A DNA stretch of 64,000 nt from Thermoplasmata archaeon (GCA_015063165.1 SUSZ01000001.1:62001-126000); one strand, 5' to 3'. Shown: positions 1 through 64,000, counted from the stretch's first letter. Made by a program: numbers and translations. Notes: generated from the sequence alone by a model not told the origin.

Positions 1-1
1 C

Positions 2-127
2 AGGGACAGCTCCGTCCTGACAGTGGTCATAGACGGCTCCGTTCCGCCGGAGCTCATACCGGAGCTCAGGTCCTGCCGTGGCGTCTCCAGCATCATTCTC
101 AAGGTAAAGGACAAAGAGATATCCTGA
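2..127 (+). CDS. C-terminal fragment of a protein (ACT-domain-like tail, possibly D-3-phosphoglycerate dehydrogenase), truncated by window start
   Basis: Open frame from window start: RDSSVLTVVIDGSVPPELIPELRSCRGVSSIILKVKDKEIS*, resembling the ACT-domain end of SerA. Confidence 0.4.
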   Translation, partial: RDSSVLTVVIDGSVPPELIPELRSCRGVSSIILKVKDKEIS

Positions 128-162
128 ACGAACCGAAGACCTTTTAATGGTCAGCGAAATAG

Positions 163-478
163 GCGAGACCGTCAGGAGATGGAGGACGGCTGACGGTAGG
201 CGCTTCGGCGCCAGCTGAGGAAGTTCCCTCCTCCCAGGGCAAGATGGACCGGGGCAATCCGGTACGGCGAGAGCCGTGGCAAGGGCTCAGAAACGACACA
301 GTTCCGGTTAAGGATGATCCGCTCGGCGGTGACGTTCCCGGGAATATGGTGAAACGGCGACTCCCCATCGGAGCAAGTTCATACAGCCGGGGTGAGCGGC
401 CCGCGACCGGCGGGTAGAACGCGTAGTTGAATGCCGTCTGAAACAGAAGGGGGGCTACTACCATCACCTGACGCTCTT
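163..478 (+). ncRNA. rnpB: Archaeal RNase P RNA
   Basis: Conserved CR-I-like GAGGAAGTTCCCTCC, GAAACGACACAG, GTGAAACGGCGACTCCCCATCGGAGCAAG and AACAGAAGGGGGGCTACTA; terminal helix CGTCAGGaGATGG (170-182) pairs CCATCaCCTGACG (461-473). Confidence 0.85.
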
Positions 479-524
479 TTCAATCATTCTAAGTACATAG
501 AATCCCTAAACGGAACGAGCACAC

Positions 525-1745
525 ATGATCCTCAACCGCTGCCCTAAATACTCGCCAGACTCAGGAATCCGCATCAAACCGCCAGAGGAGACTCTGAAGC
601 AGGTCATTCCGCTTCTAGAGAAAGCCGGATTGGACGCTCCTGAGGACATTACAGGCAAGGACAACGTGGGGATACCCGTATACTCCGTAAGGCGCGGCCA
701 GACCGCCCTCGGAAAGCCCAAATTCTACAACGGGAAGGGAGCCACTCCCGACCAGGCCGAAGCCTCCGCGGTGATGGAATCCATCGAGAGATACAGCGCG
801 GAGCAGCGCGACTCGGACGAGGTCGTCTACGGCACGTACGAGCAGGCCTGCGACGTCATGCTCACGATCGACCCCAAGGACCTCATCCTTCCTTTGAGGG
901 TCCTGGACCACCTTGAGGGCCAACAGATAGCCTGGACCGAGGGGTTCGAGATGTTCAGAGGATGCCCCATATGGGTTCCGGCCTGCGCGGTATACTATCC
1001 GTACACTCCCGACGGGGACTACCAGCTCTTCAGATGGCACACCAACGGTATCGCTTCCGGGAACACCATGGAGGAGGCCATACTCCACGCCCTTTTCGAG
1101 GACATCGAGAGGGACGCCTGGTCCATCGCGGAATACAGGGAGACCTGCAACGCGGACGTGGTCGTCGAGAACGAGGAATCCGTTCCTGGACAGCTGCTGG
1201 CCAAGTTCGCCGACCAGGGAATAGAGATCCACCTCAAGGACCTCACAACCGACATCGGCATACCCACCATCGGAGCGGCGGCGGACGACGTTCGCACCAA
1301 GGACCCGGAGATGCTGACCATAGGCGTAGGAACCCATCTGAACCCCGAGATAGCCGCTGTCAGAGCCATCACCGAGGTCGCCCAGAGCAGAGCCACGCAC
1401 AAGCACGGCTCCAAGATAAACGCCCAGCTCCAGAAGGTCACCCAGGAGATGGGATATGACAAGATCAAGCAGGTGAACCGCCTGTGGTATTCCGACGGGC
1501 CCAAGAAGATCGCCCTGGAAGAGATGGAGGACAAATCGACCCCATACGTCCTGGACGACATCGAAGTGGTCCTGGGAAGGCTCATGGATTGCGGATTCGA
1601 CATGGTGGCGGCGGTGGACCTCACCCGTCCCGAGCTCGGAATCCCCACTGTCAGAATGGTCGTCCCCGGGCTGGAGGTCAGCACTATGGACCCTGAAAGG
1701 GAGGGAGGAAGGCTCAGGGGCATATGGCCCCCGATCCGCGAATGA
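525..1745 (+). CDS. YcaO-domain protein (probable McrA-glycine thioamidation type)
   Basis: ORF 406 aa; TALGKPKFYNGKGATPDQAEASAVMESIERYSAEQ and ATHLNPEIAAVRAITEVAQSRA-type YcaO motifs. Confidence 0.8.
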   Translation: MILNRCPKYSPDSGIRIKPPEETLKQVIPLLEKAGLDAPEDITGKDNVGIPVYSVRRGQTALGKPKFYNGKGATPDQAEASAVMESIERYSAEQRDSDEVVYGTYEQACDVMLTIDPKDLILPLRVLDHLEGQQIAWTEGFEMFRGCPIWVPACAVYYPYTPDGDYQLFRWHTNGIASGNTMEEAILHALFEDIERDAWSIAEYRETCNADVVVENEESVPGQLLAKFADQGIEIHLKDLTTDIGIPTIGAAADDVRTKDPEMLTIGVGTHLNPEIAAVRAITEVAQSRATHKHGSKINAQLQKVTQEMGYDKIKQVNRLWYSDGPKKIALEEMEDKSTPYVLDDIEVVLGRLMDCGFDMVAAVDLTRPELGIPTVRMVVPGLEVSTMDPEREGGRLRGIWPPIRE

Positions 1746-1749
1746 TACC

Positions 1750-2475
1750 ATGATGGAAGGAGTCAAAGCGGTTGGATTCGACCTGGACGGGACCTTCCTC
1801 AAGACCCACGTCGACTATGTCAAGCTCGGAGAGGCCGACAAGAAGGTCCTGGAAGCCCACGGCGTGCCCTTCGACGATGTGTACAGAGAGACGTTCATCA
1901 AGAGGCCCCGCTGGCCCATCAAGGACTGGCTGGCTGCCCACGGACGCGAGGACGAGTTCCTTGCGATCAGCGAAGAGATAGACAGGGCGTTCACCGAGGT
2001 GGAGATCGAGTTCGTCGACGAGGCTGTGCCCTACCCAGGCTCCAAGGAATGCCTTGCCGAGCTCAGGTCCATGGGCCTCAAGACCGGCCTCCTGACCCGC
2101 GGAAGCCTCCGCTACGCGAGCCTCGCCCTCGGTCACACCGGCACAAGGGACGGGTTCGACGTCGTGATGGGAAGAGACCATTCGTTCTACGACAACGCCA
2201 AGCCCTCGCCGGTAGCCATGAAGGAGTTCGCAGAGCTGCTGGAGGTGGACCCGTCGGAGATCCTGTACATCGGCGACAACATCACCGACTACATGTCCGC
2301 GCATGGCGCCGGAGCCCGTTTCGCAGGCGTCCTGACAGGAAGCGGAAGCGAGAAGATGTGGAAGGATGCCGACCCCTCCATGATCGTCCTCGAGAAGGCA
2401 GGGGACTGCGTCGAGCTCTTCAGAAGCCGAGGCCGCAGTCCGACAGGGTGTCCAGGACTGTGTCATAAATGTTGA
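1750..2475 (+). CDS. HAD-family hydrolase (phosphoglycolate phosphatase-like)
   Basis: VGFDLDGTFL motif I, LLTRGS motif II, KPSPVAM and LYIGDNITD motifs III/IV. Confidence 0.8.
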   Translation: MMEGVKAVGFDLDGTFLKTHVDYVKLGEADKKVLEAHGVPFDDVYRETFIKRPRWPIKDWLAAHGREDEFLAISEEIDRAFTEVEIEFVDEAVPYPGSKECLAELRSMGLKTGLLTRGSLRYASLALGHTGTRDGFDVVMGRDHSFYDNAKPSPVAMKEFAELLEVDPSEILYIGDNITDYMSAHGAGARFAGVLTGSGSEKMWKDADPSMIVLEKAGDCVELFRSRGRSPTGCPGLCHKC

Positions 2476-3799
2476 GGTACTCGTTGGACGGGGTGGACTC
2501 GTCGACGTTGTAGCATTCCCTGTAGGTCTTCCCCAGAGGAGCGTTGAAGAAGTTCATCTCGTACTTCGAGACGACCTTGTCCAGGATCTTGTTGACCTCG
2601 GAGATCTCCATTCCGCATGTGGCGGCAGAAGCCTCTCCCAGCATCCTCGCTTCAAGCCCTGTAGCCCTGTCGATCAAGACTCCCTTCGCGGAAGCCACGC
2701 CTGACAGGAGCTCCCTTCCGGACGCGGTGTCGGCTATGGCCTGGGCGGCGGTCTCCAGAAGGCACATCTCGGTGCAGGGACCGGCCATCGTGTAGTACTG
2801 GTTGGCCAGGAGCAGATCGGTGTTGTAATCCAGAGCGGCGGCCGCATGCGATGCCACCTGGAGCGTCTCCCTGGTCGTCGTGGTCCCCCATCTGATGTGG
2901 ATTGGGCCGTCGAGGTGTATGTCTCCGTTGAACACCGCGAAAGACGCCAGAGTGGTCGCTACGTCGCATATCGCGGTCTCCTCGATGCCTCCGGCGTATC
3001 CTCCGAACATGGGCATCTGCTCCACTATGATCACGTCACCGGCGGAATGCCATCCGGAGATTATGTTCAGGACTCCCATGTCCACCTTGAGCTCGTTGAG
3101 CTGGGAGCACTCGTGGGGGTCGTAGTATCTCATCCCGTTCTGGCCCAGACCGGCCGCCAGACGTCCGTTGGGAGACAGCGGGGTCTGAGGCCCCTATATG
3201 CCCATCCCGGGCCTTCCTGCGTTGGCTACGGCCTCGCGTACGTACCTGACCTCGGCCATGGTGGCCTTGATCTCCCAAGGGGAGTTGGTAAGCACCTGAT
3301 GGCCGTCCACGGTCTCCAGAACACCGCTGACGACGGCATCGACCATGGGCTCCTCGGCATAGGACTGGATCAGAGAGGTGAAGATGTCCTCAGACATGGG
3401 GGCTCCGGTGGGACCTCCCTGGATGATCGGCCGCTTCTTGGAGTTCCCGACGCGGGCCTTGCACTTGCACTTGTCCTTGCCATGGCCGAGGGTCAGCTTC
3501 CTTGGGGCCATCTTGATGCCTTCGTAGAGCTCGTCCTCGTCTATGTGCATCACACGTCCGAGATCGATGTTGTAAATGCCGGTCTCAAGGAGCATGTCGA
3601 CGCCTGCCAGGAACAACCTGTCGGCGATGTCCGGGTCTTCCGGAACGATGTTATCGCCGAAATCGAGCTCGTAGCGGCTCTTCATGAGCGCGGCTGCATT
3701 AGGGATGATGTTGTAGTCCCAATCCTTCTCATCGACCTTGGAACCCTGGGTGAAACGGTCGTAGGCCTCAAAAACATCGACGTACCTGCGTGCAGCCAT
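2420..3799 (-). CDS. mtmB: Monomethylamine methyltransferase MtmB, pyrrolysine-containing (in-frame TAG read as Pyl at codon 202)
   Basis: ORFs 3194..3799 and 2420..3133 are one frame interrupted only by TAG at 3194-3196; context GRPGMGI-(TAG)-GPQTPLS matches known MtmB GMGxOGPxTSLS; QMPMFGGYAGGIEETAICDVAT and GPIHIRWGTTTTRETL conserved. Confidence 0.95.
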
Positions 3800-3929
3800 C
3801 TTAACGTTTCGAGTTATGTTCTACTCGTTTATAACTTTGCCCGAAAGATTTTATTTTTTTAAGCCTCCGAAAAAGATGGTATAAAAAATTTACTGTCAAA
3901 AATAATCGAATATTAAAAACAGTACGATA

Positions 3930-4097
3930 GGTTATCCGCCCAAAGGAGGAAAACAAATGCGAATTTGTAGCTTGGGCGGATCCTCCTGCGCCATTGACAC
4001 AGGAGTACGTCGGACGGAACTGTGTCACGCTGCGTCCTTTTAGGTAGTTGTTCACGCCGGGACCGAGGCGCCTCGAGCTTATCTCGATTTTTTTCTA
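3930..4097 (+). ncRNA. Candidate structured ncRNA (pseudoknot plus hairpins plus terminator-like end)
   Basis: ATCCGCCCAA(3934-3943)/TTGGGCGGAT(3972-3981); AGGAGG(3944-3949)/CCTCCT(3982-3987); ACAAAT-GCGA-ATTTGT(3953-3968, GNRA loop on + strand); TGACACAG(3995-4002)/CTGTGTCA(4020-4027); TCGAG-CTTAT-CTCGA then T7 near 4075-4094. Confidence 0.45.
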
Positions 4098-4233
4098 TGT
4101 CACACATACGAGCGGATAAAACATCCGACTCGTAATCTTACATTACCAAGTACCCTCTTATATTTCTATCGAAAAAATAATGTCCACCGTTACATAAAAA
4201 TGGTTAACTGGCACCTTTAACAGCTATCGATGC

Positions 4234-4899
4234 TCAGTTCGACTTCCGGCCCATAAGGCTGTTGACAAGAGTCACGATCTCGGTCCCGGATGCGGAATAC
4301 CCGTCTCCTCCGATCTTCTCCACCCATTCCTTGCTGCATGGAGCCCCGCCGAATATCATCATCACCGTGGAGCCTTCCTCGTTCGCCGCCTTGACCATCC
4401 TCTGCTGCATCTTGAGCGTGGTGGTCATGAGAGCCGATCCGGCCACGATGTCCGCCGAGCTCTCCTCGGCAGCCTTCATAAAATCCTCGGGAGAGACGTC
4501 GGGTCCGAGGTCGATCACCTTGTACCCCGCTCCGCGGAGCATGGCGCAGCAGACGTTCTTCCCGATTTCGTGTATGTCGCCCTCAACAGAGCCCATCACG
4601 ATGATCCCGCGGTACATGGTGGTATCGGAGTTCAAGATAGGCTCGAGCTTCTTCAGAGCGCCTTCTACGGTCCTTGAGGCGGCCATCACCTGAGGAAGAT
4701 AGATCTTGGCGTTGTCGAAGAGCTTGCTGATGGACTCCATCCCTTTGCCGAGCCCTTCCTCCATTATCTCTTCCGCCGGTATCCCTGCCTTCATCGCCTG
4801 ATCGACGCTCTTCTCCATCAGGGCGAAGTCCCATGTCTCCACGGATCTCTTGAGATTTCCGAGAATGCGAGCTCTGGGGTCTGCAGGAATCCGAACCAC
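4234..4899 (-). CDS. mtmC: Methylamine corrinoid protein (B12-binding), probably MtmC
   Basis: GSVEGDIHEIGKNVCCAMLRGAGYKVIDLGPDV cobalamin-binding DxHxxG motif; adjacent to mtmB. Confidence 0.85.
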   Translation of the reverse strand: MVRIPADPRARILGNLKRSVETWDFALMEKSVDQAMKAGIPAEEIMEEGLGKGMESISKLFDNAKIYLPQVMAASRTVEGALKKLEPILNSDTTMYRGIIVMGSVEGDIHEIGKNVCCAMLRGAGYKVIDLGPDVSPEDFMKAAEESSADIVAGSALMTTTLKMQQRMVKAANEEGSTVMMIFGGAPCSKEWVEKIGGDGYSASGTEIVTLVNSLMGRKSN

Positions 4900-5053
4900 C
4901 CTGTCTTTTATGATTCTGGTTATATTTAAAGTAAAACACGAATTTACTACCCGAAAATCCGTATGTAATCATAAGATATGGGGATGATGAATCCAATTCC
5001 TACTCATGTCCATCCCGCACACGGAATACAGGATTAAAAAAGCGAACAATTAA

Positions 5054-5092
5054 AATATAAAAAAAAGGCCCGCCCTCCCGAAGGAGGACGGA
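5054..5092 (-). terminator. Intrinsic-type terminator after FAD-oxidase gene
   Basis: Minus strand CCGTCCTCC-TTCG-GGAGGGCGG followed by GCC and a long T tract. Confidence 0.65.
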
Positions 5093-5101
5093 AGTTTATG
5101 G

Positions 5102-7855
5102 TCACTGGGTTCCGTCGCCGAGGGTGTGGACCCTGTCGAGGGCCTTCATCTCCTCGAGATCGTTGTATCTGAACCTCTCCTTGTTGTACTTGAAAGCTCT
5201 GTCGTTGGGCATGATCTTCTTCATGACCTGCATGAGAGAGCTTCCGAGTCCCATCAGACCCTTGGTCAGGTTGATTCCGAACCTGGTGGATCCGCAGACC
5301 ACGTGTCCGGGGTTGACGACGTCGTGAGGATCGAGGACGGTCTTGAGCTCCCTCATCTTTCCGACGGTGGCTGCGCTGTGGATGTTGTCGAGGTTCCAGG
5401 CGAAGAACACTCCGAGACCGGTGCTCCTTCCGCCGTACTTGGCGGCGATGTCTCCGAGGTAGAAGTTGAATCCGAAGGAGAGCATTCCGGTGAGCATCTC
5501 GTCGTCCTTGAAGTAATAGGGCATGAACAGGGTGGTGGACCTGTCGACCATGACTCCGATGATTCCTCCGGCCTCCATCTTCATCTCCTCGAATCCCTCG
5601 TAGCACCTGTCGGTGAACTCGCCCCAGTCGTGGGCGGGGACGATGACCTCGGCGGGGATCTCTCCGACTCCGATGTGCCTTGCCCTGAACTCGTAGCACC
5701 TCTCCTCCCACTCGTGCTCGGCGATCTCGTAAGCGACCTTCCTTCCGCCGTACTTGTCGGCGACAGCATCGAAGAAGGCCTCCTCGAGCTCGTTGTGCTT
5801 GTCGTCCCCCTGGAGGGTGACGAGCCAAAGGTTGGTCACGTCGGGAGCGTGCCATCCAGCCTTCCTCTGTCCCTCGAAGTGGAGATGGTCAGACCATGCG
5901 ATGTGCAGAGGCTTGACGGACGGATCGGCGAGAGTGTCCTGGATGGGCTCGTTCATCGCCTTGAGGGTGTCGAACTCGTATGCCAGGGGCCTGATCTTGC
6001 CCATGGGGTAGATCCTGAATGTGACGGTGGCCATGACTCCCAGGGTTCCCTCCGCTCCGGAGAAGAACTGGTTGAGGTTGTAGGAGGCCCTGTAGGATCC
6101 CATGTTGTCGAATCCGGTGGTCACGATGGAACCGTCGTCGACGATGAACACGGAGTTGAGGACGTTGTCCTTGGCGGATCCGTATTTGATAGAACCGACT
6201 CCCATACCGTTGGTGGCGATCCAGGCTCCGACGGTTCCTGCGGGGAACGAGGAGGGATAGGATCCGATGATGTATCCCTTCTTCATGCAGGCCTCGAGCA
6301 GATTCTTCCAAGTGCATCCTCCCTGGACCTTGACGTAGAGCTCCTCGGTGTTGACTTCGAGGACCTTGTTCATCTTGGAAGGCATGTCGATAAGGATACC
6401 TCCCGCGGTAGGCATGCATCCTCCGAGTCCCCAAGAGGCGTTTCCTCTGGGAATCACAGGGATTCCGTGCTTATAAGCGAGCTTGACGACCTCGGAGATC
6501 TGCTCGGGGGTGACAGGCCTGACGATGACGTCGGGCATGTTGTTGAAAGCCATTCCGGCCTCTTTCGGGAGAGGAGCCATGTCATGTCCGTACAGGATCC
6601 TGTCCATGTCGGTGGTGGAGACGTTCTTCTCTCCGACGATGGCTTTGATCTTCTCGATGATGGCGTCGGTGATCTCGCGGTCCAGGTGGACGTCCTCGAC
6701 GGATGCTCCCATGTATCCCTGCTCGATCCTCCTGGCGAAAGCGTTGGTGGACTCGTCGCGGTATTTGCTGAAGCACCTGGAGGACGACCTTCCTCCGAGC
6801 TCCTCGGCCTTGTCGGCGAGGGCGTCGATGGTCTCCTTGGCGGGCTCTCCAGCGATCTTGACGGCGGCGGTGCTGCGGTCAGGGATGCTTCCGGCGATAT
6901 TTCCGGAGGCGACGGCGCAGTCGAGGAACGCTGCGAGGTTCTTGAGAGGCAGGTAGAATGTGGTGAGCTTGGGGTTGACGCAGTCGCAGGTCACGATGGT
7001 GGACCAGTCGAACTCTCCAGCCTTGGAAGCGCCGGCATCGGCCATGATGGCGTCGAGGATCTCGATATCAGCGTTGACGAACTCCTCCTTGCCCTGGAAC
7101 GCGATCCTGGTGCATTTCTTGGTGGCGTTGAAGGAGATGTGCAGGGGCTTGACGGAAGGCTCCTGGACGAGCTTCATGTAAGCGGCCTGCATGGAAGCGA
7201 GGTCGGGGAATGTGTATGCGACGGCCTTGATGATTCCGAGGGGGGAGAGCCTGAGGGTGACGGCGTCGATGATTCCGAGCCTTCCATAGGAGGCGACCAT
7301 CGTCTGGGTCAGGTTGTATCCGGACATGTAGTATCCGATGTTGTCGTACCCGGTCTCGAAAGCCTCGCCGTTGCAGTCGACGGCGTAGACGTTGTAGATG
7401 CAGTCCTTGATGGTTCCGTATTTGTAGGATCCGATGACGGCGTCCTCGACGTAGACGAAGTCCTCGACAGTTGCGTCGGCTCCTCCGGGGTACGCTCCGA
7501 GGGTGAGTCCTTTCTCGTTGACAGCGGCCTCGAGGTCTGCGATCTTGCATCCGACCTGGACCTTGACGGTCATGGCGACGGTGTCGATGTTGAGGATGGA
7601 GGTCATGTCGGACATGTCGACGAAGACGTCCCCTTTGTTGCAGTCCTTCTTCCTGGAGAGAGGAACTACTCCGGCTCCGGCTTCGAGGATCTTGGGGATC
7701 GCTTTGCAGATGTCGGTCTCTTCGGAGGGCTTGAAGACCGCGACGCCATCGGTTACAGTGGCTTTTCCGATGGCTGTGACGATCTGGTTGATGACGTCGG
7801 GCGTCACCTTAGAGTTGTCTGCTCCTATGCATTTCATTTGGTTCTCGACCTCCAT
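5102..7855 (-). CDS. FAD-linked oxidase (GlcD/FAD_binding_4 family) with internal tandem duplication
   Basis: 917 aa; second half has PRGNASWGLGG PP-loop and DPHDVVNPGHV C-terminal motif; first half repeats the layout (GSYKYGTIKDCIYNVYAVD / GSIKYGSAKDNVLNSVFIVD). Confidence 0.8.
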   Translation of the reverse strand: MEVENQMKCIGADNSKVTPDVINQIVTAIGKATVTDGVAVFKPSEETDICKAIPKILEAGAGVVPLSRKKDCNKGDVFVDMSDMTSILNIDTVAMTVKVQVGCKIADLEAAVNEKGLTLGAYPGGADATVEDFVYVEDAVIGSYKYGTIKDCIYNVYAVDCNGEAFETGYDNIGYYMSGYNLTQTMVASYGRLGIIDAVTLRLSPLGIIKAVAYTFPDLASMQAAYMKLVQEPSVKPLHISFNATKKCTRIAFQGKEEFVNADIEILDAIMADAGASKAGEFDWSTIVTCDCVNPKLTTFYLPLKNLAAFLDCAVASGNIAGSIPDRSTAAVKIAGEPAKETIDALADKAEELGGRSSSRCFSKYRDESTNAFARRIEQGYMGASVEDVHLDREITDAIIEKIKAIVGEKNVSTTDMDRILYGHDMAPLPKEAGMAFNNMPDVIVRPVTPEQISEVVKLAYKHGIPVIPRGNASWGLGGCMPTAGGILIDMPSKMNKVLEVNTEELYVKVQGGCTWKNLLEACMKKGYIIGSYPSSFPAGTVGAWIATNGMGVGSIKYGSAKDNVLNSVFIVDDGSIVTTGFDNMGSYRASYNLNQFFSGAEGTLGVMATVTFRIYPMGKIRPLAYEFDTLKAMNEPIQDTLADPSVKPLHIAWSDHLHFEGQRKAGWHAPDVTNLWLVTLQGDDKHNELEEAFFDAVADKYGGRKVAYEIAEHEWEERCYEFRARHIGVGEIPAEVIVPAHDWGEFTDRCYEGFEEMKMEAGGIIGVMVDRSTTLFMPYYFKDDEMLTGMLSFGFNFYLGDIAAKYGGRSTGLGVFFAWNLDNIHSAATVGKMRELKTVLDPHDVVNPGHVVCGSTRFGINLTKGLMGLGSSLMQVMKKIMPNDRAFKYNKERFRYNDLEEMKALDRVHTLGDGTQ

Positions 7856-8027
7856 TCAGTTGAATGGATAATAATGGGTTCGGGTAGAACATGGTTAATT
7901 AAAAAGTTTGGCTATGAGAGTTCGTCGGCGCCAACGGATTACTAATGATTTTTTCGAATAATATTTAAGTAAGAGATGTCTGTCCAGCACCTCGCGACCC
8001 GAGACGGCTTCCGAACGGGTTTCTTTT

Positions 8028-8459
8028 TTAATAAACTTGCACGGATCGTTTCTTGAAATCCGCCAGCTTCGCGGCTTCCTTGAACCTGCGGAAAGACGCC
8101 TCGTCCGTCCTGAAGAGATGGGTCCTGCAGCGGCAATCGGAGCATCCGAACCCTGGAGCGAAGGGCTCCATGCCGGCCTCCTCGGCCATCTTGGCGAGCT
8201 CGCACTCCGGGACATAGTCGGGATAGGACTCGTACGCCTCGACGCTGTCGGCGGCCATCGTGAGCCTGTCTATGTGCCATCTGATCTTCTTGTCCTTGGA
8301 GATGTGCCTCGACACCCTCTGGTCGAGCCCGCCCATGGCGCTGCCCACATAGCAGTAGCATCCAGAAAGGAAAGGGACCTCGCCCAGGGCCCCGACGTCC
8401 AGGACGGAGTCGGAGCCGAGGGCGATCAGGAGCGCGTATGTGCCCCTGCGTACGGTCAT
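8028..8459 (-). CDS. DUF123 / GIY-YIG-like domain protein
   Basis: GTYALLIAL...GCYCYVGSAMGGLDQRVSRH...WHIDRL pattern of the DUF123 family. Confidence 0.75.
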   Translation of the reverse strand: MTVRRGTYALLIALGSDSVLDVGALGEVPFLSGCYCYVGSAMGGLDQRVSRHISKDKKIRWHIDRLTMAADSVEAYESYPDYVPECELAKMAEEAGMEPFAPGFGCSDCRCRTHLFRTDEASFRRFKEAAKLADFKKRSVQVY

Positions 8460-9409
8460 TTCTTCGCAGCATCCTCGTCCGCGACCTGCGAACGAGTCTT
8501 GATGCGGATGATGATGCTGCTGTCATCGATCTTCGAAGGGGCGATGTCCGCCACCTCTCCCAGCTTGCGGCCGAAGACCTCGACGTTCTCAAGGTACTCC
8601 TTGTGCTCGCTATATGGGATCTTGACCCTCAGCCCGTCCAGGTGGAGCACCATCGGAGCAGGCCTTAGGCACATGTCTATAGGCTCGTAGTTCTCGAGGA
8701 CCTGCTTGACCTCTGCAGGATGGACGAACAGCGGGTCCTCCTCGAGGCTGCGCTTCTTGTCGCGGAGGACGGCCTCCATGGTGTCCGCGATCTCGTCGAG
8801 CTTCTTCCTCTCGGGGGGAGTCCTCATCCTCGACGCCTTGCGTCCCACTCCGGAGATGACCGCCTCGCACTTGTCCTCCACTCCGTCGGGGTGGGGGCCC
8901 GATACGAGGATGGTGGGAACGTGGATGCCCTCGACGAGCTCGGCCTTCTTCTCGACGCAGGCCTTGAAGTTGCCCATCATGAAGACCACTGCGTCGTACT
9001 CCTCGATGATGCCTCTCTCGACGGCGGAGATCTGGGCGGTGGCCTTTCCTCTTCCCCTCGCCATTCCCATGACGACGGTGACGGATCCGTACCTCCTGAA
9101 CTCCTCGGCGATGTCGCAGATGGGGTGGGGCATGTGATGCCTTCCCAGGGTTGGCCCCACTACCGCGATCTCGGTTCCCGCCAGAGGGACGTCCTTGACG
9201 ACCCCTCCGATCTCAGTGCACAGCTTGGTGATGGCCTCCCTGTCCTCTCCGGGGATGGACATGGTGACCATGAGCATCTGGGAGCTCCTGTTCTTCTGGA
9301 GGACCACCCCCCCGACGTCCTCGATCATCTCGAAGAGCTCCTCGGAACGGTAGACCCCTCCGTCGTACATCATGACCTCAAACAACCTCGGCACCTCCCA
9401 TCCCCTCAT
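8456..9409 (-). CDS. mmp7: Methanogenesis marker protein 7
   Basis: YDGGVYRSEELFEMIEDVGG, PLAGTEIAVVGPTLGRHHMPHPICDIAEEFRRYG. Confidence 0.85.
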   Translation of the reverse strand: MRGWEVPRLFEVMMYDGGVYRSEELFEMIEDVGGVVLQKNRSSQMLMVTMSIPGEDREAITKLCTEIGGVVKDVPLAGTEIAVVGPTLGRHHMPHPICDIAEEFRRYGSVTVVMGMARGRGKATAQISAVERGIIEEYDAVVFMMGNFKACVEKKAELVEGIHVPTILVSGPHPDGVEDKCEAVISGVGRKASRMRTPPERKKLDEIADTMEAVLRDKKRSLEEDPLFVHPAEVKQVLENYEPIDMCLRPAPMVLHLDGLRVKIPYSEHKEYLENVEVFGRKLGEVADIAPSKIDDSSIIIRIKTRSQVADEDAAKK

Positions 9410-9944
9410 GGACCGCCTGGCCTTCCTTGATCATCTCCGGGCGCATGATCTCCTCGGTGGCGACCACGGTGATCACGTTCCCGTCCATCAGGACCTTGCG
9501 GTTCTTTATGCCCTCAGGCATGGTCCTCCAGATGGCGCCCAGGATCTCGCGCTTGTCCTCCTCGCCGGAGGAGACGACGATCTGTGCGATCTCCTCCTCC
9601 TTGGCTCCGATGACGTCGAGGTCGAAACGGGTCTGCTGGACGACCGCCCTCCTGCCGTACTTCCCCCACAGGGAGGAGAGGATGGCGGGGGCGTAGCGCT
9701 CCTGCACTATGGTCAGGTGGATGTTGTTTGCCTCCACCCTCACGTTGGACACGTCAGGTATGGTCTTGACCGTAGGCTCCGCCTTCAGGACGATGGAGAA
9801 CACGAACAGCGGGGTCTCGGGCCTGAGGACTAGCTTCGCCTTCTCTATGAGGACGGCCTTGTTCAGGTCGCTCATTATATCGTCGAACAGGTGGGAGTAC
9901 GCGTCGTTCCCGAACCCGTCGTCGCCTATTACCTCTATTTCCAT
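9378..9944 (-). CDS. mmp17: Methanogenesis marker protein 17
   Basis: 188 aa, gene order mmp7-mmp17-mmp15 and protein features. Confidence 0.8.
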   Translation of the reverse strand: MEIEVIGDDGFGNDAYSHLFDDIMSDLNKAVLIEKAKLVLRPETPLFVFSIVLKAEPTVKTIPDVSNVRVEANNIHLTIVQERYAPAILSSLWGKYGRRAVVQQTRFDLDVIGAKEEEIAQIVVSSGEEDKREILGAIWRTMPEGIKNRKVLMDGNVITVVATEEIMRPEMIKEGQAVHEGMGGAEVV

Positions 9945-9954
9945 GGAAGACCCC

Positions 9955-11178
9955 TCACAGGAATCCGGAACTGAGCAGAGCCCCTCCGACCGCGCCGATG
10001 TACTGGGAGTCGGGAGGCACTATGGGCGCCTCTCCGAGTATCTCTCCGATGGCGGTGACCAGTCCGGAGATCAACGAGGTTCCTCCGACCTGGATGATCG
10101 GATGCCTGACGTCTATCTCCTGGAGTTGCTGCTCGTACACCTGCTCCGCGACGGAATGGCATGCGGCTGCCGCGACATCCTCGAACCTCTTTCCCTCTCC
10201 GAGGGTGGTGACCAGGTCTTGGATACCGAAGACCGAGCAGTAGGAGTTCATCTTGGCGTTCCTCCAGTCTCCCTTGTCGGCGAGAGCGCCGAGCTGGGTG
10301 ACATCGATCTTGAGCCTCTTGGAGGTCATCTCGAGGAACCTTCCGGACGCTCCGGCGCAGATTCCGCCCATGGTGAAGTTGTCGGGGACCCCGTCCCTGA
10401 CGGTGATGGCCTTGTTATCCATTCCTCCGATATCGATGATCGTGGCCTCACCCCTCTGCTTGTCGGCGAGCCATACGGCTCCTTTGGAGTTGACTGTTAG
10501 CTCCTCCTGGACAAGCTTGGCGCCGAAGTGATCTCCGAGAGTGAAACGTCCATATCCGGTCGTTCCGATGGCCTCCACCTGCTTCATCTCGATACCCGCC
10601 ATCTTGAGGGCGTTCTCGAGGACGGTGGTAGCGGACGCCACGACGTCTCCGGACGGGGTCCAGTCCTTTCCTATAATCTTGTTGTTCTCCATGACCACCG
10701 CTTTGGTGGTGGAGGACCCGGAGTCCAGTCCGACGGTGATGCCGGTCTGCCTCTCCCTGGAGAGGAGCTCCTTCCTGGTGACGATGGTGACCAGGGCCTC
10801 CATCCTGGTGAGCAGCTGGGACGCCTTCAGCCTCTCGGTGAAGGAGTACGTGACGACAGGGAGCCTGGTGTTCTCCTGTATGAACCTCCTGAGCTCATTC
10901 CTGACCAGAGCGGCCTCCGCGCACCTGAAGCAGGTGGTGATGAACACCGCGTCGGCATCGTATTTGCCGTCGGCGAGCCTGACGGCCCTTGCGATCATGA
11001 GCTTGAGCTGGGGCGAGCGGGGGACGAATCCGAACCTCTTCACCGCCTCGTCGATCTCGGCGGAGGAGACGTCGGGGTACACGATCTTCGCGCCGACCGA
11101 CCTGGCCGCCTTCTCGATCTCGTACTGGATGCTGCTGTATTCCGTTCCGCATGAGAGCTGTGCTATCTTTATGGTCAC
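9955..11178 (-). CDS. mmp15: Methanogenesis marker protein 15 (BadF/HgdC-like ATPase fold)
   Basis: GTG start at 11178 ([15 protein letters not shown]); [56 protein letters not shown]. Confidence 0.85.
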
Positions 11179-11612
11179 TGCAATCCCTCCAGGAACTCCT
11201 TGGTCTGGGCGACGAAGTTCACTGCCTGCTTGTCGTCCTCGGGGTAGCTCACGCGGAGCACCGGGATGCCGCGCCTCTTCAGCAGGTACTTCACCATGAG
11301 GTTGGACCTCTCGCATCCCACGCAGCCGAAGCTGTAGGGACAGTCGTCCATGACGATGGCCGCGTCGGCCTCCTCGATGAGCGGACCCCACATGGCCAGC
11401 CTTCCCCTCACTCCCGAGGGGACCTCCACTCCTGCGTATTTCAGTCCTTTGACGACATCGTCAAGGGTGACGTTCATGGGCGGCATATCGACCTCGATGT
11501 TGTCCACCCTCTCCTGAATGGCCGCCATAGTGCTGAGCGGCTCGTGTCCGAACCTCTCCACCAGGTCGAAAAGGACCAGGCTGTTTGGCGGATCTATGAA
11601 GACCTTCATCAT
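11175..11612 (-). CDS. mmp5: Methanogenesis marker protein 5
   Basis: [26 protein letters not shown]...[14 protein letters not shown]. Confidence 0.8.
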
Positions 11613-12028
11613 TCTACCTCGCAAATCTTCTTGAAATCGTTTACCGAAATGCGTTTCTTCGCTTCCGGAGCGACGTACTTCGCTCCCTTGTCCACTTCGT
11701 TCAGGCCGTGCTGCACCCTTGCGAGCAGCGCCCACTCCTCTTCGAGCTGGGCAAACCCGGGCCTGGTACCGTGCTGTGCGCGGCACCTCCTGGGGTCGCT
11801 GCACGGGTATGCTCTGATCTTGGTGAAGACCTCGTTGCGGTACTCCTCCCTGACCTTGTCGCGTATCTTGAGGACGAGCTCCCTGGGGCCCTCGACAAGA
11901 CATCCGTAGCAGGTCTCCTTGATCAGGGCCTCTTCGCCGAACGCGTGCACCATGCGCACGAGCTGGTCCGGCGTGAGCATCGACCTGGGGGAGATCATGA
12001 ATAGCCTGGTCTCTCTGGATTCGCTCAT
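11609..12028 (-). CDS. mmp6: Methanogenesis marker protein 6
   Basis: RLFMISPRSMLTPDQLVRMVHAFGEEALIKETCYGCLVEGP. Confidence 0.8.
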   Translation of the reverse strand: MSESRETRLFMISPRSMLTPDQLVRMVHAFGEEALIKETCYGCLVEGPRELVLKIRDKVREEYRNEVFTKIRAYPCSDPRRCRAQHGTRPGFAQLEEEWALLARVQHGLNEVDKGAKYVAPEAKKRISVNDFKKICEVE

Positions 12029-13542
12029 AAGCTTTCCTCCGTGATGTAGACGATATCCTCCTCGCTCAGTCCGTCCATCAGCTTCTTCAGGTCGTCGACG
12101 AACTTTCCGATTATGTTTGTTCCGTAGGGCTCCTCTCCGGTGGGTCCGTACTCCTTGCTGTCCTGCAGCCTTATGCCGATCAGACCGTGATGAGGCCTAG
12201 CCTGGTTGGTGAGACCTATGTCTCCCTTCTTGACCTTCTTGAACGGATCCTGGGGGTAGAGGTTCTTCCCTTTCATCTCGTCCCCGTAGAAGGTGACCAT
12301 CGGGAGGCCCTCGAAGGTGAACTGGACCTTCAGTATGCCCACAGGCTTGTGGTTGAGCCCGGTGATCTTCCTGAAGTACATGACGCTGACAGGGTCATCC
12401 TCGCTGAGCTTGATCTTGAAGACCCTGTCCCTGGGGACTCCGAAGGTCTCCACCTCTCCCGCCTTGAGGGCGGCCATGGTATGCTCGGGAGTCTGTTCCG
12501 CTATTATAGCGTCGTCCGAGACGTCCCCGGTCCTGACCTGCTTGATGCCGGCGGCCTTGAGGAACTCCGCGCCTGCGGCCTGGGTCAATCCGACGGAGAG
12601 CGCGCGGGGAGGGTTGGTCTGGACCGTGAACCTGTCTCCAGCCTTCACGTGGGACAGGATGGACATCCCCTGGGTCAGCTTCCCTGCGTTGGTATGCGAC
12701 GGGGACAGCTGCCTCCTCTCCTTGTACAGGAAGAGACGGCCGGTTCCGACCCCGTTATTCCTGACGGCCACGGAACCCCTGTCCCTGATGTCGATGTGCT
12801 CGGAGGGGATGGTGACGTCCAGGTCGTCCGAGCAGGAGATGAAGCTCCCGGTGACCTCGGAGGCCTTGATGTATCCCTTGCTGGAAAGGACCAGAAGGTG
12901 CTCGGCGGTCTCGGGAGAGGCCTCGTCCAGGTCGATGTTGACCGCGGTCTCCACTCTGTAGCCTTCCTCCAGCTTGTAGGAGAGGTCGTCGGTGACGATG
13001 ACGTTCTCGGTGCTGGTCTCGGACATCAGCGGACGGACTCCGGTGATCCTGTCGCCCTCGCGGATGCTGTCCAGGATGTGCCTTCCGACGGTTATCCTTC
13101 CGATTACGCCCTGTCCGGCCCCGTAGGAACCGTTGTGGCTGTCCCTGGCCACCATGATGTAGGTGGTATGGTTGTCGAAGCCTCCCAGGGCGAAGAAGCA
13201 GTCGTAGGTAGAATAGTGATAGGTGTTCCTGTCGACCTCGAGGTCCGTGGGGAACGAGCCGAAGGCGACGATGTCGTGGGTGACCCATCTGGTGTTCACC
13301 CCGTTCATGGACATGGCCACCTTGTCCCTCCACATCTTCGCGAGAGGGGAGTCGTTGAGGCGCATGACCATGGTCCCGGCCTCGGTGACTATCTCGAAGT
13401 CGCTGGTCTCCTTGACGACCTTCTCCTCCGAAAGGAAAACGGACACCAGGGCGCCCTTCTCGTAGGGCTCCCCGGCGATGGCCGTCTTGAGGGTCGCTCC
13501 AGCCTTGAGCTTCTTCTCTTTTCCATTGACTATGACCTGCAT
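12025..13542 (-). CDS. mmp3: Methanogenesis marker protein 3
   Basis: 505 aa [22 protein letters not shown]...; GKNLYPQDPFKKVKKGDIGLTNQARPHHGLIGIRL; operon context. Confidence 0.85.
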   Translation of the reverse strand: MQVIVNGKEKKLKAGATLKTAIAGEPYEKGALVSVFLSEEKVVKETSDFEIVTEAGTMVMRLNDSPLAKMWRDKVAMSMNGVNTRWVTHDIVAFGSFPTDLEVDRNTYHYSTYDCFFALGGFDNHTTYIMVARDSHNGSYGAGQGVIGRITVGRHILDSIREGDRITGVRPLMSETSTENVIVTDDLSYKLEEGYRVETAVNIDLDEASPETAEHLLVLSSKGYIKASEVTGSFISCSDDLDVTIPSEHIDIRDRGSVAVRNNGVGTGRLFLYKERRQLSPSHTNAGKLTQGMSILSHVKAGDRFTVQTNPPRALSVGLTQAAGAEFLKAAGIKQVRTGDVSDDAIIAEQTPEHTMAALKAGEVETFGVPRDRVFKIKLSEDDPVSVMYFRKITGLNHKPVGILKVQFTFEGLPMVTFYGDEMKGKNLYPQDPFKKVKKGDIGLTNQARPHHGLIGIRLQDSKEYGPTGEEPYGTNIIGKFVDDLKKLMDGLSEEDIVYITEESL

Positions 13543-14159
13543 CAGAACTCACGCTCCGGAAGCATCGACTGCACCTTCGAGACTATCTCGTCCAGCTTGT
13601 CCTGCGTGCAGGTGACTCCCCTGACGACTCCGGTGACTATGTGGACAATCTCCCCCTTGGTCTGGATCTTGTCGTCCGGAGGCATGACCTGGGAGGTCTT
13701 GATCCCGACGGCGGCGAAATCCTCGAAGTCGATAGGGCACTGGGCCACGACTATGGCGGGGATGTTGACGTTCCTGAGGATCAGCCTGGCCTTGTAGATG
13801 ATATGGGCCCTGACGTTTCCCAGATGGATCAGCGCCACCTTGTACTGCTGTAACCTCTCGACCTCTATGGGGTCGAGACCGAAGCAGGACCCGGTGGTCA
13901 TGTCGGGAGCGTCCGCAGGGACTCCCGAGCCCGCGTTCACGACGAGGACGCTGGTATCGATGCCTTCCTCGCGAAGCGCGTACGTGATCTCGCACACCGG
14001 CTTGGTGATGTGCCTCCTACCGGGACCCATGGCTACCGCCACGACGTCTCTCCCGGACTCGGATATAGTGGCTCTCTGGGCGAGCCCTCCTCCGACACCC
14101 AGTCCCATCGATTCCCTGCACTCGACGAAGCTGAGGTGTCTTCCCATCTTCTGCTTCAA
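13542..14159 (-). CDS. mcrC: Methyl-coenzyme M reductase operon protein C
   Basis: [21 protein letters not shown]...[38 protein letters not shown]. Confidence 0.9.
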
Positions 14160-15769
14160 ATCTCTTCACCTTCGGGTACTGGCTCCATGTTGAATTCCTC
14201 GAGGATGGCCTCGGGCTCGCCGATGGAGACTACGGTACCGTTCTTCATGAAGGCGGCGCGGTCGCAGCAGTTCATCACGAAGTCCATGTCGTGGCTGACG
14301 ACGATGAACGTCTCTCCAAGGGTCTCCCTGGCTCTGATGACGGATTTGGCGACGATGGTCTTGGTGATCGGGTCCATGGTTCCGGTAGGCTCGTCGAGGA
14401 TGATGATGCGGGGCTCCTTGATGAGCACCTGGGCGAACGCGATCCTCTGGCACTCTCCGACGGAGAGGGAGTCGGGATAGGCGTAGAGCGTGTTCTCGAT
14501 GGTCTCCTTGGGGAATCCGACGCTCAGAAGGACCTGGATGGCCTTAACCTTGGCCAGCTCCGCGGGCATCTTCATGCCTATGCAGGTGGTGAGGTTCTGA
14601 AGGACGGTGTCAAACGGGTACAGGGTGTACTCCTGGTGGAGGACCCCGATGTAGGGGGTCGCCCTTCCCTTGCCCGCGAATCCGCTCTCGGACATATCGA
14701 CCCAGTCGTCTCCGATCTTGATCGAGACCTTGCCGGAGGTTGCGGGGGTCATTCCGGCGATCATACGGGAGGTGGTGGTCTTTCCTGCTCCGGAGTATCC
14801 GATCAGGGCGAAGACCTCCCTCTCCTTGATGTCGAAGGTGACGCCGTCGACGGCTTTGACGACTCCCCTGACGACGGAGAAGTAGTGCTTCTTGGCGTCC
14901 TCGAGCTTGATGATGGGCTCTCCGAGCTTCCCTGCAGCCTGCTTCTCGAAGTGGTAGTCCTTCATGAACAGCTCGGTGACCTTAGCCGGGTCGCCCTGCA
15001 TCTTGACATCTCCGGCGTCCAGGAAGATGGCCTCGTCGGCCATCCTGGTGATGGCCTCGGGCCAGTGGGACGCGAAGACCATGCAGATGTTCATCCTGCG
15101 GACGTAGTCGATCAGGGACTGGTGCACGATCTCGGCGGTGGTGGGGTCGAGGGTTCCGGTAGGCTCGTCGGCGAGGAAGAACAGAGGCTCCTTGGCGAGC
15201 TGCCTGGCCATGACCACGCGCTGCTTCTCTCCTCCGGACAGGTCCCTCGCGATGTGGGTCGTCCTGTGGGTCATGTTGACGGCCTCGATCATCTCGATGG
15301 CGCGGCTGACCCTTTTCTCTCCCTGATAGTCGGGGGTGACGGCTTCCATGACGTTCTCTATCACGGTCTTGTCACCGAAGAGGGCGAACGTCCTCTGGAG
15401 CATGATGGCGACATGCGCCTTGACGGCGGACCTTATGGGGTCGTCTTCCTTGAGCTTCCAGAAGTCGACTGTGATGGTCTCGGTCTCTCCCCCGCACTTG
15501 ACGCAAGGGACGCCGGGGAACGGCAGGTCCAGATCGCCGCATTTCTTACAGTGGTTGACGTGATACAGAACGCGTCCTTTGTCAGGCGCATACTCCTCGC
15601 TGCCTCTCAGCATGTGGATCAGAACGCTCTTTCCTGCGGCGCTCTTTCCTACGAGCCCTAGTATCTTCCCAGTGGTAAGCTTGGCGCTGATGTTCTTCAG
15701 AACGCACCGTCCGTTGAAGGACTTGGAGACGTTCTCGATAGTAAGAAGGTCAACAGAGTCTTTAGCCAT
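14156..15769 (-). CDS. atwA: Methyl-CoM reductase system component A2, twin ABC ATPase
   Basis: Two Walker A ([22 protein letters not shown]) and two signature motifs ([18 protein letters not shown]); likely start [16 protein letters not shown] at 15769. Confidence 0.9.
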
Positions 15770-15919
15770 GTTTCTTGAACAGTCTTTCCCAATAAATAGT
15801 ATGTGAGTGAGGACGGATTTGTTAGTATCGTTAAATCCAGCATTACGCATAATCGAGGACAACGTCGCTCCGAATCGCCACCACGATTAATTTATAAGTT
15901 GGATACACCATGTATCCAT

Positions 15920-16882
15920 ATGATGTCCGGTTCAACCAAAATGGGCGGGCCGCTCCCGAAATTCAACGATTATCACCTCTGGAAGGCGCTAGACAGCCTC
16001 GACAACAAGAGCCCCATCGGCAGGAAGAAGCTGGCGGAGGTTCTGGGGATAGGCGAAGGCAGCACCAGAACCGTGATATCGATCCTGCAGGAACAGGGGC
16101 TGATAACCATCGGGAAGAGCGGGATCCTTCTGACCAACAAAGGAATGGAGTTCAAGAAGAAGACCCATATGGACATCGTCCGCGACATCGGAGCCAGCGA
16201 CCTCACCATAGGCGAGAAGGACGTGGCCGTCCGCGTGCCGAAGATGGCCAACACGGTCAAGTTCGGCTGCGAGGAGCGCGACACCGCGATAAAGTCAGGG
16301 GCGACCGGAGCAACCACGCTGATATATTCCGGCGGGAAGCTCATGTTCCCGGGATCCGACTATCCCGTGGACAAGGTCCTGCAGGACAGGATCAAAGCGA
16401 AGCTCCCGCTGAAGAACGACGACGTCATCATCATAGGGACCGGACCCACGGACAAAGCCGCGGAGATGGGAGCCGTCAAGGCAGGGCTGGAGCTCATGGG
16501 AGGGCTCAGGTTCAACCGCGAGCTCGAGGACATCCTCTCCTCGCGCAGCACCGGCAACGAGCTGATCTCCCTGGCGTTCGCCATCCACGACCTCGTGGGA
16601 GGGCTTCCCGTCTGCGCCAAGAGCAGGGACAACCTCGGAATAAGGATCGAGAACGGAAAGGTCATCGACAACGCGTACACCGGACAGGTGCTCGAAGAGG
16701 TTATAAACGCTGGAACCACGATACGCAAGGTAGCGGTTTCCGGACCGTACAAGGGCATAAGGGTGATCGTTACGCCCATCGAGCTGGACAGCCGCATCAT
16801 CGCAGCGATAGGGGTGGTCGACATCAGGTCGATGGCCGGGATCGACAACCTCATCAGGCTAAGGAGCGACGACAATGACTGA
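15920..16882 (+). CDS. HTH-type transcriptional regulator fused to DUF2111-type domain
   Basis: KFNDYHLWKALDSLDNKSPIGRKKLAEVLGIGEGSTRTVISILQEQGLI winged-helix start; C-terminal DUF2111-like region. Confidence 0.6.
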   Translation: MMSGSTKMGGPLPKFNDYHLWKALDSLDNKSPIGRKKLAEVLGIGEGSTRTVISILQEQGLITIGKSGILLTNKGMEFKKKTHMDIVRDIGASDLTIGEKDVAVRVPKMANTVKFGCEERDTAIKSGATGATTLIYSGGKLMFPGSDYPVDKVLQDRIKAKLPLKNDDVIIIGTGPTDKAAEMGAVKAGLELMGGLRFNRELEDILSSRSTGNELISLAFAIHDLVGGLPVCAKSRDNLGIRIENGKVIDNAYTGQVLEEVINAGTTIRKVAVSGPYKGIRVIVTPIELDSRIIAAIGVVDIRSMAGIDNLIRLRSDDND

Positions 16883-17228
16883 CGATAACGCGGAGTGCAA
16901 AGTCGTGGTGGACGCGGGCGTCTGCAAAATGCGCACCCTCATCACCGCGAAAGAGGAGATGGGAATGATCCACATCGACATCAAGAGCGACTGCCCCAAC
17001 GTGCTGAAGATGTCCTGGAGCCTCGAGCCCATCAGCGCCTACTCCGAGGTGGAGGCCAACATCCACGCTTCGGAGATCTACAAGCTGGCAGACGAGAACA
17101 TCCCTCATGCGGCATGCCCCGTGATGGCCGGGATCATCAAAGCCATAGAGGTCGCCGGCGGCCTCGGACTCAAACGCGACTGCTCCATCCATTTCGTCGA
17201 ACCCGGCGAAGTGATCGAGATCAAATGA
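16875..17228 (+). CDS. Conserved methanogen hypothetical protein
   Basis: 117 aa, overlaps upstream gene 3' end; VDAGVCKMRTLITAKEE...HAACPVMAGIIKAIEVAGGLGLKRD. Confidence 0.7.
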   Translation: MTDDNAECKVVVDAGVCKMRTLITAKEEMGMIHIDIKSDCPNVLKMSWSLEPISAYSEVEANIHASEIYKLADENIPHAACPVMAGIIKAIEVAGGLGLKRDCSIHFVEPGEVIEIK

Positions 17229-17334
17229 GATCCCGACACCAGCCAGCACCTGAAAAACCACTGTCAAACAAGGGTATGACGGCAAAATAATGCGATTGCA
17301 TACCTATTTTTATACCGACTCCCATCCAGCCATT

Positions 17335-17892
17335 ATGACAGCAGATCCGGACGCGCCCGGAGACAAGCAGCTGGAGATAATCCGCGGGCTCAGGGGCGTC
17401 ATTCACGCATTCTATCTCGATAAAGAGATACTGGCAGAGCTCGAGAAAGAGGAGGCCAAAGTCCGTGCGATGGGTAACATAGAGGTGGATAACCAGGGAT
17501 TCAAGCAGGCCTTGGAGCGCGACGCCGTCATATGTATCGTCAAGGACCCCAGATTCAGACCCCCGCCGGAACCCACGGTCATCCTGGTATCCGGAGAGGG
17601 CAACGTCATCGGGGAAGAGGTCTTCCCGTTCACCGCCCACAAGTACACTTCCAGAGAGGATGTCGTCTGGCTGTCGGACGGGTTCGTCCTGTTCCCGACG
17701 GTCGCGGCCAGCGGAGGGGAGCAGTTCGTCATGCCTCCCGTTTCTTTCCCGGAGCTCAACGAGAGCAACGGATGCAAGGACGTCATATCCTGCAGCCCCG
17801 CGCCTACCAGCGACCTCATGATCAAGACCCACTACGGACTGGTCGACAACCCCAAGCTGGCCTCGGTCCTGGTAGCTTTCAACAGAATGTGA
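17335..17892 (+). CDS. Conserved hypothetical protein
   Basis: MTADPDAPGDKQLEIIRGLRG...; TATA-like TTTTTATACC ~25 nt upstream of ATG 17335 suggests a leaderless start. Confidence 0.65.
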   Translation: MTADPDAPGDKQLEIIRGLRGVIHAFYLDKEILAELEKEEAKVRAMGNIEVDNQGFKQALERDAVICIVKDPRFRPPPEPTVILVSGEGNVIGEEVFPFTAHKYTSREDVVWLSDGFVLFPTVAASGGEQFVMPPVSFPELNESNGCKDVISCSPAPTSDLMIKTHYGLVDNPKLASVLVAFNRM

Positions 17893-17946
17893 GAGCCCTT
17901 AATATCCCATGGTTAGGGATTAATATGGCCATTGGATACCGTGGGC

Positions 17947-20067
17947 ATGGTCTCCAACGTCGTCGAGGGGCTCAGAGGAGCACGTCTGCTTTGCATCGGC
18001 TGCCGCGCGTGCGCCAACGCCTGCGAGCAGAATGCGATCACTCTTCACCCCGACGAGGAGGGCTTCTTCAGATCCAGAGTCTTCTCCCACCTTTGCGTGG
18101 AATGCGGCAGATGTTCCGCCGTCTGTCCGCAGCTCAGACGCTCGTACGGCCACAAGACCGCGGTGTACGCCATGAGGGCAGACTCCGAATCCGTCAAGGC
18201 CAGCTCCTCCGGCGCAGTCTTCACCCTTCTGGCCAGATGGGCATTCGAACGCGGAGGCTGCATCTGCGGAGCCATCATGGGTCCCGACATGAAGACCAAA
18301 TATGCAATCGCCGAGAGCCTGGACGAGATCCAGCCTATGCGCGGGATCAAGAACACCTACAGCGACATGGGATTCATCTACAAGAGCGTCAGGGCGAGGC
18401 TCAACCAGGGGAAGGACGTCGTGTTCGTCGGACTCCCCTGCCATGTCCAGGCCGTCAAGAACTACATCGGCGACAACAGCCGCCTTTGGACCGTCGACAT
18501 CGCCTGCAACGGACAGCCCTCGCCTCTCATCTTCGAGAAATACCTGGCGGAGCTTTCCAACGGAAAGACGATATCCAGCATCGTGTTCAGGCCCAAGGGG
18601 GAGACCCCGGACACCCTGTCGGTCACCTACGACGACGGCAGCACCAAGGTTTCCAACAAGGACCCATACCTCAGAGCGCTGGATTCCAGGCTTCTGATCA
18701 ACCAGGCATGCTCCAGATGCCAGTTCGTGAAGCTTCCCCGCACCGGGAACATCACCATCGGAGACTACGCCAAGGGGAACCCGAAGGAAGGACAGAACAC
18801 GAACGTGGTCATCGTAAACGACGACAGGGGAGCGTCCCTTCTGAGCGACATCATGGACATCTCCGAATATATGAGCCCGGTCCAGATCTCCGCCCTGGAC
18901 AAGAACAGCGGATTCCAGGAGAGCCGCGACCTGAACCTGGGATGGATAAGGCTGTTCCATATGGTCGCCCGCGGACATTCCGTCTCCAAATCAGTCCGCT
19001 ACTGCCTCGGATGGAAGTTCGACGTCGGGATCACAGGATTCTGGCGCGTCATGAACTACGGCGGAGAGCTCACCTACTACGCCCTCTACCACATCTTCCA
19101 GGATATGGGGCTGGAATCTATACTGATAGACTACCGGAGCAACACGGAAGGGGCCCCGCAGAGCCCTCCCCTCCTCAAGACCCAGTACCCGTTCTACAGC
19201 ATAGCCCGCTGGTACAAGACGAAGAAGGAGCAGGAGGAGCTCAACTCCAGGGTCACCACGTTCGTCGTCGGCTCGGACCAGGTCTGGAACAGGCGTTTCG
19301 TGGACCAGGACACCCTGGAATGCTACGCCCTCGACTTCGTCCACGACGACAGGAACAAGGTCTCGGTCGCGGCCTCCTTCGGAACCGACCGGTTCGAGGG
19401 CAGCGAAGCTGAGCGCGAGTCCTTCGCCAGGCTCGTCAGAAGGTTCAACCACCTTTCCGTCCGCGAGAAGTCTGCCGTAGATATCTGCAGGGACATGGGG
19501 GCCGAAGCCACCATTCTCATGGACCCCGTGATGCTGTGCGACATCCGCCACTTCGAGGCCCTCGCAGAGGCTTCCACGGCCAGGTATCCCGAGCGCTACG
19601 TGTTCAACTACATGATGTTCGCAGTGAACTTCATCGGGATGGAAGCCATCTACAAGAAGCTGGGCTACGGCCCGATCACCGTGGGGAACGCCAACGCTAA
19701 CCTCGAGGACAAGATCGAGTACCCCAGAACGAACGCCGGATCCCTCGAGAACTGGATGAAGTGCATCAAAGGGTCCTCCTTCGTCGTCACAGACTCCTTC
19801 CACGGAACCGTCTTCTCCATACTTTTCAAGAAGCAGTTCATCACACTGATAGGGAACTGGGGAGAGAACTCCGGAGTCGGAAGGATAACCACCCTTCTGG
19901 GCATGCTGGGGCTGGAGAGCCGCATCTTCAAGACCCCGAAGGAAGCGGTGGAGTCCGGCGTGATGGACGACATCATCGATTACGACGAGGTCTACGAGAA
20001 GCTCGACGCCAACCGCGAAGAATCGATGAAGTGGCTCAGGAACGCCATCCTCGGCGGATCCGACTGA
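17947..20067 (+). CDS. [4Fe-4S]x2 - FrhB/FdhB - polysaccharide pyruvyl transferase fusion, paralogue 1
   Basis: CIGCRACANACEQNAI / CVECGRCSAVCPQL ferredoxin motifs; FVGLPCHVQAVKNYIGD; GITGFWRVMNYGGELTYYAL; VVGSDQVWN; VTDSFHGTVFSI. Confidence 0.85.
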   Translation: MVSNVVEGLRGARLLCIGCRACANACEQNAITLHPDEEGFFRSRVFSHLCVECGRCSAVCPQLRRSYGHKTAVYAMRADSESVKASSSGAVFTLLARWAFERGGCICGAIMGPDMKTKYAIAESLDEIQPMRGIKNTYSDMGFIYKSVRARLNQGKDVVFVGLPCHVQAVKNYIGDNSRLWTVDIACNGQPSPLIFEKYLAELSNGKTISSIVFRPKGETPDTLSVTYDDGSTKVSNKDPYLRALDSRLLINQACSRCQFVKLPRTGNITIGDYAKGNPKEGQNTNVVIVNDDRGASLLSDIMDISEYMSPVQISALDKNSGFQESRDLNLGWIRLFHMVARGHSVSKSVRYCLGWKFDVGITGFWRVMNYGGELTYYALYHIFQDMGLESILIDYRSNTEGAPQSPPLLKTQYPFYSIARWYKTKKEQEELNSRVTTFVVGSDQVWNRRFVDQDTLECYALDFVHDDRNKVSVAASFGTDRFEGSEAERESFARLVRRFNHLSVREKSAVDICRDMGAEATILMDPVMLCDIRHFEALAEASTARYPERYVFNYMMFAVNFIGMEAIYKKLGYGPITVGNANANLEDKIEYPRTNAGSLENWMKCIKGSSFVVTDSFHGTVFSILFKKQFITLIGNWGENSGVGRITTLLGMLGLESRIFKTPKEAVESGVMDDIIDYDEVYEKLDANREESMKWLRNAILGGSD

Positions 20068-22184
20068 TATCGGACCAGCGAGTCCAGGATCCAGGAAGAG
20101 GTGTCCTTGCGAAGCTCGTCCAGCTTCCTGTGCACCTCGTCGTAGTCGATATCATCGTGAAGGACGCTTGAATCCGCGACCGAGCCGTAGTCGTAGAACA
20201 TCCTGTCCTCGAGCCCCAGCATGGTCAGCAAGGTCTTCACCCTTCCGTTGCTCGCGGAATCCGCCGACACGGCGATGAAAGGCCTCCTGAACATTATCGC
20301 AAAGGCGACAGCGTAGTAGGAATCGGTCAGGACGAGGGAAGCGCTCTTGATGCACTTGAGCCAGTTCTCGACGTAGCACACGTTGGTGTTCGGCAGGCCG
20401 CCCTTGACGTTGTAGTCGCTCATGGAGCTGCCGATGTTCAGAGAGCCGATCCCGAACTCGTCGAGCACGGCTTCGTAGCCCTCGAGGCCGCGATGCATCA
20501 TATAGGCCATCACGAACCCGCTGGGGAACTCCGCCCTGGACCTCTCGATGAGATCGTCGTAATGGGACGGGTCGCAGATGAACACCGGGTCCAGGACGAG
20601 CTTGGCGTCCACGCCGAACCTCTCGCATGCCAGCCTGGTGGACTCGTCGTTGACGGACACCCTGCTCAAGTCTCTGACGAGCTCCTCGAACCTCAGGCGC
20701 TCGTCATCGGACGCACCGTACGTGTCCGTTCCCATTACGGACGCGACGGATATCTTGTTCCTCCAGGAAGACACGAAATCCAGGGTGTAGCAGCCTACGA
20801 CGTCCTGCCCGATGATCCTCCTGTCCCAGATGGGCCCAGGCCCTGCGACGAAGTTGTAGACCCTGGCTCCCAGCTCTCCCTGGTCGATGGGGTTCTTGTA
20901 CCATCTCGCGCGGCTCAGAGCGGCGTAGCGGGTCCTGAAGAGGCTGGGCTCCTCAGGAATGCCCTGGATGTCGCTCCTGGCCTCGATGAGCAGCGGCTCC
21001 AAGCCGTTGTCCCTCAAGAACATGTAGAGGGCGTAGTAGGATGCCTCTCCGCCGTAGTCGTTGACGCGCCACAGCCCGGCGATCCCGACGTCGAACTTTC
21101 CGACGAGGCTATAGTCAACCGCCTTCTTCACGGTGAACCCGCGATCCAGCATGCTGAAGAACCTTCTCCTGGCGTTGTGGACGGGAAGGTCCGGCGCGAA
21201 CCTGTTGAAGCGCTTGACGAATCCCAGCGGCACCTCGCGGATGTACGAAGCCTTTCTCTTGATGTCGCTGAACATCTCCTCTCCCTTCCTGGAGTTCACC
21301 AGGACGACGCTCACGCCTTCCTCGGCATCGATGTCGCGGATGTACCTCTCGGCTCCCCAGAGATCGCCTATGGTGACGTCGCCGGGCTTGGGGGTGTCGG
21401 AGAAGAGGCAGCCGTTGCAGGCGTTGCTCTTGATCAGATGCCTGTTGAAAGCCGCATAATATTTGTCGCCGAGGGACACCTTCCTGGTTCCGTCGGCGTA
21501 CTCTATCACGAGAGTCCCATAGGACTGCTCCTTCGATCTGAATATAAGGTTGGAAACGGGTTTTTCGGCAGAGATTTCCTCGAGATACCTGCGGTAGACT
21601 CCCTTGGACGGCTGTCCTCCGCATAGGATATCCGCAGTGTACAGACGCTCGTCGTCCCCGATGTAGTTCTTCAGAGCCTGCACCTGGCAGGGGAGGCCGA
21701 CGAAGAGGACGTACGACTCGCTGAGGGCCTTCTTGACCTCGTCATAGATGCCGCGCATCTCGCTGTAGACGTACTTGGACCCGCGCATCCTGGCGATGAC
21801 GTTCCTGTCCTTAGTGATCGCGTAGACGACGTTCAGCTCGTCGTCGAAGACCGCTCCGCAAACGTAACCGCCCTTGGACAGGATCCACTCGGCCAGAAGG
21901 GTGAACGCGCCTCCGGATGAGCTCTTGGCCAGAGTCTCGGGATCCGCCTTGAAGGCGTAGCTCGGAGGAGAGGCATTCCCTTCGGACGGACCCGTCAGCT
22001 GCGGGCAGACCTTAAGGCAGGCCCCGCAGTCCTTGCAGGCCGTTCCGATGACGGAAGCCTTGTTGAATCCGTCGGGATCCATCTCCATGCGTATCGCATC
22101 GAACTTGCAGACGCTGTTACAGGCAAAACAACCGATACAGGTCCTTTTAGACTCGGCAAGCTGGATCTCGACGTTCGCGGCCAT
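19992..22184 (-). CDS. [4Fe-4S]x2 - FrhB/FdhB - polysaccharide pyruvyl transferase fusion, paralogue 2
   Basis: CIGCFACNSVCKFDAI / CKDCGACLKVCPQL; FVGLPCQVQALKNYIGD; GIAGLWRVNDYGGEASYYAL; VLTDSYYAVAFAI. Confidence 0.85.
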   Translation of the reverse strand: MAANVEIQLAESKRTCIGCFACNSVCKFDAIRMEMDPDGFNKASVIGTACKDCGACLKVCPQLTGPSEGNASPPSYAFKADPETLAKSSSGGAFTLLAEWILSKGGYVCGAVFDDELNVVYAITKDRNVIARMRGSKYVYSEMRGIYDEVKKALSESYVLFVGLPCQVQALKNYIGDDERLYTADILCGGQPSKGVYRRYLEEISAEKPVSNLIFRSKEQSYGTLVIEYADGTRKVSLGDKYYAAFNRHLIKSNACNGCLFSDTPKPGDVTIGDLWGAERYIRDIDAEEGVSVVLVNSRKGEEMFSDIKRKASYIREVPLGFVKRFNRFAPDLPVHNARRRFFSMLDRGFTVKKAVDYSLVGKFDVGIAGLWRVNDYGGEASYYALYMFLRDNGLEPLLIEARSDIQGIPEEPSLFRTRYAALSRARWYKNPIDQGELGARVYNFVAGPGPIWDRRIIGQDVVGCYTLDFVSSWRNKISVASVMGTDTYGASDDERLRFEELVRDLSRVSVNDESTRLACERFGVDAKLVLDPVFICDPSHYDDLIERSRAEFPSGFVMAYMMHRGLEGYEAVLDEFGIGSLNIGSSMSDYNVKGGLPNTNVCYVENWLKCIKSASLVLTDSYYAVAFAIMFRRPFIAVSADSASNGRVKTLLTMLGLEDRMFYDYGSVADSSVLHDDIDYDEVHRKLDELRKDTSSWILDSLVRYQSDPPRMAFLSHFIDSSRLASSFS

Positions 22185-22271
22185 GTTCAGGAGTAAAGAT
22201 TCAAGGTATAAATATTGAGCAAAAAACAGCACGACCAAAGAACATTTTTATCTTGCAGTAGATGGAGAGCT

Positions 22272-24467
22272 ATGGCCAATATCGTCGATGCGCTCACGGA
22301 CTCCGAGAAGAAATGCGTAGGGTGTTCCTCATGCATGAACACGTGTCCGAAGAATGCGATCAGCATCGTCACGAACGAAAGAGGATTCCTCAGACCGTCC
22401 GTGGATCCAACCCTGTGCATCGACTGCGGCAAATGCGTGAAGGGATGCCCTGCTCTGAACTCCGAATCTCCTAAAGGCAACATGAAACAGCCCAGAAGCT
22501 ACGCCTTCGTCGCCGAGGACCGCATCCTGTCCAGGAGCTCCTCGGGAGGAGTGTTCTACGTGCTGGCCGACTGGGCTCTCCGCAACAACGGATGCGTGTG
22601 CGGAACGGTCTACGACGACGATTTCAACGTGGTCTACAAGCTGACCGACGACAGGAAGGTCATCTCCAGGATGCACGGATCGAAATATGTCGTCAGCGAC
22701 ATGGGAACCGTGTACAAGGACATCAAAGAATGTCTCGACAGCGGCAGGATGGTCCTCTTCTTCGGACTCCCCTGCCATGTCAGCGCCCTCAAGATGTTCA
22801 TCGGAGAGAACGAGAACCTGTACACCATCGACCTCATCTGCTCCGGGCTCCCGTCCAAGACGGTGTTCCAGCAGTACCTCCGGGAGCAGTCCGAAGGCAA
22901 GAAGATCAAGGACGTCCTGTTCCGCAGGAAAGGCCTTCCATACGGGACCATGGTCATCAGGTTCGACGACGGCACGAGCAAGGTGAACTACAACGACGCA
23001 TTCATCGCGGGATTCAACAGAAGCCTTTACAAGAACGAATGCTGCACCAAATGCGACTTCGCCGCCCCTCCCCGCCAGGCCGACCTCACGATAGGAGACC
23101 TCTGGGAATCCGAGAAGATGTTCCACGATTTCGACAGCAGTAAGGGGGTGAGCTGCGCCCTGGTGAACAACGCCAGCGGAAGGAAGCTCCTGAGCGTGCT
23201 GTCCAAGCATGCGGCTTTCCTCAAGGAGGTGCCGTACGACTTCGTCAAACGCTTCAACAGGCTGAATCCCACCCGCGAGGCGCATCTTGCCCAGCCGAGA
23301 TTATACCACATGCTCGAGAACGGGCACAGCGTGGAGAAGTCGGTCAAATACTGTCTGAAATGGAAGTTCGATGTGGGGATAACCGGCCTATGGAGAGCCC
23401 CTAACTACGGCGGGAACCTGACGTACTACGCCCTGTTCCACATCATCGAGGACCTCGGGCTGGAGCCTGCCATGATCGAGGCCCGCAGCAAGGACGGTGG
23501 AAGAGTTCCGATGAGCCCCAAGCGCCTGATGAACAGGTATCCGATGTACTGCATCGTGCCTTGGGCCCACGACAAGGACCACCAGATGGAGATCAACCAC
23601 CGCGTCTATACCCTGCTCGTGGGCTCTGACCAGGTATGGAATGCGGACCTGTTCCCCAACAACCCCGAGATCCTCCTCTCCTACGCCCTTGACTTCGCGG
23701 CCAGCTGGCGCAACACCGTCGCGTACGCTTCATCCTTCGGAAAATCCGTCCTCATCCCCGGCACCGATGTAGAGAAAGCAGAGGTTGAGGCCATTCGCAA
23801 CATAAAGCACGTGTCCGTTCGCGAGAAGTCGGGAGTGGGCATATGCAGCAGCTTCGGAGTCGAAGCCACTCACGTCCTGGACCCGATGATGCTCTGCGAC
23901 ATGAAGCATTACATGAGGCTTCTCGACACCGCCACGATAACGGTTCCCGAGCGCTACGGGCTGTGCTTCGTGAGGCACACCGGCGATCATATGGACCCCA
24001 ACAGGCTGAGCAACTACCTCGACCTCCCGTTCCTCAACGTCGCAGGGCCCGGGATAGACCTCAACACGGCGGTGACAGACTATCCCCTGATAAACGTGGA
24101 GACGGTCGAGAACTGGGTCAAGACGATATATCGCTCGGACTACGTCCTCACAGACTCCTTCCACGGTGCCGCGCTGTCCATAGTCTTCGGAAAGCAGTTC
24201 ATAGCCGTGTACGGGGCTATGAGCGAGGAGTCCGGGCTGGACCGCTTCAAGTCCCTGCTGGGAATGTTCGGGCTGGAGGACCGCCTGTATCCGACCACTA
24301 TGGACGCCTTGACGGACCATGCGTATTCGAGAACCATCGACTACGAAAAGGTCCACCGGAGGCTGGACGAGCTGCGCGCGAGCTCTCTGTCATGGCTCAA
24401 GGATGCCTTGGAGATCGACCTCGACGGTCAATCGAGCTCTCAAGCCACTGAAGGGAATCCTTCCTGA
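22272..24467 (+). CDS. [4Fe-4S]x2 - FrhB/FdhB - polysaccharide pyruvyl transferase fusion, paralogue 3
   Basis: CVGCSSCMNTCPKNAI / CIDCGKCVKGCPAL; FFGLPCHVSALKMFIGE; GITGLWRAPNYGGNLTYYAL; LVGSDQVWN; LTDSFHGAALSI. Confidence 0.85.
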   Translation: MANIVDALTDSEKKCVGCSSCMNTCPKNAISIVTNERGFLRPSVDPTLCIDCGKCVKGCPALNSESPKGNMKQPRSYAFVAEDRILSRSSSGGVFYVLADWALRNNGCVCGTVYDDDFNVVYKLTDDRKVISRMHGSKYVVSDMGTVYKDIKECLDSGRMVLFFGLPCHVSALKMFIGENENLYTIDLICSGLPSKTVFQQYLREQSEGKKIKDVLFRRKGLPYGTMVIRFDDGTSKVNYNDAFIAGFNRSLYKNECCTKCDFAAPPRQADLTIGDLWESEKMFHDFDSSKGVSCALVNNASGRKLLSVLSKHAAFLKEVPYDFVKRFNRLNPTREAHLAQPRLYHMLENGHSVEKSVKYCLKWKFDVGITGLWRAPNYGGNLTYYALFHIIEDLGLEPAMIEARSKDGGRVPMSPKRLMNRYPMYCIVPWAHDKDHQMEINHRVYTLLVGSDQVWNADLFPNNPEILLSYALDFAASWRNTVAYASSFGKSVLIPGTDVEKAEVEAIRNIKHVSVREKSGVGICSSFGVEATHVLDPMMLCDMKHYMRLLDTATITVPERYGLCFVRHTGDHMDPNRLSNYLDLPFLNVAGPGIDLNTAVTDYPLINVETVENWVKTIYRSDYVLTDSFHGAALSIVFGKQFIAVYGAMSEESGLDRFKSLLGMFGLEDRLYPTTMDALTDHAYSRTIDYEKVHRRLDELRASSLSWLKDALEIDLDGQSSSQATEGNPS

Positions 24468-26553
24468 GGGCTTCCAGCTTCTCGAACACGGCATCGTAAT
24501 CGATAGAGCGATTCGGAGCATCCGCAGCTATAGCGTCGGCGGTCGTCTTGAACAGACGGTCGTCCAAGCCCAGCAGGCCGAGCATGGAGGACATCCTTCC
24601 TGTTCCGGAGGCCTCGTCCATGCGGCCGTAGACCGTGATGAACGGCTTCCTGAACAGGATGGCCAGAAGGGTCGCATGGAACGAGTCCGTCAGCACGAAG
24701 CTGGCCTGGCTTATGGCCTTCATCCAGTTCTCCACGTCGCGGACGTTGGTGAGCGGATACGGAGCTGGCTCGTTGTAGTCGTAATCGGGACCTCCGACGT
24801 TGACCGCCATCAGTCCGAGATAGGACGACATGGCCACAGGATCCATGTGGACGTTTATGTGGCGTATGAACGCGAGCATGTACTCGGGAGGGAACGACAT
24901 GTCGGCCCTGTCCATGAGTTCTTCGTAATGCCCCATATCGCACAGCATGACTGGGTCGAGTACATGCTTGGCCTCCATGCCGTACTGCTTGCATATGTCC
25001 ACACCGGAGATCTCCCTCACGGAGATGTGCTTGATACGCTTCAGGATACGGATGTGCTCCTCCTTCTCCGGGGTGTCCGCCTTGTAATCGGTGGTCCCGA
25101 ACGAGGACGCGTAGGCGATGGAGTTGCGCCAGGAAGAGACGAAATCCAGGGAGTAGGTCTTCAGTCCGTTGGGAGAGAGCAGCTTAGGATTCCATACCTG
25201 GTCCGATCCCACCATGACGTTCTTCACGCGAAGGTTGATCTCGGCCTGCCTCTCCTTGCTGGCGTACCACGGTGCGATGCTGTAATCCGGGTACTTGAAC
25301 TTCATGTGCTCGGGGCTGGGAGGATGTCCCACCGGCCTGGGGATGCACGCTTCCACGAATATCGGCTCCAGACCCATGTCCAGGATGACGTTGTACAAGG
25401 CGTAATAGGTGAGGTCCCCGCCGTAGTTGGGCGCCCTCCAGAAGCCTGTGATGGCCACGTCGTACTTCGAATTGATGGAGTAGTCCAAGGCCTTGGTGAC
25501 GCTGCAGCCGCGGTCCAGAAGGTACTGGAACCTCTCTGTCGCCTGACCCGCAGGACGGACTGCGTTGAACCTGTTGAAACGGATCAGGAACGAAGGAGGG
25601 ATCTTCCGGAGATACGAAGCCTTCTTCGATATCTCGCTGAACAGCGTCTTTCCCTTCTCGCTGTTGACAAGCACGCAGCTTATGCCTTTGGATCCGTCCA
25701 CGTCGTAGAGGATCTTATCGTAGTTCCAGAGGTCTCCGATGGTAACGTCCCCTTGTCTGGGAATGGTCGCGTACTCGCAGTCGGCGCAGGCGTCGCTCTT
25801 GAACATATGCCTCAGGAATCCCGTGAAGTACGGGTCCCTGAACCTCATGTCCTGGCTGCCGTCCTCGCGGTCGACGACCAGCGTCCCGTAAGGAAGCCTG
25901 CTGTCGCGGAACACCAGATTTGTGACCTTCCCGTCCTCCGAAAGCTCCTCGAGATATCTTCTGTAGATCCCCTTCGAAGGAAGGCCGGCGCACAGGAGGT
26001 CTGCGGTGTAGAGGCCGGGAGCGCCTTTCATGAATCCCTTCACTGCCGCTACCTGACAGGGACAGCCGACGAACAGGACCTCCTTACCGTCGCCCAGAGC
26101 CTTCTCGATATCCTTGTATATCGTCCCCATCTCGCTGAACACGTACTTCGACTTCTGCATCCTGCGCACAGTGTCCAAGTCCTGGGTCATGGTGTAGACG
26201 GCGTTCAGATCGTCGTCGAACACCACCCCGCACACGTATCCTCCGCGGGAGAGCATCCATTCCGCCATAGGCATGAAGGCTCCTCCGGAAGAGCTTCTCA
26301 TGACCTCCTCGTCCGACGCCTTGAACGCGTAGCACTGGGGCTTGGGGCTGTTCTCGTGCTTTATGTTCAGCTGGGGGCAGGCGCCTACGCACAATCCGCA
26401 GTCGACGCATGAGAGCATGTCCACCACCGCCATGCAGTTGCCGTCGTAATCCGTTGCCATGGTTATGGCATCGCGAGGGCAGACGTTCAGGCAGGCATAG
26501 CATCCGCAGCAGGCCTTCCCCCTGCCGCGCAATTCCATAGACATGTCGGTCAT
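24397..26553 (-). CDS. [4Fe-4S]x2 - FrhB/FdhB - polysaccharide pyruvyl transferase fusion, paralogue 4
   Basis: CCGCYACLNVCPRDAI / CVDCGLCVGACPQL; FVGCPCQVAAVKGFM; AITGFWRAPNYGGDLTYYAL; MVGSDQVWN; LTDSFHATLLAI. Confidence 0.85.
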   Translation of the reverse strand: MTDMSMELRGRGKACCGCYACLNVCPRDAITMATDYDGNCMAVVDMLSCVDCGLCVGACPQLNIKHENSPKPQCYAFKASDEEVMRSSSGGAFMPMAEWMLSRGGYVCGVVFDDDLNAVYTMTQDLDTVRRMQKSKYVFSEMGTIYKDIEKALGDGKEVLFVGCPCQVAAVKGFMKGAPGLYTADLLCAGLPSKGIYRRYLEELSEDGKVTNLVFRDSRLPYGTLVVDREDGSQDMRFRDPYFTGFLRHMFKSDACADCEYATIPRQGDVTIGDLWNYDKILYDVDGSKGISCVLVNSEKGKTLFSEISKKASYLRKIPPSFLIRFNRFNAVRPAGQATERFQYLLDRGCSVTKALDYSINSKYDVAITGFWRAPNYGGDLTYYALYNVILDMGLEPIFVEACIPRPVGHPPSPEHMKFKYPDYSIAPWYASKERQAEINLRVKNVMVGSDQVWNPKLLSPNGLKTYSLDFVSSWRNSIAYASSFGTTDYKADTPEKEEHIRILKRIKHISVREISGVDICKQYGMEAKHVLDPVMLCDMGHYEELMDRADMSFPPEYMLAFIRHINVHMDPVAMSSYLGLMAVNVGGPDYDYNEPAPYPLTNVRDVENWMKAISQASFVLTDSFHATLLAILFRKPFITVYGRMDEASGTGRMSSMLGLLGLDDRLFKTTADAIAADAPNRSIDYDAVFEKLEALRKDSLQWLESSIDRRGRSPRHP

Positions 26554-26638
26554 ATCGACTGACTATCGGATACGCGATTAATAACTGTAACCAAGAAGCT
26601 CTGAAGAAAAAACGTAAAGGGTTTGGGTAAGGGGTTTT

Positions 26639-26659
26639 GGAGGAGGCTTATCCTCCTCC
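26639..26659 (-). terminator. Hairpin at end of mcr/DUF2098 transcript
   Basis: GGAGGAGG-ATAAG-CCTCCTCC perfect 8-bp stem whose loop contains the DUF2098 stop codon; looser T-rich sequence downstream. Confidence 0.45.
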
Positions 26660-26932
26660 GGAAGGCATGAACTCGGTGATGTCGACCTCTTCGGTCTCCC
26701 TCGCGATGTCCTCCACGGACTTCATGCCTCCCTCATACGAAGAACGCTCCTTAAAGGAGACCTCGATGTACTCGGACGGGTCCGCGGGAACGAGGTTGGA
26801 CGACTCGTAATACAGATCGGTAAAGTCCAGCCTGACCCAGACCTTGCCATCCTTCTCACGGATGTCCGTGACCTTCCCGACTGTCGCCGTCGGAACATAC
26901 TTCTGAAAGTCTCCGATCTTCAAGGCAATCAT
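26648..26932 (-). CDS. DUF2098 family protein
   Basis: 94 aa; [27 protein letters not shown]; start overlaps mcrA stop. Confidence 0.7.
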
Positions 26933-28587
26933 CCTTTGATGACAGCGCTTCTCTCACCGGCGGGCTGGAACTCCCTGAGGGCTCCGCGTCCGATCTCCTT
27001 GGTGATGTTGGCGAAGTCGAAGACCAGCGAGGGGTCAGCGAACGCAACTCTCACGAAGGGGTTGGCGGTGAAAGCGTCTCCGCGTGCGACGTGGGCGGCC
27101 TTGGGGATACCGGTGTATCCGGAGAGGTGTCCGACGTTCATTGCGTAGTTGGGGTAGTTAGGTCCACGGACCTCCATGGGGAGACCCTCGTCAGACCTGT
27201 AGGCGAAGGAGTTGGCGGAACCGCACTGGTCCTGGAGGTCGAATCCGTAGAATCCGAGCCTTCCGGTCCTCTCTTTGTGCTGGAGCATGGAGAGGTACCA
27301 GCAGTTCAGTCCGACATCGGCGACTCCGGTAGCCATCGCACCGGCGATTCCAGTGGAAGCCGCAGCGACGGTAGCCCTCTGGGATCCTCCGAAGTGGGTC
27401 TCCATGACGGCGGGGTACCTCTCGTACATCTCGAGAGCGTAGGAGTTGATGTCGTCTCCGAGTTTCATGACCTCGTCCATGTTGGCGGGGTCGAGTTTGC
27501 AGAATCCTCCGTACCTGTCTTTGATCTGGTCGATGGCGTAGTAGACGTAGTCCTCGAGGATGTTGTCGGTGTACGCAGCGGTGGCGTACTGGGTGAATCC
27601 GACTCCTCCGGACATGTATCCGCCGAGGTAGATCTGGTCGAAGACGGCGGCTCCGAGGGCGACTGCCTCGAGGGCTGCGCGTCCAGGGTCGTCAGCGTAG
27701 ACACGGTCGGACTGAGCGATATCGGCCATGTATCCGAAGGGGATTCCTCCGGGCTCGTTGGGTCCCCTGGCACGCCTTGCGGGCATCATGGTTCCCATAG
27801 CGAGGGACTGGTGCTTCGCGGAGTATGCGAAGTCAGCGATTGCGGCTTCTCCTGCTGCGAGTTTGTACGCGGAGATGAAAGCCATGGAGATCTGCATGGC
27901 TGCGTGCCTGGAAACGGTGGCACCATCCATGAGCCTTCCGACGATGGTAGGAACACGGACAGCCTGCATGAGGGTCTTTCCGATAGCTTTCTTCAGCTGT
28001 TTGGCCTGGGCCTTGGGGAACAGCTTGTTGATGTCGATGACGAACCTGGAGTCGATCTCGTCGATGAGCTCGTCGTCTCCGGAGAAGACTTTGACGTAGG
28101 AGTCGTAGACGAGGGCGGGGTTGACCTCGGCCATGTGCTCCTGAACGACTGCTCCACCGGGCATGGTGTGGTTGACGGTCTCGAGGTACTGGTTGATGGT
28201 CTCGGGGGTAACCTCTTTTCCGAGCCTTCTCTCGATGGTCTGGTGAGGGGAGTCGAGACCGACGAGGATGGTCCTCCTGATATCGTCCCAAGCCTGCTGG
28301 ATAGCGCAGTTGTTGACGCAGTGCAGGTCGTCCGCCTCAGCGTAGATGTCGGTGTGGGACAGCTGGTAGGGCATCCAGCTCCTCTGTCCGAGAGGAACTC
28401 CGATGTCCTCGTTCATCATGGGGATTCCACGCTTCTTCGCGATCTTCATCGCGGCTTCCTGGAACTCGACTTTCGACTTGGACTGTTTCCATCCACCATA
28501 GCAGTAGTACTTGGTGGACATGTCAGTGGGCTCTTCTTTGAACTTCTTCTTGCATGCTTCCATGAACAGCTTCTCTTTTCCTGCCAT
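26929..28587 (-). CDS. mcrA: Methyl-coenzyme M reductase subunit alpha
   Basis: [16 protein letters not shown]...; [19 protein letters not shown] active-site region; [18 protein letters not shown]. Confidence 0.98.
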
Positions 28588-28592
28588 GGTAA

Positions 28593-29366
28593 TCACTCTC
28601 CCTTAACCTTCCAGGGCTGGTATCCGCCGAGGGTCCTCAGCTTGTGGATCCTGAGTCCGTATTCGGTGACCTCTTTGTCATCTCTCATGTCGACGCCGTC
28701 GGCTCTGAAGATGGTGGTCCTCTTCTTCAGGTCAGCCATTGCTGCGGGCTTTCCGACAGAGATTCTCCTGTCGAGAGGAATGGCGACCTGGTCTTTGACG
28801 TAGACGACCTCTTTCTTCTGAGCGTCCCAGACGTACCTCTGCCATCCGTCGAACATAAGTCCGTTCTCGTCGAGACGGCATGCGTGTCCGTGGACGGTCG
28901 CTCCCCTGATTCCGGTGAGGGCGGGGTCGAAGGTCTCGTTGTCGATCATCTCTTTGGCCATGCGCTCGAGGTCTCTCTCACGGACCTCGATGATCTGCCT
29001 TCCGGAAAGGGTTCCGGTGTCGATTCCCCTGTACCTGGAGAGGTACATCCAAGCCCTCTGGTAGGGCGAGATGGGAGCGAAGTAGACGGAGTCGGTGAAC
29101 TGGATGTACCTGACACGGTCTCCGTGTTTTGCTCCCTCGATGGGGGTGACGAGTTTCCTGATAGGACAGTCGGGCTCTTTTCCCTCCTCTATTGGGGGGT
29201 GGATGGACTTGTAGTCCTCTCCGGGGTTCCTGTGTCCCATGATCCTTACGACGTCGTCGAGAGGAACGTCGCGAAGCTTCTTGAGCTTGACCTTGGGATC
29301 CATGTATCTCCTCCTGTTTTTAGCAGGGGTGGTCTCTCCAGGGTAAAACTGTCTCTTGTATGCCAT
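28593..29366 (-). CDS. mcrG: Methyl-coenzyme M reductase subunit gamma
   Basis: [24 protein letters not shown]...[20 protein letters not shown]. Confidence 0.97.
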
Positions 29367-29368
29367 AT

Positions 29369-29803
29369 TTATGCACTCCTATAATCATGAAGCGTGGGCC
29401 TGTATTTCGAGTACCTACCTACCTGAAGGCTGTATCCATGCTCGATATGCTCGTTGCATGCAGCCTTTATTTGATCCAACCTGGCCTCGAGGATCTCTTC
29501 GTCCTCGACATCGAGCTCGATGTAGAAGCCTCCGACAAGATAGCGGAGTTCGACTTCCTGACCGCCGACGTGGATGATCCTCCTCTCGGAGTGATTGTTG
29601 TCGAGCCCCTTTCCAGGACCGTTGTTGATAGTCTTGGGGAGGCTCTCTCCAGTCATGTTGATCTGCCTGATGTCAGGAATGACGTCGAGGGCGTTCAACA
29701 GCTTCTCGGTGGTCTCTGCGCTCAGAAGGCGGTTGGTGATAATCTGGACTTCGGGAAGAGGCTTCCCAGCGTAGTCCACGGTTGGCTTAGCAGGTGCTGA
29801 CAT
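29369..29803 (-). CDS. mcrD: Methyl-coenzyme M reductase operon protein D
   Basis: PEVQIITNRLLSAETTEKLLNAL...; position between mcrB and mcrG. Confidence 0.85.
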   Translation of the reverse strand: MSAPAKPTVDYAGKPLPEVQIITNRLLSAETTEKLLNALDVIPDIRQINMTGESLPKTINNGPGKGLDNNHSERRIIHVGGQEVELRYLVGGFYIELDVEDEEILEARLDQIKAACNEHIEHGYSLQVGRYSKYRPTLHDYRSA

Positions 29804-29813
29804 TCACAGGGCC

Positions 29814-31142
<1,329 letters not shown>

Positions 31143-31147
31143 TTCAT

Positions 31148-31238
31148 ACCTCCTTTTTCAATAAATTTCTGCGGAATTTCTCTCGAAACCCCACATACCC
31201 CTTGCAAGCGGGATAAACGCGTCACTACATATAAAACC
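31148..31238 (-). promoter_or_regulatory. mcr operon promoter and RBS
   Basis: Minus strand TATA-like GGTTTTATATGT (31227-31238) and GGAGGT (31148-31153) just upstream of mcrB ATG. Confidence 0.55.
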
Positions 31239-31428
31239 ATACCAAAAACCCCCATTCAAACGATTTTTCTCGATTTGGTGGCGGTTTGGCGAGGAAAGAA
31301 AATACCACTTTCCATGTTTAAGTGAACATAATTAATATTTAATGATTTGCTTGGATGAATACGCCTACACAAAGAAGGCCTTGTGCAGGCATAAATGGTA
31401 ATAATAAGAGGTTTGTGAGTAGCAAAGC

Positions 31429-32136
31429 TCAGTCGCGCTTCGCTTTGGTCATCACGCCAGACGAGTACTTCTTGAGATGCTCGATATAGCCGGGGATCAG
31501 ATCGTACGGGATTCCGCAGGCGAGCTCGTCGGCGGCCATATCGGTCTTCTTCCTGCACCCGAAGCATCCGAGGGACACGTTGGGGGCTCCGGTGACCATC
31601 GGCACGGAGGTGACGTCCTCGCAGGCGCACTGGAACGGAGAGGTGCTGAAAGCCATGCGGCCTCCGCCGTTGGACGTGGAGAGCGGGACGATCCAATAGA
31701 CCCTCTCGGGTATATCGACGATTGCGACGACATCAGGAACGAAATCGGCGTCCTTCAGAGGGCAGACGACCTCTCCCTTGGTCTTGGGCATCGAGACGCG
31801 CTTGGCGATCATCTCGGCGGTGGCGTCCTGGGTGTCGTGGATGCCGATTCCGAAGTGGAACTCCCCGGATGCGACCTTCTCGGGGGTCTCGTTCATTCCG
31901 AGAGCGGACGAACCGACCTTGCATCCCTGCATCTCGAGAGGCATCAGGAGGCACTCCCCGCGCTTGGCGGCGAAGATGGCCTGGCAGTGGCTCAGCTGCT
32001 TGTCGGGGGCGGAATATCCTGCAGGGAACTCCTCGTTCTCCCTGATCAGCCTGATGGCGACCGGCTCTCCCCTCAGTTTGAGAGAATCCTTCATCACAGA
32101 CGCGTATTCTTTGTTGCGTTCAAGAATCTCGGACAT
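31429..32136 (-). CDS. DUF169 domain protein
   Basis: MSEILERNKEYASVMKDSLKLRGEPVAIRLIRENEEFP...SHCQAIFAAKRGE. Confidence 0.75.
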   Translation of the reverse strand: MSEILERNKEYASVMKDSLKLRGEPVAIRLIRENEEFPAGYSAPDKQLSHCQAIFAAKRGECLLMPLEMQGCKVGSSALGMNETPEKVASGEFHFGIGIHDTQDATAEMIAKRVSMPKTKGEVVCPLKDADFVPDVVAIVDIPERVYWIVPLSTSNGGGRMAFSTSPFQCACEDVTSVPMVTGAPNVSLGCFGCRKKTDMAADELACGIPYDLIPGYIEHLKKYSSGVMTKAKRD

Positions 32137-32229
32137 GAGAGGGGTATCCACGAATCGTATGATTAAATAGTGACTCCCGAAGAAGCATGTTTCATACGTG
32201 TTAACAGACACGTGGCGGCTGGCAAAAAT

Positions 32230-32270
32230 CAAAGAAAAAAGAATGGAAGGGTGTTCCCCCGAAGGGGAAC
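32230..32270 (-). terminator. Terminator after MtaA/MtbA-type gene
   Basis: Minus strand GTTCCCC-TTCG-GGGGAAC followed by ACCCTTCCATTCTTTTTTCTTTGATTTTT. Confidence 0.7.
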
Positions 32271-32280
32271 TTGAAAGGAA

Positions 32281-33318
32281 TCACTCGCCCTTGACGGTCT
32301 TGGAGAAAATCTTCATGTTCTCGTCGGGGGTAGCGACTGCGATACCGCATCCGGAGGACAGAACATCGAATCCAGCGTCCATGGACTTCTTGACTCCCTC
32401 GACGACGTCAGCGGGGGTTCCCTGGAAGAGGGGCCTGACAGATCCGACGTTTCCGACGAGGACGGTCTTGGAGCCGACCATCTCGACTGCCTTGTAGGAG
32501 TCGACTTTCTCCTCGATGGAGATTCCGGTGGTCTTGGTGTTGACCATGTGGTCGAGGATCTGGGTGGTGTCTCCGCAGATGTGGAGAACGGTGTATCCAT
32601 CCTGCCTGGGGGCAAGGGAGTCGCGGACGTACTGTCCAGAGGCCTGGTCGAACATGTCGGGTGCGAGCATATCGACAGACGCGGAAGGCTCCGAGCACTG
32701 AACGACATCTGCTCCAGCATCGAGGAGAGCATTGGTGTACGCTTTGACGATGGGGTTGACGGCTGCGACCCACTTTGCGACCTGGTCGGGGTCCATCATC
32801 ATTCCGAAGACAATGCTCTCAGCGGAGACGAGGTTTCCGGTAAGGGTGAAAGGTCCGGTGTTTCCGGCAACGATGGCGTAGTTCTCGCCGTGGGACTTCT
32901 TGAGGAGGCCCATTGCTTTGATTGCCTCTGCAGGCCTTCCGCCCTGGAGGAACTCCTCGGGGGACATGAGGACAGCTGCGGGGTCGTCGTACTCGCCAGT
33001 CATGGGGTCGAATTTGAAGGGGTGCTTCTTGACCATGGGGTTGGCGTCTCTCTTGTCGACAGCGACAGTGGCTCCGAGCCTCTCGGTCTCTGCGGTAAGG
33101 CAGAAAGGTGCCCTAACGCACTCGAATCCGTCGTAGTCAGCCTGAGCTGCACCGAGCTTAGCCATGAGCTCAGCGTTCTTGTGGGCCTCAGGCCAAGCGG
33201 CGCCGCAGGCATCCATCTGAGCGAGGGTCGCGGACTGGGTGAAGATCGCCGCGGGGGGCCTGTCCAGAGATTCCTTTTTCATTGCTGCAAGTACTCTTTC
33301 TCTAGGAGTCATCGACAT
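32281..33318 (-). CDS. Methylcobamide:CoM methyltransferase (MtaA/MtbA, UroD family)
   Basis: MTPRERVLAAMKKESLDRPP; HICGDTTQILDHMVNT; GNVGSVRPLFQGTPADV. Confidence 0.9.
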   Translation of the reverse strand: MSMTPRERVLAAMKKESLDRPPAAIFTQSATLAQMDACGAAWPEAHKNAELMAKLGAAQADYDGFECVRAPFCLTAETERLGATVAVDKRDANPMVKKHPFKFDPMTGEYDDPAAVLMSPEEFLQGGRPAEAIKAMGLLKKSHGENYAIVAGNTGPFTLTGNLVSAESIVFGMMMDPDQVAKWVAAVNPIVKAYTNALLDAGADVVQCSEPSASVDMLAPDMFDQASGQYVRDSLAPRQDGYTVLHICGDTTQILDHMVNTKTTGISIEEKVDSYKAVEMVGSKTVLVGNVGSVRPLFQGTPADVVEGVKKSMDAGFDVLSSGCGIAVATPDENMKIFSKTVKGE

Positions 33319-33488
33319 GTAACTTTCTCCTAATTCTTGGAATGGCTTACTGTTATTTAAGAGATAGACCCTCTGTATGACATGAAAATGCACAATCTTC
33401 AACAAAGTTACCGATGTGCAGACTTATGTGGCCAATAACGTTCCACCGTGGGTAGATAGCGAACACGCCATTGGATAATGCATCCTAT

Positions 33489-34211
33489 TCACATGCTGAT
33501 GTCCGAGAGGGTGCTGAGGGTCCCGAGCCTGATCACGCCCATGTCCGTCACGCCGTAGATATCGGCGTTGGCGAAATCGGAGCTCTTGAGGGCGGGCGCC
33601 ATGACGCATTTCTCGTCGAGGACCAGATCGTTCCCCGAAGCGAACGGGCTGAACGGGGGAAGGACGATCACCCCCTCCGCCTTGGCATGGACGAAGCATT
33701 GGATCTTCAGGCTTCCGCCGACCGCGCCGGGTATCCTCACCGACGGGTGCTCGTGCCCTATGATGACCGGCCTCACGCCGGAATCCACATGGCCGTGCTC
33801 CAGCCTGAAGCCCATTATATCGATGCAGTCCACCGCCATTATCCCCATGTCTGCGATGATGTTCTGGAGATAGTTGTCATGGTTCCCCTTGATCGGAACG
33901 ACCTCGGCCGCCTCGCTCAGGAGATTGAAGATCTTCTTCACCTCGTTCTTCTCCTCCCAGCCGGAACGCTTGAAGTCATGCTTTATGTCGCCGAGAAGAA
34001 CGACGCGCTGGGGCTCGTACCTGCAGAGGATGTCGTTCAATGATTCGCGTATGGAATCGGTGTTGATCCTCGGGAGGTAGACGCCCTCGTTCTCCAGGGC
34101 GCGCTCGTATCCCAGATGGAGGTCTCCCATGACCACCGTCGGACCTTCGTCCATCACCAGACATCTGTCCGATGTGACGCGAACACCTGGCAGGATCTCG
34201 ATGGACCTCAT
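33489..34211 (-). CDS. Metallophosphoesterase family protein
   Basis: VVMGDLHLGYERAL; VVLLGDIKHDF; KGNHDNYL; VIIGHEHPS. Confidence 0.85.
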   Translation of the reverse strand: MRSIEILPGVRVTSDRCLVMDEGPTVVMGDLHLGYERALENEGVYLPRINTDSIRESLNDILCRYEPQRVVLLGDIKHDFKRSGWEEKNEVKKIFNLLSEAAEVVPIKGNHDNYLQNIIADMGIMAVDCIDIMGFRLEHGHVDSGVRPVIIGHEHPSVRIPGAVGGSLKIQCFVHAKAEGVIVLPPFSPFASGNDLVLDEKCVMAPALKSSDFANADIYGVTDMGVIRLGTLSTLSDISM

Positions 34212-34286
34212 GAATCTGGCAACGCGAATCACGTTAAATTTGTTTATGATGTAACGATTCAAGTCGCCCTCCGCATCGGAAAGGAC

Positions 34287-35006
34287 TCACCAGCCATCTG
34301 GTACCTTACTGTCTATTATACTCAAATATAGGGGAATCTCGGAGATCGGCTCGGAATAGTCTACCTCTGCCGGAACCGACGACAGCGTCTCTCTGGCCCT
34401 GTCTGCGGACTTCCCGTCGAACGCTACGAAGAGAGGCACCACGCGGATATGAGAGAACCCCGCGTCCAATATCGCTCTGGCCGCATCCTCTACGGAACGC
34501 CCATGGTGACAGTAGCCGCATTCCACGGTCCAGCCCTTTTCCCTCAGAGCATCCGCGTAATACTCGGAGGTCTTGGCGCAGGTGGAATGGGTGGAGCCGC
34601 GGGCCAGAAGGAGGATCGCGGTGCCTTCCTCGGGGCGCCCCTCCCTCTCTGCCAGCGCGGAAGCCATGCCGGGATCCTGTCCCAGAGCCGTCGCGAAACG
34701 GGTGGCGACGTCCTTCCCGTCTATCATCGTCCAGGAGCCGCAATTATCTGGAAGATGCAGGGCCTTGGGCATGAGCCAGACCGTCTTCTTCCCTTCAGAT
34801 ATGGCCAACGGGACGATGGCATAGGTGTCGACTCCGGCCGCGTTCATCTGCAGCATGACTTCTTCGGACCCGGGCGTTCCTGAATGGAAGGCGATGCATA
34901 CCCTCTTCCTGCCCTTGGATTCCAGATAGCTCGCACACTTCATCAAAAGCTTGTTCTCACCGGGAGAATCGGAGTGCTGGCCGAGAATCATGATCCCTGT
35001 CTTCAT
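34287..35006 (-). CDS. CbiX/CfbA-type sirohydrochlorin cobalto/nickel-chelatase-like, two-half protein
   Basis: GIMILGQHSDSPGE and ILLLARGSTHSTCAKTSEYYADAL; VVPLFVA repeats. Confidence 0.65.
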   Translation of the reverse strand: MKTGIMILGQHSDSPGENKLLMKCASYLESKGRKRVCIAFHSGTPGSEEVMLQMNAAGVDTYAIVPLAISEGKKTVWLMPKALHLPDNCGSWTMIDGKDVATRFATALGQDPGMASALAEREGRPEEGTAILLLARGSTHSTCAKTSEYYADALREKGWTVECGYCHHGRSVEDAARAILDAGFSHIRVVPLFVAFDGKSADRARETLSSVPAEVDYSEPISEIPLYLSIIDSKVPDGW

Positions 35007-35079
35007 GCATGCCCTTATGCATTAAATTGTTAAAATTATATCATTAGTATTATTTATATTAAAATCGTAATACACATGC

Positions 35080-35817
35080 ATGCCATCCGACAGCGATTAC
35101 ATGGACCCTGAGACCCTCAGGAGCCTCAGCAGACAGATTTATGGACACGAGATGTGGATCGACGGCGTCGGCCGCGACGGAGACGAGATCTTCGCGTACG
35201 GGCTGTACGGCCACAAGATGGTCCCCGACAAGCCCATGCCGACCGACTATGCCAACGTTCTGCTGTACGACGACAACGGACGCGTCGAGAATCCCGACAG
35301 GGAGATCGTCAAGCACCCCCACGGATGGAGATTCTCGTTCAAGGACAAGGGTGCCTCCGTCTACACGCTCTACATCGACTCGAACTCCACCTGGGTGACC
35401 GACGAGGAGGGTTGGCACAGAGGCGTTAAGCGCAACTTCTCCGATGTGAAGTACTCCGGTGCGTTCAACATGGTCGCCAAGAAGATCATCTCCCGCGACG
35501 GGAAGAACCCCGGATCCGTCGTCCACTGCCCTCTCGAGGTCATGCCGGAAGAGGCTACGCTCGAGGTCGGAAAAACAGCCAAGATCAAGGTCCTTTACGA
35601 CGGAGCGCCCCTGCCCAACGCCAAGGTCATCTGCTTCTGCAAGGCCGCCGAGGAGATCGAACCAATGAAGACCGATGCGAGCGGCATCTTGGAGTACCCT
35701 GTGAAAGAGAAAGGGGAGTACATGTTCATCGCGAAGCACATCGACGACAGCAAGAAGGTTGACGACGAGTTCGACGAGACCTCTTTCACCACCACCCTGA
35801 CCATGGAGACCCGCTGA
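35080..35817 (+). CDS. DUF4198 domain protein (putative nickel/cobalt uptake-associated)
   Basis: LEVGKTAKIKVLYDGAPLPNAKVICFC...TDASGILEYPVKEKGEYMFIAKH; adjacent to cooC/cooT-like genes. Confidence 0.65.
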   Translation: MPSDSDYMDPETLRSLSRQIYGHEMWIDGVGRDGDEIFAYGLYGHKMVPDKPMPTDYANVLLYDDNGRVENPDREIVKHPHGWRFSFKDKGASVYTLYIDSNSTWVTDEEGWHRGVKRNFSDVKYSGAFNMVAKKIISRDGKNPGSVVHCPLEVMPEEATLEVGKTAKIKVLYDGAPLPNAKVICFCKAAEEIEPMKTDASGILEYPVKEKGEYMFIAKHIDDSKKVDDEFDETSFTTTLTMETR

Positions 35818-36582
35818 ATGCTGAAGATCATCTCCACGGGGAAAGGAGGCGTCGGGAAGACCACCACGATCTCCACCCTGGCCACCATGATGTCCAGGGA
35901 AGGTAAGAAGGTCCTGGTCTTCGACACCGACCCAAGCATGAACCTCGCCATGACCCTAGGACTCCCTTACCTGGAGGTCCCGACGATCACCGAGAACAAG
36001 AGCGTCATAAACGAGGAGCTGGACGAGAACGAGGACACCACCCAGGTCTGCCGCGAGATACTGGAGAAGTATTCCAGGCTGAACCGCGACGGCATCCGCG
36101 TCATAGTCATGGGAGCCATCCCGGACGAGGGGAACGGATGCCTCTGCTCCGCCATCTCCATCGTGAAGATAGTGCTGAACTACGTGAGCTCCGACGCGTG
36201 CCCCGAAAGGTACGACGTGGCTTTCGTGGATTCCCAGGCAGGGCCCGAGATCCTCGGAAGAGGCCTGGCCAAGGACTTCGACTGCAACCTCGTCCTGACC
36301 GAGCCCACCCCGAAGTCCGCGGAGGTGTCCAGACAGGTGGCCACCCTGGCGAAGAGCCTCGGCATTGCCAAGAGCCTGCTGATCATAAACAAATCAGACG
36401 AAGAGGACGACATAGCCCGGGTTTCCGAGATGGTCGGGATACCCGAGGAATACGCCCTCCGCGTCAGGTACGACCGCAGCGTCATAGAGGCGGACCGGAA
36501 AGACATCTGCCTTCTGGACGGCTTCCCTACCTGCGACGCGATAAACGACATACGTTCGATCAAGAGAATGATAGAGGGATGA
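35818..36582 (+). CDS. CooC-like P-loop ATPase (MinD/NifH superfamily)
   Basis: ISTGKGGVGKTTTISTLA; VFDTDPSMNLAMTLG; GNGCLCS; VDSQAGPEILGRGLAKD. Confidence 0.75.
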   Translation: MLKIISTGKGGVGKTTTISTLATMMSREGKKVLVFDTDPSMNLAMTLGLPYLEVPTITENKSVINEELDENEDTTQVCREILEKYSRLNRDGIRVIVMGAIPDEGNGCLCSAISIVKIVLNYVSSDACPERYDVAFVDSQAGPEILGRGLAKDFDCNLVLTEPTPKSAEVSRQVATLAKSLGIAKSLLIINKSDEEDDIARVSEMVGIPEEYALRVRYDRSVIEADRKDICLLDGFPTCDAINDIRSIKRMIEG

Positions 36583-36585
36583 AGA

Positions 36586-36780
36586 ATGTGCGAATTCACA
36601 GTGTATCTGAACGGACGCGAGGACTCCGACGTCGTCGCCACCAACGTGATAAAATCGAAGATCAGGGAGGGCGGCGTCTCCCTCATGGACAGCTCCGGAA
36701 AGACCTACAGGATAGAGGACGCCGACATCATGACGGTCGATTCTATAATGGCGGAGATGCATCTCAGAAGCAGAGCGTGA
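36586..36780 (+). CDS. CooT-family nickel-binding protein
   Basis: 64 aa starting MCEFTVYLNG with N-terminal MC motif; directly follows CooC-like ATPase. Confidence 0.75.
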   Translation: MCEFTVYLNGREDSDVVATNVIKSKIREGGVSLMDSSGKTYRIEDADIMTVDSIMAEMHLRSRA

Positions 36781-36784
36781 TACC

Positions 36785-37303
36785 GTGTCAGCTGAGGATT
36801 TCATCGATTCCATACCGGGGCTCACCCCCGAAGATAAGACCTACCGCGACTTCTCCAGGCTTCTCAGCGACCCGAAAGGGTTCGACGCCGCCATGGAGGA
36901 GCTCATAGGGATGTTCGACAGGGAGATCTTCGACGCCTTCGTCTGCAGCGAATCCTACGGCGGGATGTTCGCCACCGCGCTCGCGAGGAAGCTCGGCAAG
37001 ACCGTGGTCCCCGTGAGGTACGAGGGGGGATTCCCTGGAACATCGGTTTCCGAGCCCTGCGTCAACTCCAAAGGCTCCACGAAGCTGGAGATGCGTCCCA
37101 GATGCATCCTCCCCGGAACGAAGGTCGTCATCCTGGCCGATGTCCTCGCGACCGGCAGGACTACCGCGGCGATGATCCGTCTGGTCGAGAGCCAGGGCGG
37201 AGAGGTCGTCCGCATCGGATACATCGCCGAGCTCACCGAGCACGGGGCCAGGAAGAACAAGGTCCTCAAAGGCTACCCGTTCGAGTGCCTCGCGACCTTC
37301 TGA
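36785..37303 (+). CDS. Adenine phosphoribosyltransferase-like PRTase
   Basis: VVILADVLATGRTTAAMIRLVESQGGEVVRIGYIAEL PRPP motif; GTG start. Confidence 0.75.
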   Translation: MSAEDFIDSIPGLTPEDKTYRDFSRLLSDPKGFDAAMEELIGMFDREIFDAFVCSESYGGMFATALARKLGKTVVPVRYEGGFPGTSVSEPCVNSKGSTKLEMRPRCILPGTKVVILADVLATGRTTAAMIRLVESQGGEVVRIGYIAELTEHGARKNKVLKGYPFECLATF

Positions 37304-37312
37304 AAAACATTC

Positions 37313-37345
37313 CGGGCCGTCTTCAGCGGGCGGCCCGCTTTCATT
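37313..37345 (+). terminator. Hairpin terminator candidate after PRTase gene
   Basis: CGGGCCG...CGGCCCG stem then CTTTCATTC. Confidence 0.45.
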
Positions 37346-37827
37346 CATGCATCTTTGAGATTGGCGGTGAACGACCAGGTGCCATCCGATGCGGTCATGA
37401 CATACTGATGGACGACCATATTCTCGTCTATCGCGAACTCGCAATGCCCGTCCCTCGGATCGAAGGACCACCAGGTGCACTGGGTGTCGTCCAGCGTCGC
37501 CGATTCCCCTTTCGTGTAGATCTGGGCGATAGGGATCTTGTCGCTGTCGCATATGACATCGAAGGTCACGGTGCCGTTGCTCAGGGTCGTGGTGAACCTG
37601 TACAGGTAATCCCTGCTGGACTCGTTGAAATACTTGGAATTCCCGGTTCCGCTGGCCGCGACGCCGAGATACGTCCCGGAATCCACCTCGTAGTCGTGAG
37701 GCTGCGCGTACTCCTTGTCCCCGGTGTCGATAATGACGCTCATTATCCCCAGACCGGCGGCGCCTATCATCAGGAACAGAACGAGTATGACGTAGAGAAT
37801 CGTGTTCTGAGTGCTCTCGGCGGACAA
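37345..37827 (-). CDS. Single-TM hypothetical secreted/anchored protein
   Basis: N-terminal hydrophobic NTILYVILVLFLMIGAAGLGIMSVI followed by polar domain. Confidence 0.65.
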   Translation of the reverse strand: MSAESTQNTILYVILVLFLMIGAAGLGIMSVIIDTGDKEYAQPHDYEVDSGTYLGVAASGTGNSKYFNESSRDYLYRFTTTLSNGTVTFDVICDSDKIPIAQIYTKGESATLDDTQCTWWSFDPRDGHCEFAIDENMVVHQYVMTASDGTWSFTANLKDA

Positions 37828-37883
37828 AGTATCACCGAAACCAGATAGAACCTGGACATATAAACCATTTGAAAAGATGTTTC

Positions 37884-37911
37884 CCGGGGGAGGGTCTGCC
37901 CCTCCGCCCGG
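37884..37911 (-). terminator. Hairpin downstream of giant repeat protein
   Basis: Minus strand CCGGG-c-GGAGGG-GCAGA-CCCTCC-CCCGG then GAAACATCTTTTC. Confidence 0.5.
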
Positions 37912-37917
37912 TATCGC

Positions 37918-40900
37918 TCATTCCTTGGGCTCAGAGTCCTCAGGATCCGAGCCCCTGGACTTCTTAAGGTAGTAGCGCACAAGATAGCCCAGCATCACGG
38001 CGGCGGCCGCGAAGAACAATATTGCCAGCAGCAAGGAGTTCTTCTCCACCCATCCCTCTTCCGGCTCCACGCCGCTCACGTCCTTGGTGACGTCCAGCCT
38101 GTCGAGGCTCTTCTCGGTCACCTTTCCGTCCTGATCGGTGATGGACAGGTCGACCTTCTCGAGCGTAACGTTCAGGACATCTCCCCTCTTCAGGTCCACC
38201 AGCAGCTTCTTGATGCCGATCTCGGTGTTTCCGTAGGAGCTGAGCACTGTTGTTCCGTCGTTTCCGTACACGCTCATGTCTCCGGAGGACAGCAGGACCC
38301 TGGTCTCGTACGTGAAGTCGCTGTCCAAAATCGCAGGGAGGATGGCCAGGAGGCCTTCCTTCTCATGGTCGTATCCGTCGACGTTCAGCTTTCCATGGGT
38401 CAGAGAGGTGACGGAGTCGCTGCTCTCTATCCTGAACTCGACATCGTAGTAACTGAAGTCCAGATTCCAGGGCAGGTACAGGTTGGCGGAGAGCGCGACG
38501 TCCTCGCCGAAGTCCGCCTCGAATCCTCCAGATGCCTCGTCGGTCTTGAGGGTGAGATAGATGATTCCTCCATCGTCGTTGACCACGGACTTGTCGTATA
38601 GGACGATGGAATGGCCGATGGCGGAGAGCTTCCCATCGAGATACGTCATGTTCTTGTAGTCAGAATGCTCCATAGACAGGACAACCGTCACGTACTTCGG
38701 AGAGGTATCGGACATCTTCTCGTTGGAGATGGACAGATAGTCCTCCCCGTTCTTGTACTCGACCAGCAGGCTCTCGTTGGACAGATGGATCTCCGCGCGG
38801 GTCTCCTCGGAGAAATCCTCTCCGTAGAAGAATGCGTCGATGCATTCGGTTATGGAGCCTTCGGTGATTACCACTACTTCGGAAGCGTCAGAATGGACGT
38901 CGACGGTTCCCTTCTCCAGCTCGATCGTGGTGGTGAGCTCTTCGAATCCGAAGGACATGGTGTTCAGCCCGAGGATGCTCTTGCTCAGAGAGGCCTTCAC
39001 ATTGGATAGTGTGGCGTCGTACGCATCGTCGGAATCGATGTCAGCAGAGATGCTGGCTACGCTCATTCCGAGGCTGTTGCTGCTGTCTATCAGCTGCTGG
39101 ATGGTGATCGTCTCGGTCTCGGCGATGATATCGTAGACGGTCTTGATGTCGAATCCACTCATATCAAAGACGAGATCTTCCAGCACGAACTTCAGAGAAG
39201 TGCCGACATCGGACGAGAAGGGCAGGCTCAAGACCTTCCTGGAAGTCTCCTCGTCCATGTCCACCTCGATGGTGGCGGTGTATCCCGAAGTGTCGAGCTT
39301 CCCGCTGAGAGTGCTCCTATCGTTGTATAGGATATAGCTCAGGTCCAGATCGAGCGTGAACGGGTTGCTCAAAGTCTCCTCTCTGGGGACCAGGGACAGA
39401 CGGTAGGAGGCACCGTCCTTATCCAGGCAGAGTCCCAGCCCCTTGCTGCTAAGCGATATGTCCATGTTGGTGTCTTCTGTGAACTCCATTCCTCCGAGTA
39501 TCAGCTCGGTCAGATCCGAGAACGGAATATCGGATGAAATCGTTGTCTTGGTCTCGTTGGCATGAAGGTCGACGATCATCCCGTAGATGGGGACGGCGAC
39601 CTTGGCCTCCTCCATCTCGAAGGCGACAGCGGCATGGCCGCTGGAATTCCTGGAGAGCCCGGCGCTTGAGTTGACCACGAATGCGTCTATCTCTCCGTCT
39701 CCGTCCCATTCGACCTCTGCGTAATCGGTCGAGAGGAGGAGCGAGCCGCAATTATCGAGGAGCTGCTGAAGTTCCAGGCTCTTGTTCTTCTCGTAGAGAT
39801 CCAAGAGCTCAGCGATGTTGAGATCACCGATGCTGAGGCCTGGATCTACGGACATGGCATGGAGGTCGTCTCCCTTGACAGGGACCTTTCCGTAGTGCAG
39901 GCCATGGCTGTCGAACACAAGGGTGTACCCTACAGTGCTGGCATCAAAGCTTAGCAGAGTCCCCGAGGTATCCTCGGTATGGACGAGGTTCGCATACAGA
40001 GAAATCTCAGGAGAACCGGTATCGTCCGTCTCCGTGAGCGAGAACGAGATGGCCTCGCCGGAATAGGTCATCGATGCATCGCACATGGACGCATCCAGGC
40101 CTATCTCGGCATCGGAGTCGAACTTCAGATTGCTGATGATGTCGATCAGCTCCGAGAAGGTCGTGGTGGAAGAGAGGTCCGCGGACAGTCCGACGGCTTC
40201 GAGCTCGATCTCGCCGTCCTGCACAGGAGCGGAGACGCTGATGGACTGGGACTCCACATGGACGGTGCTCTTCTTGTCTGCGCCTGCTTCGAGTGCAGGG
40301 CTTGTCATGTGCATCGCGAGCTTCTCGCCTTCGTCCATCTTCACTGACATATGCGATGCGGAAACGCCGATGGACTCGCAGCGGTCCAGCAAGCCCGCGG
40401 AAACGGTTCCGTCCTCTTCATAGGCTGAAAGGATCGCGGCTATATCCGCTGCGACGACCGACAGATGCGGATCCTCGACCACCAGATCCAAGCCGGTTCC
40501 GTTGCCGATATCGTCGACTTTCACGGTCATACCGTATCCGACCACATCGAGAGTCAGGTCTACCAGGGTCTCGGCCTCTCCCTCGGAATGGATTAGGGAA
40601 GCGGTGACGACGACTGTCGGTGCGACGGGACCGGAGTCGGAATAAGTAACGACTATATCGGAAGGGCCTCCGGAATAAGTGACCTTGAGGCCGGTGAACT
40701 TCGCTCCCAGGATCATATCGACATCCGATTCGAACTCGAGATTGTTATCGATGGCGTCCATGATCTCGTTGAAAGATGTGTCGGACACCAGATTGATGGA
40801 TGATGTTCCCGACCTGGCATCCAAGGTGCCGTTGTCGGAAGGCACATGGACCGACATGACATCGTAGTCGACGGCGAGGACATACCTACTGAACGAGCTG

Positions 40901-43900
40901 GTCCTGACATTGAGAGCCTCGAACGAGAGCTCGGAATCGGCATAATCGGCGTCTATGTAGGCTGCCATGAGGATTATCGTCTCGATATTGTCCAAAGCGT
41001 CCGCAATGCCTATCGTTCCGATCTCGTCGCGTATGGACATGAGCTTCTCGAGGTCTACATTCTCCAGAGTGGCCTCGGGCTCGCCGATCTTCGCGAAGAT
41101 TGCCTTTCCGTCCTTGTCCGCACCTTTATACGTCACTTCGTAGCCAGGAGCGGATACGCTGGCGTTCAGGAAGGTGTCGGACCACCTCTCGAGATGATCG
41201 AGAGAGAGATCCGCGACGATCACAGACCTCTTGCTCGAATGTGGATTGATCTCCACGACGGTGACCGATGTCGAATCATCGGAATAGACGATGTTCGCTC
41301 CTGTGAGTATGGCCTCGAAGCCCATCTCCATATCGGAATCGAATTCGAAATCGTTGTTGACCAGCTGCTGAAGCTCGATGAACGATGTATTCGACACGAA
41401 AGAGAGCGACACGTCTGCCGATTTCACATCGACGGTCCCGTTGTCGGATGTGATGTACACGCTCAGGTCACCGGTCTCCACGGATACAGAGTATCTTCCG
41501 GAAGATGTCGTCCTGGCATCCAGGGACTCGACGTCGAAGACGTAGTCGGCGTATCTCGCATGCACGGACGCGGCTTTGATGGCTGTCCCGTCCGTGTTGT
41601 CCAGTACGTCGATGACGCCTATCTCGCCCTTCGAGTCCGTTATGGAGGAGAGTGCGGCGAAATCGGCATTGTCAATGATGACCTCGGGATCGGCGACGAC
41701 AGCGTCTATGGCCTTCCCGTCCTTGTCGATGCCGTTGATGGTTATGGTATATCCAGGTGCGTACAGCGATGCACTAAGGGAGGTCTCGCCCCATCTCTCT
41801 GAATGCTCCAGGGACGCTCCCAGGATCAACAGGGGCATCTTGTATCCAGAATCCGCTGGGACTACATCCAGAGATATCGAATCGTTCTCGAACTGCAGGT
41901 CCAGTCCCTTGAAGCCAGCATCCAGGTCGAGATCCGTGTCCGATTGGAATTCGAATCCGTTGTTCACCAAATTCATAAGCCCGCTGAACGGGATATCGGA
42001 AATCAGATTGGCCTCAGTTCCGTCGGCTTTCGAAATGACCGTACCATTGTCGATGGGAATGTAAGCGCTCAGGAAATCCGTGCCGACCGAGGCATAGTAC
42101 CTGTTGGCGGAGGAGAGCTCGACCTTCAGGCTGTCGGCTTCGAACCTGTATTCCCCATATTCGACCTCGATGGAATACGTCCCGACCTCGATCCTCTTGA
42201 CGTTGTCCAGCAGGTCTGCGGCTTCGATCTTGTCGTTATCTTCGTATATCGAGAGGATCTTGTCGAGATCAAGGTCGTTCATGGTCAACTCGGGATCGAA
42301 GATCGCTGCGTGGATGTCCTTTCCGCCCTTATCAGTGCCGTCGACAGAAATCTTGTAGCCGACTCCGGAGACGCTGGCATCCAAGGTCGTCCTCATCAGC
42401 CTCTCGGAATGGTCGATGGTCGCCTCTAAGAATAGGACGGAGGATTCGCTTCCCGAAATCGCGATTCCGGATATCGGGGAATCCGACGAACCGCCGTCCA
42501 TGCCGACGTCCAGCCCGTTCAACATGGCGTCGATGGTGACTTTGACGTCGGATTCGAACTCCAGACCGCTGTCGACGAGAGCCATCAGCTCGGTGAAAGG
42601 TGCGCTGGAATCGATCGAAGCGTAAAGGGCACCCGACCTGATGTCCAGGTTCCCGATATCGGAGGGCGCCTGAGCGATCAGGGAGCTTGCGGATACTGTT
42701 GCGGTGAATCTGTTCGCAGACCCTATGCCGAGGCCCAGGTTGTTGACGATGAAATGGTATGCATCGTACTCCGCATCCACGGAAGCTGCGGACAGGGCTA
42801 TGGCGGCAACGTTATCCAGGATGTTTGCCGCCTCCAGCTTGCCCTTCTCGTTGTAGGCGGACATCATCTTGTCCACATCGGCCTTCTCGACGCTGGCCCC
42901 GGGATCGACGGCCACAGCATGGACATGTTTCGCAGGATAACCCATATCGCCGTCGATGGTGACAGTGTATCCGGTGGCGGAGATGTCCGCATCCAGAAAG
43001 GTCTTGGATGTCCTCATCGAATGGACGAGGGACGCTTCCATAGAGATCACAGACGAATCTTCGCTAGCTATGTCTATCTGCATAGACGAAGAGGCGCCTG
43101 TGCCGTCCTCGTAGGTCAAGGAAAGGCCGGCGATGTCGGCGTCCAAAGATATGATAGCGTCCGACTGGAAGTCCAGACCGTTGGCGAACACGCTCTGGAG
43201 CTCCGTGAACGATGTGTCAGAGATGGCATGGACGTACAGGAGGCCGGACTTCAAGCCTATCGATTTTCCATCGTAGGGCAAGGACACGTCCACGTAATCC
43301 GCTTTCGCAGTGACGGTATATCTGCTGGACGCCTCTGTCCTCAGGTCCAGAGACTCCAGCTTCACGAGATGCTCGCCGAACTCGGCATCGACGCTGGATA
43401 TGGTGACCGCGGCCCTCTTCGCGCTGTCGAGGAGGTCGACGGGTCCGATGTCGCCTGAATCGTATTTGGCCAGTATGTTAGAGACGTTGACATCCTCGAG
43501 CGCGATCACGGGGTCCACAGCAGTGGCTTCGAGCATATCGCCCGATTCGGGGACATTCATGACCAAGGTTATCGTGTATCCTGGAGCGGAGATGCTGGCG
43601 TCCATCAATGTCTCGTCCTTCTTCTCGGAATGTGAGACGGAGGCGCTTAGCGTTATATAGGCTCCGCTGGAGGATGAGACGATCGCGGTGCCATCCCCAT
43701 AGGTTCCGGAGAGACCTTCGACGCTCGCTTCGAGGGATATTTCCGCATCGGATTCGAATTCCAGACTGTTCTGAGCGAGCTTCTGAAGATCCGAGAAGGA
43801 GATGTCTGACTCTACGGAGACGCTGATGGCTCCCGATTCCATATCGACAGACCCTAAGTCGGTCGGGACATGAGCTTCCATGGAGGAGATGCCGACATCC

Positions 43901-46590
43901 ACGGCGTATCTATAGGATGCTGCGGCCCTGAGGTCGACGGTTCCGAGGACTAAGGCGTACTTATCGTACTTCACATCGGCCAAGGCCGCCTTGACTGCTA
44001 TCTCCTTGGTGTTGTCCAGGATATCGGTGGGTTCCAGGGTTCCCGCATCATACAAGGACAGGAGCGCAGCGATATCGACGTCGTCAAGATCCACCTCGGG
44101 ATTTGTGACAGCAACGTCGAAAGCCTTCCCGTCCTTGTCGTTTCCTGCGGCGGTTATCTTGTAGCCGATGGCGGATAGCCTTGCAGAGAGGACGGACTTG
44201 TCCCATCTGACGGAGTTGTCGAAGGAAAGCTCCGCCTCCACAGTGCCGCTTCCGGACACGTCCACGCTGAGATTTTCGCTGGCGTAATTGACGTTCAGAC
44301 CGGTCAGATCTGCTGTGAAATCGATGCTGACATCCGATTCAAACTCGAATCCGTTGACGGAGGCCTTCTGAAGATCGGTGAACGACGCGTCGGATGAAAG
44401 GAAGATGTCTGCTGAATCCGCTTCCAGCTCGATGGATTTCCCGTCTACAGGGATGTCGGCGACGAACGAACCGGACTCTATCATCGCCACGTGCCTGCCG
44501 GAAGACTCCACCCTGAGGTCCATAGACTCGAACTCGACATGGGTCTCGCCGTAGTCAACGACAGCGGAGCCGACCTGAACGACCATCCTGTCGGTGTTGT
44601 CCAATATCTCGGTGGCCCCGATCTTGCCGCCATCGTAGCGGAGCACGGCCAGCTCGCCGATGTTCATGTCGTCAATAGAGGCCACAGCATCGGTCAGGAC
44701 CGCGTCGAGGTACATCTTCTTCTCGTAGTCGTACTCCTTGAGAGTCAGCTCGTATCCGGATGCGGAGACGCTGCCGTTCAGGAGAGTGGAATCCTTGTAG
44801 AGGGTGTGCCTGATGAAAAGGTCCAGCTCCATGCCGGACGCTCCGGGGGAGATCTGCTCGCTTGAAACTGTAAGCGACCTGTCGGAGCCCGCATAGTCGA
44901 TGTCCACGCCGTAGGTCTTCACCTGAAGGACCATCTCCGAGTTGGTCGTGATCCCAGGGACGGAGTTCATGATCTCGAAGTACTCCGCGAGCGAGCCGTT
45001 GGTGGAGAAATAGACGGTGGTGCCCTCGACATCCGCTACGAGGATGCCTCCATTATTCAGCTCCATGGAACCCTCCACGCTATCGACGCTAACGGAGAGC
45101 GTGTTCTGCCTTCTGGCATCCTCTTCCAGAACCGCATCCAAACCGCTGACGACCATGTCGTGGCCGTTCTTGGCATAGGCGATGCCAGATGCGGAAAGAT
45201 GGAAGCACTCGCAGTTGTCGAGAAGCTGCTGGACGTCCATGGTCCCCAGCCTCGAGTGGATGCCATACAGGCCGGCCAGATCCATGTTGCTTATCACGAG
45301 CTCCAGGTCGGTGACCGCTATCTCGGAGGCGGGACCGCTGAAAGGCATGATCTCCGCCGTGATAGAGGGGATCGACACGTCCAGGTCCATCAGGAACGTG
45401 CTGCTGAGGCCGAACGAGTTGAGGACCATGTTGGATGAGGTGATCTCGTACGAAGCCTCGTCGTCCTTCCACTGGATGTCCAGGCGGTACTGGGAGGATG
45501 AAGCCCTGTTCAGGACGATGGAGATGTCCGAGATGTTCTTCACGGTGCCCTTGACGCAGTTCTCGAGGGTTCCTGTCTCAGCGGTTATGTCGATGGCTCC
45601 GATGAGCTCGGACGCGTCCGGCTTGGTGCCGTCGGATATCTCGGCGTAGAGGATCTGGAACAGCACAGGGAGGTCGACTGCGATGCTCCAGTCGATGTCC
45701 TCGATGGCATCCTTGCTCTGCAGGACATCCAGAAGGTATCTCTCGGTCACCATCTTGTCGATGTGGGATGAGATGGCCAGGATCCCCTCGCTGCTGAGGG
45801 AGGTTTCGAGCCTATCAAATCCTGACAACCCGGTGTAGTTGGTGATGCCGCTCTCCTCATAGCAGGTGGAAGTCTCCACGCTGGCGATGTTGATGTCCTT
45901 GAGATAGAGGTGACCATGTTTCCCGATCTTCAAATACAGCGCCAGGTCCAATGAATCGGTCTTGTCGTTGGAAGTGATGGTGGTTGTGCTTGTGCTGAGG
46001 AGGGTGTTGCCGTCGTACTTCTCCTTGACGAGGATCATCTCGGAGAAGCCGACGACCACGTCTACGGTCCCGAGACCCAGCTTGACGACGATGCTTGGCT
46101 CCACCAAAGTGAGATAGGTATCGCCACGATTCACATAGACCCCCTTGTCCGATCCGGAAGGCTGGAACGTGGTCGACAGGGTCCCGCTCAGGATCTTGAG
46201 CTCCAGCGAAACGGTGCCGTCGAACGTTATCGTGACGTCATCCCCTAGCAAGGGGAGAAAGACCGTTCCGAACTCGATCGGCTCACCGCCCTCGAGTATT
46301 ATGCTTCCTCCGGAGCTCGTGATGGATGCCGAGCCCACGATGACTATCTTCGAGCCTTGGCCGATTACCAGGTTGTAATTCGAGATATCTATGCTGGCAC
46401 CGTCGTTGACGAGAATGTCGGAACCGCTTTCGATGCGGGTGTCCTCCTCGAGAACGCAGTCGCCGGTGATGACCACGTTCCCTGCTCTGGTGACCGTGAT
46501 GTCCGCATCGCTCTGTTCAGAAGCGAACGGAACCGCGACAAGCAATACGATGGCCAGCATCGCGAAAATGATGGCGTTGGTGAATCTCAT
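37918..46590 (-). CDS. Giant secreted, C-terminally membrane-anchored repeat protein (~2,890 aa, roughly 10-12 repeats of ~195-200 aa)
   Basis: Signal peptide MRFTNAIIFAMLAIVLLVAVPFASEQSDA; recurring (L/F)EFxSD, SxxGYxxTxxG, LLDNxxxI, SDxSFxELQ motifs; C-terminal TM LLLAILFFAAAAVMLGYLVRYYLKKSRG. Confidence 0.85.
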   Translation of the reverse strand: MRFTNAIIFAMLAIVLLVAVPFASEQSDADITVTRAGNVVITGDCVLEEDTRIESGSDILVNDGASIDISNYNLVIGQGSKIVIVGSASITSSGGSIILEGGEPIEFGTVFLPLLGDDVTITFDGTVSLELKILSGTLSTTFQPSGSDKGVYVNRGDTYLTLVEPSIVVKLGLGTVDVVVGFSEMILVKEKYDGNTLLSTSTTTITSNDKTDSLDLALYLKIGKHGHLYLKDINIASVETSTCYEESGITNYTGLSGFDRLETSLSSEGILAISSHIDKMVTERYLLDVLQSKDAIEDIDWSIAVDLPVLFQILYAEISDGTKPDASELIGAIDITAETGTLENCVKGTVKNISDISIVLNRASSSQYRLDIQWKDDEASYEITSSNMVLNSFGLSSTFLMDLDVSIPSITAEIMPFSGPASEIAVTDLELVISNMDLAGLYGIHSRLGTMDVQQLLDNCECFHLSASGIAYAKNGHDMVVSGLDAVLEEDARRQNTLSVSVDSVEGSMELNNGGILVADVEGTTVYFSTNGSLAEYFEIMNSVPGITTNSEMVLQVKTYGVDIDYAGSDRSLTVSSEQISPGASGMELDLFIRHTLYKDSTLLNGSVSASGYELTLKEYDYEKKMYLDAVLTDAVASIDDMNIGELAVLRYDGGKIGATEILDNTDRMVVQVGSAVVDYGETHVEFESMDLRVESSGRHVAMIESGSFVADIPVDGKSIELEADSADIFLSSDASFTDLQKASVNGFEFESDVSIDFTADLTGLNVNYASENLSVDVSGSGTVEAELSFDNSVRWDKSVLSARLSAIGYKITAAGNDKDGKAFDVAVTNPEVDLDDVDIAALLSLYDAGTLEPTDILDNTKEIAVKAALADVKYDKYALVLGTVDLRAAASYRYAVDVGISSMEAHVPTDLGSVDMESGAISVSVESDISFSDLQKLAQNSLEFESDAEISLEASVEGLSGTYGDGTAIVSSSSGAYITLSASVSHSEKKDETLMDASISAPGYTITLVMNVPESGDMLEATAVDPVIALEDVNVSNILAKYDSGDIGPVDLLDSAKRAAVTISSVDAEFGEHLVKLESLDLRTEASSRYTVTAKADYVDVSLPYDGKSIGLKSGLLYVHAISDTSFTELQSVFANGLDFQSDAIISLDADIAGLSLTYEDGTGASSSMQIDIASEDSSVISMEASLVHSMRTSKTFLDADISATGYTVTIDGDMGYPAKHVHAVAVDPGASVEKADVDKMMSAYNEKGKLEAANILDNVAAIALSAASVDAEYDAYHFIVNNLGLGIGSANRFTATVSASSLIAQAPSDIGNLDIRSGALYASIDSSAPFTELMALVDSGLEFESDVKVTIDAMLNGLDVGMDGGSSDSPISGIAISGSESSVLFLEATIDHSERLMRTTLDASVSGVGYKISVDGTDKGGKDIHAAIFDPELTMNDLDLDKILSIYEDNDKIEAADLLDNVKRIEVGTYSIEVEYGEYRFEADSLKVELSSANRYYASVGTDFLSAYIPIDNGTVISKADGTEANLISDIPFSGLMNLVNNGFEFQSDTDLDLDAGFKGLDLQFENDSISLDVVPADSGYKMPLLILGASLEHSERWGETSLSASLYAPGYTITINGIDKDGKAIDAVVADPEVIIDNADFAALSSITDSKGEIGVIDVLDNTDGTAIKAASVHARYADYVFDVESLDARTTSSGRYSVSVETGDLSVYITSDNGTVDVKSADVSLSFVSNTSFIELQQLVNNDFEFDSDMEMGFEAILTGANIVYSDDSTSVTVVEINPHSSKRSVIVADLSLDHLERWSDTFLNASVSAPGYEVTYKGADKDGKAIFAKIGEPEATLENVDLEKLMSIRDEIGTIGIADALDNIETIILMAAYIDADYADSELSFEALNVRTSSFSRYVLAVDYDVMSVHVPSDNGTLDARSGTSSINLVSDTSFNEIMDAIDNNLEFESDVDMILGAKFTGLKVTYSGGPSDIVVTYSDSGPVAPTVVVTASLIHSEGEAETLVDLTLDVVGYGMTVKVDDIGNGTGLDLVVEDPHLSVVAADIAAILSAYEEDGTVSAGLLDRCESIGVSASHMSVKMDEGEKLAMHMTSPALEAGADKKSTVHVESQSISVSAPVQDGEIELEAVGLSADLSSTTTFSELIDIISNLKFDSDAEIGLDASMCDASMTYSGEAISFSLTETDDTGSPEISLYANLVHTEDTSGTLLSFDASTVGYTLVFDSHGLHYGKVPVKGDDLHAMSVDPGLSIGDLNIAELLDLYEKNKSLELQQLLDNCGSLLLSTDYAEVEWDGDGEIDAFVVNSSAGLSRNSSGHAAVAFEMEEAKVAVPIYGMIVDLHANETKTTISSDIPFSDLTELILGGMEFTEDTNMDISLSSKGLGLCLDKDGASYRLSLVPREETLSNPFTLDLDLSYILYNDRSTLSGKLDTSGYTATIEVDMDEETSRKVLSLPFSSDVGTSLKFVLEDLVFDMSGFDIKTVYDIIAETETITIQQLIDSSNSLGMSVASISADIDSDDAYDATLSNVKASLSKSILGLNTMSFGFEELTTTIELEKGTVDVHSDASEVVVITEGSITECIDAFFYGEDFSEETRAEIHLSNESLLVEYKNGEDYLSISNEKMSDTSPKYVTVVLSMEHSDYKNMTYLDGKLSAIGHSIVLYDKSVVNDDGGIIYLTLKTDEASGGFEADFGEDVALSANLYLPWNLDFSYYDVEFRIESSDSVTSLTHGKLNVDGYDHEKEGLLAILPAILDSDFTYETRVLLSSGDMSVYGNDGTTVLSSYGNTEIGIKKLLVDLKRGDVLNVTLEKVDLSITDQDGKVTEKSLDRLDVTKDVSGVEPEEGWVEKNSLLLAILFFAAAAVMLGYLVRYYLKKSRGSDPEDSEPKE

Positions 46591-48101
46591 AGCGTCTTCC
46601 TCCTGCCTACTAGCAAAACGATCGTAGGAATCGCGACCACGACGAATATGATGGCCCCGTACACCAGCGCCTCGCCCATCCCTTGGGCGTAAACCGTGGC
46701 TATCTGGTCCGTCAGACCTGGAAGCAGTTTCAACAGCTCCTCCATCGGAGTGATCAACAGATTGGCGAGCGTGCTGTTCGCCGGAATCTCGAACGGAAGT
46801 ATCTCGTTCCAGTGCTCTAGATATGCGCCCAGCTCCCTCAGCATGTACTGGTCCGTGACGAACTGGTAGAAGTTGTATCCCAGCCAGAGAGCGGCGGTGC
46901 GTATCATGATGGCGAATCCCATCAGGGCACTGTTGTTGTCCTCGTTGGTCCTGTTCTGGAGAGTGGCGTTGATCATGGACACGAGGCACCCGATTGCCAG
47001 ACCTAGGACGTAGAGATGGATGGCAAATATGAACGAAGGATCGTCCTCTTTGACCAGCAGCATAGATACCAGAGCTATCGACGACAGGATGACGCTCAGG
47101 ATGAACCAGATGAGATGCCCCGTCTTGTCGATCTTCTTGGAGATCGTGATCGCGGTCGTGGCCGCTCCCAGAACGACGATGATGAAGAACGGAGCCGCCT
47201 CAAGGATGGACATCTGGTAGGTGAAGAACGAGATCTTGATCATCGATCCCACCGCGGCCATGTCTATGGCTCCCAGCAGAACTATGAAGATTAGCGATGC
47301 AATCGTGAGCTTCCTGTTGTCCAGCTTGCGATAGGCGACAGAGTTGGGATTGATTGCTTCCACCAATGCCAACGCCACGATCAGCATGATCAGAATCGCC
47401 ACCCCCATAAGAGCCTCGGTGCTGAGGACGTCCCAGTCCAGGTACAGCTTCTGAAGGAAGAACACGAAGAACCCGACGAACAGCATCAGTATGATGGACC
47501 CCGGATAGTCAGGTTTCATCTTGCTGGGCTCCCCCTTCGACAAGAACTGCAGACACGGATAGAACACGATAGCCTGGAGAGCCGCCATGGTCCAGAAGGT
47601 GAGCTGCCAGCCCATCCCATCGATGATGGCCTTTCCTAGGAAGACTCCGACCAGCATCCCCAGGCCGAATCCCAGGGACATTATCCCGTTCGCGATGTAA
47701 CGGAACTTGTGGTTAGGAACGTCAAAGTAGATCTGGGCGATGCACACTATGATGACGATACCGGCTCCGAATCCCTCGATTATACGGAACAGGATAAACC
47801 AGCTCATCTCCGTGCTCATCGCGCATGCTATCGAGCCTAGTATGAACAAAACCGTACCGATAATGTAAGGCTTCCTGCGCCCCATGCTGTCGATGATGCT
47901 TGCAAACAGACCCATCGAAGCGCATTCTCCGCCTACGAACGCAGGGAACGTCCATGCGTACCCTTTGGTGGGGAACGAGTTCAGATCGATCATCAGGTCC
48001 AATGACAGGATCTGGGTGAACGCCGCTGGAACGCACACTATGAAAGTGGTGAACGACATCATCCAGAGCCCTGGCATCGCTTTCTTGATTTCCGCATCCA
48101 T
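46587..48101 (-). CDS. MFS transporter
   Basis: 504 aa polytopic; SMGRRKPYIIGTVLFILGSIACAM and FRIIEGFGAGIVI motifs. Confidence 0.85.
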   Translation of the reverse strand: MDAEIKKAMPGLWMMSFTTFIVCVPAAFTQILSLDLMIDLNSFPTKGYAWTFPAFVGGECASMGLFASIIDSMGRRKPYIIGTVLFILGSIACAMSTEMSWFILFRIIEGFGAGIVIIVCIAQIYFDVPNHKFRYIANGIMSLGFGLGMLVGVFLGKAIIDGMGWQLTFWTMAALQAIVFYPCLQFLSKGEPSKMKPDYPGSIILMLFVGFFVFFLQKLYLDWDVLSTEALMGVAILIMLIVALALVEAINPNSVAYRKLDNRKLTIASLIFIVLLGAIDMAAVGSMIKISFFTYQMSILEAAPFFIIVVLGAATTAITISKKIDKTGHLIWFILSVILSSIALVSMLLVKEDDPSFIFAIHLYVLGLAIGCLVSMINATLQNRTNEDNNSALMGFAIMIRTAALWLGYNFYQFVTDQYMLRELGAYLEHWNEILPFEIPANSTLANLLITPMEELLKLLPGLTDQIATVYAQGMGEALVYGAIIFVVVAIPTIVLLVGRRKTL

Positions 48102-48199
48102 TCGAAGATTACCAGCGAGTGATTCCTATGTTGCTTATTAAGATTGGTCAACTAGTTAAAATTACATTAGAATATTCTGGACTCATTCGTACATAACCA

Positions 48200-48212
48200 G
48201 AAGACAGTCTTC
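48200..48212. promoter_or_regulatory. Palindromic operator candidate in MFS/ChlI divergent intergenic region
   Basis: Perfect GAAGAC-A-GTCTTC. Confidence 0.3.
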
Positions 48213-48295
48213 CAAAAATCAACCCGGTATTGGCTCATACATCCGGTATTAATACGCTGTCATCGTTACCTCGAACAGGACAACAAGGCGATACC

Positions 48296-49333
48296 ATGGC
48301 CACAAGAGCAGCGTACCCGTTTTCAGCCATCGTCGGCCAAGATCAGATGAAGCTGGCCCTCATCCTCAACACGATTAGCCCCGGTATCGGAGGGGTCCTG
48401 ATACGCGGAGAGAAAGGGACCGCCAAGTCCACCGCTGTCAGGGCCCTGGCCCGCCTTCTGCCGGACCGCGTCGTCGTCAGAGGATGCCGCTGCGGATGCC
48501 TTCTTTCGAACAGAAGGGAATACTGCACCGAATGCGCCGAGAGATACGCGAGCTCCGAGCCCGAAGGCGTCACCATGCCGATGGAGGTGGTGGAGCTTCC
48601 GCTGAACTCAACCGAGGACCGCGTATCCGGGACACTGGACCTGGAGATGGCCATATCCGAAGGAAGGAAGAGCTTCGAGCCCGGAATCCTGGCCAGAGCC
48701 AACGGGAACATTCTCTACGTGGACGAGGTGAACCTTCTCGACGACCACATCGTGGACCTTCTTCTCGATTCAGCCGCTATGGGCGTCAACTACGTCGAGA
48801 GGGAAGGGGTCTCATTCCAGCACCCTTCGAGCTTCATCCTCGTCGGAACCATGAATCCGGAGGAGGGCGACCTGCGTCCCCAGCTTCTGGACCGTTTCGG
48901 CCTCATGGTCGACGTCGTTGGAGAGACGGACGAGGCCAAAAGGAAGGAGATCATCCGCAGGAGGCTCGCTTTCGAGAGGGATCGCGACGGATTCATCGAA
49001 TCCTATCGCGAAAGCGACGACGAGCTCCGCAGACGCATATCCGAGGCCAAGGCCAACGTGGACTCCGTCAGCATAGGCGAGGACGCCCTGGACCTGTCCG
49101 TGAGGATCTCGATCAGGCTGGGCATCGACGGGCACCGCGCCGACCTAACGATGATCCGCTCCGCATGCGCGCTGGCGGCCTGGGAGGGTCGCGGAGAGGC
49201 TTCCGCCGACGACGTGGCCAAGGTCGCCCCGATGGTGCTGGCCCACCGCATGAGGAAGAACCCGTTCGACGAGGCCTCCATAGACGCGAAAGGCCTTTCC
49301 GAATGCCTGTCGGAGCTGGTGTCCTCGAGATGA
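48296..49333 (+). CDS. Mg/Co-chelatase AAA+ subunit (ChlI/BchI-like)
   Basis: FSAIVGQDQMKLALILNTI; GVLIRGEKGTAKSTAVRALA; YVDEVNLLDDHIVD; GTMNPEEGDLRPQLLDRFGL. Confidence 0.9.
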   Translation: MATRAAYPFSAIVGQDQMKLALILNTISPGIGGVLIRGEKGTAKSTAVRALARLLPDRVVVRGCRCGCLLSNRREYCTECAERYASSEPEGVTMPMEVVELPLNSTEDRVSGTLDLEMAISEGRKSFEPGILARANGNILYVDEVNLLDDHIVDLLLDSAAMGVNYVEREGVSFQHPSSFILVGTMNPEEGDLRPQLLDRFGLMVDVVGETDEAKRKEIIRRRLAFERDRDGFIESYRESDDELRRRISEAKANVDSVSIGEDALDLSVRISIRLGIDGHRADLTMIRSACALAAWEGRGEASADDVAKVAPMVLAHRMRKNPFDEASIDAKGLSECLSELVSSR

Positions 49334-51159
49334 CGGACTTCCCGATCACGGCGATGGTCGGCTACGAGGACGCGACGGTCGCATTGTCTGCGATGCTGTG
49401 CTCTCCCGACCTCCATAGCGTGCTGATAGCCGGCGGCTCGGGCACTGGCAAGAGCGTAGCCGCCCGCGCATCGCATCAGCTTTCCGGATCGAGAAGGATA
49501 GTGAACCTTCCCGCGACCTCCGATCAAGGCCAGGTCTTCGGAACCCTGGACCTGGAGGAGGCGATCCGCTCCGGAAAGGAGGAGCGCACGGATTCGGTCC
49601 TCTCCCGCGCCGACGGGAACATACTCGTGATAGACGATGCCAACCTGATGCGCCAGTCTCTCCTGCTGAGCATCCTCGAAGCCGCCGAGGAGGGGATGGC
49701 CGTTCCGGAGACCTCCTCCCCGTACAGCGTCGACCTGAAGGTCGTGTGCACCATGAACCCGGAGGAGGGCGACATCGACCCTCATGTCCTGGACAGGTTC
49801 GACATGTGCGTTTTCATCGAGCCTATCATGGACGAGGGGATGAGGAAGGAGGTCGCGAGGAGACGTCTCGCGTTCGACAAGGCGCCGGATTCCTTGGACG
49901 AGAGCTTTCTGACCGAGCTCAAGAGCATCCGCGACAAGGTCTCCAGAGCGGATGTGTCGAAGGTGACGGTGGCATCCGATTATCCGGGGTTCATATCCGA
50001 GATCTGCGGCGAGATGCATGTGGAAGGCCACCGCGGAGACATAGCGGTGCTCAACACCGCCTGCGCCCTAGCCGCTCTGGACAGCAGGAGCTCCGCAGGC
50101 ATGAGGGACCTTTCGAAAGCGGTGAAGCTCTGCCTGCAGCATCGCAGGAGGGACCCTCCCGAGAATCAGCCTGAACCTCCGCAGCCTCAGGAAAGCGAGG
50201 AGGACCAGAATGACGATCCCCCTCAGAACGAGGAGGACCGCCAGGACGGCGAGAACGAGAGCAACAGCAGCGAGCCGCGTTCCGCCGAGGAGAACTCCGA
50301 TGCCGACGAAAATGAGAAGCCAGAGAGCCAGGAGGACAAGGTGTTCGACATCGGGGAGCAGTTCGAAGTTCGGGACTACATTCCTGAGCCGGTCTCGAAG
50401 AAGGTCAAGAGCAGAACCGGCCGCAGGAACGAGTCGATCTCCAACGACGGGACCGGACACACGGTCGGCTACATGATACCCCGCGAGAGGATCAAGAGTC
50501 TGGCCCTATCCGCTTCCATAATAGCCGCCGCACCGAAACAGCCGTTCAGAAAGCATGAGGACCTGGCAGTGGTCCTCAAAGTCGACGATCTCCGCGAGAA
50601 CGTCCGCATGAGAAGGAGGTCCACCGACATCGTGTTCGTCGTGGACGGCTCAGGATCGATGGGGGCCCATCAGCGCATGATAGCGGTGAAGGGAGCCGTC
50701 CTCTCGCTGCTGAACGACGCCTACCGTCGCAGGGACCGCGTAGGCATGGCCGTTTTCAGGGGACAGAGCGCCGAGGAGTACCTCCCGATGACGAGGAGCG
50801 TCCTCACCGCATACCGCAGGCTGAAGGAGATGCCTACCGGCGGGAAGACTCCGCTCACCAAGGGATTGACGAAAGGCATCGAGATGCTGAGGCGGTCGCG
50901 CGACCAGTCCACGGAACCGGTCATGGTGGTCCTCACTGACGGACGCGGGAACTCCAAGGAGGACAGCGAGGATAACATCAGGAAGATCGCCGGGGTCCTG
51001 AGCTCGGAAGGTATTCGCACTATAGTGATAGATACCGAAACCGGACTCCTCCGCTTCGGTAGAACTATAGTGCTAGCATCAATACTGGATGCGGATTATA
51101 TCAAATTGGAAGAGCTCAGCGGGAGAAACCTGCGCAGCTCCTTGGATTCGATGTTATGA
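49330..51159 (+). CDS. Mg/Co-chelatase ChlD/BchD-like subunit (AAA+ plus VWA)
   Basis: IAGGSGTGKSVAARA; acidic linker; VFVVDGSGSMGAHQRM MIDAS motif. Confidence 0.9.
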   Translation: MTDFPITAMVGYEDATVALSAMLCSPDLHSVLIAGGSGTGKSVAARASHQLSGSRRIVNLPATSDQGQVFGTLDLEEAIRSGKEERTDSVLSRADGNILVIDDANLMRQSLLLSILEAAEEGMAVPETSSPYSVDLKVVCTMNPEEGDIDPHVLDRFDMCVFIEPIMDEGMRKEVARRRLAFDKAPDSLDESFLTELKSIRDKVSRADVSKVTVASDYPGFISEICGEMHVEGHRGDIAVLNTACALAALDSRSSAGMRDLSKAVKLCLQHRRRDPPENQPEPPQPQESEEDQNDDPPQNEEDRQDGENESNSSEPRSAEENSDADENEKPESQEDKVFDIGEQFEVRDYIPEPVSKKVKSRTGRRNESISNDGTGHTVGYMIPRERIKSLALSASIIAAAPKQPFRKHEDLAVVLKVDDLRENVRMRRRSTDIVFVVDGSGSMGAHQRMIAVKGAVLSLLNDAYRRRDRVGMAVFRGQSAEEYLPMTRSVLTAYRRLKEMPTGGKTPLTKGLTKGIEMLRRSRDQSTEPVMVVLTDGRGNSKEDSEDNIRKIAGVLSSEGIRTIVIDTETGLLRFGRTIVLASILDADYIKLEELSGRNLRSSLDSML

Positions 51160-51168
51160 GGTGGTAAA

Positions 51169-54100
51169 ATGTCCAAGATAAGAATCTTCACCGTTCTATG
51201 GGAAACGCATATGCCTATGCTCGATCGCATAAAGGGCTCTCTGGAAGAGGAGATCCTCATCAACACCCCGCGCACCATAGAACAGTCCGGAATCTCCGAC
51301 GAAGACCTTCTTAAGACCATAGAGTCCTGTGATGCGACGATCATCTACAGGCAGAACAGCGATTTCTCCGAGAGGATCCGCGCTCTGCTCTATCCCGTCA
51401 AGGAGAAGCTGCGCATCATAAACTTCGCAAACGACCCCTCCCTATGGGACCTCACATCCGTCGGCCACGATGTCGCTGTGAGGGCTTACGAATACATGCT
51501 CACAGGAGGCGACGAGAACCTCGGACGCATGATAGATTACGTCGCCAAGACCCTCTGCGGAAAGGCAGGGGAGCCTCTTCCACCTATAGAGTTCCCCTGG
51601 CAGGCGGTGGTGTCCCCGGAAGACGGGGAGATGTACGAGAGCGTCGACGGATACGTCAAGGAACGCGTAAAGGACCCGGACCTCCCGTTCGTCGGAGTCA
51701 TGGCGTCCCGTCCTGCCCTCCTGATGGACGGATTGATCATCGAGAAGGAGATGTGCAGGCATCTCTCCGAGAACGGCCTGAACCCGCTTCTCGTGTTCTG
51801 CGACTGGTCCGCCAAACCCGATTTCGGAGCACTGTCGCCCAGCGGAGTGGTCAAAAAGTTCTTCACGCGCGACGGCAAGCCTCTGGCGGACGCCATCGTC
51901 AAGATGACCACCACGTTCATAGGAGAGGACCGCGACCCCGGCTGCAAAGAGGCGATACCGGAGACCGCGGGATACCTCTGCCGCATGAACGTGCCGGTAT
52001 ACCAGCCTGTGATGATGTCCGAGATGACCGTACCTCAGTGGGAGGAGTCGATAGGTCTCGCGGGCGACATAGCCTGGCACATATCGTTCCCGGAATTCGA
52101 GGGGATAATCGATCCGTATGTGGTGTCCTCGAACATAGAGGAGAATGGGAACCGCAGACGCGTCTCCGTTCCGGAAAGGATGAACAGGCTGGCCGAACGC
52201 ATCGCCAACCATGTCGCGCTGAGAAGGAAGCCCAACTCGGAGAAGAGGGTGGCGATCTTCCTCAACAACTACCCTTGCAACGGAGTGGAAGCCAATGTTG
52301 GGAACGCGGCCGGATTGGACAGCCTCGAGAGCATCGCCGACCTGATGAAGCGCCTGAAGGAACAGGGCTACAATGTCGATCCCCCGAAGGACGGAAAGGA
52401 GCTCATCGACACGATACTCGGCAGGAAGGCCCTGTCGGAATTCCGTTGGACCACTGTCCAGTCGATAGCGGCCAACGGAGGCGTCCTCCATGCCATGGAC
52501 GTGGACGAGTACCTCCGCTACTTCAGCACGCTGACGGAGAAGGCTCAGGAGGATGTGAAGTCCACATGGGGAGAGCCTCCCGGAAAAGCAATGGTCCTGA
52601 ACGACCGCATACTGATAACCGGAGTGGAGTTCGGGAACGTGGCCGTGATCGTCCAGCCCAAGCGCGGATGCTACGGCGCACGTTGCGACGGACAGGTGTG
52701 CAAGATACTCCACGACCCGGCCTGCCCTCCCACACATCAGTTCCTGGCCTGCTACCACTACTTCGAGGACATCTGGGGAGCCGATGCGATCGTCCACACC
52801 GGCACGCACGGATGCATGGAATGGACGCCAGGAAAAGGCGTCGGGATGACGGAGAGCTGCTACCCGGACATCGCCATGCGGAGCACCCCGCATTTCTACA
52901 TCTACAACTCGGACAATCCTTCGGAGGGTCTGGTGGCCAAGCGCAGGTCGTACGCCACCCTGATTGACCATATGCAGCACCTGATGACAGAGGTGAACCT
53001 GTACGGAGGCTACTCCGAGCTGGACGGCCTCCTGAAGGAGTACGGCGTCGCCCATACGGACCCGGTCAGGTCGGATGAGCTGAAATCCAAGATTATAGCC
53101 AAGGCGGAGGAGCTCAAGTTCGGACGTCTGGGACTGTCCCCGGAGATGAGCCTCTACGAAATCACGAAGATCTGCCACGAGGAGCTGTCGCGGATGAGGA
53201 ACTCCCTCATGAACAAGGGCCTGCACGTCCTGGGGAAGATGCCTCAGGGCGACGACCTCACATCCGCGGTGACCTCCATAATCCGCTACGGGGAAGAGCA
53301 CGATTCCCTCCGCGATTGCATCTGCAACCTCGTCGGGCGCGATCTTTCCGCTCTCTACAAGGACAAGGGAGCGTACGACGAGGAGTTCGACTGCTCCAAC
53401 GAGGAGATCATCCGCAGAGTCGAGGACCTGACCAAATCCTTCGTGGGATGCATCCTGAACGGAAGAACCGTCGAAGAATCCCTGAAGGAGATCGGACTCG
53501 AACCCGATGGAGACGTCAGCGGCTTCGCTCCGTTCGTGGAGACCATCCATGACGTTTCCGACCGCATCAGCTCCTCAGACGAGATAGGGGCGATGGTCAA
53601 CGCGCTGAACGGCGGATTCGTTCCGCCTGGACCGTCGGGATACATAACCCGCGGAGAGTACCGGATAGTTCCGACCGGCAGGAACTTCTACTCCATGGAT
53701 CCGCATGCCGTCCCGTCCAAATCCGCTTATTCCTCCGGATGCAAGATCGCCAAGGTCGAGATAGAGCGCTATCTCGAAGACACAGGGGAGATTCCGGAGA
53801 GCCTAGGATTCTTCTGGACGATGGGCGAGCTCATATCCACCGGCGGGGAGCAGATGTCCCAGATGATGTACCTCCTGGGGGCCGAGCCCGTATGGAACGG
53901 AGAAGGACGCGTGAAGGACTTCCGCATCCTGTCGCTGGAAGAGCTCGGACGCCCTAGGATCGACGTCTCGGTCAACGTGTCCTGCATCCTCAGAGACAAC
54001 ATGATGAACGCCATCGACTTCATGGACTCGGTCGTATCCGCAGTAGCCGATCTGGACGAGCCTCTTGAGATGAACTTCGTGAGGATGCATTCCCTCCAGT

Positions 54101-54969
54101 CGATCAAAGACGGCATGGACGAGAGCGACGCCAATGCCAGATTCTTCGGAGCTCCTCCGGGAACTTACACCTCCGGGGTCAATCTGGCCGTCTTCGCGAG
54201 CGCATGGAAGGAGGACTCCGACCTGGCGAACGTGTTCGTCCGCACCAAAGGGCACGGATACGGAGGAGGAAGGAACGGCAAGCCGATGTACGAGCAGTTC
54301 GCCACCGTGCTGTCCAGGACCAACGCCGTTATGGAAGGGTCCGCATCCGACGAGAACGACCTCCTCTCGTGCAGCTGCCATTTCAGCAACATCGGGGGGA
54401 TGGTGTCGGCCTGCCGCTACCTGTCGGACTCCGAAGTGAAAGCGTACTGCATAGACACTCGCGACCCCAGGGACATCTCGGTGGGAACCCTCAAAGAGGA
54501 GATAGAGAGGGCCATGCGCAACCGCACCCTGAATCCCGAATGGCTGGAAGGAATGAAAGCCCACGGATACAAAGGGGCCAACGACATCGCGAAGAGGGTC
54601 GTCCGCATGTTCGGATGGCAGGCGACCACGCACGAGGTGGACGACTGGCTGTTCGACGCTTCCGTTGAAGCGTTCGTTGACGACGACGAGATGCGCGAAT
54701 TCTTCGAAAAAAACAACATCTACGCCCTGGAGGAGCTGGAACGCAGGCTTCTCGAAGCCCAGGCCAGAGGGCTCTGGAATCCGGATCCGGACACGCTGGA
54801 GCGTCTGAAGGAAGCCTACCTCAGGATAGAATCGGAACTGGAGGAGATGGCTGGCGATGGAGAATTCCAGGGCGGCAGCATAGACATGTTCACCCAGAAG
54901 GATGTCCTAGAATGGGACCAGCGCGGAGTCTCCGACATCACGTCGAGGATACACTCCAAGAAACCGTGA
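51169..54969 (+). CDS. cobN: CobN/BchH-type cobaltochelatase large subunit
   Basis: 1,266 aa; AIVHTGTHGCMEWTPGKGVGMTESCYPD; GGYSELDGLLKEYG; FFGAPPGTYTSGVN. Confidence 0.9.
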   Translation: MSKIRIFTVLWETHMPMLDRIKGSLEEEILINTPRTIEQSGISDEDLLKTIESCDATIIYRQNSDFSERIRALLYPVKEKLRIINFANDPSLWDLTSVGHDVAVRAYEYMLTGGDENLGRMIDYVAKTLCGKAGEPLPPIEFPWQAVVSPEDGEMYESVDGYVKERVKDPDLPFVGVMASRPALLMDGLIIEKEMCRHLSENGLNPLLVFCDWSAKPDFGALSPSGVVKKFFTRDGKPLADAIVKMTTTFIGEDRDPGCKEAIPETAGYLCRMNVPVYQPVMMSEMTVPQWEESIGLAGDIAWHISFPEFEGIIDPYVVSSNIEENGNRRRVSVPERMNRLAERIANHVALRRKPNSEKRVAIFLNNYPCNGVEANVGNAAGLDSLESIADLMKRLKEQGYNVDPPKDGKELIDTILGRKALSEFRWTTVQSIAANGGVLHAMDVDEYLRYFSTLTEKAQEDVKSTWGEPPGKAMVLNDRILITGVEFGNVAVIVQPKRGCYGARCDGQVCKILHDPACPPTHQFLACYHYFEDIWGADAIVHTGTHGCMEWTPGKGVGMTESCYPDIAMRSTPHFYIYNSDNPSEGLVAKRRSYATLIDHMQHLMTEVNLYGGYSELDGLLKEYGVAHTDPVRSDELKSKIIAKAEELKFGRLGLSPEMSLYEITKICHEELSRMRNSLMNKGLHVLGKMPQGDDLTSAVTSIIRYGEEHDSLRDCICNLVGRDLSALYKDKGAYDEEFDCSNEEIIRRVEDLTKSFVGCILNGRTVEESLKEIGLEPDGDVSGFAPFVETIHDVSDRISSSDEIGAMVNALNGGFVPPGPSGYITRGEYRIVPTGRNFYSMDPHAVPSKSAYSSGCKIAKVEIERYLEDTGEIPESLGFFWTMGELISTGGEQMSQMMYLLGAEPVWNGEGRVKDFRILSLEELGRPRIDVSVNVSCILRDNMMNAIDFMDSVVSAVADLDEPLEMNFVRMHSLQSIKDGMDESDANARFFGAPPGTYTSGVNLAVFASAWKEDSDLANVFVRTKGHGYGGGRNGKPMYEQFATVLSRTNAVMEGSASDENDLLSCSCHFSNIGGMVSACRYLSDSEVKAYCIDTRDPRDISVGTLKEEIERAMRNRTLNPEWLEGMKAHGYKGANDIAKRVVRMFGWQATTHEVDDWLFDASVEAFVDDDEMREFFEKNNIYALEELERRLLEAQARGLWNPDPDTLERLKEAYLRIESELEEMAGDGEFQGGSIDMFTQKDVLEWDQRGVSDITSRIHSKKP

Positions 54970-55015
54970 CAGTCTGAACGGCCAGTTCCGCCATTTGTAT
55001 TGGCACATATTCCCA

Positions 55016-55132
55016 CCAGTGACTGGAGTTACAAAATAGCATATGCTAAAGTATTAACTGGACAGTTGGCTATACAGTCCATAGACCCGGATAAGACAAT
55101 AAGGTCTTAAAAGGCGAAGTCCGCTGTATAGC
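55016..55132. promoter_or_regulatory. Cluster of palindromes and nested inverted repeat upstream of FecCD-type permease
   Basis: CCAGTGACTGG (55016-55026), TAGCATATGCTA (55037-55048), AACTGgaCAGTT (55056-55067), GCTATACAG (55069-55077)/CTGTATAGC (55124-55132) enclosing TAAGAC/GTCTTA (55092-55109). Confidence 0.5.
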
Positions 55133-55233
55133 AGAACGGATGTCGCGCCTTGACCGACATGCCTTCGACACTGGATTCGTCCGTGAAACGGGATGAAAAC
55201 GCAGAGAGATGCTTCTCTCCCCTTTCATTATGA

Positions 55234-56397
55234 GTGATGCTCATGGGAAAGCTATCCGAACTGAAATCTGTGATAAAAGGGGAAATGGTAGACGATACCA
55301 CCCGTGGGCAATACGAAAAGTCCCGCAGACGCAAGATCCTCTTCATGCTGATATCCGGTCTGGCCCTCATCGTGATATCCATGGCCGTCCTAGGGATAGG
55401 GGGGATAATGATCTCTCCCCTGCAGGTGCTCGAGACGTTCCTGTACAAGTACTTCCCGGGATCGTTCCCGCCGCCGGAACAGGCGTATTACGAGGTCGTG
55501 ATCTACGGATACAGGATACCGCGTATCTTGCTCGGGATCATGACAGGAGCATGTCTGGCCGTCGCCGGGGCTTCGATGCAAGGGATCCTCAAGAATCCCT
55601 TGGCCGACCCGTTCACGCTAGGGCTTTCCTCCGCCGCATCCTGCGGAGCCGGGATAGGAATAGTGCTGGGGCCGATGCTGTTCGGATCCTTCTACACCAC
55701 CACATACGAATTCCTTGGCCACTATGTCTCGTTCCAGTGGATATTCATGGTCCTCGTGGCGTTCATGTTCGGACTCGCCAGCGCCATGATCATAATAATG
55801 CTCACAGGAAAACGTGCTGTCAGCCATTCCACCCTCATCCTGACGGGTGTCGTGGTAGGATACATCTTCTCCGCCATCCTGTCCTATCTGAAATACATCT
55901 CCGACGAGGCCGCGCTGAAGGACCTCACGCTATGGCTCCTGGGCGGAATGTGGGGAGCCAGCTGGGATGCCGTGGTCATAGTGGTCCCGATCGGCCTGAT
56001 AGGCATAATCCTCATGTGGCGGACCGCCGTGGACCTCAACGCCCTGTCCAGCGGCGACGACGTAGCCAAGAACCTGGGCGTCAAGGTGTCTGCCGTCCGC
56101 AAGAGGATCATGATCCTTTCCGCCCTGGTCACTTCGGCCTGCATGGCGTTCACCGGGATCATAGGATTCGTCGGGCTGATGGCGCCCCATATGGTCAGGA
56201 TGCTGATCGGGAACGACAACCGTTATCTGATACCCGCATCGGCTATATTCGGCGCCCTGATACTGGTGTCTTGCGACGCCATCGCCAGATACGTGATACG
56301 TCCGTCCGAGCTGCCTGTCGGGATAATAATGTACCTTGTGGGAGGAGTGTTCTTCATGTTCCTCATCCGCAAGATGAGAGGCGGGTACGACATATGA
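55234..56397 (+). CDS. FecCD/BtuC-type ABC transporter permease
   Basis: GYRIPRILLGIMTGACLAVAGASMQGILKNPLADPFTLGLSSAASCGAG; GFVGLMAPHMVRMLIGNDNRYLIP. Confidence 0.92.
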   Translation: MMLMGKLSELKSVIKGEMVDDTTRGQYEKSRRRKILFMLISGLALIVISMAVLGIGGIMISPLQVLETFLYKYFPGSFPPPEQAYYEVVIYGYRIPRILLGIMTGACLAVAGASMQGILKNPLADPFTLGLSSAASCGAGIGIVLGPMLFGSFYTTTYEFLGHYVSFQWIFMVLVAFMFGLASAMIIIMLTGKRAVSHSTLILTGVVVGYIFSAILSYLKYISDEAALKDLTLWLLGGMWGASWDAVVIVVPIGLIGIILMWRTAVDLNALSSGDDVAKNLGVKVSAVRKRIMILSALVTSACMAFTGIIGFVGLMAPHMVRMLIGNDNRYLIPASAIFGALILVSCDAIARYVIRPSELPVGIIMYLVGGVFFMFLIRKMRGGYDI

Positions 56398-57182
56398 TGC
56401 TGAAAGTAGAGAACCTGGTCCAGGGATACGGCGGAAACATCGTGCTCGACGGGATATCGTTCGAAGTCAGCACTGGCGAGATAGTGGCGCTTCTGGGTCC
56501 CAACGGCTCCGGGAAGTCCACCATCATAAAGACCGTCTGCGACATAATGGCTCCGAAGTCAGGATCGATCACGATAGACGGCCGCGAAGTGCATGATTTC
56601 GACAGCTCCGAGCTGGCCAAGGTCGTATCCTACGTTCCCCAGTCTTCCGCCGCCGCTGTCTATACCACCGTCATGGACACCGTGCTGGTAGGAAGGCGCC
56701 CTTACATAGGATGGTCGTACAAGAACGAGGACATAGAGATCGCCATAGACTCGATGAGGAAGATGAACGTCGAATCGCTTTCGGACAAGAACGTGTCCGA
56801 GCTCTCCGGAGGCCAGAAGCAGAGGGTGTTCCTGGCCCGCTCCCTGGCACAGGACCCCGATTTCTTCATCTTCGACGAGCCAACCAGCGCCCTGGACCTC
56901 AAGTTCCAGATGAAGACCATGATCTCGATGAGACGGATAATCAAGGAGAACGGAGCAGGTATGCTCATCGCCCTCCACGACATCAACCTGGCCCTTAACT
57001 ACACCGACAAGGTGATAATGATCAAAGACGGGAAGGTGCTGGCGTTCGGAGACCCGAAGACCACCGTCACAGAGGACACGATACGCGAAGTGTATGGGGT
57101 GGACACGGAGATAATCGAGACGAAGAACGGCCGCTACATACTTCCGATATCGCCGTGTGATGGAGAAGGCGGAGGATTCTAA
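56394..57182 (+). CDS. FecE/BtuD-type ABC transporter ATPase
   Basis: LLGPNGSGKSTIIKT; LSGGQKQRVFLARSLAQDP; FIFDEPTSALDLKFQ. Confidence 0.92.
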   Translation: MMLKVENLVQGYGGNIVLDGISFEVSTGEIVALLGPNGSGKSTIIKTVCDIMAPKSGSITIDGREVHDFDSSELAKVVSYVPQSSAAAVYTTVMDTVLVGRRPYIGWSYKNEDIEIAIDSMRKMNVESLSDKNVSELSGGQKQRVFLARSLAQDPDFFIFDEPTSALDLKFQMKTMISMRRIIKENGAGMLIALHDINLALNYTDKVIMIKDGKVLAFGDPKTTVTEDTIREVYGVDTEIIETKNGRYILPISPCDGEGGGF

Positions 57183-57272
57183 CGATTTAGTCATCCCAGC
57201 CTTTTCTTGATTACCTCCCTTGTGTCCTTCAACGACATGCTTTCCATGAGCGTTATCGACACCATGGAAGAT

Positions 57273-58619
57273 TCAACCACTCTGCTTTCTGGAGAACAGC
57301 GAACGTCCCGGATACTTAATCCTCATGGCGTATATCACGCAGACTGCCATCATTATCAGTCCAAGATACTCCGCCGCATCCAAAGACCAATATATGGCCG
57401 TCATGTCGAAGAAGGTGGAGACGTAGTAGAACAGGATGAAGAAGATCTCGCGGATGAACATCGTGACCGTGGCCAGCTGGGAGAAGCACAGCGTCTGGAG
57501 CACTGACGAGCACACATGGGTCAGACAGATCGAGGCCAGCGCGAGGGCGTAGATCCTGATGACCATAGCGATCTCCGACCTGAACTGGACCATGTCGTCC
57601 GAATACGTGAAAGCGTAAGAGAACGGCTCCGCGAAGACAATCAGGACAGCCGTCAGGACCAGGGAGAGGATGATGGCCATCTTGAACGCGTACCTCATCC
57701 CAATCATCACGTTCTCGTCGTTCTTCATGCCGATGGAATAAGACACCACCGGAATCATCGATGCGGCTATCGCCTGGACAGGCACCATCGCCAGCGTTAT
57801 GTAGCGGAACGGCAGGCTGTATGTTATCATTCCATCCGTTCCTCCGACGATGACGACCAGAGCGTTCTCGGGTATCATCATTATGGGTATTAGGGCTAGC
57901 TCCAGAGAGTGGGGGATACCGACCTTGCAGATGTCCCAGATCTGCTCCTTGATGAATCTGAATCCCTTGAAAACAGGCTTTATGAACATGCGTCCTGAAG
58001 CGTACCAGTATAGTCCCACCAGGGTGGTAATAACGAACGAGATAGCCGTCGCCAGGGCCGCTCCGAAGACCCCGAGATCGAGAACGTAGATGAGGACGGG
58101 GTCGAGGACTATGTTGATGAGGGAGGCCGCTATCGAAAGACCGGAGGATTTCTTCGCCTCCCCTTCCGACCTGAGCATTCCCAGTATGACCCCATTCAGC
58201 ATCAGGAACGGACTGAAAACCAGACTTGGAATCAGATAATCCATGCTTAGATCGACGTTCTCGCCGCCGCTCATGAACGAGATCATCGTGCGCGATATAA
58301 GGAGGATGAACAGCGACAGGCATACCGACACCAGCGCGATGAGCACAATGGACTGCGATGCCAGACTGTTTGCACGTTCGTGCTGCTTCGCCCCCAAGGC
58401 CCTGGAGATGGCCGTGGAGGCTCCCACGCCAAGGCCGGTGCCGACGTCTATCATAATGAAGTACAGCGGTCCTGCGAGGGTTATGGCCGAGTTTGCATCA
58501 GGTCCCAGACCAGCGCACCAGAACGAATCTATGTACACCTGGATGCTGGACAGCAGGAAGGCGAATATCAGCGGAACTGACATAACACTGATGGCCTTCG
58601 CCGGGTCCTTCCCCATCAA
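57273..58619 (-). CDS. MATE-family efflux transporter
   Basis: 448 aa; DPAKAISVMSVPLIFAFLLSSIQVYIDSFWCAGLGPDANSAITLA. Confidence 0.88.
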   Translation of the reverse strand: MMGKDPAKAISVMSVPLIFAFLLSSIQVYIDSFWCAGLGPDANSAITLAGPLYFIMIDVGTGLGVGASTAISRALGAKQHERANSLASQSIVLIALVSVCLSLFILLISRTMISFMSGGENVDLSMDYLIPSLVFSPFLMLNGVILGMLRSEGEAKKSSGLSIAASLINIVLDPVLIYVLDLGVFGAALATAISFVITTLVGLYWYASGRMFIKPVFKGFRFIKEQIWDICKVGIPHSLELALIPIMMIPENALVVIVGGTDGMITYSLPFRYITLAMVPVQAIAASMIPVVSYSIGMKNDENVMIGMRYAFKMAIILSLVLTAVLIVFAEPFSYAFTYSDDMVQFRSEIAMVIRIYALALASICLTHVCSSVLQTLCFSQLATVTMFIREIFFILFYYVSTFFDMTAIYWSLDAAEYLGLIMMAVCVIYAMRIKYPGRSLFSRKQSG

Positions 58620-58696
58620 CGCGATGCGCTCGGTCTCTTCCAGATTAAGAACTCCTTGAGATTGGAAATGGCGGGAGCCGAAGCCCCCGTATAGGT

Positions 58697-60187
58697 TTAC
58701 TTCTTGAAGACCAATATGAACCCTTTCCCAAGGACAGGGTCGAGGTCTTCGGTTATCATCGGGTCGTCAAACGCGGAGCACTCCTCGAGGGTCATGCAAC
58801 GTCCGAGGACCTCCTTGTCCCATGCCGGCCTGCTGACGGAGTTCAGTGGCAGATTGGCGTAGTACTTCTCGATCACGTCGTAGGCGCCGAGTCCGAGATC
58901 GCGGCTCTTGTAGTTGGGGAAGATCCCTGGATCCGCCCCTGAAGCCTTCCATTTCGCTATGTGGGCCTGCCAGTTTCCGTCGAGGATGACAAGCTTCCCG
59001 CCGGCCTTCAGGACGCGTACAGCCTCCTTCAGGGCTATTCCGGGGTGATAGAGGTTCCAGACCAAGTTGCGCATGACGACGGCGTCGTAGGACCCGTCCT
59101 CAAAGGGCAGGTCGTATGCATCGGCGTTGACAAACTCCACGGAAGCGTCGCACTCCTTCGCGGTGACCTCGGCCATCTCGATCATAGCGAACGCCCTGTC
59201 GACTCCGGTGACGTCGTACCCCATCTTGGACAGAGGTATGGCGACGTTTCCGGAACCGGTTCCGATGTCCAGGACCTTAGCTCCGGCAGGGATGCGTTTG
59301 GAGATCTCCTCCGCGCACGCCTTGGCCCTGCCGTTCTCCATCATGATGGCCGCACGACCGCTGACGGTCCCGGCGATGGCGTTCCAGTACTCGTTGACGA
59401 TGTACTCGTTCTCCTGCTCCTGGCCGGGCTTTTCTGCCCTGACCATGAACATGGGCCCGGACGTTCCCCTGCCGTCATGCTTCTCCTCGGGGAAGAGGTT
59501 GTCGTCCACCACTATATCCACGAACCTAAGCTTGAACAGCATATTCCTGTCCCACTCGGGCCTGGGAGTTCCTATCATGGGGCACTCTTCCCAGTACGTC
59601 CAGCGCACGTGGAAGTCGTAGTGGTCCGTATAGGGCTCCAGACCAGCCTTCACGTGCTCGCGCATGGCGGAACGCATGGTTCTGGCCATCCCTTCGTCGA
59701 AGAGATTGGCGTAGTGATTCGCATCGAACACGAGAATCCTTCCGTTGGGGGCGAGGACCCTTCTCCATTCCCTGTAGCACTCGAATGTATCGGGAAGCGT
59801 CCAGGTGACCACCCTGTTGATGATCAGGTCGAACGTGTTGTCTGGGAAGTCCAGCTTGTTCGCGTTCATCACGTGGAACTCGCATTTCACTCCCTGGTCC
59901 TCGGCGTTCTCGGTGGCAACCTCGATCATCTCTTTAGTCACATCTATTCCGACTACCTCGTGGCCCATCTTGGTGAGGTTGATGGTGAAGAATCCAGGTC
60001 CGGTACCGATGTCGAGGATCTTCAGCACGTCCTTCTCGGGAGCGTTATCGAGAATCAGTTTAATCCAGCGATCGCTGGTCTCCCTGTTCTTGAGCTCCTT
60101 CTTGACGCCTTCCTTGTACCCTCTGGCGGACTCTCCCCAGAACTTCAAAGTCTCTTTTCCTGCTTCTTTCGCTATAAGCACCACCAT
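58697..60187 (-). CDS. Tandem-domain class I SAM-dependent methyltransferase
   Basis: Two motif-I sites: ILDIGTGPGFFTINLTKMGHEVVGID and VLDIGTGSGNVAIPLSKMGYDVTGVD in one 496-aa ORF. Confidence 0.88.
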   Translation of the reverse strand: MVVLIAKEAGKETLKFWGESARGYKEGVKKELKNRETSDRWIKLILDNAPEKDVLKILDIGTGPGFFTINLTKMGHEVVGIDVTKEMIEVATENAEDQGVKCEFHVMNANKLDFPDNTFDLIINRVVTWTLPDTFECYREWRRVLAPNGRILVFDANHYANLFDEGMARTMRSAMREHVKAGLEPYTDHYDFHVRWTYWEECPMIGTPRPEWDRNMLFKLRFVDIVVDDNLFPEEKHDGRGTSGPMFMVRAEKPGQEQENEYIVNEYWNAIAGTVSGRAAIMMENGRAKACAEEISKRIPAGAKVLDIGTGSGNVAIPLSKMGYDVTGVDRAFAMIEMAEVTAKECDASVEFVNADAYDLPFEDGSYDAVVMRNLVWNLYHPGIALKEAVRVLKAGGKLVILDGNWQAHIAKWKASGADPGIFPNYKSRDLGLGAYDVIEKYYANLPLNSVSRPAWDKEVLGRCMTLEECSAFDDPMITEDLDPVLGKGFILVFKK

Positions 60188-60194
60188 CCTTATC

Positions 60195-61076
60195 TTAATC
60201 TATGTTTCCAAATTCGTCCATCATCGACTGTCCCAGTATGACCACCGGAACGCCTTCGTCGTCTATCACCTTGCAGTGGACGCAGTAGACCTTCTCGATG
60301 TTCTCCTTGGTAATCACCTCTTCCGGCGGACCTACCTTGTAGATGACGCCGGGCGTGGACATCATGATCACCTCGTGGGCGTATTTTGCTGAAATGTTCA
60401 GGTCGTGGCTGATCATTATCACGATCATGCCCTCGCTCTCGGCCAGAGCCCTCAGAAGCTCCACCACGTAGACCTGGTACTTCACGTCCAGGTTGGCGGT
60501 GGGCTCATCAAGGATGAGGACCTTCGGCTTCTGCACCAGACCTCTGGCGATAGCTACCTTCTGATGCTGACCGGCTGATAGCTCGCTGAACAGCTTCTCA
60601 CTCAGGTCCTGTATGTTCAGCAGAACCATCACCTTGTAGACTGCCTTCATCTTAGATTCGTCCGAATCCCCTGACCTGCGGTTCTGACATCCGATGAGGA
60701 TGGTCTCCAGAACGGACATCGAAAAGACGTCCTTGGATACCACAGGGACATAGCCTATGAACTTGGCCACGTCCTTGTGCCTCATCGTCCTGATGCTACG
60801 TCCGTTGATCAGTATGTCTCCGGAAGTAGGTTCCTCGATTTTACTCATGCATTTAATGAGCGTAGACTTTCCCACTCCGTTTGGTCCGACGACACAGTAG
60901 AGTCCGGGACGATCGATCCTCAGGTCAATGTTCCTGATGACCGTGCCTCCCGAACTATACCCGAACGTCACGTCGTTCATCTCTATGACCACATCGCCGA
61001 TGTCATCAAACTCCGACACTTCTTCACCGGTCAGCGTCTCTTTCATATCCTTTTTGAAATCCGAAAGGCTTCCCAT
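60195..61076 (-). CDS. FecE/BtuD-type ABC transporter ATPase
   Basis: VVGPNGVGKSTLIKC; LSAGQHQKVAIARGLVQKP; LILDEPTANLDVKYQ. Confidence 0.92.
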   Translation of the reverse strand: MGSLSDFKKDMKETLTGEEVSEFDDIGDVVIEMNDVTFGYSSGGTVIRNIDLRIDRPGLYCVVGPNGVGKSTLIKCMSKIEEPTSGDILINGRSIRTMRHKDVAKFIGYVPVVSKDVFSMSVLETILIGCQNRRSGDSDESKMKAVYKVMVLLNIQDLSEKLFSELSAGQHQKVAIARGLVQKPKVLILDEPTANLDVKYQVYVVELLRALAESEGMIVIMISHDLNISAKYAHEVIMMSTPGVIYKVGPPEEVITKENIEKVYCVHCKVIDDEGVPVVILGQSMMDEFGNID

Positions 61077-61080
61077 AACA

Positions 61081-62226
61081 TCACCACGCGCTGTTACCCT
61101 TCCTTACGAGCAGCCAGATGAAGGTAGGCCCTCCGATGAACGCCATGACGACTCCGACTGGGAGCACGGCGGGGTCAAGGACCGCTCTTCCGAGAAGATC
61201 GCATACGACCATCAGCATAGCTCCGAACAGAGCCGATGCAGGTATCAGGTATCTGTTGTCCGCTCCAATGAATATCCTCACGATGTGGGGAGTCACGAGT
61301 CCCACAAATCCGATGACTCCGGTAAAGCTCACGATTCCAGCGCAAACGAGTCCGGTAACAGCAAGAAGGAACACCCTGAGCCTATGGGGATTTATTCCCA
61401 GAGCCTTAGCGTTCTCGTCGCCGGTAGCTAGGACATTCAGCTTTCCGGAGAGCAACTGTATCACTATAGTGCCGATTATCACTATAGCGGCCATATAGGG
61501 TATGTTGTCCCAGGTGACCTTGGCCAGGCTTCCGACCTGCCACTGATATATGGCAGCCAAATCCTCCGGAGAAGACCATAGCATGAAGACAGTGGTCAAG
61601 GCGTTGAAGATGTACATCAGGCCTATCCCGAACATAATCATCACGGTAGGTGAAGAGGCCGACCTGTGCTTGGAAAGCAAAATGATGGCAAGTATGGGCA
61701 GCATGGAGAATACGAACGCCAGGATTACTGTGGGAGTGCTGTTAACCACAGACAGACCCATAGTTACCGCCAGGGTCGCACCGAACGATGCTCCGGACGA
61801 CACACCGGTGGTGTAGGAATCCGCAAGAGGATTGCGAAGTACGGACTGAAGAACGGCACCGCACACGGCCAGACCCACTCCGCCGAAGATGCCTGCGACG
61901 ATTCTGGGCGCCCTGACGTTTACGATAATGAAATCCATTCCGGTATTCTGAATGTTGCCGGTAATGTGATTCCAGATAGTGATGTACGTGTCAGCGAAAC
62001 TGATGTCAAGAGGCCCATAGGCGATGGCATAGCCTGCTGCCACTATAGTGATAACCACACAGAGCACTATGAAGAACAGACGCCTGCGGATAGTGCGGTG
62101 GTAATCCGCCATATGCTTGCGATATCCCTCCGAGTCCCCCTCGTCTGTCTTGGACCATTCATGGACCATTCTGGACATAGGTTTAGCTATCAAAGGGTCT
62201 TCTTCTACATTATCAATGAATTTCAT
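61081..62226 (-). CDS. FecCD/BtuC-type ABC transporter permease
   Basis: VRAPRIVAGIFGGVGLAVCGAVLQSVLRNPLADSYTTGVSSGASFGA; GFVGLVTPHIVRIFIGADNRYLIP; start MKFIDNVEED at 62226. Confidence 0.92.
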   Translation of the reverse strand: MKFIDNVEEDPLIAKPMSRMVHEWSKTDEGDSEGYRKHMADYHRTIRRRLFFIVLCVVITIVAAGYAIAYGPLDISFADTYITIWNHITGNIQNTGMDFIIVNVRAPRIVAGIFGGVGLAVCGAVLQSVLRNPLADSYTTGVSSGASFGATLAVTMGLSVVNSTPTVILAFVFSMLPILAIILLSKHRSASSPTVMIMFGIGLMYIFNALTTVFMLWSSPEDLAAIYQWQVGSLAKVTWDNIPYMAAIVIIGTIVIQLLSGKLNVLATGDENAKALGINPHRLRVFLLAVTGLVCAGIVSFTGVIGFVGLVTPHIVRIFIGADNRYLIPASALFGAMLMVVCDLLGRAVLDPAVLPVGVVMAFIGGPTFIWLLVRKGNSAW

Positions 62227-62246
62227 GTTATTCCTTGAACGATTGC

Positions 62247-62264
62247 GCCCCTCCGAAGAGGGGC
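62247..62264 (-). promoter_or_regulatory. Stable intercistronic hairpin (cUUCGg tetraloop) between substrate-binding protein and permease genes
   Basis: Minus strand GCCCCTC-TTCG-GAGGGGC. Confidence 0.6.
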
Positions 62265-62273
62265 AGGGTTTGT

Positions 62274-64000
62274 TCATGCGACAATGAACGGGGCGTTAAT
62301 TGTCTTCTTAATGCTGTCCACGGTATAGTTGCCGCCAAGGAAGTTGTTGTAGTAGTACACAAGATCCTCCCAGGCGCTCTCCTCGCTATAGCTGTCGGTT
62401 CCGTACACATAGGTAGACAGGATCGGAAGCAGCGATATGCTCGAAGCTCCGCCGATGACGCTGAACGACACACCGATAATCTGGCCATCGTATCCGGCGC
62501 TTCTGAACCATCCAGCAATCTTATTCACGGTAGCGATGTAGTCTTCGTAGGTGTTGACCGAAACGGCCTCGACAAATATGACATCGGGATCGTACCTCAG
62601 GATATTCTCGACGGACAGTCCGGTGATGTATCCCTCGGATCCGAGAGGATAGGCGTTGGTCATCTTGAGGTTGACAACGGTAGCCACGTCAGCGTAGTTC
62701 TCGAGTCCGGTGGACATGGTGTCCATTCCGAGGTCGGAAGGCGAGTTGCAGGAGTGAGAGGTGAGCAGAATGTAGCTCTTCTCCTCTCCGGCGGAGATTC
62801 CAGCAGTAGCCTTGTTGAGAATCTCGTTGATGTTGTCCATGTAATCGAGATACTGCTGGTACTTCTCGTTGTCGAAGCAGTTCATGAGCGCACCGATTGT
62901 GATAGTAGCGGCGATTCCCTCGATTCCGTTGATCCATCTGGCCTCATGGAGCTTGATCTGGTCGATCGGGAACGAGGAATAACCGGACTTCACCTTCTGG
63001 TCGAAGGTGGCATCGTACACATATCCTCCCTGTCCCATCACGACGGTGGCTCCGGAAGCCACTACCTTCTCGTAGTCGAAGGGATAGCTCCCGAGCCTGG
63101 TCCACTTGGACGCGCCGGGATATACGGACTCGTCGTAGTCCCCGTCGAGGGTGGCTGCGATCAGGTCGTACTTTCCAAGGATCTTCAGAAGGTCGGCGTC
63201 CATCGCACCTCCGATGGCGATCTTTCCTGTGAGCGGGAAGGTGATCTTCACGGTCTCGAGCAGATCGTTGACATAGAACATGGGGGCGGTGTCCCTGTTG
63301 AGGAAGCACCTGAGCAGATCCACGTCCTCCGGGGTGATCTTGCCGTCGGCGTTGGTGTCGGCCAGAGGGTTCTTCGTCTTGTCCCAGGTGGCCTTTCCGT
63401 CGACATAGCTCTGGACGAGCCTGATGTCGCTCTCGTCGAGGAACACGTCGTTGTTGGCGTTTCCGAACACGAGAAGCTTGGTGTTGACCGAGCTGACGGT
63501 GGCCTTTCCGGAGTTGGCGGTGAGACAGGAGAACGGATCGTCGACCGACTGAGTCGAAGTCGTGACTATAAAAGGAGCTATGATCGTCTTCTTGATGGAT
63601 TCAACGGTGTAGTCCTCTCCCAGGAAGGTGTTATAGTAATAGACTAGGTCTCTCCAAGCGCTGCTCTCGCTATAGTCTGCAGTTCCGTAGACATATGTGG
63701 AGAGGATGGGAAGCAGAGCGATACTGGATGCTCCTCCCATGACGTTGAAGGAGGTTCCGATGATCTTTCCGTCATAGCCGGCGCTTGTGAACCATGCGGC
63801 GATCTTGTTGACGGTAGCCACATAGTCGTCGTAATTGTTGACCGAGACGGCCTCGACGAAGAGAACATCTGGGTCGTACTTCAGGATGTTCTCGACGGAC
63901 AATCCGGTGATATATCCCTCGGGTCCGATGGGGTAGGCGTTGGTCATCTTGAGGTTGACGACCGTCGCGACATCCGCGTAGTTTTCGAGTCCGGTGGACA
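62274..64000 (-). CDS. ABC substrate-binding protein (FepB/BtuF-like) with tandem duplicated domains and dockerin-like segment; 5' end beyond window
   Basis: Repeats STGLENYADVATVVNLKMTNAYPxGxEGYITGLSVENILxYDPDVxFVEAVSVN ~428 aa apart; FGNANNDVFLDESDIRLVQSYVDG...ADTNADGKITPEDVDLLRCFLN. Confidence 0.85.
   Translation of the reverse strand, partial: STGLENYADVATVVNLKMTNAYPIGPEGYITGLSVENILKYDPDVLFVEAVSVNNYDDYVATVNKIAAWFTSAGYDGKIIGTSFNVMGGASSIALLPILSTYVYGTADYSESSAWRDLVYYYNTFLGEDYTVESIKKTIIAPFIVTTSTQSVDDPFSCLTANSGKATVSSVNTKLLVFGNANNDVFLDESDIRLVQSYVDGKATWDKTKNPLADTNADGKITPEDVDLLRCFLNRDTAPMFYVNDLLETVKITFPLTGKIAIGGAMDADLLKILGKYDLIAATLDGDYDESVYPGASKWTRLGSYPFDYEKVVASGATVVMGQGGYVYDATFDQKVKSGYSSFPIDQIKLHEARWINGIEGIAATITIGALMNCFDNEKYQQYLDYMDNINEILNKATAGISAGEEKSYILLTSHSCNSPSDLGMDTMSTGLENYADVATVVNLKMTNAYPLGSEGYITGLSVENILRYDPDVIFVEAVSVNTYEDYIATVNKIAGWFRSAGYDGQIIGVSFSVIGGASSISLLPILSTYVYGTDSYSEESAWEDLVYYYNNFLGGNYTVDSIKKTINAPFIVA

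Follow-up and report, generated by a model that had tools for sequence, protein, structure and literature searches.

Opposite halves are degenerate in two members of an archaeal array of reductase-pyruvyl transferase fusions, suggesting that the halves act as a team in surface-sugar modification

Described relatives and architecture of the array

Polysaccharide pyruvyl transferases (PF04230) such as CsaB of Paenibacillus alvei and Pvg1p of fission yeast combine a GT-B fold with PEP-binding Arg and His residues, and in CsaB the substitutions R148K/Q and H308A/R abolish activity (PMC10435577). The FrhB-like fold occurs in FrhB, in FpoF, and in the F420-dependent sulfite reductase Fsr, which have the same ferredoxin-FrhB domain order and the same FrhB-domain cysteines as the proteins described here and whose hosts make F420. 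It is also found, together with Fe-S clusters, in 7-hydroxymethyl chlorophyll a reductase (HCAR, 5dqr; PF04422/PF04432), which uses ferredoxin and works in a host without F420, as appears to be the case here. In Bacteroides, Pseudobutyrivibrio, and Ruminococcus, the same two modules, as annotated, are encoded by neighboring genes.

In the 64,000-nucleotide stretch of archaeal DNA that we analyzed (the window), from a lineage that we read as Methanomethylophilaceae, four paralogues of about 710 amino acids each, P1 to P4, are encoded in + - + - order (Table 1). Each consists of two [4Fe-4S] motifs, an FrhB/FdhB region, and a polysaccharide-pyruvyl-transferase-like (PvT) domain. They differ from CsaB and Pvg1p in being fused to an Fe-S/flavin reductase, from HCAR in that the reductase is fused to a glycan-type transferase, from Fsr, FpoF, and FrhB in that the archaeal genome lacks CofD and CofE, and from the bacterial pairs in being fused and arrayed beside mcr. 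P1, P3, and P4 share the GT-B fold and the Arg/His pair with CsaB and Pvg1p, whereas P2 is without both key residues. Among the papers searched, none describes an FrhB-PvT fusion or array of this kind.

Table 1. Features of the array and its flanks (window positions)
Feature	Position	Strand	Evidence
P1 (copy 1), fusion; PvT intact, FrhB eroded	17947..20067	+	Pfam, family alignment, dN/dS
P2 (copy 2), fusion; FrhB intact, PvT without CsaB R148 and H308 equivalents	19992..22184	-	Pfam, alignment, structure model
P2 N512 at the conserved Arg site (SVRE to SVND), CsaB R148 equivalent	20649..20651	-	Family alignment; CsaB mutants (PMC10435577)
P2 Y624 at the conserved His site (TDSFH to TDSYY), CsaB H308 equivalent	20313..20315	-	Family alignment; PMC10435577
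P3 (copy 3), fusion; both halves intact	22272..24467	+	Pfam, alignment, AlphaFold2, Foldseek
P4 (copy 4), fusion; both halves intact; best conserved copy versus G068	24397..26553	-	Pfam, alignment, dN/dS
Putative divergent P2/P3 promoter region (ATG to ATG), 87 bp; TATA-like TATAAATA near 22208	22185..22271	.	By eye
Flank: o26648, then mcrA, mcrG, mcrD, mcrB	26651..31142	-	
Flank: mcrC, atwA (component A2) on -; DUF4443/DUF2111 regulator-like gene, DUF6951, o17290 on +	13545..17889	.	

The domain architecture proposed in a sequence-only reading of the window is borne out by Pfam matches in each copy to Fer4, FrhB_FdhB_N, FrhB_FdhB_C (E values of 2e-16 to 2e-20), and PS_pyruv_trans (7e-11 to 3e-31), with PF04230 scores of 42.9 to 110 bits against a gathering cutoff of 25.3 and FrhB/FdhB profile scores of 61 to 73 bits against a cutoff of 23.3. 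Its coordinates for the four reading frames, both 3' overlaps, and the 87-bp head-to-head gap were reproduced exactly, and of the VxGSDQVWN and TDSFH motifs that it reported in all four copies, only those of copy 2 fail (VAGPGPIWD and TDSYYA). Pairwise identity among the copies is 39 to 48% overall. Across the 100 members of the fusion family, the four cysteines of the FrhB-domain [4Fe-4S] site (C165, C187, C255, and C258) are 100% conserved, and the twelve cysteines together with the PvT Arg and His are conserved in 95 to 100%. The PEP-binding pair equivalent to CsaB R148 and H308, an equivalence drawn from the motif and from a family alignment without the CsaB sequence itself, is kept in P1, P3, and P4. 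The position of CsaB R306 is Ser in all 100 members and is not diagnostic; we discarded the idea that Ser instead of Arg in the TDSFH/RLH motif marks a different chemistry, given that an exo-cluster homologue of Sinorhizobium meliloti (probably ExoV) also carries Ser.

An AlphaFold2 model of P3 (pLDDT, 92; pTM, 0.88) gave Foldseek matches to FrhB-type subunits and, strongly, to HCAR over one half, with F420-reducing subunits as the best matches, and to Pvg1p (5ax7; E value, 7e-7) over the other. No FrhB-PvT fusion spanning both halves was among the top matches listed, and a PDB sequence search with the PvT half gave no relevant match.

TATA-like boxes, identified by eye, lie about 20 to 35 bp upstream of each of the four starts, which is consistent with four separate transcripts. 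The convergent 3' overlaps of P1/P2 (19992-20067) and P3/P4 (24397-24467) are present in the window species, persist for one pair only in the same-genus genome G069, and are absent in G068 and G060. Because these two relatives do not conserve them, a function of the overlaps is unlikely, and we rejected them as a means of regulation.

Three further fusion copies (C17:42523-44613, C17:132221-134359, and C24:39045-41129) make seven in the genome, which are all of its PF04432 (FrhB_FdhB_C) matches. The C24 copy (L018:9009-11129) contains an in-frame TAG (around 9669-9671) at a position that is Tyr in homologues; this may be read through, given that the order uses pyrrolysine, or may be a nonsense mutation. 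It adjoins an AIPR-family (abortive infection) gene (L018:11133-13223). Against a defense library, P3 showed a weak match only, over its ferredoxin stretch.

Reciprocal degeneration of P1 and P2

What is new here is that P1 and P2 have degenerated reciprocally. We scored the columns with a conservation of 85% or more among the 79 nonarray members (41 in FrhB and 35 in PvT), for which the 95th percentiles of background losses are 4 and 6, respectively. The P1 orthologues of four species have lost 9 to 14 of the 41 FrhB columns versus 3 to 4 of the 35 PvT columns; in P1 of the window, the FrhB changes include W275A, Y136N, D268N, and S134I, and all 12 Fe-S cysteines are retained. The P2 orthologues, in contrast, have lost 14 to 15 PvT columns, including the Arg (to N, G, or C) and the His (to Y), versus 2 to 5 in FrhB. 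P3 and P4 show 4 to 5 FrhB and 7 PvT losses. For the window pair, the P1/P2 loss pattern has a Fisher p of 1.5e-4. Loss of the catalytic residues, which if common to all PvT domains would have told against the sequence-only reading, is confined to copy 2. Its PvT half is still predicted to fold, with a match to Pvg1p that is weaker relative to epimerases, and we predict it to be folded but transferase-dead.

Selection follows the same division. In comparisons with G069 and G068, dN/dS of P1 is 0.33 and 0.46 in FrhB versus 0.18 in PvT, and that of P2 is 0.27 and 0.36 in PvT versus 0.14 and 0.27 in FrhB; in the closer pair, G068-G060, the shift is not clearly visible. All domain values are below 0.5, so the altered halves remain constrained rather than functionless, with purifying selection on the degenerate domains themselves (omega, 0.06 to 0.46). 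That P1 and P2 have each lost the opposite half suggests that the halves act as a team in surface-sugar modification.

Likewise, in bacteria, a fusion at L132 that has lost the same Arg and His has an intact stand-alone PvT within its locus, and fusions with a degenerate FrhB half (L113 and L083/L072) have an intact FrhB module nearby. An extra module is present in 3 of 3 degenerate-half loci versus 8 of 62 others (p = 0.004), in a small sample with L072 and L083 counted once, thresholds set post hoc, and any extra module counted in the intact loci. Of note, Clostridia have stand-alone PvT-like genes without this Arg/His pair in the neighborhood of intact fusions (L117:6957-8183, L121:3400-4557, and L123:6756-8114), so residue-altered PvT paralogues recur as companions.

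Proposed chemistry and its rivals

Our preferred reading, to which we give even chances, is that the array is a two-module, F420-independent set of glycan-modifying enzymes. The glycan-modifying role, which had already been proposed from sequence, gains support from the Pfam matches, the Foldseek match to Pvg1p, and the glycan-cluster neighbors of the bacterial relatives. Because of the HCAR/FrhB-type fold match and the twelve conserved cysteines, we propose a path from ferredoxin to flavin: electrons would pass from cellular ferredoxin, the presumed donor, through the two N-terminal [4Fe-4S] clusters to a third cluster at the four invariant cysteines and on to a putative flavin of the FrhB-like domain, a route like that of HCAR. 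The PvT-like domain, with its GT-B fold, would transfer a PEP-derived unit to a sugar, with PEP as the putative donor and a glycan as the putative acceptor, and the flavin domain would carry out a reduction within the same pathway. P3 and P4 would have both activities, P2 would serve chiefly as a reductase and P1 chiefly as a transferase, and P1 and P2 might cooperate.

Conceivably, PEP transfer yields an enolpyruvyl or pyruvyl adduct, and reduction of this adduct then gives an O-lactyl (1-carboxyethyl) ether. The likeness to MurA/MurB lies in the proposed logic only, namely, PEP addition followed by flavin reduction to a lactyl ether; the folds are unrelated. By this analogy, lactyl-ether chemistry may be the likeliest product route, a suggestion that we put forward as tentative. 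Certain Klebsiella capsules supply a further clue. According to one survey, the K8, K22, K37, and K66 loci contain pyruvyltransferase genes, yet their capsules are without pyruvate (PMC4616057), and, according to another report, in part through a title that it cites, the K22 capsule carries 4-O-[(S)-1-carboxyethyl]-GlcA and has a sugar sequence in common with K37 (PMC7246685). K22 and K37 cannot both rely on an FrhB reductase, however, since the survey lists only one "coenzyme F420 hydrogenase," along with two nitroreductases, among 79 loci (PMC4616057). A search of Escherichia coli genomes for FrhB-PvT DNA, aimed at serotypes of known structure, gave no matches, and in the literature we found no biochemistry for any FrhB-PvT pair. 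If the lactyl-ether reading is true, a pathway would be assigned to a known sugar modification for whose enzymes we found no description, and methanogens would have adopted a bacterial surface chemistry. The widest version of this reading we consider rather doubtful: FrhB-PvT as a widespread, unrecognized route to O-lactyl ethers, a ferredoxin-driven analogue of MurA/MurB that passed from gut bacteria to rumen-type methanogens and that, within the array, has diverged into proteins with the reductase function only, the transferase function only, or both.

The best-surviving rival, which is possible although we lean against it, is that an ordinary ketal-forming pyruvyl transferase is fused, for efficiency only, to an independent reductase acting on the acceptor sugar or on a nucleotide sugar. 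The PvT half does match the ketal former Pvg1p, P1, P3, and P4 keep the Arg and His that are essential in CsaB, and some relatives have the two halves in the opposite order or encode them separately. By itself, however, this arrangement explains neither the frequent pairing of the modules nor the spare in the same locus that covers a ruined one. We find it improbable that the Fe-S/flavin half instead gates the transferase, sensing the ferredoxin pool and regulating transfer without catalyzing a step. Such a sensor would fit P1, which keeps all 12 cysteines despite losing other conserved FrhB columns, but not P2, which in four species joins a near-perfect FrhB half to a dead transferase, nor the bacterial versions encoded by separate genes.

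An F420-linked system, as the sequence-only reading had it, finds a parallel in the top Foldseek matches but is very unlikely because neither CofD nor CofE has a match in the archaeon's own genome (99.86% complete) and CofE is absent from 11 of the 13 other host genomes searched, including all three archaeal ones, and the ferredoxin-using HCAR also matches strongly. F420 as the FrhB partner is thus judged indirectly, from missing synthesis genes, and, by analogy with HCAR, a reductase half dependent on ferredoxin and flavin is the better reading. Where an FrhB gene adjoins a pyruvyl transferase in gut polysaccharide loci, it is annotated as an F420 enzyme in hosts with no apparent F420 synthesis. 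The residue pattern offers a concrete, testable alternative to that annotation, and paralogues that each miss one half amount to a natural genetic experiment.

Origin, stability, and genomic setting

The FrhB-PvT fusion is not unique to the array but widespread in bacteria, with hosts among gut Clostridia, Desulfovibrionaceae, Alphaproteobacteria, Gastranaerophilales, Brachyspira, and Puniceicoccales. When 100 fusion proteins were placed in a tree, the 21 array-type archaeal sequences fell into a single clade (support, 100) with Ruminiclostridium and Lachnospiraceae proteins as sisters (support, 99), and the array was apparently acquired from gut bacteria. Gut Clostridia would have been the source of the fusion, which then duplicated within the archaeon, ahead of the split of the four species, and specialized. 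Other archaeal copies (G096/G098, C120/C13, and C17a/C50) branch among bacterial sequences, which implies further transfers. Each paralogue clade (P1, P2, P3, P4, and X, a fifth copy located between P1 and P2 in G068 and G060) has one member per carrying species with a support of 100, so the paralogues are old and have not been homogenized. The gene conversion for which a check had been suggested has left no wholesale trace in these clades. Nor do the copies make up the variable surface set that was once envisaged: they are orthologous 1:1 across four species and under purifying selection and, with copy-by-copy orthologues in three related species, form a stable set rather than a phase-variable one.

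The bacterial fusions neighbor genes for GT2, GLF (UDP-galactopyranose mutase), rml (rhamnose), ABC-2 export, and acyltransferases. As adjacent separate genes, FrhB and PvT occur in capsule or polysaccharide loci of Bacteroides, Pseudobutyrivibrio, and Ruminococcus albus (Clostridia). Some family proteins have their halves reversed, and some carry hexapeptide-acyltransferase-type or Sel1 extensions. One fusion reading frame (L053:4724-8338, - strand) has a PurS domain in frame at its C terminus, perhaps because two genes have been joined without a stop codon between them.

In this rumen-type methanogen of the Methanomassiliicoccales, the array is located between the mcrBDGA operon-o26648 and o17290/DUF6951/DUF2111/atwA/mcrC. 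It occupies the same site in the same-genus genomes G069, G068, and G060, with an identical + - + - order in G069. Five relatives (G053, G077, G050, G063, and G008) have both flanks and no array, the gap being filled by 0.35 to 1.9 kb of other sequence. In three of them, unrelated genes were seen there: a kinase-like gene accompanied by one for a membrane protein (L151:5081-6668; named by eye), an MFS transporter-like protein (L154:7842-9776), and, in G008, a YcaO gene for McrA-glycine thioamidation (L156:9385-10807). Across the family, the mcrA-o26648/o17290 gap serves as a site of variable cargo. We rejected the position beside mcr as evidence for a link to methanogenesis, since the array-less relatives keep the flanks with other genes between them.

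The P1 orthologue of G069 (L049:6872-9553, - strand) has a C-terminal extension of about 176 amino acids antisense to its neighbor, as if a stop codon had been lost. Elsewhere in the window, a giant reading frame of 3,023 amino acids (37918-46989, - strand) is devoid of tandem repeats and matches nothing in Pfam or PADLOC. The archaeal copies do not lie within glycan clusters, a point against the glycan-modifying reading. The genome has eleven GT2-family matches, all on other contigs; glycan synthesis therefore exists in this archaeon, although the array is not beside it. One of the GT2 genes (C55:13226-13708) contains two in-frame TAGs.
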